Shown: positions 1-26,928 of the stretch, in pieces
Layout of the letters: every line of letters starts with the position of its first letter
Position numbering within the stretch: the stretch's first letter is position 1
IMG/VR virus record: IMGVR_UViG_3300023178_000220
Span: 1 to 26,928 of that record
Source of the DNA: a virus
Length of the DNA: 26,928 bases
Reading direction: 5' to 3' (one strand)
Notes under the pieces: model-generated
Databases searched by the model: none
The model's input: the letters and a program-made list of their open reading frames with translations, nothing else
What the model was told of the DNA's origin: nothing
Made by a program: the position numbers and the translations under genes

Positions 1-1452
1 ATTAGCACAATCCATTGCTGTGACTCCAGTGCTACCTGTTAGTGTAGCAAACTTTTCTTCAACACCTTTTTCTATTTGTATGCCACCTGCTGTTGTGTTT
101 AATACTGCTGTGTTTGTATGATAAAGTGTAGCAATACCGTTTGCGGCTGATATAGCAGTATTTGCCGATGCGCCATCTTGTATTCTAACTGTGCTACCGT
201 CTAAGATTAAAGTGCCTGTGTTGTTATCGATATTACCTGTTGTGCCACTGTGATATATTCTCATATCATTACCAGTGCCAAACCTAACTTCCTCATTATC
301 GTCAAGGTCAATAGGTTTAGTAAGTGCTGATGAGTTTAGTGTGCCATTTGAACTGTCTACTAATAGTGTAGAGTCAGCGGCAACAACATCTATTGATTGT
401 GATGAACCGCTTGGGATAACAATACTAGAAGTTGCATTTGTAATAGCAGTATCAACTTGTGTTTGTGTGTAAGCATCTGTTATGCCATAACCTGATAGTG
501 TAGTTGGTGTACTTGTAATGTTTGAAAATGCTGTTGTCACACCTGTCAACGCACTACCATCTATTGCCGGTAGAGCACCTGTAAGTGTTGTAGCGTTCAA
601 TGTGCCGTTTACACCATCTACTAATAGTGTGCTATCGTCTGCAAAAACACTACCTGTCACATCACCATCAAGTGCTGATACAGTGATGCCTGTTAACGCA
701 CTACCGTCTATTGCTGGTAAAGCACCTGTCAATGTTGTAGCGTTTAGTGTGCCGTTAACACTGTCTACTAATAGTGTTGAATCGGCCGCAACAATATCTA
801 TTGATTGTGTTGAGCCTGCTGGTAATACTGAACTTGTAATAGCACTATCTACTTCTGCTTTTGTGTAAGCATCAGTGATACCATAACCTGCGATTGTAGT
901 TGGTTTGCTTGTAATGTTTGAAAATGCAACACTGCTGGCAGTTATACCAGTTAATGCACTACCGTCTATTGCTGGTAAAGCTCCTGTTAACGCACCTGCA
1001 TTTATTGTACCTGCTACACCGTCTATTAGTACAGTTGAATCATCTGCGGCTACCGTGCCTATCAGTTCACCTTCAAACTTTCCTGTAAATGTTTGCGTTG
1101 CTGAATCAAATACCTTTGTACTGTCATCTGCAAAAATATCACCTTGCACATCTTTAATTTGTAAACTACCGCCACTGACAACTAAATTTCCACTACCGTC
1201 TGCTTCAAGTCTAGCGCCACCTATAACAATAAAGTCTCTGATGTGGGCTTCACCCCATTGATTTGTAGTGCTTCCTAAATTATAAGCACCGTTAGTATCA
1301 GGGACCATATTAGATCCTATACTGTCAAGATCTAATGTTGTTGCAGCATAAAGCTCATTAAAATTATCATTAATTTTATCAAATGCAGTTCTTAATGGAT
1401 CTCCATTGCCTGCATTAACGCTTGTACCTATGTTGATAGTTTGCTTAGCCAT
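1..1452 (-). CDS. Tail-fibre-like structural protein (3' end outside window)
   Basis: Open from ATG at 1452 to the window edge, 484 codons with no stop, so the C-terminus is missing. The start overlaps the stop of the preceding 2828-aa fibre gene by one base (TAATG), which suggests translational coupling. The N-terminus (MAKQTINIG..., then GNGDPLRTAF and NDNFNELY) closely matches the N-terminus of the 2828-aa protein upstream, a motif seen in T4-like marine phage fibre and baseplate-associated proteins. The body is low-complexity and rich in Gly, Thr, Ser, Asp and Ala, with three copies of a unit containing LPAIDGSALTG and two copies of a PTT-(I/L)-(A/S)-GYGITDAYT unit. This is typical of beta-structured fibre shafts. 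Probably a virion fibre or fibre-associated protein acting in host adsorption. Function is inferred from composition, N-terminal motif and neighbours. Confidence 0.8.
   Translation of the reverse strand, partial: MAKQTINIGTSVNAGNGDPLRTAFDKINDNFNELYAATTLDLDSIGSNMVPDTNGAYNLGSTTNQWGEAHIRDFIVIGGARLEADGSGNLVVSGGSLQIKDVQGDIFADDSTKVFDSATQTFTGKFEGELIGTVAADDSTVLIDGVAGTINAGALTGALPAIDGSALTGITASSVAFSNITSKPTTIAGYGITDAYTKAEVDSAITSSVLPAGSTQSIDIVAADSTLLVDSVNGTLNATTLTGALPAIDGSALTGITVSALDGDVTGSVFADDSTLLVDGVNGTLNATTLTGALPAIDGSALTGVTTAFSNITSTPTTLSGYGITDAYTQTQVDTAITNATSSIVIPSGSSQSIDVVAADSTLLVDSSNGTLNSSALTKPIDLDDNEEVRFGTGNDMRIYHSGTTGNIDNNTGTLILDGSTVRIQDGASANTAISAANGIATLYHTNTAVLNTTAGGIQIEKGVEEKFATLTGSTGVTAMDCAN
549..1034 (-). 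repeat. Imperfect tandem repeats in the fibre gene
   Basis: Three related segments of about 80 bp lie at about 549-630, 696-777 and 953-1034. Each encodes a variant of (D/N)ST-LVDGVNGTLNA-TLTGALPAIDGSALTG on the minus strand. A second pair of repeats at 474-531 and 870-927 encodes AFSNITS-PTT-GYGITDAYT. They are in-frame protein repeats of a fibre shaft, not a DNA element: spacing is irregular and the differences include synonymous changes. Confidence 0.85.
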
Positions 1453-4400
1453 TATACTCTCCCTACCACAACTTCAACTGTGCCTTTGCCATCATCTTGT
1501 TTAGCACCTACTGCCTTACCAATGACCTGGCCAACTCCTGGTGAATTGTTTACAATAGCATATCCTGGAATAGCACTTGTGACTAGCATGTCTCCTTTTT
1601 CTACCCGACCTAGTACCTTACATGGTACACGACCTTGCAATGCTATTGCTGTGACATGTTCGCCTTCTAAATTAGAATTCATTAGGTGTGCTGGACTAGT
1701 TGAAACTACACCAGCTACTCTTGTATTACCTTTTGTGTTTGTGGTCGTAATTTCATTGTCTCCGCCAAAAACTAATACAGTGCCTGCTTCATACTCTGCA
1801 TCTGCTAGATAGTTCTCAGCCAAGTCAGCATATTGTGCATTTGTTGCTGTTCCATCAAAAACACTAGCATAGACTGTATTCCATTTTCTTCCACTAGCAC
1901 CTAAGTTTCTATTATTGCCAGTTGCATCAGGTTCAATGTTTGAATCAACTCTTGAGGTAAATGTAATAGTGTCTGATGTTGCATTACCAATATCTACGTT
2001 TCCATTAAATGTTGCTGTGCTTCCTACAGATAATGTTCCGCTTGTTGCAATATTACCTGATGTGTTTGCTACTGTAAATGCACCGTCTACATCTATACCA
2101 CCATCTAAACTTGCAAGACCATCAGATGTAAGTGTACCTGTTATGTCAACATTGTTGAGTGCGTTTAAGTGTCCACTGGAATCAATAGTCACAGCTGATG
2201 CCCCGCTGGTCACAAACAATATAGTGTCTGCTGCACTTTCAGTAAATCCACCACCTGCTCCTAAACCAATACCAGTGCTACCACTGCCTCTTTCTGTTGC
2301 TGCTTCTAAGAAGTTTGTATAAACCCAGTCACTTGCAAGGAAGCCTTCGCCTGTGTAAGAACTTGCTGTTTGAAAATCACTTTCTGTAGAAATACCTGTA
2401 CTACCAACATCTACAATACCTTTAAAATCTGTGACTAGTGATTCTGAAGTTGTACCAACAGCTTCAAACACAACTGCTTGTCCAGGTGTTTTAATTTGTA
2501 ATGTTGTTCCAGCACCTGTTGTTGTTGCAACTTCATAGCTGTCAGCGCCTCCTAATACAAGTCCTTGAGCTCTGATATTACCGTCTGATAATGTTTTTAC
2601 AATTTTACTATTTTCACCACTTGTTGTGACTTCAGTGGTGCTGTAAGTATTTGCCGCTGTTCTTATAAGGACTTCATCACCGCTACTACCAAAGGTACCA
2701 AATTCCGAATCACGCAATGCGCCGCCTTGATCTAAAACTGTATCAAATGATAAAGCACTAACTGCTCCATCGCCTGCTGCACTTCTACCTAATACTGTGT
2801 CGGTTGCGATATGTTGCAATTTGCTAGGATCAATACCTGTAGTTGTACTTGAACTTGTTTGTAGTTCAACAAAACCATTTGTTTCTGTAAATTCAGTATC
2901 TTTAAATGTTGCAAGTCCTAGATCACTTTGCGAAATACCTGTTGCGTTTGCTCTTGTACCTGCGGTATTCATTGCAAGTTTGCTTTGTGCTATTGCAGCA
3001 GAACTATTAACATCTGCATTTATAATACTATCAGCCTCAATTTGGAAATCAAACTCTGTGCCACTTGCAGTACGTGTGATTGTTAAATTAATATCACTAC
3101 TTGTTGCTTCTGAAGCATGAGAAATTTCACTAAATGGCCCGCCTACGTCTGCTTGTAAAGGAGTTGTTAAACCAACTGCTTGAGCTGACCCCCCATTTTC
3201 ATATATTGTGTCGTTATCAGGATCGAAAGTTCCTGAGCTAACTGTGTAAACAATCTTTCTTATAGAACCAAACTGTTCATCTGTGAGACTTTCTAGATCT
3301 ACAATAACACCTGTAGCACTTGGTGTAGTAGGATCATTTTGTATTGTGTCTCCTATAGTGAATGTACCACCAGTTTCAGGCTCTGTATAAATTATCTGTT
3401 TACCAGTAAACACTGTAAGTTCATTAGATCCTACTGTACCTACTGATGTGTCTCTAAGTTGTTTGACTGTAGCAAATGCGTTTGCATTGTCGTCAACATA
3501 GTTTTTATTTGTAGCATCACTACCGCTTGCAGGTGTATCAACATTTTGTACTTTGAATCCACCCATGTCAAGATTGGCTTCCATTGTGCTTAATCCATTA
3601 AGCGGTAAGAATCCTGGTCCAATTCTATTTGCACTTCCAGGTATTTGAGTATTTGACTTGCTGTTAAATCCAAGTATACGGTTTAGGTATCCTCCTATTG
3701 CTTTTTCTGTTGGAACTGCTTGCCCTGAATCATCTGCAAAACTATCATCTGCAGAGAATTCGTTTATTGTGACACCCTTTTTAAATCCAAGGGCGTTTGC
3801 ATTAGAAAGTCCAATTTCACCTGCGAAAGTAATATCACCTGTTGATTGATCTACACTAAAGAATTTACCAACTCTAAAGAATCCATCTTGGTCTGTACTT
3901 ACAAAGAACACTCTACCTTTTCTACGTTCCCAAACTTGTGCAGTAGTTGCAGTTTCGGCATCTGTATAAAATTCTGCAAGACTGTTTACTGGATCACCTA
4001 AAATAACATTTGGATAGTTTGACTGGTTAAACGATCCTGTACCAATTTGTGTAAAATCATGTCCTGTTGCACGTAGTAAAGATATTGCAATAGTTATTTC
4101 TGCGGTACTGCCCGCAGTTAAACCTGCACTTAAAGTTCTTTCAGCTGCAGGAATAGCACTGTTGATACCAGCTCCGCCGTAAGAAGTATTAATATTTGTA
4201 GAAGCAATATCAACAATATCAATGTAAGCCCATTGATCTAATGCAACACTGGTAGGCACACTATTTGCTCCTAATGCTCCGCTTGTGCTTCCTGTAATAG
4301 TATCTGTAGTATTAAATGTTCCTGTGACATCATATACTTCTATTGAACTACCTGTGGTATTTGCTAAAACAACTGCTGTTGCACCTGTGTTTGCTTGTGT

Positions 4401-7400
4401 TAGTGTTTCACCTTGTACTACTGTAATGCTTCCTGTTGTGTTTAGAGTTGAAACAGTGTGATAACCTGTAATGCCGTGTGTTTTTCCATCCCATACAAAT
4501 CTCATTCCACCACTAGCACTATAGCCAGGATCTGTTGGATATAATCCTTCTTGTGTACTGCTATCTCTTGTGACACGTTCTGTATCATCAAATAAATTTA
4601 AAGCACTTGCTGTTAAAGGTGTGATAGCAATTTTTGTATCACCTTGTGCTGATCCATAACCACCTGTTAGGTTTGTTGTAGAAATTTCCATATCTACAAA
4701 ATCAAAACCAACTTCAAACGTAGTAAGGATTTCATCTGCAGCTAAATCTGTGCTGAAAGAATCTTTATTTGAAAAAGCAATACTTCTATATGTTGTCTGA
4801 TCACTTTCATCAAAGTTTACTGCTGTTGATGGACGAGTGACCAAGTTGTCAGGATCGGCTACACTGTCAAATATAAAATTGAAATTGTCTCTGTATTCTA
4901 TTATGGTGCCATCTGCGACTGTTTCCTGCAGAGTGCCAAAGAAGTCATCTGCTTGAACATCATCCGCTTTAAGATCACACTTGTAAACAATATTGTTGAA
5001 CACTCCTGCTGTTCCATAAACAGTAGATACGTCTATAGTCAAATCGTTTGTAGGTGTTGATCCTCCTAGATCAGCTCCACTTATAGTAATAGTGTCAGTA
5101 GCAAGATAACCACTTCCTGGTGTATTGATACTTACAACTGCTGCTCCAGCTGCACCAATAACACCAACTCCAGTTATGGTGACGTCAACAGTTAGTCCTG
5201 TACCTCCACTGGCTGCACCACTGGTTGCAACTTCGCTAAATGTTTGTGCTGTTGCTGTAGTTCCTGCTAGAGATGTAGCGTCTAATGCCTTAACACCTGA
5301 CATTACTACATCACCACTTTCACCTATTACGCCGTCACCGTCTGCATCTGATAAATTTGTCACTGTAGATACAACATAGTTTAAAGTTCCAGCAGTTGGA
5401 TGGTCTATTGTAATTAAACTGTTTGCTGTTGGGGGACGTTTAAGATCCGTTAAGTGTATTGAAGGTTCATCAAAAGCATTTGTGAAAGTAGTATCAGTAA
5501 ATACTTTTGCGGCTTGCACCATATCATATTTTGTGCTAACTTGGTCTGGTATTTCATTAGGATCTGCACCTTCTGCAATAAGTCCAAAATTACCATATCC
5601 ATTTGAACAATTTAATCCTCTAATTTCTGAACCGTTGTTCGCATACATAGCTGTTTGACAGTAGTAAGTAAAAGTAGACACTTGTTCTGAAAAAGCTGCG
5701 TTGTTAGCAATTAATCCATAACCTAAATCGTTAATTTGTGTAAAGTCGTTTGCAAGCAAACTTCTATTACCAGCAGTTTGGAAGAATATACTTCTTGGTA
5801 CAACCGGGTTGTCAAATTGTGTTTCATCATAACCAGTACCTTCGTTTGAATTGGCATCTAAAAATATAGTTGCCGTACCCTGTCCTTGGTCATAGTTTGC
5901 AATAGCGTTAACCTGATATCTTCTTCCTTCTACATAAAAAGGACAAGGTAATTCAGGTGGACGCAGTCTTAATCCTTCGCCTGTATTACTTTGTACTGTT
6001 AACTGAAAGTTATTAACTTTTGTAAGTATATTTGCAGGCAGGTTTCCTACATACGCATCAACATACATACCACCAGCAAATGTTTTTTGGTTTATAGACT
6101 TACTGAAACTTGATGCTGTTTGAATATATGGAGATTTAGTTAATACCTGTCCTTCCGGATCAAGCACACACATAAAGCCTCCGTGTCCTTGCACAGTCAC
6201 GTTTCTAATAATTGTAGCATCACTCATTAAGAATACGTCAAGTTCATCATTTCTTTTAGGTGGGTTGTATTCTACATCAAACACAAAGTTAATTTTGTCT
6301 ATGAGATTACCAACTAGAGCTCCTGTTCCTGACTCTCCTGCTCCTAATGTAGTATCAGGAGTTTCAATTGCTAGTACACCTGCACTACCTGCTGTGTACT
6401 CACCGAATGTTATTGCATCAGCATCTGCACTTACAAAGGTATGCGCTGATGTTTCGCTTGATGTTCCTACATTTACTGTAATAGTTGTTGCAGTTTTTGC
6501 GGTTATTTCTAATTTAGTTTGGAATGCCGGGTCAGTCGTTCTTGGGTAGGCAATTTGCGCAACATTACCGTCTGATGCACAAGTAAATGTTAAACTTTCA
6601 GGTTCGACTTCTATATACTGCCCTGTTTCTAAACTGTGTGAACCAATTGTTAAAACAAGTATTCCTGTCAAAGGATCATAGGTTGCAAATGTTGGTGTAA
6701 ATGTTGCATCTACAACAGTATAATTAGGAGCATTACCTGCAAGTAAAGCATTAGACAGAGTACTAATATTATCTATAGCTGCTTGTGTAGCAACTTCTTG
6801 AGTACTGTCACCTAACTGTGTAAGATAATCACCTGTTCCGTCTGTGATAAGTGTGTGATAGCTTCCTTGAACTTCTAGTGTTCTTTCTTCTCCACCATTT
6901 GTTAAATCTGCAACCAATGCATCTATAATTAATCCTGTATCTCTACGACATTTAGATGTGCTATATGTAAGATCAGGGAATCTGTCACTAATATATCTTA
7001 TTGTTTCTTCAATTATGTAATCTTTATTTTCTTTAAGAATATTAGAAGCAGTTGTATAACTTCCTATATTACTAATATCACTTCCTACGTTGACTGGCCT
7101 ATCACCTCTGAAAAGATAATGGTATCCAAATCTACCTTGAGCAACTCCATCTTGGTTAAAGAATGTAGTACCACCATTAGTAAGTGTCAACCCATCAAAT
7201 TCATTATCTCTATAGAAATAAAGTTTTGACCATTTACTTTGTGACACACGAGGAACTCTAGATAATGTTTCAGTTTTTGGTTTTATAATAACTCTTCTAA
7301 ATTCATCACCTTTCAGAGATACATTGGCACTTAACCTTATAGGATAATCTTCTTCGTAAATACCTGTTTCAACTCTGATAGCAACTTGTTTCTTTTTAAC

Positions 7401-9938
7401 AAAGTTTCCAAATTCTAATGGCTCTTCAGGCTCAAAGTCTTTTGCACTTAATAAATGAAGTTGGAAAACGGTAGGCCCTGGTTCTAATGCTCCTGTTTGA
7501 GGATCTGTTGCAGCTTCTGCTCCTACGTCATTAGTAAAACTTACTATTTGACCAATTGCTTCTGAACGTTTACCTCTAATTACTTTGCCAGGCAGTGCAT
7601 CAGTATTTCCTGGATTGGTTTGATCTGTATATGTGCTTGCACCATTTGTCACTACTAGTTTATATGTACTTCCGTAAACAATATCTCCGCCGGAGTCTAA
7701 TCCATTTTGTATTATGTTAACAACTAAATCAAATTTGTCTCCAACTGCTGTGACAGCATTTGAATCTGCATCTAAGTCTCTAGCAACTGTTGTAGGAACA
7801 CTGTCAGGTCCTAGTGCTCCGCTTACTGTACCTGTTAATTCATTACCAGTATTAAATTCACCCGTTGTGTTTTCTAATTGTATTGTAGTTCCGTTTGTGA
7901 TTGAACTTACAACAATACCTGTAGCACCACTTCCTGCTTGTGTAATTGTCTCACCTGCTGTCACAGACACATTGCCTGTAGTTGTGATTGTTATTATTGT
8001 TCCTAAATCAAAATATTGGTCTTCCTCAATTTGATAGACTTGTCCTAAAATTCCGCTACCTGTATATCCATCAAAAGATGAAGTATCAAACGGAATTTCT
8101 AAACTAGAGTCGTTGTACAATTCTAAAGTTTGTGTTCCTGTTGCTTTAACATATTTTTTTGTGTTGTCGGCAATCTGAGTCATGCCTTCTATATCTCTTA
8201 GGACTATGATATCTCCGTCGCTAAGACCGTGTGCTGTCGTAGTAGTCAGTGTAGGTATTTCAGCAACTGTAATACTTTGAATATTTTTTTGATTTAAAAG
8301 ATCGTTTGTTAGTGCAGCAACAGCAATATCTCTTGCTTTGACAATACCTGCTACTGTTTCAGTCAATTGTGAAGTAATAGCAATTCTTGCACTTACACCC
8401 GAGTAATAGCTTTGTGCTGCTTGTATTGTTAGATAGTTTGCTGTAAGTCCCCTGTTAATATCAAGGGCAATAGCATCAATAATAAGTCCGGTGTCTCTTT
8501 TACATGTATCTACATTATAAGCAAAGTCTGGAAAATTACTACTTACAAATGCAACAACTTCATTTGCAATGTAATCTCTATTGTTGTCTAAAAGTTTTCT
8601 AGCTTGCTCATATACAGGCACATCTACATCAGCATTTATAATAACAGAGTCTTTTGTAAAGTTTGTATGAGTAAGAGTCTGCATATAGTTTCCTGGTTCG
8701 ACAGGAGCAGCTTTTATTAATTCTTCTGCACGTTCTGCAGCTTTGTTGATTGTTTTAAATGCATATGTAAATGATGTACCTTCTTTTCCTGGAGGAACAC
8801 CTTGCATAGTATCATCACCTTGTGTGCTTACAAAAAGTACTTCTGGTGAACTATAAGCAGTATTGTCTACATAAAATTTTGTTGCTGCTTGTAAATCTTC
8901 ATCACCATTTGGTTTGCCTTGTCCTGCTAATTCGCCTGGGTGATCTGATAGGAACAAATTTCCAGTCATGGTATCGCCTTGCCTACGAACAATACTAGTT
9001 CTTGGCATCGCTGTATCGGACAAGAAATTTCCTGATAAATTTGTATCTAATGCCTCATCACGTATAGTGTGCGTGTCGTCAGGTGCAATAGTTCCAGACA
9101 CTAAGACTTTATTATCTTCAGCATCACTATCTATGTCAGTAGTTGCAAACTCTTTGTTTGCTTCTGTGTAAAAGTTCAACCTTGTAGGCGTCACAACTCT
9201 AATGTAATAAGTTGTACCACTAACTAATCCTGTAGGATCTGTATCTTCAGCATTGAAAACTACAGCAAGACCGTTTGATCCTGACTCTAAACCATGTCCT
9301 GTTAAATCCACAGACTGATCTGTATTGTTATGTCTAGTAATTTCAACTGTATTATCTACATAAGAATTTATAGTCCATGTATAATGTGCTTGTCCTGTAG
9401 GTTCTTCTTGTACTCTTAATGGCAGTCCTGATGTTATATATCTTTGATCAGCATAGCCTTTTGTAATTACAAGGTCATCTACAGTCAAACCACTTAAATT
9501 ATCATGTGCAGCATTTAATGCTTCTGCGGCAGCAGTGCTGATGCCTACATTACCAATACCAAATCCTGCTGCATCTATAGGTCCACCTAATGTAGGACTT
9601 AAATCATCTGCAACTTTAGTAAATGCACTTGAAATTATTAGTTTACCTGCTTCGTCATAATTGAAAGTAATTGTATCTTGTGCATCAGGATCAGCTGCAC
9701 TATTACTAGCTAATTGCACTAAATTTACAAAGGTGCCTGCGTCATTAACTAATGGAATTGTATTTGCGGATAATTCACTAGGTGTATCACTTAATGAGCT
9801 AAAAGTAATTTGTCCACCAACACCGAATACTGCATATAGTTCTGTAAAGTTTTCGTTTACTTTTCTAAACGATTCTCGAATACTATCACCAGTTCCGTCA
9901 TTACCCTCAACACCAATGTTTACGTCTTGTTTTGCCAT
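1452..9938 (-). CDS. Giant tail-fibre-like protein, 2828 aa
   Basis: Starts at ATG 9938 behind GGAG (7-nt spacing) and ends in a TAA that shares its last base with the next fibre gene. The N-terminus carries the VNIG..GNDGTGDSIRESF and NENFTELY motif of T4-like marine phage fibre proteins. The rest is Gly/Thr/Ser/Asp-rich beta-type sequence. Two related segments carry a C(K/R)RDTGLIIDA core, near residues 480 and 995, each preceded by a YI..E...(Y/F)(I/V)S..FPD stretch. Two copies of a GET-TQA-(S/T)GAT ... SGALG-(A/P)-(D/N)SVPT module lie near residues 660-715 and 1840-1895. A region around residues 830-880 (IRVETGIYEEDYPIRL...) resembles a right-handed beta-helix. The last 130 residues (QYADLAENYLADAEYEAGTV...) form a distinct C-terminal domain found on phage fibres, possibly chaperone or self-cleaving. 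Likely a late virion protein for host recognition. The assignment as fibre is confident; which T4 fibre it replaces is not clear. Confidence 0.88.
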   Translation of the reverse strand: MAKQDVNIGVEGNDGTGDSIRESFRKVNENFTELYAVFGVGGQITFSSLSDTPSELSANTIPLVNDAGTFVNLVQLASNSAADPDAQDTITFNYDEAGKLIISSAFTKVADDLSPTLGGPIDAAGFGIGNVGISTAAAEALNAAHDNLSGLTVDDLVITKGYADQRYITSGLPLRVQEEPTGQAHYTWTINSYVDNTVEITRHNNTDQSVDLTGHGLESGSNGLAVVFNAEDTDPTGLVSGTTYYIRVVTPTRLNFYTEANKEFATTDIDSDAEDNKVLVSGTIAPDDTHTIRDEALDTNLSGNFLSDTAMPRTSIVRRQGDTMTGNLFLSDHPGELAGQGKPNGDEDLQAATKFYVDNTAYSSPEVLFVSTQGDDTMQGVPPGKEGTSFTYAFKTINKAAERAEELIKAAPVEPGNYMQTLTHTNFTKDSVIINADVDVPVYEQARKLLDNNRDYIANEVVAFVSSNFPDFAYNVDTCKRDTGLIIDAIALDINRGLTANYLTIQAAQSYYSGVSARIAITSQLTETVAGIVKARDIAVAALTNDLLNQKNIQSITVAEIPTLTTTTAHGLSDGDIIVLRDIEGMTQIADNTKKYVKATGTQTLELYNDSSLEIPFDTSSFDGYTGSGILGQVYQIEEDQYFDLGTIITITTTGNVSVTAGETITQAGSGATGIVVSSITNGTTIQLENTTGEFNTGNELTGTVSGALGPDSVPTTVARDLDADSNAVTAVGDKFDLVVNIIQNGLDSGGDIVYGSTYKLVVTNGASTYTDQTNPGNTDALPGKVIRGKRSEAIGQIVSFTNDVGAEAATDPQTGALEPGPTVFQLHLLSAKDFEPEEPLEFGNFVKKKQVAIRVETGIYEEDYPIRLSANVSLKGDEFRRVIIKPKTETLSRVPRVSQSKWSKLYFYRDNEFDGLTLTNGGTTFFNQDGVAQGRFGYHYLFRGDRPVNVGSDISNIGSYTTASNILKENKDYIIEETIRYISDRFPDLTYSTSKCRRDTGLIIDALVADLTNGGEERTLEVQGSYHTLITDGTGDYLTQLGDSTQEVATQAAIDNISTLSNALLAGNAPNYTVVDATFTPTFATYDPLTGILVLTIGSHSLETGQYIEVEPESLTFTCASDGNVAQIAYPRTTDPAFQTKLEITAKTATTITVNVGTSSETSAHTFVSADADAITFGEYTAGSAGVLAIETPDTTLGAGESGTGALVGNLIDKINFVFDVEYNPPKRNDELDVFLMSDATIIRNVTVQGHGGFMCVLDPEGQVLTKSPYIQTASSFSKSINQKTFAGGMYVDAYVGNLPANILTKVNNFQLTVQSNTGEGLRLRPPELPCPFYVEGRRYQVNAIANYDQGQGTATIFLDANSNEGTGYDETQFDNPVVPRSIFFQTAGNRSLLANDFTQINDLGYGLIANNAAFSEQVSTFTYYCQTAMYANNGSEIRGLNCSNGYGNFGLIAEGADPNEIPDQVSTKYDMVQAAKVFTDTTFTNAFDEPSIHLTDLKRPPTANSLITIDHPTAGTLNYVVSTVTNLSDADGDGVIGESGDVVMSGVKALDATSLAGTTATAQTFSEVATSGAASGGTGLTVDVTITGVGVIGAAGAAVVSINTPGSGYLATDTITISGADLGGSTPTNDLTIDVSTVYGTAGVFNNIVYKCDLKADDVQADDFFGTLQETVADGTIIEYRDNFNFIFDSVADPDNLVTRPSTAVNFDESDQTTYRSIAFSNKDSFSTDLAADEILTTFEVGFDFVDMEISTTNLTGGYGSAQGDTKIAITPLTASALNLFDDTERVTRDSSTQEGLYPTDPGYSASGGMRFVWDGKTHGITGYHTVSTLNTTGSITVVQGETLTQANTGATAVVLANTTGSSIEVYDVTGTFNTTDTITGSTSGALGANSVPTSVALDQWAYIDIVDIASTNINTSYGGAGINSAIPAAERTLSAGLTAGSTAEITIAISLLRATGHDFTQIGTGSFNQSNYPNVILGDPVNSLAEFYTDAETATTAQVWERRKGRVFFVSTDQDGFFRVGKFFSVDQSTGDITFAGEIGLSNANALGFKKGVTINEFSADDSFADDSGQAVPTEKAIGGYLNRILGFNSKSNTQIPGSANRIGPGFLPLNGLSTMEANLDMGGFKVQNVDTPASGSDATNKNYVDDNANAFATVKQLRDTSVGTVGSNELTVFTGKQIIYTEPETGGTFTIGDTIQNDPTTPSATGVIVDLESLTDEQFGSIRKIVYTVSSGTFDPDNDTIYENGGSAQAVGLTTPLQADVGGPFSEISHASEATSSDINLTITRTASGTEFDFQIEADSIINADVNSSAAIAQSKLAMNTAGTRANATGISQSDLGLATFKDTEFTETNGFVELQTSSSTTTGIDPSKLQHIATDTVLGRSAAGDGAVSALSFDTVLDQGGALRDSEFGTFGSSGDEVLIRTAANTYSTTEVTTSGENSKIVKTLSDGNIRAQGLVLGGADSYEVATTTGAGTTLQIKTPGQAVVFEAVGTTSESLVTDFKGIVDVGSTGISTESDFQTASSYTGEGFLASDWVYTNFLEAATERGSGSTGIGLGAGGGFTESAADTILFVTSGASAVTIDSSGHLNALNNVDITGTLTSDGLASLDGGIDVDGAFTVANTSGNIATSGTLSVGSTATFNGNVDIGNATSDTITFTSRVDSNIEPDATGNNRNLGASGRKWNTVYASVFDGTATNAQYADLAENYLADAEYEAGTVLVFGGDNEITTTNTKGNTRVAGVVSTSPAHLMNSNLEGEHVTAIALQGRVPCKVLGRVEKGDMLVTSAIPGYAIVNNSPGVGQVIGKAVGAKQDDGKGTVEVVVGRV
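4242..4425 (-). repeat. Internal protein module, copy 2 (partner at 7787-7965)
   Basis: Encodes TVVQGETLTQANTGATAVV through TGSTSGALGANSVPTSVA in the 2828-aa fibre protein. It is a clear diverged duplicate of the module at 7787-7965. The two copies are about 3.5 kb apart, so this is a dispersed domain duplication, not a tandem array. Confidence 0.75.
7787..7965 (-). repeat. Internal protein module, copy 1 (partner at 4242-4425)
   Basis: Encodes SVTAGETITQAGSGATGIV through TGTVSGALGPDSVPTTVA. It shares the GET-TQA-GAT core, the TG(E/T)FNT segment and the SGALG..SVPT end with the second copy. Such dispersed duplicates within fibres are candidate points for intragenic recombination. Confidence 0.75.
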
Positions 9939-9950
9939 TTATTGCTCCAA

Positions 9951-10313
9951 TTATGCAGTTTCTGCTAACTTATCAAAATCAAAATTTACACTAACTCCAC
10001 AACCACATGAACTTTTTGCATTTGGATTAATTATATCAAACATCGATCCCATGATATCTTTTTTATAATCAATTACAGTGCCTACTAAAAACATTACGCT
10101 TTCTGCACCTACCACAAATGTATTACCTAAATCTGTTTTAAAAACTTCATCATCGGCATTTAGATCTGCTTCGTTTTGTATAGTATCCCATCTATATTCA
10201 AATCCTGCACATCCGCCACCCTTCATATTAAGTGTGACTGCAAATACTTTATTCTCTTTGCATATTGTGTCTATTTGTGCTTTAGCGGCGTCTGTTAGTG
10301 TAAGAATGCTCAT
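9951..10313 (-). CDS. A-type iron-sulfur carrier (IscA/HesB family)
   Basis: 120 aa, the usual family length. The three family cysteines are present: Cys35 in GGGCAGFEYRW, and Cys103 and Cys105 in the C-terminal SSCGCGVSV. In this family they bind iron or a [2Fe-2S] cluster and pass it to apo-proteins. The start at 10313 is preceded by GAGAGG with good spacing, and by a T4-late-type element (GATAAATA) about 20 nt further up. The gene ends 12 bp before the start of the 2828-aa fibre gene, so the two are probably co-transcribed late. An additional Cys18 is not a standard ligand. Family assignment is near certain. Which subtype it is (IscA, ErpA, SufA) and what it serves in a tail-fibre operon cannot be read from sequence. 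Confidence 0.95.
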   Translation of the reverse strand: MSILTLTDAAKAQIDTICKENKVFAVTLNMKGGGCAGFEYRWDTIQNEADLNADDEVFKTDLGNTFVVGAESVMFLVGTVIDYKKDIMGSMFDIINPNAKSSCGCGVSVNFDFDKLAETA

Positions 10314-10332
10314 TTTGATCCTCTCTTAATGT

Positions 10333-10340
10333 TATTTATC
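10333..10340 (-). promoter_or_regulatory. T4-type late promoter candidate for IscA-fibre operon
   Basis: Reads GATAAATA on the minus strand, 7 of 8 matches to the T4 late element TATAAATA. It lies 20 nt before the IscA start with a Shine-Dalgarno in between. The same octamer occurs before the 363-aa fibre gene, which supports a shared late class. Confidence 0.6.
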
Positions 10341-10349
10341 GAACATTTT

Positions 10350-10355
10350 TATAAT
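10350..10355 (+). promoter_or_regulatory. Possible -10 element for the plus-strand zinc-finger gene
   Basis: TATAAT on the plus strand, 19 nt before the ATG at 10374. No convincing -35 is present at the right distance, so the call is weak. It favours the 10374 start over the upstream ATG at 10329, which would lie outside such a transcript. Confidence 0.3.
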
Positions 10356-10373
10356 CTTAATGTAAATATATGT

Positions 10374-10661
10374 ATGTTCATAAAAGAATTTACAGTATCA
10401 AAGCGGCACGAACGGAACAGTAAATTAGGTAAACCTCATGAGTACTGGCGTACAAGCACTTTTGTAGAATTAAGGTGTGATAGTTGTGGAAATGATTTTA
10501 CAAGAACTAGGGGATCAATGGATCCTAATAGAATAAACAACAATTACTTTCATGTATGTAAAAATTGTGATAGTAAAAGGTTTGCACAAAAAATGGGCAT
10601 AACCCGTAAACAAATATGGGATATGCCCGCAAGTAGTAATCTAGATATTAGTAAAATTTAG
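10374..10661 (+). CDS. Small zinc-finger protein, plus strand
   Basis: About 95 aa from the ATG at 10374; an in-frame ATG at 10329 would add 15 residues. Neither start has a good Shine-Dalgarno, and the nearby TATAAT favours 10374. The sequence has two paired cysteine knuckles, CDSCGND in the middle and CKNCD about 25 residues later, which is a typical zinc-binding pair. It is rich in Lys and Arg (SKRHERNSK, KRFAQKMGITRKQIWD), so nucleic-acid binding is plausible. It is one of only two plus-strand genes in the window, divergent from IscA and convergent with the 54-aa membrane protein gene, whose end it overlaps by 4 nt. HNH-like or transcription-factor roles are possible, but no catalytic motif is visible. 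Confidence 0.75.
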   Translation: MFIKEFTVSKRHERNSKLGKPHEYWRTSTFVELRCDSCGNDFTRTRGSMDPNRINNNYFHVCKNCDSKRFAQKMGITRKQIWDMPASSNLDISKI

Positions 10662-10822
10662 TCTTTCTTGTAAATTGTCCAAGCTCCATAAGCAATAGCA
10701 ATACCTGCTGCTATTTTTGCTAATGGTGAAAGGAACAAGACAAGTAATCCTAATATAATTAGAACTGCACCGTCCCATGAAGTTCTTTCCTTCATTCGTG
10801 CATCTATCCATTTTTTAATCAT
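10658..10822 (-). CDS. 54-aa membrane protein
   Basis: Starts at ATG 10822 behind AAGAGGAG, overlapping the end of the SOD gene by 8 nt. A short basic amphipathic N-terminus (MIKKWIDARMKERTSWDG) is followed by a hydrophobic stretch of about 30 residues with a central SPLAK turn, then YGAWTIYKKD. It could be one long or two short membrane segments with both ends in the cytoplasm. Similar short proteins with a WDG....SP.....AYGAW pattern are, as I recall, common in T4-like marine phages, with no known role. It is too short for a typical holin, though a small membrane-active role is possible. Confidence 0.75.
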   Translation of the reverse strand: MIKKWIDARMKERTSWDGAVLIILGLLVLFLSPLAKIAAGIAIAYGAWTIYKKD

Positions 10823-11372
10823 TGTTGTCTCCTCTTAAAACAATTACACCGCAAGCTAACCTATCGCCTGCATTTCCTGTTTTTAATGATTCCGAATCTC
10901 CGCCTTTGCCTAGGTCATCTTCATCTTTGTGTACTACAATAGCCCTACCAACAATACTTCTCTCGCCAGTAAGTGATATTCTATTTGCAACAATCCGTAT
11001 GTTAGCAACACCGTTGCTATCAGCAACAATATTACCCAGATCGCCAACATGTCCTTTTTTAAGATCTCCATGATCCACTCCGTCTGGGTTGTAATGTGCA
11101 CCTGCACTTTCACAACCTTTACTTAAATCTCCGTATTCATGCACATGAAATCCGTGTTTGCCCGGCTCAAGTCCGCTAATTGTTCCTTTGATGACTGTAG
11201 GTCCGCCTGACGTTTTTTGCATCATTACAATATTACCTTTTACAGTATCAGAATGTTCTAATTCGCATTGAGCAATTAGTTGATCAGAGTCAGCTTCAGT
11301 AATAGACAACGCTTCGCACTGGCATTGTTTAGCCCGTGTTCTAGGACATCTGTCTATCTCTATAAATCTCAT
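10815..11372 (-). CDS. sodC: Cu/Zn superoxide dismutase
   Basis: 185 aa. The enzyme converts superoxide to oxygen and hydrogen peroxide. All metal ligands of the family are visible: copper His76 and His78 (GFHVHEYGD), bridging His93 (GAHYNP), zinc His101, His108 and Asp111 (HVGDLGN), and His148 (VVHKDEDDLG). The structural disulfide pair Cys87/Cys174 and the active-site Arg171 (GDRLACGV) are also present. The SOD fold starts near residue 33. The first 32 residues form an extension with three cysteines (CPRTRAKQCQCEAL) and no hydrophobic signal peptide, so export by Sec is not predicted. That is odd, because bacterial SodC is normally periplasmic. The start overlaps the stop of the 57-aa gene (TAATG), and a late-type promoter lies upstream. 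It looks catalytically intact. Confidence 0.96.
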   Translation of the reverse strand: MRFIEIDRCPRTRAKQCQCEALSITEADSDQLIAQCELEHSDTVKGNIVMMQKTSGGPTVIKGTISGLEPGKHGFHVHEYGDLSKGCESAGAHYNPDGVDHGDLKKGHVGDLGNIVADSNGVANIRIVANRISLTGERSIVGRAIVVHKDEDDLGKGGDSESLKTGNAGDRLACGVIVLRGDNND

Positions 11373-11545
11373 TAGAACTTATAACCGTCTTTGGTAGTTC
11401 TTCCTGTAGCATTTCTAGCAGGTTCTACTTTTTTAAGTCCAGGTTCCTTTTTTAATGGAACAACTGTGCTTTTAGGTCTTATATCTGGTCTAACACCTAC
11501 GATTTTATCAAGCACTAAGTTTTGTGGTTTCCCTGTTGTTTTCAT
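11372..11545 (-). CDS. 57-aa basic protein of unknown function
   Basis: ATG at 11545 has a strong Shine-Dalgarno (TAGGAGAATACTATG), and the stop overlaps the SOD start by one base. The product is rich in Lys, Arg and Pro (KKEPGLKKVEPARNATGRT), has no cysteine or membrane segment, and is probably largely unstructured. Its first 38 bases lie inside the 3' end of uvdE in another frame. Its best claim to being real is the combination of Shine-Dalgarno, a late-promoter match 18 nt upstream and tight coupling to SOD. Confidence 0.7.
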   Translation of the reverse strand: MKTTGKPQNLVLDKIVGVRPDIRPKSTVVPLKKEPGLKKVEPARNATGRTTKDGYKF

Positions 11546-12575
11546 AGTATTCTCCTACCCAGTATTTATGCAAATCTATACTTGCTAGGTTCTTGGCTTT
11601 GGATTCGCACATAATATCTGCATAAGGTAAAAATGATAAGGCATAGTCATTTACAGCATTGTTAGGATAGTAATCACTGTGGGCTCGTAATTTTGCTTTT
11701 TTGTATCCTGTTTCTAATAGTATATTCATAGCAGGCATTGTATCGTGAGCAAAATCTGTAGGAAGATGTTCGTCCCTACTGTAAGAATAATGTATAACAG
11801 GACGCACACCACGCCAACTGTCAATTACGCGAGCAAATCTATCGTCGGTGGGCTGTATGTATTCACCTTCACGGCACCAGTGATGGTGTATGTCAAGAAC
11901 GAGTGCGACATCGTCGGCAAGCTCGAGGCTTGCGTCGAGTCCCCATTTGTTTTCGTCGTTCTCGATCGTGATGGTGTTTCGTGCTTCGGGCGAGAGTCTC
12001 TTGAGGGCGTCTTTAATGCCTTGTGGACCTTTTCGACCCGATATGTGTACATTGCACTTGAAGTCTTGGAATTGTGTGCCGTAGCCCATCCATCTGATGC
12101 AATCCACATGATATTCAAACTCCTCTATTGATCTTTCGACAATCTCGGGGTTGTCGCTTGCAAGAACAGTAAATTGGCCTGGGTGCATCGATAATCGGAC
12201 ATCGAGGGCTCTTGCCGTTTCACCGACTTTTGCGAATTCTTTGGCGGCGTAATCACGTACATCAGACTTGCGCCAGTAATAGCACCAAGTAGGCTCGGTA
12301 TAAACAGGAAGCACATCGCTACCCAATCGGACCATACGAAGCTCAGGTTCAAGGCTTCCCACATATTCAATCAACCTCTTGTATGACGCTATGTTGTGGA
12401 CCATGATATCCCACAAGCGTTCTTCAGCAACATCACGTGTCTGTCTGTTCAGCCACTGTACTGTTGTGCTACGAGTATTTAGCGGTCGCTGAATTTCTTC
12501 AAGTACTTTCTTTTTCTGTGTTTGGTCTGGATGCATATACTTACATGCAAAACCTATACGTCTAATCATACTCAT
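11508..12575 (-). CDS. uvsE: UV damage endonuclease (UvdE/UvsE family)
   Basis: 355 aa, a TIM-barrel, metal-dependent endonuclease that nicks DNA 5' to UV photoproducts in the alternative excision repair pathway. Family features: the N-terminal IRRIGFACKY strand, HPGQF at 131-135, NVHISGRKG near 176-184, ENDENKWGL at 205-213, the DIHHHW metal-site strand at 228-233, HYSYSR and the late HSDYY. The gene stands alone behind a strong sigma70 promoter whose -10 directly abuts the first ATG. The third codon (ATG at 12569) is therefore the likelier start, perhaps on a leaderless mRNA. The 3' end overlaps the 57-aa gene. The central part is much richer in GC, with C- or G-ending codons, than the flanks. 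The function call is secure. Confidence 0.96.
   Translation of the reverse strand: MSMIRRIGFACKYMHPDQTQKKKVLEEIQRPLNTRSTTVQWLNRQTRDVAEERLWDIMVHNIASYKRLIEYVGSLEPELRMVRLGSDVLPVYTEPTWCYYWRKSDVRDYAAKEFAKVGETARALDVRLSMHPGQFTVLASDNPEIVERSIEEFEYHVDCIRWMGYGTQFQDFKCNVHISGRKGPQGIKDALKRLSPEARNTITIENDENKWGLDASLELADDVALVLDIHHHWCREGEYIQPTDDRFARVIDSWRGVRPVIHYSYSRDEHLPTDFAHDTMPAMNILLETGYKKAKLRAHSDYYPNNAVNDYALSFLPYADIMCESKAKNLASIDLHKYWVGEYYENNRETTKLSA
11563..11570 (-). promoter_or_regulatory. T4-type late promoter candidate inside uvdE
   Basis: CATAAATA, 7 of 8 to TATAAATA, 18 nt upstream of the 57-aa gene and its Shine-Dalgarno. It lies within the 3' coding end of uvdE, so it would let the 57-aa/SOD/membrane-protein set be expressed late, independently of the sigma70 promoter of uvdE. 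Confidence 0.5.
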
Positions 12576-12604
12576 ATAATACTACAAATTTTTAAATGTG
12601 TCAA
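12576..12604 (-). promoter_or_regulatory. Sigma70-type promoter of uvsE
   Basis: TTGACA (12604-12599), 17-bp spacer, TATTAT (12581-12576). The -10 hexamer is followed directly by the ATG at 12575. Transcription would begin close to the second in-frame ATG at 12569. Confidence 0.85.
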
Positions 12605-12605
12605 G

Positions 12606-13460
12606 TTAAATCCAATTTTTTATGATATATGGGTCTTTGCATTTATGAGGATTTGGATCACCATGAAATGCCACAATACAACAATCGTCTGGAGCAGAAA
12701 TATCTTCTATTTTTGCAAATTCTCTATTACCTCTTGTAGCTCCTGGTTTAAAAGTTTTATCTCTCCTAATTTCCCACTTCCAACTTCTTACCCAATTATC
12801 AGGAAATATTTTTGCTTGGTCTCTCGTTTCTTCATACAAATAATCCTGATCTCCAAAATGTCTCCTCATGATATGTAAGTGTTGACTTTTAAACTTTTTC
12901 CACACATGGTCTAACTGTCCTTTTTGAAACTTAATAACACTAGAATTATATTTTTCCCAGCCAGGACGCATGGCACGTGTAAAATCTCTTATAATACAAT
13001 ATTCACCAGGATAATAATCAAACAGTCTGTCTATACGATTTACAATCACCATATCTAAATCTAAATATAATATAGTTCCTTCAATCGGAAGTTCAGAAGA
13101 ATAAATGTAAGGTTTATACCACCACCCATTTACTTGTAATGATGGTGGTAAAGGTATATGGTTAATATTGCTATCTAATCCAGTTGCATCTTCTGTCAAA
13201 CAATGCATTTTAAATGGATAGGTACAATGCCTGCTAACCATGTTATACATTTTGTTAACATAATCTACTGAATATTTTTGTCCGTGTTTTAAAACAAGAA
13301 TATTCTTATCGGTTTGCTGTTTATCAGATAATCTATTAATTAATTTGCCATGTTTGCGCCTGCGTTTTTCGTCACGCATTTGTAGTATTTCCTGTTTAGA
13401 AAATTTTGTTTTATCAATTTTTCCCAAGTCATGCCTCGTATATTGCTGAATTGGCACCAT
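12606..13460 (-). CDS. Glycosyltransferase-like protein (GT-A fold, DxD motif)
   Basis: About 284 aa. The body runs from a KNILVLKHGQKYS strand through GWWYKPYIYSSELP and a metal/nucleotide-sugar DxD motif in LYLDLDMVIV, to a C-terminal FHGDPNPH. This matches the general layout of GT-A family glycosyltransferases (family 8-like), which transfer a sugar from a nucleotide donor. The likely acceptor (phage DNA, virion protein or host surface glycan) is unknown. The start is uncertain: ATG 13460 overlaps the QueD-like gene by 32 bp without a Shine-Dalgarno; an in-frame GTG lies at 13478; ATG at 13379, behind AGGAAAT, would remove a 27-residue basic N-terminus that is outside the core fold. It is in an operon with the QueD-like gene. 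Confidence 0.8.
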   Translation of the reverse strand: MVPIQQYTRHDLGKIDKTKFSKQEILQMRDEKRRRKHGKLINRLSDKQQTDKNILVLKHGQKYSVDYVNKMYNMVSRHCTYPFKMHCLTEDATGLDSNINHIPLPPSLQVNGWWYKPYIYSSELPIEGTILYLDLDMVIVNRIDRLFDYYPGEYCIIRDFTRAMRPGWEKYNSSVIKFQKGQLDHVWKKFKSQHLHIMRRHFGDQDYLYEETRDQAKIFPDNWVRSWKWEIRRDKTFKPGATRGNREFAKIEDISAPDDCCIVAFHGDPNPHKCKDPYIIKNWI

Positions 13461-13878
13461 GTTCTGAACATTCAACACTTACACAATAACAACGATTGTC
13501 TGTTGCTTCACGTATAAGTTTGTCTGCAAATTTAAATGCATGTTCTGCAAATTTCTCTGCACCAACACCGTCAAACTCTCTTACTTCACACAAGTCTTTA
13601 TCTTGTAAATCATAAAAGTCTTGTTTGTGTGGATCATTTATATCTACACATGTTTTGTGATCGAAACTATCTTCAAGCCACGCTTTCAAAGGTTTGAGTC
13701 CTCCGAAGTCTACTGCCCAATTTTTGTTATCAAGTTTATCACATCCAAATGTAAATTTAAATGCTAGACTGTATCCGTGTAGCAGATGACAGTGTGAATG
13801 ATCTGCGTTTGGTTGACGGAACACTGCTGATAAGCCTATGTTGTGTCCGTATGTTTTTGTACTATAATGTTTTGCCAT
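13429..13878 (-). CDS. queD: 6-pyruvoyl-tetrahydropterin synthase / QueD-family protein
   Basis: 149 aa, family-typical length. In cells QueD makes 6-carboxy-tetrahydropterin from dihydroneopterin triphosphate on the way to queuosine and deazaguanines; PTPS makes 6-pyruvoyl-tetrahydropterin. Visible family parts: catalytic Cys30 in HSHCHLLHGY, VDFGGLKPLKAWLE, FDHK (His74) and the C-terminal VECSEHGANSAIY. The zinc site is not canonical: the usual His of SAAH is Phe20 (SAVF) and the second His of HGH is Tyr36 (HGY), with extra His27, His29 and His31 nearby. The same CxxLHGY pattern occurs, as I recall, in a separate bacterial and T4-like phage subfamily, so this is probably subfamily character and not decay. 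The Shine-Dalgarno TAGGAG is clear. The gene is preceded by its own promoter and a possible structured leader. The exact reaction is not certain. Confidence 0.88.
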   Translation of the reverse strand: MAKHYSTKTYGHNIGLSAVFRQPNADHSHCHLLHGYSLAFKFTFGCDKLDNKNWAVDFGGLKPLKAWLEDSFDHKTCVDINDPHKQDFYDLQDKDLCEVREFDGVGAEKFAEHAFKFADKLIREATDNRCYCVSVECSEHGANSAIYEA

Positions 13879-13899
13879 TGTTATCTCCTATATAATAAT

Positions 13900-13934
13900 G
13901 GCGGCAGAATTAGAAGGGTTGACGCCAAGTCCTT
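13900..13934 (-). promoter_or_regulatory. Possible pseudoknot leader of the queD-like gene
   Basis: In the roughly 60-nt 5' UTR, AAGG (13934-13931) can pair with CCTT (13917-13914), and GGCG in that loop (13926-13923) can pair with CGCC (13903-13900). This gives an H-type pseudoknot that ends about 11 nt before the Shine-Dalgarno. Short pseudoknot leaders before queuosine genes recall preQ1 riboswitches, but the sequence does not match the preQ1-I consensus, and both stems are only 4 bp. Speculative. Confidence 0.3.
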
Positions 13935-13944
13935 AATATTACTA

Positions 13945-13973
13945 ATATTACACTAGTTTACTTATGTTGTCAA
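13945..13973 (-). promoter_or_regulatory. Sigma70-type promoter of the queD/glycosyltransferase operon
   Basis: TTGACA (13973-13968), 17-bp spacer, TAATAT (13950-13945). It overlaps the 3' end of the preceding 192-aa gene. The predicted start near 13938 leaves a 60-nt leader before queD. Confidence 0.8.
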
Positions 13974-14526
13974 GTGAAACATTTGGTTTATTCCAGGATT
14001 CTGGTAAAATCCAATCTTTTTTATTATAAATTGTAAATTTTTTATCCTTGAAAACTTGAAATAACACACCTATTTGATAAATCCAATATCTAGGATCGAC
14101 AGCTGATTTGCTAGAATCATTATAATGATCTGAGTCTTTATAAACATTATTAGTTTTATTGTTAATACCGTATAGATCAAAACCAATTAATTTAATGTGT
14201 TCACTTTTATTTGCTGCAATTAATACTGCATATGGTCCACTACCCCAATTAAAACTATCATCTGGTCTAGTGTTGCCTTTGTATGGTAATTCAGGTACTT
14301 CGTATAGATTTTCATAAGATTCTCTACCAACTAACCAGTCACGCCTGGTATATAAATTTTTATAATTATTATTGTATTTTTTGTGTGCTTCGTCGACCAT
14401 TCTTCTGTCAACACAAACTAAATCATCTACATACATGTCTCTACACATTGCATTACAGGCAACTGTGTTAGTCAACTGAGAAATATCTGTTAAAAGTCTA
14501 CTTTCGCCATTACCGATTACGTACAT
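13948..14526 (-). CDS. Conserved protein, DUF115/sialyltransferase-like pattern
   Basis: 192 aa. It opens with MYVIGNGESR, a strand-glycine-loop of the V-(I/V)-GNGPS kind. Later come WGSGPYAVLIAANKSEHIKLIGFDLYG and a YWIYQ helix. This order (N-terminal GNG loop, central GSG..A..AA....I.L.GFD) resembles the DUF115/MptE-like and bacterial sialyltransferase-type Rossmann domains. The match is from pattern only, so glycan or nucleotide-sugar chemistry is a suggestion. Its start lies within the last codons of the upstream membrane protein gene (17-nt overlap), so translation is probably coupled. A glycosyltransferase-like gene lies two genes downstream. Confidence 0.65.
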   Translation of the reverse strand: MYVIGNGESRLLTDISQLTNTVACNAMCRDMYVDDLVCVDRRMVDEAHKKYNNNYKNLYTRRDWLVGRESYENLYEVPELPYKGNTRPDDSFNWGSGPYAVLIAANKSEHIKLIGFDLYGINNKTNNVYKDSDHYNDSSKSAVDPRYWIYQIGVLFQVFKDKKFTIYNKKDWILPESWNKPNVSLDNISKLV

Positions 14527-14893
14527 TTTTGAACTCTTTTTTTAGTTCTTTAATCTCTTTTGCAATGTCATCAAACTTGGTAATACTTGTATTGATAATA
14601 TTGTTGAAGTCTTTGACTACACGCATAACCCACCACCACCAAACAATACTTGATGTTAGAAATACAACAGTTATCATAATTAAAATATAATCTAACAAAC
14701 TATCAATATTTAAAAAGTGTAGAATAGACACCATAAGTATACCTACAATAGGTAAAACTTTCGCTGCATACCACCAAATTGTAATAGATCTATCTAATTT
14801 ATTATTTGACCAAAAGGCTTCCAATCGCCTGGCGTACCTGCTCTTACGCAGATCCAACCTACGAAGCCAGTTGGCTGAGGATTTGTGTTCCAC
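14510..14893 (-). CDS. Membrane protein with cytoplasmic coil
   Basis: 127 aa from a GTG at 14893 preceded by AAAGGAG at 7-nt spacing, the best translation signal available. No in-frame ATG occurs before the second membrane residue set. This start places the first 100 nt inside the 3' end of the 363-aa fibre gene in another frame. The basic first 35 residues come from that overlap. Then follow IWWYAAKVLPIVGILMVSIL and a second hydrophobic segment ending in SSIVWWWWVMRVV, then a charged helix (DIAKEIKELKKEFKNVRNR). Two membrane segments with both tails inside are likely. A holin or inhibitor role is possible but not supported by any specific motif. Confidence 0.7.
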   Translation of the reverse strand: MEHKSSANWLRRLDLRKSRYARRLEAFWSNNKLDRSITIWWYAAKVLPIVGILMVSILHFLNIDSLLDYILIMITVVFLTSSIVWWWWVMRVVKDFNNIINTSITKFDDIAKEIKELKKEFKNVRNR

Positions 14894-15885
14894 ACTATAT
14901 CTCCTTTAACATAAGAACCTGAGTTTGGAATAGAGCTTCCAGTTTCAAATTTTTTATTCTGTAATCTTACAGGTCCAGATGTAGTTAGAGATACATCACT
15001 GCTAAAATTCTTAACACCGATGCCGAGATTGCCCTGAACAGAGAAATTATTAGTCACAGCAATATTTCCGTCAGTGCCAATTTCTAACCTTGTTGTATCA
15101 TCTGTAATCAATTGTAATGCACTAGTAGTCCAGGTGCCTAGTTTAAACTTTTTATCTTCTGTGTTATCTATAACGAATTCATGATCGATATTTTTCACAC
15201 TTAACATACCATTAGGTGAATCAGTTCCTATACCTAATCTTTCAGAATCGCTATCCCAATAAACAAAGTTATCAATATTCATTCTACCTTCAACATGTAG
15301 TCCTTGTAAAGTTCCTACTGTTTGAAGATTACTGTTGACAACACTGTTTCCTAAACTTTCTAAAGTCAAAACTGCTAAGTTATCAATACGGTACACCTTC
15401 TCGCGATTAAGATCTATATCTTCACTACTCCAAATTCTGTTTGGAGTATTTCTATATACTAATTGTTTGGTATAATCTTCTCCACTCCAAATTAAACCTT
15501 TTCCGTTTAATTCTCCGTTCTCAGCCCTAAATTCTAATGAAGACGTTCTTTCGTTTCTAATATCAGCAGATACTTCATCTACATGTAAACTTGTTGCATG
15601 TATATGACCATTAACATCTAAATTACCATTAATAGTTAATTCGTTATTAATTTGCTGTACGTTTATTGCTTTGACTGTTATACCATCATTGTGTACTGTA
15701 AGTGCTGTTTTATTTGCTTCATCAACTATACCTACAGATTTGAAGTTGGTGATCATACCACCATTAATTTTATTACCACTTAATTCGCGATCTAATATCT
15801 CTACTTTGGGTGCAGGAGCACTTTGCAAAGTATCAATAGCTTCGCTCAGTGCTGTCAAACCTGATCTAATATCTTGTATGCTCAT
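14794..15885 (-). CDS. Tail-fibre-like / virion structural protein
   Basis: 363 aa. The N-terminus is a short helix (DIRSGLTALSEAIDTLQSAP), followed by beta-rich repeats of the fibre type: NVQQINNELTINGNLDVNGHI, SERLGIGTDSPNGMLSVKN and NNFSVQGNLGIGVKN. The GIGT(D)SP and NG-L-V-G turns are typical of phage tail-fibre and spike shafts. The C-terminal KGDIVWNTNPQPTGFVGWIC...GDWKPFG resembles carbohydrate-binding or adhesin tips on phage fibres. A late-type GATAAATA element sits directly upstream with no Shine-Dalgarno before the ATG. Likely a late virion component; which structure it belongs to is unknown. Confidence 0.8.
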   Translation of the reverse strand: MSIQDIRSGLTALSEAIDTLQSAPAPKVEILDRELSGNKINGGMITNFKSVGIVDEANKTALTVHNDGITVKAINVQQINNELTINGNLDVNGHIHATSLHVDEVSADIRNERTSSLEFRAENGELNGKGLIWSGEDYTKQLVYRNTPNRIWSSEDIDLNREKVYRIDNLAVLTLESLGNSVVNSNLQTVGTLQGLHVEGRMNIDNFVYWDSDSERLGIGTDSPNGMLSVKNIDHEFVIDNTEDKKFKLGTWTTSALQLITDDTTRLEIGTDGNIAVTNNFSVQGNLGIGVKNFSSDVSLTTSGPVRLQNKKFETGSSIPNSGSYVKGDIVWNTNPQPTGFVGWICVRAGTPGDWKPFGQIIN

Positions 15886-15890
15886 ACTAA

Positions 15891-15898
15891 TATTTATC
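15891..15898 (-). promoter_or_regulatory. T4-type late promoter candidate for the 363-aa fibre gene
   Basis: GATAAATA, the same octamer as before IscA, overlapping the TGA stop of the 434-aa gene and only 5 nt before the ATG at 15885. A T4-style start 5-6 nt downstream would put the mRNA end at the start codon, giving a leaderless message. Confidence 0.55.
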
Positions 15899-17201
15899 AG
15901 TTTACACGAAGAAGCACTGTGTCAGGATTTATTCTACCATTAAGTTTTGTGTCTGTAGTTTTAATTTCTTCTAAAAATTTACGTAGTTTTACTTTGCCAG
16001 CACCTTTGAACTCTTTGAGCTGTTCTTCTGGTTTACGCAGTGTCTTTTGAATACTTTCTGCTTCGTTATATTGTGTAATAGTAGTGCCTTTAACACTCAA
16101 GCCACTGCCTTCTCTGCCAGCACCTAATGGGTCAATATTTTTTGCAACGTATTTTCCAAGTTTTCTTGTTTTACAGTTGAATACCCATACTTCATTGGCT
16201 CCTACAACATCAATAGGATTAAAACTTACAATATTATACTTGTCGTCTTGTTTCTTGTATTTTAACTTTGCAACTAATTTGTCTGCACTTTTAGGTTTAG
16301 GTTTACGTGTTTTGCGATTTGCCTTAGACTGTTCAATTACAAAATCACAAGCATCCATAACAACTTCTAATGCAGATATGATTTCTTTTACTTCTGGTTT
16401 GGTCATATTGCTATAACCTTCTTTGAGTTGCTCCCAAAGATCAGCTTCTTTTTCGTCCATCTTTTTTAACTGTCCAGCAGTAGGAATATTCAACACATCT
16501 CTATATTCAGCAAGTTCTTCTTGATAAAAATCCTTTATTTTTCTTGCATGTGCTTGTGTGACTTTGTATTCATTGAAGTGTTTTTTAACATCAAATCCTT
16601 TTGGATTAAATTTTACATCTGGCTTATAATGATCCTCTAACCAATCATCTATTTTCTCACATGCTTTTTTAGCCTGTTCAAATATGCGTTCTTGAATACT
16701 AGGCACATACACGTTCTTTTTTTCTTTTTCTTCTTCTTTCTTTTCTTCTACAACACCACTGCCTTCTTTGATGGCAGCCTCAATACGTTTTTTTAGAAAT
16801 TGTGTGGAAGGAGCAAGTTCACCCATTGTGCCAGGAAGGCTTTCCCAATATTGTGCATGTTTTTCGTTGTAGGCAGGCATGCCACGCAGTAGCATCTTAG
16901 CTACAATAGCGGCTGTGATGCTTAGTGTATGCGCTGGTGCAGACTTTGCGTTTTTGATATCTTCTTTGGAATAGTCTTGTTCTTTCATATATACCCAAAT
17001 ACTTGGATATAAATCCTGCGGCTTAAAGTTTTCATAGTACCATGCTCTTGCGGCATCTTTAGCTCTATGGAATTGCTCGCCTGTCATTTCTTCCCAACCT
17101 TCCCAACTAGGTTCAGTCAGTTTGGCTCCGCGTTTAATACGTGAGGCGGCTCTAGGTTGTTTACGTTTGGTCTTTACACCTTTTAGTGCAGTAAGTGCCA
17201 T
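15897..17201 (-). CDS. 434-aa conserved phage protein, unknown function
   Basis: Starts at ATG 17201 behind TAGGAG. The N-terminus is very basic (KGVKTKRKQPRAASRIKRG). Then comes an aromatic helical region (WEGWEEMTGEQFHRAKDAARAWYYENF), a Lys/Glu-rich low-complexity linker near residues 150-165 (EEKKEEEKEKK), and long helical segments (EKIDDWLEDHY, KIKDFYQEELAEYRDV). A second very basic patch (KANRKTRKPKPKSADKL) is followed by a compact C-terminal beta domain (VWVFNCKTRKLGKYV ... GSGLSVKGTTI). Basic patches suggest nucleic-acid or capsid contact. It has its own sigma70 promoter. No enzyme motif is recognised. The layout resembles proteins of T4-like marine phages annotated only as hypothetical. 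Confidence 0.8.
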   Translation of the reverse strand: MALTALKGVKTKRKQPRAASRIKRGAKLTEPSWEGWEEMTGEQFHRAKDAARAWYYENFKPQDLYPSIWVYMKEQDYSKEDIKNAKSAPAHTLSITAAIVAKMLLRGMPAYNEKHAQYWESLPGTMGELAPSTQFLKKRIEAAIKEGSGVVEEKKEEEKEKKNVYVPSIQERIFEQAKKACEKIDDWLEDHYKPDVKFNPKGFDVKKHFNEYKVTQAHARKIKDFYQEELAEYRDVLNIPTAGQLKKMDEKEADLWEQLKEGYSNMTKPEVKEIISALEVVMDACDFVIEQSKANRKTRKPKPKSADKLVAKLKYKKQDDKYNIVSFNPIDVVGANEVWVFNCKTRKLGKYVAKNIDPLGAGREGSGLSVKGTTITQYNEAESIQKTLRKPEEQLKEFKGAGKVKLRKFLEEIKTTDTKLNGRINPDTVLLRVN

Positions 17202-17224
17202 TTTATTCTCCTACTAAAATATAC

Positions 17225-17252
17225 AGTATATATTAGAAAGTGTAAAAGTCAA
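17225..17252 (-). promoter_or_regulatory. Sigma70-type promoter of the 434-aa gene
   Basis: TTGACT (17252-17247), 16-bp spacer, TATACT (17230-17225). About 23 nt separate the -10 from the ATG at 17201, with TAGGAG in between. Confidence 0.75.
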
Positions 17253-17264
17253 GAACTTTTTGGA

Positions 17265-17642
17265 TTAAGCGTGTTCGCCGCCAGGGTCTTTGGGATCTAA
17301 TTCAACCTTTTTAGGATTGCCTTGCTCATCATGATAGATAACATAACCACGTTGTCTACCATATGTGTGATATCCTTTTTTAAATCTAAAAACACCAGGA
17401 TTGCGTTTGGCTGTTTCAAATGTTCCCACAGTGACAACAATAGCACCAATCAACAGAACGTGTCCGATTGCACTGATACCAAATGCAGTAATACTGCCCA
17501 AGTACATTGAAAACACAATACACCACATCCAAGCAAGCACCTGCATGATCACATGCCTTACCTGCAGATCTGGAATATTACTAAGTGGATTGCGTTTGTC
17601 ATCCATTACAACGGTCCACGCATTATATACAAATTCTTTCAT
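17265..17642 (-). CDS. Membrane protein, 125 aa
   Basis: ATG at 17642 has AGAAGGAT upstream. A short cytoplasmic N-terminus is followed by hydrophobic segments IMQVLAWMWCIVFSMYL and AFGISAIGHVLLIGAIVVTVGTF, then a basic tail (ETAKRNPGVFRFKKGYHTYGRQRGYVIYHDEQG) ending in an acidic PKDPGGEHA. Two membrane helices are likely. It follows the DNA ligase by 35 bp and is probably in its operon. Function unknown. Confidence 0.75.
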   Translation of the reverse strand: MKEFVYNAWTVVMDDKRNPLSNIPDLQVRHVIMQVLAWMWCIVFSMYLGSITAFGISAIGHVLLIGAIVVTVGTFETAKRNPGVFRFKKGYHTYGRQRGYVIYHDEQGNPKKVELDPKDPGGEHA

Positions 17643-17677
17643 TTTATCCTTCTCTTTCTAAGTCCCAACGGACTATG

Positions 17678-18985
17678 TTAGATTTTCTCCCCGACTTCAA
17701 ATCCTCGGAACGTTTTGAACCTTGGAAACCTAAGCGAATAAGTACCATCTTGATTTTGTGTAATAGCATCTGCTCTAACCTCTACAAGTTGACCAATAAG
17801 AGCGTCCCTGCTATTCCAATAAGTAGTGCGGTTATCATCTGTAAATCCGCTACCAACATTAACCCTAATATCTTTCCCGTCATCTTTCCCAGTGCATACA
17901 ACAGCACCGAGTCTTCCTTCGTTTCTTCCTGTACCTTCTTCAACTTCAATTACCTCTAGTGTGACTTCAATAAATGGTTTTGCTTTCAACCAGCTATGTG
18001 TTCTTTTACATTCATAAGGAGCATCTACATCTTTGATCATAACACCCTCATATCCACCGTCTACAGCCGCTTTATTAAGCTGTACAAAGCGTTCTTGTCC
18101 TTCGGGTGTACTTAGATCCACATCTTCCCAATCAAGTGCTTGTACGTGCTTTAAAACGCTTTCATTCTGCTCTACCCAAGCCTTCACTGCTTGACTTCTA
18201 AATGACTGAGGTTTGTCCCAAATGCCTTTTTGAAAGTCTGCAAGTGGACACATATCAAACAAGTGTAGAACTGCGTCATCTGACTGCTTGCCGTCTTTAC
18301 GATGAACCTGTTTCATAAGGTCTTGGAAGTTTGCACTCATTACTTCACCGTCTAACACAAGATCGTACGGAGCAGGCTTTTGTGCAATAACTTCTTCAAT
18401 CTCTGAAATGATATGACCAAAGTTATGGAACTGTTTTCCATTACGGCTAAACATTTCTACTTTATCGCCACGTATAATAGTAATTACTCTTACACCATCT
18501 AGTTTAATTTCAATTTGCTTTTTGCCTACCATTTTCTTTTCGTGATTTGCACTATCATGTGCAAGTGGACATGTAAACACAGGCACTGTACCTGGGGCTA
18601 CTTTGTTCACTGTTTTTTCACTTACACCGCAACGTAAATCTTTTATAAGGATCCTACGATACCAACCATTCCACTGTTCTGATGTTGCTGAACTCATTAC
18701 AAGGTTAATAGCATCTCGTGCCGCATGTCCTGTTAGTTCTCTAGCAATTAATTTTTCTGCAAGTTCTTTAAAAATTTTCCATTCGCAACCTTGTGCAGAT
18801 ATCACTTCATCCTTGACTGCAACTTGTTTTACTCCAAAAGTGACAAGTGGATCAAGTGCCATTGTAATACCTTCAAAAAATTCAGGTAGTCCTTCTTCAT
18901 ATGCTGATTTAAGTATTGCTTCTTTGCCTAAACGTGAATTATCTGCTTCAAGTTTAGCTATAATATCTTGCGGTTGTGTTCTCAT
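17678..18985 (-). CDS. ATP-dependent DNA ligase (T4 gp30 type)
   Basis: 435 aa. It seals nicks in duplex DNA during replication, recombination and repair. The nucleotidyl-transfer lysine is Lys161 in EIKLDGVRV (motif I), with SRNGKQF (motif III), VLDGEVM (motif IIIa/IV region), YEGVMIKD (motif IV) and SWLKAKPF (motif V). Lys161 is almost at the position of the T4 nucleophile (Lys159), and total length is near T4's 487. An N-terminal DNA-binding domain precedes the core and an OB-fold (LGAVVCTGKDDG.....VNVGSG) follows. The start at 18985 has GAGAGG at correct spacing. A TTG start 39 nt upstream would overlap the -10 element and is rejected. A strong sigma70 promoter lies directly upstream. Confidence 0.95.
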   Translation of the reverse strand: MRTQPQDIIAKLEADNSRLGKEAILKSAYEEGLPEFFEGITMALDPLVTFGVKQVAVKDEVISAQGCEWKIFKELAEKLIARELTGHAARDAINLVMSSATSEQWNGWYRRILIKDLRCGVSEKTVNKVAPGTVPVFTCPLAHDSANHEKKMVGKKQIEIKLDGVRVITIIRGDKVEMFSRNGKQFHNFGHIISEIEEVIAQKPAPYDLVLDGEVMSANFQDLMKQVHRKDGKQSDDAVLHLFDMCPLADFQKGIWDKPQSFRSQAVKAWVEQNESVLKHVQALDWEDVDLSTPEGQERFVQLNKAAVDGGYEGVMIKDVDAPYECKRTHSWLKAKPFIEVTLEVIEVEEGTGRNEGRLGAVVCTGKDDGKDIRVNVGSGFTDDNRTTYWNSRDALIGQLVEVRADAITQNQDGTYSLRFPRFKTFRGFEVGEKI

Positions 18986-19015
18986 TTTGTGCCTCTCACT
19001 ATTAATTATATATTT

Positions 19016-19044
19016 ACTATACAATCACAACAGCAGTTTGTCAA
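19016..19044 (-). promoter_or_regulatory. Sigma70-type promoter of DNA ligase
   Basis: TTGACA (19044-19039), 17-bp spacer, TATAGT (19021-19016). Because TTGACAA is TTGTCAA on the other strand, the same bases could also serve as a weak -35 for the divergent plus-strand gene at 19085. Confidence 0.85.
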
Positions 19045-19084
19045 CCTTTTAGTAAGTAAATAGTACATATTGGAGAAATAAATT

Positions 19085-20056
19085 ATGATAATTTGGGGAA
19101 TGGTAGGAAATAGTCACGATGCTAGTTTGGCTGTTTTTGACAAGAATAAATTGCTTTGGGCTAGTTTGGCAAAAGACTTTTCAGATGTACCAAATGATCC
19201 AAATCCTAATTGGACACAATTAGAAGTCGCTAAACAAAGTTTTGGAAGTCCTAGCAAAATTATTTGGTATGAGCGTCCTTTTTTAAAAACACTTCGTCAA
19301 TGGCGGGCAGGACAAGGTTGGTTATTGAAAGAAAATAACATTACAGATTATCTAGCACGTTGGGATATAAATGCTCCTATTGAATATACACAACACCATT
19401 TATCTCACGCGGCATATGCCTATTACACTCAACCTCATGATGATTGTGCTGTCATTTGTTTGGATAGCATAGGCGAGTTTGAAACACTAACTGTATGGCA
19501 CGGAAAGAACAATAAATTACATAAGATTTACAGTCAAGGTTATCCGCATAGCCTTGGACTTTTCTATAGTGCTATGACACAACGTATGGGTTTACAGGCA
19601 CAACGTGATGAATATCTTGTTAGCCAGTGGGCAAAGAAGGGCAAGGCTAGTAGATTAGCATCAACTTTAATGAAAGAAATTATAGATGTAGATCATAAAA
19701 AAAGAAATCCTCAAAAGATCAAATTGAGACACAACTTACACAGAGGTTGTATGTGGTGGAGACCTGAATTATCGTCACAAAAGGATATGTATGATATTGC
19801 GGCAGCTACACAACATATTTTTGAATATTGTGTAAGTGTTTTAAGTATATGGACAAAAGTACAAACAGATTCAAAACATCTAGCATTAGCGGGTGGCGGA
19901 GCATTAAACAAAGATGCAGTTGATAAAATACAAGGACATTGGGATAATGTATATGTGCCACCCAACCCAGGTGATCCGGGCAGTTGCATAGGTGCAGTTT
20001 TAGCAAAAAATAAAACTAGACAAGAACAATTAAATTGGTATAAAAAGTTGGCATAG
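19085..20056 (+). CDS. Carbamoyltransferase N-terminal domain protein (NodU/CmcH-like)
   Basis: 323 aa on the plus strand, with GGAG about 9 nt before the ATG. Kae1-like ASKHA-domain hallmarks of NodU/TobZ carbamoyltransferases are present in order: GNSHDASLAVF at the N-terminus, HHLSHAAYAYY near residue 100, the LDSIGEFET strand-loop, LALAGGGALNKDA near 270 and PPNPGDPGSCIGAVLA near 295. In full-length enzymes (about 550-600 aa) this domain moves the carbamoyl group from carbamoyl-adenylate to a sugar hydroxyl, and a separate C-terminal domain makes the intermediate. Here the protein ends just after the first domain, so either the phage uses a short version or a partner supplies the rest. 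The stop lies inside the 3' end of the opposite-strand tRNA-Trp. The acceptor is unknown; glycans or modified DNA are candidates. Confidence 0.85.
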   Translation: MIIWGMVGNSHDASLAVFDKNKLLWASLAKDFSDVPNDPNPNWTQLEVAKQSFGSPSKIIWYERPFLKTLRQWRAGQGWLLKENNITDYLARWDINAPIEYTQHHLSHAAYAYYTQPHDDCAVICLDSIGEFETLTVWHGKNNKLHKIYSQGYPHSLGLFYSAMTQRMGLQAQRDEYLVSQWAKKGKASRLASTLMKEIIDVDHKKRNPQKIKLRHNLHRGCMWWRPELSSQKDMYDIAAATQHIFEYCVSVLSIWTKVQTDSKHLALAGGGALNKDAVDKIQGHWDNVYVPPNPGDPGSCIGAVLAKNKTRQEQLNWYKKLA

Positions 20057-20125
20057 GTGCAAGGATTCGAACCCTGACTTACAGTTTTGGAGACTGTCGT
20101 GCTAAACCGTTGACACTACACCTAC
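20049..20125 (-). tRNA. tRNA-Trp (anticodon CCA)
   Basis: Acceptor GTAGGTG pairs with CACCTAT, with a G-T wobble at the end pair. T8/A9, a 4-bp D stem (GTGT/GCAC) with GG in the loop, anticodon stem ACAGT/ACTGT with loop CTCCAAA, and T loop TTCGAAT are all present. Discriminator G and CCA are encoded. The 3' end lies antisense over the last 8 bases of the carbamoyltransferase-like gene. Confidence 0.93.
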
Positions 20126-20154
20126 GCAGTCATTTTAATATACAAAAAAATTGA

Positions 20155-20319
20155 TTATTTGTCAACTTCTTTTTTAACGCCGCCTTGTTTGCCACAGTGC
20201 GGACAATGGAAGGAAAATCTATCTATGCATAACTTGTCTTCCATTGTTGCATAGGTAAACCAGTTATTACAATTTGTGCATGTGAGATGCCATATTATTT
20301 CTTTTACGGCCTTGAACAT
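20155..20319 (-). CDS. 54-aa zinc-ribbon protein
   Basis: ATG at 20319 to TAA at 20155. Two cysteine knuckles, LTCTNCNNW at residues 12-20 and HCPHCGK at 38-44, form a four-cysteine zinc ribbon. Short zinc ribbons of this kind are common in T4-like phages and may bind nucleic acid or protein. No Shine-Dalgarno precedes the ATG. A perfect late element TATAAATA ends 9 nt upstream, so a leaderless or near-leaderless late mRNA is implied. A Lys-rich C-terminus (KKEVDK) follows the ribbon. Confidence 0.78.
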   Translation of the reverse strand: MFKAVKEIIWHLTCTNCNNWFTYATMEDKLCIDRFSFHCPHCGKQGGVKKEVDK

Positions 20320-20327
20320 TCTAATGG

Positions 20328-20335
20328 TATTTATA
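20328..20335 (-). promoter_or_regulatory. T4 late promoter (exact TATAAATA)
   Basis: Exact match to the T4 late promoter octamer. It sits directly after the terminator of the upstream ncRNA and 9 nt before the zinc-ribbon ATG. Confidence 0.72.
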
Positions 20336-20340
20336 AAAGA

Positions 20341-20376
20341 AAAAAGACCTATTCAATTTCTTGAATAAGCCTTTTT
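20341..20376 (-). terminator. Intrinsic terminator of the ncRNA
   Basis: On the minus strand a 16-bp stem (AAAAAGGCTTATTCAA / TTGAATAGGTCTTTTT) closes a GAAA tetraloop and continues into a T-rich tail. All 16 positions pair in minus-strand RNA, two as G-U. On the plus strand those two become A-C mismatches, so the hairpin is selected for the minus strand. Confidence 0.88.
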
Positions 20377-20600
20377 AAAAATAAGCAATTATAGGGAGGA
20401 CTCGGTTATACCTCCAACCCCTCGCCACAGATGCCATTCTGATAACCAGGGAACCTACTTCCGCTCGGTAGAGCGATGTGACTCAGCGTATTTCTACTAC
20501 CAAGCCTGGGTACCACCCCTAAGCAGTCAAGTTCGACGCTCTGGTAAACGCCTCTTCCTTGCACTATATAAAAACTCTAGCTACAAGTTTTTAGCTTATG
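20377..20600 (-). ncRNA. Structured non-coding RNA of unknown family, about 220 nt
   Basis: No ORF fits this stretch, and GC is about 50% (91 of 180 in 20401-20580), well above its surroundings. A strong sigma70 promoter points into it and an intrinsic terminator follows. The predicted first bases (ATAAGC, 20599-20594) pair with GCTTAT (20386-20381) just before the terminator. Inside, TATAG can pair with CTATA and GTTTACC with GGTATAAC. A hairpin CGCTC-TACC-GAGCG lies at 20475-20462, and an 8-bp hairpin with a G-U pair that favours the minus strand lies near 20592-20570. GGTT-GGAGG-TAT-AACC-GAGT-CCTCC at 20419-20395 can form an H-type pseudoknot. It lacks the tRNA-like end of tmRNA and the conserved cores of RNase P RNA and SRP RNA. 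Its place in the tRNA cluster recalls the T4 stable RNAs C and D. Family and function are unknown. Confidence 0.75.
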
Positions 20601-20605
20601 TATAC

Positions 20606-20634
20606 ACTATAGCAAATTATTACTATAATGTCAA
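20606..20634 (-). promoter_or_regulatory. Sigma70-type promoter of the ncRNA
   Basis: TTGACA (20634-20629), 17-bp spacer, TATAGT (20611-20606), identical in both hexamers and spacing to the ligase promoter. The expected start at about 20599 coincides with the first base of the end-closing stem. Confidence 0.88.
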
Positions 20635-20664
20635 CCTCTTTTTTACCAAAATAGTAAAAAAAAT

Positions 20665-20748
20665 TGGTGCCCCAGGAGAGATTCGAACTCTCACGCCTCT
20701 CAGCACTGGTTCCTAAGACCAGCGTGTCTACCGTTCCACCACCGGGGC
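20665..20748 (-). tRNA. tRNA-Leu (anticodon TAG)
   Basis: Acceptor GCCCCGG/CTGGGGC, anticodon stem CTGGT/ACCAG with loop CTTAGGA, a long variable arm as in class II tRNAs, T loop TTCGAAT, and encoded A-CCA. It reads CUA. A run of eight T follows just after the CCA. Its first base is also the last base of the stop codon of the upstream 62-aa gene. Confidence 0.95.
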
Positions 20749-20936
20749 TAAGTAGATGTTGAACCAACTGGTTTACATTCATATTGCACTGTATCCCAAT
20801 CACCGTCTGCTGGGATATCTATGTAAACCTTTAGCATTTGATCACATTCTGCTTTAGTGTCAAACCGTTGAACGTCTTGTTCGATACAAGTCGAACCCAA
20901 ACATACGGTTAACAAAATGTGCCAAATTATTTCCAT
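20748..20936 (-). CDS. 62-aa small protein with hydrophobic leader
   Basis: ATG at 20936 is preceded by AAGGAAG at good spacing. The N-terminus MEIIWHILLTVCLGSTCIEQD looks like a short signal or membrane anchor. The rest is a small domain with Cys8 or Cys18-type residues in the leader and two further cysteines (KAECDQMLK, VQYECKPVG), plus a conserved-looking IPADGDW turn. Similar short proteins with TVC-G-TC and YECKPVG patterns occur, as I recall, in T4-like marine phages. Probably periplasmic or membrane-attached. The TAG stop shares its G with the first base of tRNA-Leu, and its start lies 14 nt upstream of the end of tRNA-Thr's flank, so it is tightly embedded between tRNAs. Confidence 0.75.
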   Translation of the reverse strand: MEIIWHILLTVCLGSTCIEQDVQRFDTKAECDQMLKVYIDIPADGDWDTVQYECKPVGSTST

Positions 20937-20949
20937 GTCACTTCCTTAA

Positions 20950-21025
20950 TGGTGCTGGCACACGGACTCGAACCGCGGACCTACTGATTACAAATCAGTT
21001 GCTCTACCAACTGAGCTATGCCAGC
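20950..21025 (-). tRNA. tRNA-Thr (anticodon TGT)
   Basis: Acceptor GCTGGCA/TGCCAGC, D arm AGCTCAGTTGGTAGAGC, anticodon stem ACTGA/TCAGT with loop TTTGTAA, T loop TTCGAGT, discriminator A and encoded CCA. It reads ACA. Two bases separate it from tRNA-Gly. Confidence 0.96.
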
Positions 21026-21027
21026 TC

Positions 21028-21101
21028 TGGAGCGGGTAAGGAGAATCGAACTCCTATCCTCAGCTTGGAAGGCTGCGATAATACCATTATACTATACCCG
21101 C
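21028..21101 (-). tRNA. tRNA-Gly (anticodon TCC)
   Basis: Acceptor GCGGGTA/TACCCGC, anticodon stem GCAGC/GCTG(A) with loop CTTCCAA, T loop TTCGATT, discriminator T and encoded CCA. It reads GGA. Its first 10 bases are also the last codons and stop (TAG) of the upstream HExxH protein gene. Confidence 0.95.
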
Positions 21102-21529
21102 CCACAATATTTAGAAACTAAATCAAATACTAATCTTGTGTTTTTATAGATGTTGTTTGCTTCAGCTTCTATTATGTGATACTTTTCCTTGTAAAGTCTT
21201 TTGACCTTAGCAGAAATGTATTTAACTTCTTGTAATGATTCTAGCTCTGCATTTTGAAATCCAGCTTTGCAATCCTGTGCTAAATGCACTGCTTCATGTA
21301 AAAGTTTATCGATCATAATGCTTTCTGCATTTACACCAAACTTATTAACAATATTATCTTTACAAAGTGTAATACTGTTCGACCTAGGAAGATAGTATGC
21401 ATTCATACTATAATCTTTGCAATAGTATCCTTCGTATTTAATTGGTACATATTTTGATAAAAATTGATAATAATTTTCTTGAGCAAAAACTGGATGACAA
21501 CTTGCCATAAAACATAAAACAACAAACAA
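21092..21529 (-). CDS. Exported HExxH protein, possible metallopeptidase
   Basis: The reading frame is open through the upstream tRNA-Ser, so the true start must be downstream of it. TTG at 21529 (145 aa) directly follows the tRNA CCA and gives a complete signal peptide (LFVVLCFMASCHPVFA before QENYY). An ATT at 21532 or the ATG at 21508 are alternatives; the last would cut the signal peptide short. The mature part contains LLHEAVHLAQDC, an HExxH zinc-peptidase motif (His78 and His82 from the TTG), followed by a helix with ESLQEVKYISAKV that could supply a third ligand (Glu). Paired cysteines (YYCKDY, TLCKD, AQDCKAG, KYCGRV) suggest disulfides in the periplasm. Its last 10 bases overlap tRNA-Gly. 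A role in envelope passage or lysis is possible. Confidence 0.72.
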   Translation of the reverse strand: MFVVLCFMASCHPVFAQENYYQFLSKYVPIKYEGYYCKDYSMNAYYLPRSNSITLCKDNIVNKFGVNAESIMIDKLLHEAVHLAQDCKAGFQNAELESLQEVKYISAKVKRLYKEKYHIIEAEANNIYKNTRLVFDLVSKYCGRV

Positions 21530-21531
21530 AA

Positions 21532-21621
21532 TGGCGGAGGGTGTGGGAGTCGAACCCACTCTACGCTTAAAAACGTAGTACGGATTAGCAATCCGCTGCA
21601 TTACCGTCCTGCCCACCCTCC
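21532..21621 (-). tRNA. tRNA-Ser (anticodon GCT)
   Basis: Acceptor GGAGGGT/ACCCTCC, anticodon stem GCGGA/TCCGT with loop TTGCTAA, a long variable arm (CTACG...CGTAG), T loop TTCGACT, discriminator G and encoded CCA. It reads AGC/AGU. It lies 6 nt after the stop of the glycine-zipper gene. Confidence 0.96.
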
Positions 21622-21627
21622 GTAGCA

Positions 21628-22074
21628 TTATTTGCTGAACTTCACTGTATATTGCTTGCCATCGGCTAAAAATGTAATTGAACTATGACTATATAATTCA
21701 AGACTTTCTTCTTGATATCTAGTCTCAATTGAACAAGTTCTTTTTGTGCCTCCAGTAGCAGTGCTGTTTTGATGTCCTAGCAAACCGCCAATAATTGCAC
21801 CTGCAGCACCTCCATTCTCAATATCACCTACATTGTTGCCGATAATACCTCCAATGATTGCACCTTTCAAAGTATCTCCAGTTTTATCTCCAGATACTAC
21901 AACATCTCTACATACTTCAACTTTGTAGGGATTTTGTTGAATTACAGTTTTATAATGGTCTCTAATTTCTAGAATGTCATTTTGCTGAGCTGATGCTACT
22001 CCACTAAATCCAGTCAAAAATCCTGCACCTAGTGCAATAGCAACAGTGTGAAAATATATTTCACGGAACTTCAT
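21628..22074 (-). CDS. Exported glycine-zipper protein (17-kDa antigen-like)
   Basis: 148 aa. A Sec signal peptide with cleavage after ASA (VAIALGAGFLTGFSGVASA|QQND) is followed by a glycine-zipper hairpin, GAIIGGIIGNNVGDIENGGAAGAIIGGLLGHQ, at residues 71-102. That is the pattern of the Rickettsia 17-kDa surface antigen/glycine-zipper 2TM family, which inserts in or lies on the outer membrane. No lipobox cysteine is present. Two cysteines (VCRDVV, RTCSIE) flank the zipper. The start has TAGGAG. It could alter the host envelope during infection or take part in lysis. It precedes tRNA-Ser and is in a run of small-protein genes. Confidence 0.82.
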   Translation of the reverse strand: MKFREIYFHTVAIALGAGFLTGFSGVASAQQNDILEIRDHYKTVIQQNPYKVEVCRDVVVSGDKTGDTLKGAIIGGIIGNNVGDIENGGAAGAIIGGLLGHQNSTATGGTKRTCSIETRYQEESLELYSHSSITFLADGKQYTVKFSK

Positions 22075-22083
22075 TTGTTTCTC

Positions 22084-22365
22084 CTATGCTGATATAACTT
22101 TTGTGACACGATCATATTTGAATGATCGCCATCCTTTTGCTGATAAGTCCCAGACATTTACATTACCTTTGGGTGGTTCTTTATCTGTCTTAGGTCTACT
22201 GTCCTCAGGAATGAGGTCCAGTTTTTTTGTGCAGGTCATTACCCGCTCGTCTCCATTTAACTTATTGAAGGTGACTATCAAAGTGCCTTCTCTTAGTTGT
22301 TTATTCAAATCTTCTTGAGTCGGTATGCCTTTTAATTCAGCAACCTTTTCTGCTACAACGGTCAT
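22084..22365 (-). CDS. WYL_2/DUF2693-type SH3-like small protein
   Basis: 93 aa with AGAGGA upstream of ATG 22365. The pattern LREGTLIVTFNKLNGDERVMTCTKKLDLIP, a Lys/Pro-rich linker, and NVNVWDLSAKGWRSFKYDRV matches the small Sm/SH3-like beta-barrel family (DUF2693, WYL_2) found in many T4-like phages. In that family a VxFxKxxGxxRxMxCT strand pair is followed by V(W/Y)D...WRSF(R/K)xxR. Molecular role unknown; possibly nucleic-acid binding. It starts one base after the end of the 62-aa membrane protein gene. Confidence 0.85.
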   Translation of the reverse strand: MTVVAEKVAELKGIPTQEDLNKQLREGTLIVTFNKLNGDERVMTCTKKLDLIPEDSRPKTDKEPPKGNVNVWDLSAKGWRSFKYDRVTKVISA

Positions 22366-22366
22366 A

Positions 22367-22555
22367 TTACATTTCCTCTGCGATACCTAAAATCTCAGCT
22401 ACAAGAAATCCGCCTGCTAACCAAGCCACACTACCTGTAAATAGAGCAATAAGACAGCCTGCTATACGCACTCCACTCTTAGCCATACTAATCCAAAAGT
22501 GTTTTGTGCTTGGATCTTTAGATGCAGGAATAATAATCTTTTCTGGAATAGGCAT
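22367..22555 (-). CDS. 62-aa membrane protein
   Basis: The start is not coupled by a clear Shine-Dalgarno of its own but overlaps the TAA of clpP (TAATG). An N-terminal soluble part ([22 protein letters not shown]) is followed by MAKSGVRIAGCLIALFTGSVAWLAGGFLVAEILGIAEEM, about 35 hydrophobic residues with a Gly break, so one kinked or two short helices. Similar proteins sit next to clpP or in small-gene clusters of T4-like marine phages. Function unknown. Confidence 0.75.
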   Translation of the reverse strand: MPIPEKIIIPASKDPSTKHFWISMAKSGVRIAGCLIALFTGSVAWLAGGFLVAEILGIAEEM

Positions 22556-23139
22556 TAACGCTTCTCCATAATTTTATCTGCAAGTCCATAGTCTACTGAT
22601 TCTTTGGCACTCATGAAGTTGTCACGATCCATGTCTGCTTCAAGTGTAGCATAGTCCTTACCTGTGTGTTCTACATAAAGTTTAGTAAGTGTGTCCTTCC
22701 AATGTTGTAATTCTTTGTATTGGATTTCAACATCACTTGCCTGTCCTCTTGTACCACCCAATGGCTGGTGAATCATATGCCTTGCGTGTGGTAAAATAAA
22801 TCTTTTTCCTTTAGTGCCTGCACTTGCAAGAAAACTTCCCATGCTTGCGGCAATGCCCATAACAATAGTATGTACTGGCGACTTAATAAAATTCATTGTA
22901 TCATAAATGCTCATACCTGCTGTCACGCTACCACCTGGTGAATTAATGTAAAAATTAATAGGCTTGTCTGGATTTTGACTTTCTAAGAACAGCATCTGTG
23001 AAACTATTAAACTTGCACTTGTTTGATTAACATCTGTGTCAAGCATAATAATTCTGTCTTTTAGTAGTCTCGAATATATATCATAACTGCGTTCGCCACG
23101 CTGTTCTTTTTCAATCACTACAGGAACTAAGTTAGGCAT
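22555..23139 (-). CDS. clpP: ClpP-type serine protease (canonical)
   Basis: 194 aa, the length of bacterial ClpP. It is the peptidase core of the Clp ATP-dependent protease. The catalytic triad is intact: Ser99 in GIAASMGSF, His124 in MIHQPLGG, and Asp173 in [28 protein letters not shown], which forms the oxyanion strand and handle region, and [10 protein letters not shown]-like [14 protein letters not shown] are present. No Clp ATPase is in the window, so it may use host ClpX or ClpA. The start is coupled to the 76-aa gene (TAATG, GGAAGAGG upstream). A different ClpP-like protein lies at 25039-25602. Confidence 0.96.
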
Positions 23140-23369
23140 TATAATCCTCTTCCTTGTTTAATTACATGTTCTTCTGGTCCTTTAGATGTAAACTCCATGC
23201 CTACTGCATTGCCTACATATAAACGACCATTATATTTCATATGGATTTTATTACTAGCCAAAACTACTGTTAAATTTTGCTTAGGCCTAAAATCCATAAC
23301 TTCAGCTTCAACTACCTGATCTTTGTCAGTACAGGTAATAGAACATTTATCATCGTATATAGTTTTCAT
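23139..23369 (-). CDS. 76-aa conserved small protein
   Basis: ATG at 23369 has AAAGGA with good spacing and is the first gene behind the strongest promoter in the window. It is a compact beta-rich domain ([39 protein letters not shown]....[15 protein letters not shown]). It looks like a small all-beta fold resembling short proteins of T4-like marine phages that have no assigned role. It is coupled to clpP downstream, so the two may be functionally related (for example adaptor or regulator), but nothing in the sequence proves this. Confidence 0.75.
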
Positions 23370-23390
23370 ATCATTCCTTTATTATTAATT

Positions 23391-23419
23391 ATTATAAGAT
23401 ATTTTGTTAGTATTGTCAA
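23391..23419 (-). promoter_or_regulatory. Perfect-consensus sigma70 promoter of the clpP-tRNA operon
   Basis: TTGACA (23419-23414), exact 17-bp spacer, TATAAT (23396-23391): a full consensus promoter. It would drive the 76-aa gene, clpP, the small membrane and WYL_2 proteins, the glycine-zipper protein and probably the tRNA/small-CDS block as far as tRNA-Leu. Confidence 0.92.
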
Positions 23420-23467
23420 GTGAAATTAGTCCAATAACGGTTAGTATATTCTGTATTTGATTTAACA

Positions 23468-23665
23468 TTAGTGTAAAGTCACCTCTTCAGTAGGATCAAT
23501 TCCAAAGTATTGAATACATAATTTAACAATTACTTCCGGCACTTCTTCTTCATCACTTCCCTCAGGAATAAACATTCCTTTTAGAGTTCCGTCCTTGCCT
23601 ATAATAATTCCCCAGTCATCATCTGCTAGTGCTTCTTCAAAACTTACAACTTTTGGTTCCGTCAT
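23468..23665 (-). CDS. 65-aa acidic protein
   Basis: ATG at 23665 lies inside the end of the TilS-like gene, overlapping by 29 nt in another frame, with AAGG about 10 nt upstream. An upstream in-frame start at 23722 would add 19 residues coded by the TilS overlap and is less likely. The product (SFEEALADDDWGIIIGKDGTLKGMFIPEGSDEEEVPEVIVKLC...) is very acidic, with a GKDG..KG turn like small phage proteins of unknown role. No catalytic motif seen. Confidence 0.65.
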   Translation of the reverse strand: MTEPKVVSFEEALADDDWGIIIGKDGTLKGMFIPEGSDEEEVPEVIVKLCIQYFGIDPTEEVTLH

Positions 23666-24266
23666 CCGCTTTAACCTTTTTGCTAATAGTTTTATAGATG
23701 CCGGGGTTAACTCGCAACACATGTGGCATCATTTCGTGTCTTACGTAATTTCTAATATAATTTGTGTCAGTGTTGCTTGTGTCTTCAACGTATTCAATAT
23801 TATTTAAGTCTGCCCACAGTTGAAAATCACGTTTCCGAGTCTGTCGAAAAGGACGGACGACATTGCCTCTTGTGCGAGGCACAATTTTACCTGTACCATG
23901 CATTGAACTCCAAACCCAAGTCTCAACACAGTCGTCCAAATGATGACATGTAATTACAGGTAAATGATTATCAGCAAACATGTCTATCCATGCATAGCGT
24001 TTTTGCCGCCAATAGTCTTCCTGGCTCATACCTTTAGGTTTATGTATTTTGCTAATACCACGGATTTGAAAAGGCAAATCGTATTTTTGCACATATCTAC
24101 GCACACAATCTTCTGCAACTTTACTATGTTCAGTGCCGTGGTTAAAATGAAATATTTCTACCTCATGATTTCTACGTAAGAAATCTAGTGCGGCCATTGA
24201 GTCAACTCCGCCGCTAACAGCAACCATAATCTTGCGAGGCAACTTGCCTTGAAGTTGAATCATCAC
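23637..24266 (-). CDS. tilS: TilS-like tRNA(Ile)-lysidine synthase, catalytic domain only
   Basis: 209 aa. In cells TilS adds lysine to C34 of tRNA-Ile(CAU), switching it from Met to Ile decoding. The PP-loop SGGVDS (residues 18-23) and the TilS-specific stretch VRPFRQTRKRDFQLWADLNNIEYVEDTSN...YIRNYVRHEMMP are clear. HFNHG and THHLDDCVETW-like TCHHLDDCVETWVW are also typical. Bacterial TilS often has extra C-terminal domains (about 430 aa in E. coli); they are absent, as in short forms. A GTG or ATG start overlaps or abuts the end of the 236-aa gene. No tRNA-Ile(CAU) is in the window, so the substrate is either elsewhere in the genome or of the host. Confidence 0.9.
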   Translation of the reverse strand: MMIQLQGKLPRKIMVAVSGGVDSMAALDFLRRNHEVEIFHFNHGTEHSKVAEDCVRRYVQKYDLPFQIRGISKIHKPKGMSQEDYWRQKRYAWIDMFADNHLPVITCHHLDDCVETWVWSSMHGTGKIVPRTRGNVVRPFRQTRKRDFQLWADLNNIEYVEDTSNTDTNYIRNYVRHEMMPHVLRVNPGIYKTISKKVKADDGTKSCKF

Positions 24267-24976
24267 TACACCTTGTATAGTTTTACATAATTTAGACGTG
24301 TTTCATTTGCTTCAAAGAAGCGATTCTTAGTATGTGATCTTACTTTTGCTTTGATACGTTTCATACAACCAACAGGATGATCAAACTTGTTCATGAAACT
24401 AACAAGATTGCCATCAAGCACTGCGGTGTAGTTATAACTCTCCCATCGTTCACTGTAGCGTTGGTCAAGTATTTTAATGACACCTTCTACAGTATCTTTT
24501 TCTTTGCCAAGATATTGACTGTCGCGATACTCTACACGAATCTCTTTTGTAAGATCATTTTCATGACGGTCGCGTTTAACAAATTCTGGTATAAAAGCAA
24601 CACGACCAAGATTGTTTACACTGACAGTATCTTCTGATACACTGTCGATCATGTCTTTTTTGAATTCATCAAGTTCACCAAGACCTAACAGTATATAACG
24701 CTTCATCCATTTACGAGCATCTTCTACTGCGGCAAAGTCTTCTTCTGTTGGTTGGAACATTTTGAAGTCCGGATCTACATAGCTTGCAGACTTTACGGCA
24801 AAATGAAATTTAACCATCTCTTTGTTAGAATGTTCCGTAGGGGTTTCTTCACTGTATCTACGTGTGTCTTTTTGATAGCCTTTACGAATCCGATATGCCG
24901 CAAATGCTACAGCCAATGCTTCTTGTGTAGGAACAGTTTTAAGTGGTACACGATCTTTAGTTTGAAATGCCATCAT
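24266..24976 (-). CDS. 236-aa conserved phage protein, unknown function
   Basis: ATG ATG at 24976 follows AAAGG. The protein is soluble, charged and helical at the N-terminus (QEALAVAFAAYRIRKGYQKDTRRYSEE), with a central RKWMKRYILLGLGELDEFKKDMI and a C-terminal MKRIKAKVRSHTKNRFFEANETRLNYVKLYKV that is strongly basic. The last part could bind nucleic acid. It resembles proteins of T4-like marine phages with no function assigned. It is the first gene of an operon with the TilS-like gene, whose start overlaps its stop. Confidence 0.78.
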   Translation of the reverse strand: MMAFQTKDRVPLKTVPTQEALAVAFAAYRIRKGYQKDTRRYSEETPTEHSNKEMVKFHFAVKSASYVDPDFKMFQPTEEDFAAVEDARKWMKRYILLGLGELDEFKKDMIDSVSEDTVSVNNLGRVAFIPEFVKRDRHENDLTKEIRVEYRDSQYLGKEKDTVEGVIKILDQRYSERWESYNYTAVLDGNLVSFMNKFDHPVGCMKRIKAKVRSHTKNRFFEANETRLNYVKLYKV

Positions 24977-25008
24977 AGTTTTTGCCTTTGTTGTTGCCTT
25001 ATGTTATT

Positions 25009-25037
25009 AATATAGTATATTTTAAGTAATTTGTCAA
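25009..25037 (-). promoter_or_regulatory. Sigma70-type promoter of the 236-aa/tilS operon
   Basis: TTGACA (25037-25032), 17-bp spacer, TATATT (25014-25009). It begins right after the stop of the second ClpP gene. Confidence 0.85.
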
Positions 25038-25038
25038 C

Positions 25039-25602
25039 CTATAAAATATCGTCTGCAATTTTTAAGTCTATTAACTGTTTGGCTGTGTAGTATTGATCAC
25101 TAGGATTTTTTATAAATTTATTACGTACTTCTTGTACTGTCATGCCTGTTGCTTCTTTTAGAATCTGTAGACATCTTGCTTCACAGTTTTGATTCTCTTT
25201 CATTTGTGCTCTTATGTCATGCATCTTGGCATCTAAACTATCTGAGTGTTGGTGATTCATTATACCTGTGTTCTTACCAATATAACGATAACCTTGTGAA
25301 CCACTTGCAAATATTAAAAAGCCTGCACTCATAATAGCGCCAACTCCAACTGTGCTGATATGATGATAACTTGTTTTCATTATATCTATCAGTGCAAACA
25401 TTTCGTATAAGTCGCCGCCTGGTGTGTTAATATAAAGTTCTAATACACGTTTAGGTTTTTTTGTAAGGTTAGCACTTAGAATCCACTTTATAGCTTCACT
25501 TACATTTTCATTTGTAAGTTCACCATGTAGATAGTGTACGTCAGCATCTAGTAGACTTCTGTCTACTGCTTCTACACTAGTCCAATTTTCATATTTAGGC
25601 AT
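25039..25602 (-). CDS. Second, divergent ClpP-like protease
   Basis: 187 aa, clearly ClpP/crotonase-fold but far from the copy at 22555. Triad residues are kept: Ser92 in GAIMSAGFLIF, His117 in IMNHQHSD, Asp169 in NPSDQYYTA. YINTPGGDLYEMFALIDIM is the oxyanion strand. The handle region after the His (DSLDAKMHDIRAQMKENQNCEARCL) has two cysteines and no QPLGG. It may assemble separately or form mixed rings with the canonical copy. A late-type AATAAATA lies 9 nt before the ATG, and no near Shine-Dalgarno is present. The substrate is unknown; a role in head or tail maturation would fit late timing, but T4 uses an unrelated protease for that. Confidence 0.9.
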   Translation of the reverse strand: MPKYENWTSVEAVDRSLLDADVHYLHGELTNENVSEAIKWILSANLTKKPKRVLELYINTPGGDLYEMFALIDIMKTSYHHISTVGVGAIMSAGFLIFASGSQGYRYIGKNTGIMNHQHSDSLDAKMHDIRAQMKENQNCEARCLQILKEATGMTVQEVRNKFIKNPSDQYYTAKQLIDLKIADDIL

Positions 25603-25610
25603 ATTTTTAA

Positions 25611-25618
25611 TATTTATT
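25611..25618 (-). promoter_or_regulatory. T4-type late promoter candidate for the second ClpP-like gene
   Basis: AATAAATA, 7 of 8 to TATAAATA, overlapping the stop of the 143-aa gene and ending 9 nt before the ATG. The region is AT-rich, so a chance match is possible. Confidence 0.4.
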
Positions 25619-26049
25619 TACTCCTGAGTCCATTTATATTTTGCCAAATTATTAGTTTCGCAATATCTGATAAAAAGTCCTGTTTCTCTACCATGGGCTT
25701 CAATTTCCCAAGGTAAATCCCAATAGCTCACATCATCAGGATCAATAGTTTTACCTAGCCAAACATGCTTCTCAGGATGCAGTTCCCGTCTCACATACTG
25801 TTTGACATGAACCTTTTCTTGGGCTACTGTTTCTAAAACTTTGCGTAAAGGTTGAGTTTTATCAACTTCAATTTCAAATTCTTTTTTATCTAATTCTAGA
25901 CAAAACCCCATTGCACCTTTTGGCTTAGAAAGATATACTGTGATATCTAGATTTTTAATCTTTGGCATTAAAGTGTTTACACAAAATTCTACCATTTTTT
26001 TGGTATGTTTCTTTTGTGATTTGCTTCCACCAAAAACTTCTATGTGCAT
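25618..26049 (-). CDS. Metallopeptidase-like phage protein with altered HExxH
   Basis: 143 aa. A signature of a family of short putative zinc peptidases in phages is present: LETVAQEKVHVKQYVRRELH...VWLGK...YWDLPWEIEAHGRETGL. In related proteins the first part reads HExxHVKQ. Here the leading His is Gln77 (QEKVH), keeping only Glu78 and His81, while the distal WEIEAHGRE segment is kept. This implies either loss of activity or a shifted metal site. The start has TAGGAG and a consensus-like sigma70 promoter. The fold call is from motif order only. Confidence 0.72.
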   Translation of the reverse strand: MHIEVFGGSKSQKKHTKKMVEFCVNTLMPKIKNLDITVYLSKPKGAMGFCLELDKKEFEIEVDKTQPLRKVLETVAQEKVHVKQYVRRELHPEKHVWLGKTIDPDDVSYWDLPWEIEAHGRETGLFIRYCETNNLAKYKWTQE

Positions 26050-26074
26050 AATAGATCTCCTAAGTAATAATATT

Positions 26075-26102
26075 ATTATACACGATCTAATCTAAAAGTC
26101 AA
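26075..26102 (-). promoter_or_regulatory. Sigma70-type promoter of the 143-aa gene
   Basis: TTGACT (26102-26097), 16-bp spacer, TATAAT (26080-26075), 25 nt before the ATG at 26049 with TAGGAG between. Confidence 0.82.
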
Positions 26103-26111
26103 ACAAAACGG

Positions 26112-26297
26112 TTAAACTTTTTCGATTTTGATAGTGCCTTGATCTCCTACCAAAACCTTAATTTTATCACCAGGTTTAATGCCCACTGTTTGGGCAACTT
26201 CATCTGGTATTTTCATCACTACATTTTTTGGGTCTTTTGGAATCTCTTCAAAAATTTCTTCTGCTTTGAATGTCCAAGTTTTTGGTTTGTCTGTCAT
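26112..26297 (-). CDS. AbrB/MazE-type DNA-binding protein
   Basis: 61 aa. KNVVMKIPDEVAQTVGIKPGDKIKVLVGDQGTIKIEKV is the swapped-hairpin AbrB/SpoVT/MazE pattern: strand, IPxEVxxxxGIxxGDxI, strand. Such proteins bind DNA as dimers, either as transcription regulators or as toxin-antitoxin antitoxins. No toxin gene is adjacent in the window: the next gene downstream is the metallopeptidase-like protein, and upstream is an acidic protein. A stand-alone regulator is therefore more likely. A TTAAATA element 6-12 nt before the ATG might be a weak late promoter. Confidence 0.82.
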   Translation of the reverse strand: MTDKPKTWTFKAEEIFEEIPKDPKNVVMKIPDEVAQTVGIKPGDKIKVLVGDQGTIKIEKV

Positions 26298-26309
26298 ACT
26301 GTATTTAAC

Positions 26310-26928
26310 CTACTCTTGCCACACATATGCACTGTAGCCTTTGCCGTTAGTGTCACCGCCTTGGTTATCAATTTCTTCACCATCATAACTAACATCAAAC
26401 AGTGTATCTTCTCCGTTTGGTGCTTCATCAATTGTAAACTTTAGTTTCTTTAGATCGATCAAACCTGGTGTTTCTAAAATGCCGTCAAAAAAAGTACCTT
26501 TTTCAGAACTCATAAACTGTAGCACATAGTCACCTTTGTTGGCATACTTGCTACCGTCTTTGAGTCCTTCGGTAAGCTCAACTTCCCAATCTGTTTCTTC
26601 TGATACCCGACTTGCAAATTCGTTTAGGTCTTCGTTTTCGACTATGTCTTCCAAGTGTTTTGCATTGTACTCTGTGCTATCAACCTTTTCAATATTGATA
26701 TATGCACTGTCCGAAGCAACACCCCATACATGATCAAACTCATTCGGTGCTTCATACCAAGAACTGCCTCCGTTGTCGTCATCCTCATGAAGAAACATTG
26801 CCTCTCGTGGAATGTCTGCACCATTAATGTCTGAGTATTCTTCATCTGCATTTACATCTGCAGGTTTCTTATCTTCAGCATTTAGAACATAATGTAAACA
26901 ATCACCATCTCCACTTTCAAGGCTTTGT
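26310..26928 (-). CDS. Acidic protein of unknown function (5' end outside window)
   Basis: Ends with TAG/TAA at 26310. The frame stays open to the window edge, well beyond the internal ATG at 26798, reading ...ADEEYSDINGADIPREAMFLHEDDDNGGSSWYEAP.... So at least 205 codons are present and the start is missing. It is very acidic (many Asp and Glu), with repeated GxDxN or GDGD-like turns near the visible N-terminus and at GGDTNGKGYSAYVWQE at the C-terminus. Nothing identifies a catalytic site. It could be a DNA mimic or a structural protein; neither is shown. Confidence 0.7.
   Translation of the reverse strand, partial: QSLESGDGDCLHYVLNAEDKKPADVNADEEYSDINGADIPREAMFLHEDDDNGGSSWYEAPNEFDHVWGVASDSAYINIEKVDSTEYNAKHLEDIVENEDLNEFASRVSEETDWEVELTEGLKDGSKYANKGDYVLQFMSSEKGTFFDGILETPGLIDLKKLKFTIDEAPNGEDTLFDVSYDGEEIDNQGGDTNGKGYSAYVWQE

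Follow-up and report, generated by a model that had tools for sequence, protein, structure and literature searches.

The closest described systems to the locus analyzed here are the internal proteins of T4, the virion-associated enzymes of a T4-like cyanophage, and the Cu/Zn superoxide dismutases (SODs) of other viruses. In T4, the prohead protease gp21 cuts after the Glu of the motif L/I-X-E, and the first ten residues of internal protein IPIII, the capsid-targeting sequence (CTS), suffice for capsid targeting (PMC9026906). Mass spectrometry (MS) of virions of the cultured cyanophage S-CREM2 revealed six non-structural proteins, namely a cytidylyltransferase (NMNAT homologue), a SAM hydrolase, a kinase, Cas9 and two endolysins; the authors warn of possible co-purification (PMC10665884). 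Phage-borne Cu/Zn SODs are represented by the SodC proteins of temperate phages (Gifsy-2, Fels-1 and an Acetobacter phage) and by an Acinetobacter phage record, and the Gifsy-2 protein is annotated as a precursor and lysogenic virulence determinant. SODs with the SOD1-type fold are carried by eukaryotic viruses (baculovirus, swinepox and, according to the literature, chlorovirus), whose hosts make SOD1 capture easy. No report of a SOD in a phage virion was found in our literature search, in which subscription journals were thinly covered, so that an earlier description is possible. Viral SODs and T4 internal proteins are already known; their combination is new as far as we found.

The window, that is, the whole stretch of DNA analyzed in this study, comprises 26,928 nt (positions 1 to 26,928 of IMG/VR record IMGVR_UViG_3300023178_000220). 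It encodes a Cu/Zn SOD of 185 aa on the minus strand (10815..11372, running from the ATG at 11372 to 10815), of which residues 44-177 match the Pfam family Sod_Cu (PF00080, E=6e-47). Alignment with SOD1 places the copper ligands at H76, H78, H93 and H148, the zinc ligands at H93, H101, H108 and D111, the disulfide between C87 and C174, and the active-site Arg at R171. The seven ligands, both disulfide cysteines and R171 show no variation across all 71 distinct viral homologues compared, which bears out the original prediction of an intact active site, and the Thr adjoining the active-site Arg is likewise invariant in 71 distinct viral sequences. A degenerate SOD gene was ruled out by these unchanged residues. 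Because every active-site residue is identical throughout the set, the invariant active site argues strongly that the phage SOD is an active enzyme under selection. A SOD-like protein serving as an inactive decoy or as a structural component, as known from some poxviruses, has a precedent in the database annotation of a Murmansk poxvirus protein ('Inactive Cu-Zn superoxide dismutase-like virion protein'), and is very improbable here given the invariance of ligands, cysteines, Arg and neighbouring Thr.

By sequence, the solved structures closest to the window SOD are eukaryotic cytosolic SOD1 proteins. In a maximum-likelihood tree, 17 virus-type SODs form one clade with support of 100/99, and this clade is nested, again with 100/99, with the SOD1 of nematode, plant, yeast, annelid and mouse and one sequence from a cyanobacterial metagenome-assembled genome (MAG), while 35 bacterial SodC proteins are separate from the SOD1/virus group. 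The AlphaFold2 model has a mean pLDDT of 85, with values above 90 over most of residues 29-181, and contains the Greek-key beta-barrel of SOD1. Its best Foldseek matches are mammalian SOD1 structures, with a target-normalised TM-score of about 0.95 and 52-55% identity, and on the model and these matches the mature SOD domain with SOD1 fold is placed at residues 27-185 (10818..11294, minus strand). Tree and model together indicate that the phage SOD is a member of the eukaryotic-type cytosolic SOD1 group. It shares fold, ligands, disulfide and tree clade with eukaryotic SOD1 of the same Pfam family, and differs in being phage-encoded, in bearing an N-terminal extension made of a tag, a cysteine module and a hydrophobic-x-Glu motif, and in occurring sometimes as a module of longer ORFs. 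The SodC proteins of the temperate phages and of the Acinetobacter phage record are also phage-borne Cu/Zn SODs, but have less than 40% identity to the window protein. A phylogeny had been proposed as a way to find the donor lineage, and it leads as far as the SOD1-type group (100/99); the donor cannot be named, because the branching order inside that group is not settled and the eukaryotes in the tree are five PDB sequences only. The N-terminus of the window protein, MRFIEIDRCPRT, is without a signal peptide or lipobox and has no hydrophobic core, which is normal for a protein of SOD1 type. The comparison with periplasmic bacterial SodC implied by the original prediction does not hold, since tree and fold place the protein with cytosolic SOD1, and a bacterial SodC minus its signal peptide was ruled out on the same grounds.

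Related SODs were found in 7 of 50,697 sequenced phage records, all with less than 40% identity, and none of these isolate records is a SOD-bearing phage of the window's SOD family. Scans of IMG/VR confirmed 160 stretches related to the phage SOD when the window protein was used as query and 288 when an alignment was used. The earlier statement that SOD genes are rare in tailed phages is thus correct for isolates and not for uncultured viruses. The titles of four MAG records with a viral-type SOD, from TMED41, MED657 and Pelagibacter, suggest a marine origin, and the SOD-bearing phage family is uncultured, T4-like and apparently mostly marine. The best four 'cellular' matches (L102-L105) have 63-70% identity to the phage SOD and are probably phage contigs inside MAGs, because phage-type cytidylyltransferase/NT5C ORFs lie near the SOD gene in L103 and L105, the two whose flanks were read. 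L103 (Rickettsiales MED657) and L105 (a Pelagibacter MAG) are listed in GTDB as bacterial MAGs; their contigs resemble the phage group and their SOD is of the viral type.

The SOD gene lies in a conserved neighbourhood on the minus strand. A T4-late-type promoter box, CATAAATA, is located at 11563..11570 (minus strand) inside the 3' end of uvdE, 17 nt before an ORF for a basic 57-aa protein (11372..11545, minus strand), the first gene of the late unit; in 14 loci a homologue of this ORF immediately precedes SOD. The stop codon of the 57-aa ORF overlaps the SOD start (TAATG), pointing to translational coupling. The exact sequence TATAAATA occurs once in the window against 3.4 sites expected, hence without enrichment. 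The shorter box TAAATA is depleted (21 seen, 40 expected) and is informative by position only: 8 of the 21 sites are just upstream of gene starts (P=1e-7). TAAATA also occurs within 300 nt upstream of SOD, mostly 4-9 nt from the ATG, in 36 of 44 related loci counted as having SOD alone, although some of the starts so counted are internal Met codons of longer ORFs. The box and its conservation agree with the late-type promoter noted originally and support late transcription of SOD, as judged from promoter sequence. A TAAATA ending 4-9 nt before the ATG would give near-leaderless mRNAs, provided that transcription starts where it does in T4.

Downstream, and overlapping SOD, is a gene for a 54-aa membrane protein (10658..10822, minus strand), which lies there on the same strand in 46 of 46 loci where it was found and is also present in G1, one of the two largest SOD contigs (G1, 110.9 kb; G2, 221.3 kb), which are linear records and may be fragments. 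A UvdE-type UV endonuclease (11508..12575, minus strand) is the upstream neighbour in 49 of 49 loci where it was found. A HesB/IscA-type Fe-S protein (9951..10313, minus strand) is downstream in 51 of 53 such loci, as is a 2,828-aa tail-fibre-type protein (1452..9938, minus strand) in 53 of 53. The order UvdE, SOD, small membrane protein, HesB and long tail fibre is kept nearly everywhere the genes were found. Elsewhere in the window are five tRNA genes (Trp, Leu, Thr, Gly and Ser; 20049-21621, minus strand), the last of them inside a predicted 178-aa ORF. On the opposite strand (19085-20056, plus) lies a carbamoyltransferase gene whose product matches positions 1-327 of a 528-position family; it is shorter than the 497-aa homologue of G2 and perhaps truncated. 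A 209-aa protein (23637-24266, minus strand) has the PP-loop motif SGGVDSMAALDFL and is perhaps a TilS-like tRNA-lysidine synthase, with only weak QueC/PAPS matches in PHROGs.

The extension that precedes the SOD fold is conserved. Alignments with homologues of 64-81% identity already begin at residue 1 of the window protein, so that an error in start codon or reading frame is ruled out. AlphaFold2 predicts mostly disorder over residues 1-28, with the first strand starting at residue 31. Three elements can be recognized. The first is a candidate capsid-targeting tag, M[KR]xx[ED][ILFM], within residues 1-8 (MRFIEIDR; 11349..11372, minus strand); it was found in 27 of 38 distinct N-terminal forms of SOD, some of which start at an internal Met of longer ORFs, against 9 of 430 ORFs of two related genomes. 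The second is a cysteine module, CxRT[KR][AS]xxCxC, at residues 9-19 (CPRTRAKQCQC; 11316..11348, minus strand). The third is a candidate gp21-type prohead-protease site, I24-T25-E26 (11295..11303, minus strand), recognized by motif and position, where the cut would fall after E26. It sits at the border between order and disorder in the model. The linkers of distinct homologues contain [LIMV]xE in 69 of 69 cases and the strict form [LI]xE in 64 of 69, against a shuffled mean of 22 for the strict form; as the motif is short and the homologues are of common descent, these counts are not independent. Among 17 representatives with linkers less than 50% identical, 14 have the strict and 17 the relaxed form, with 6 expected for the strict form. 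Three sequences carry LKED, with the Glu shifted by one column, and some homologues have an extra hydrophobic-x-Glu at about residues 8-10. The cysteine-containing extension of the original prediction is more than a substitute for a signal peptide, since it combines a candidate tag, the cysteine module and a protease-type site.

C9, C17 and C19 of the module are invariant in 71 of 71 viral homologues. The module was not found in cellular homologues with a recognisable SOD motif, many of which start instead with signal-peptide-like or lipobox-like N-termini. It adjoins SOD in every viral homologue, and since it stays attached to SOD inside every longer ORF as well, its distribution suggests that it serves SOD itself. 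SOD1-type enzymes often depend on the copper chaperone CCS for metallation; eukaryotic CCS has a CxC in domain III, and some bacterial SodC proteins have metal-binding N-terminal extensions. The extension could be a built-in copper-loading element that loads SOD in a bacterial cytoplasm lacking CCS. Copper loading is our preferred guess for the module and agrees with its invariant cysteines and its restriction to viral SODs, but as an account of the extension it remains rather doubtful: the extension has no predicted structure (pLDDT <50), its metal binding is putative, and the window protein has neither an ATX1-like domain I (MxCxxC) nor the C-terminal CxC of CCS, its only CxC being N-terminal. 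Such a role would be compatible with cargo of the phage head and with later removal, as the element may act before the prohead protease takes the extension away.

The tag is shared with proteins unrelated to SOD. In SOD-bearing loci the same tag starts 61 of 958 distinct non-SOD ORFs, against 3.5 after shuffling (maximum 10); a few of the 61, such as HesB, look coincidental, some are mutual homologues, and four are longer SOD-containing ORFs that escaped the SOD filter. Several come near the tag of T4, for example MRIKDLFESEEK in a cytidylyltransferase-like ORF, MKIAEILAEST, MRISEILTEST and MKTKDFINEA. The SOD ORF itself stands in a row of tagged genes in L016, L034 and L234. Arrays of tagged, unrelated proteins were observed in these three loci and in L041, L042, L048 and L052, as well as in G1 (102625-108406) and G2 (40174-41068 and 108238-110160), and it is possible that they represent a general class of head cargo. 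Two further modules were noted. A small basic one, WSKKYKxSIxCxNPKGFSQKAHCAGRKKK, recurs at either end of unrelated proteins, SOD and nucleotidyltransferase-like ORFs among them (a 38-aa N-terminus in L016; C-termini in L031 and at G2 107339). The other, GRIVKGVNTTxDVGxDEIxKQAxKFGNxVDxDGRPPTLSxKVKGSxTNVLYNLG, precedes SOD in L018, L031, L032, L065 and L256.

About a dozen distinct ORFs encode longer proteins in which SOD forms one module. Its partners are an HD hydrolase (L034), NT5C with a GH19-type lysozyme (L065), DUF6267 (L044), a pterin-4a-carbinolamine dehydratase (L234) and a cytidylyltransferase (L064, and part of one in L069). Hydrophobic-x-Glu flanks the SOD module on both sides in these ORFs, as PIQE|SG, VTE|Q or LAE|S before the cysteine module and as LKE|T, VSE|G or VQE|S after the SOD domain. 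The cytidylyltransferase domain fused to SOD in L064/L069 is homologous to S-CREM2 ORF154, the virion-associated cytidylyltransferase/NMNAT (PMC10665884). ORF154 was detected by MS in the virion and has the CTS-like start MKNFSSFLTEA, whereas the phage SOD is known from genes alone.

Reading of the S-CREM2 genes showed that its SAM hydrolase and kinase begin in a similar way (MKDFDSFLEE and MKRFDAFLTE), and its Cas9 (L262 7704-10313, minus strand), beside which these two genes lie, has RFASFMAEA near the N-terminus. In two genome stretches covering about half of the S-CREM2 genome, [LI]xE occurs in the first dozen residues of 7 of 14 MS-detected non-structural proteins and of 9 of 128 undetected ones (Fisher P=1.3e-4). 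On this count, CTS-like starts are associated with virion detection in this T4-like cyanophage. CTS-like starts were also found in S-RIM50 and phage DLP6 (MKKFSAFLTEA and MKNIKDILEA).

Head genes of the T4 type are present in relatives of the window. G1 and G2 both encode Peptidase_S77 (gp21) and Gp23, the ORFs adjoining these resemble portal and scaffold, and jumbo T4-like phages of the PA5oct group have a major capsid protein with 67% identity to that of G1. The window shares more than ten genes with G2, among them UvdE (74%), ligase (69%), SOD (68%) and ClpP (64%). Neither gp21 nor gp23 is within the 27-kb window, which is a genome fragment, and neither was found in the smaller SOD contigs, which as fragments are uninformative either way. 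The ClpP-like 'head maturation protease' of the window was considered as the prohead protease and is less likely, as G2 has a homologous ClpP plus a separate gp21. Two distinct ClpP-like serine proteases are in fact encoded in the window (22555-23139 and 25039-25602, minus strand), the first being the one similar to that of G2 and the second divergent.

A SOD that stays in the cytosol late in infection, unpackaged, would limit oxidative damage in the dying host, its extension having a role in copper or zinc handling or in regulation and its hydrophobic-x-Glu being incidental. The intact active site, the SOD1 type for which export is not expected, and the late promoter all agree with such a role; the invariant cysteine module beside SOD even in longer ORFs argues for a SOD-tied function, and UvdE and HesB next to it would fit a set of genes for damage repair. 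We nevertheless consider an unpackaged SOD unlikely, because it leaves unexplained the tag on 61 unrelated proteins, the site at the domain border in 69 of 69 linkers, the fusion to a protein type found in virions, and the placement in arrays of tagged genes.

Of the three options first raised, protection of late infected cells, a cytoplasmic SOD and virion packaging, the shared tag, the site and the gp21/gp23-bearing relatives favour the last, as we infer. The phage SOD is probably a late-made cargo of the phage head matured by the prohead protease, a reading drawn from sequence comparison: the tag on unrelated ORFs, the [LIMV]xE motif, the late promoter, gp21/gp23 in relatives and the virion-type fusions all point to it. 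SOD would be transcribed late from the T4-type promoter. Its tag would then steer it into the assembling prohead as the CTS does for the internal proteins of T4, a step proposed because the tag is common to unrelated proteins and has the T4 precedent. A gp21-type protease would cut after E26, as motif, position and the presence of gp21 in relatives suggest, stripping off tag and cysteine module, and the complete SOD domain would be left, presumably active, in the mature head. Delivered with the DNA, it could scavenge superoxide near the entering genome or inside the cell just infected; shielding of packaged DNA in sunlit water is a further possible role.

This scheme has in common with the T4 internal proteins (IPI-III and Alt) a putative short N-terminal tag, an L/I-x-E motif, a late-type promoter and, in relatives, a gp21-type protease. 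It differs in that the cargo would be an enzyme, SOD, that a cysteine module lies between tag and site, and that packaging is proposed. The site of the T4 proteins is near residue 10 (8-10), whereas that of the window SOD is at residues 24-26 and its tag alone is without one. The SODs of eukaryotic viruses, unlike the proposed phage cargo, are without gp21-type head maturation.

A wider scheme can be advanced tentatively, and we hold it as conceivable though not probable. T4-like phages may have a general cargo system in which a short capsid-entry tag is placed on many unrelated enzymes, some of them polyproteins with prohead-protease sites between modules; a single long protein would enter the head and be split there into several enzymes. 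SOD would be one such module with its own copper-loading peptide, used in assembly and then cut off.

Among phages of bacteria the locus is a further case of a eukaryotic-type SOD1, and it hints at how a copper enzyme might mature without CCS. If SOD is indeed packaged, these phages would arrive with ready-made antioxidant protection for the next cell. The tag would then serve as a simple rule, read from sequence, for telling those 'auxiliary metabolic genes' of T4-like phages whose products act from inside the virion from those whose products are only made in the infected cell.
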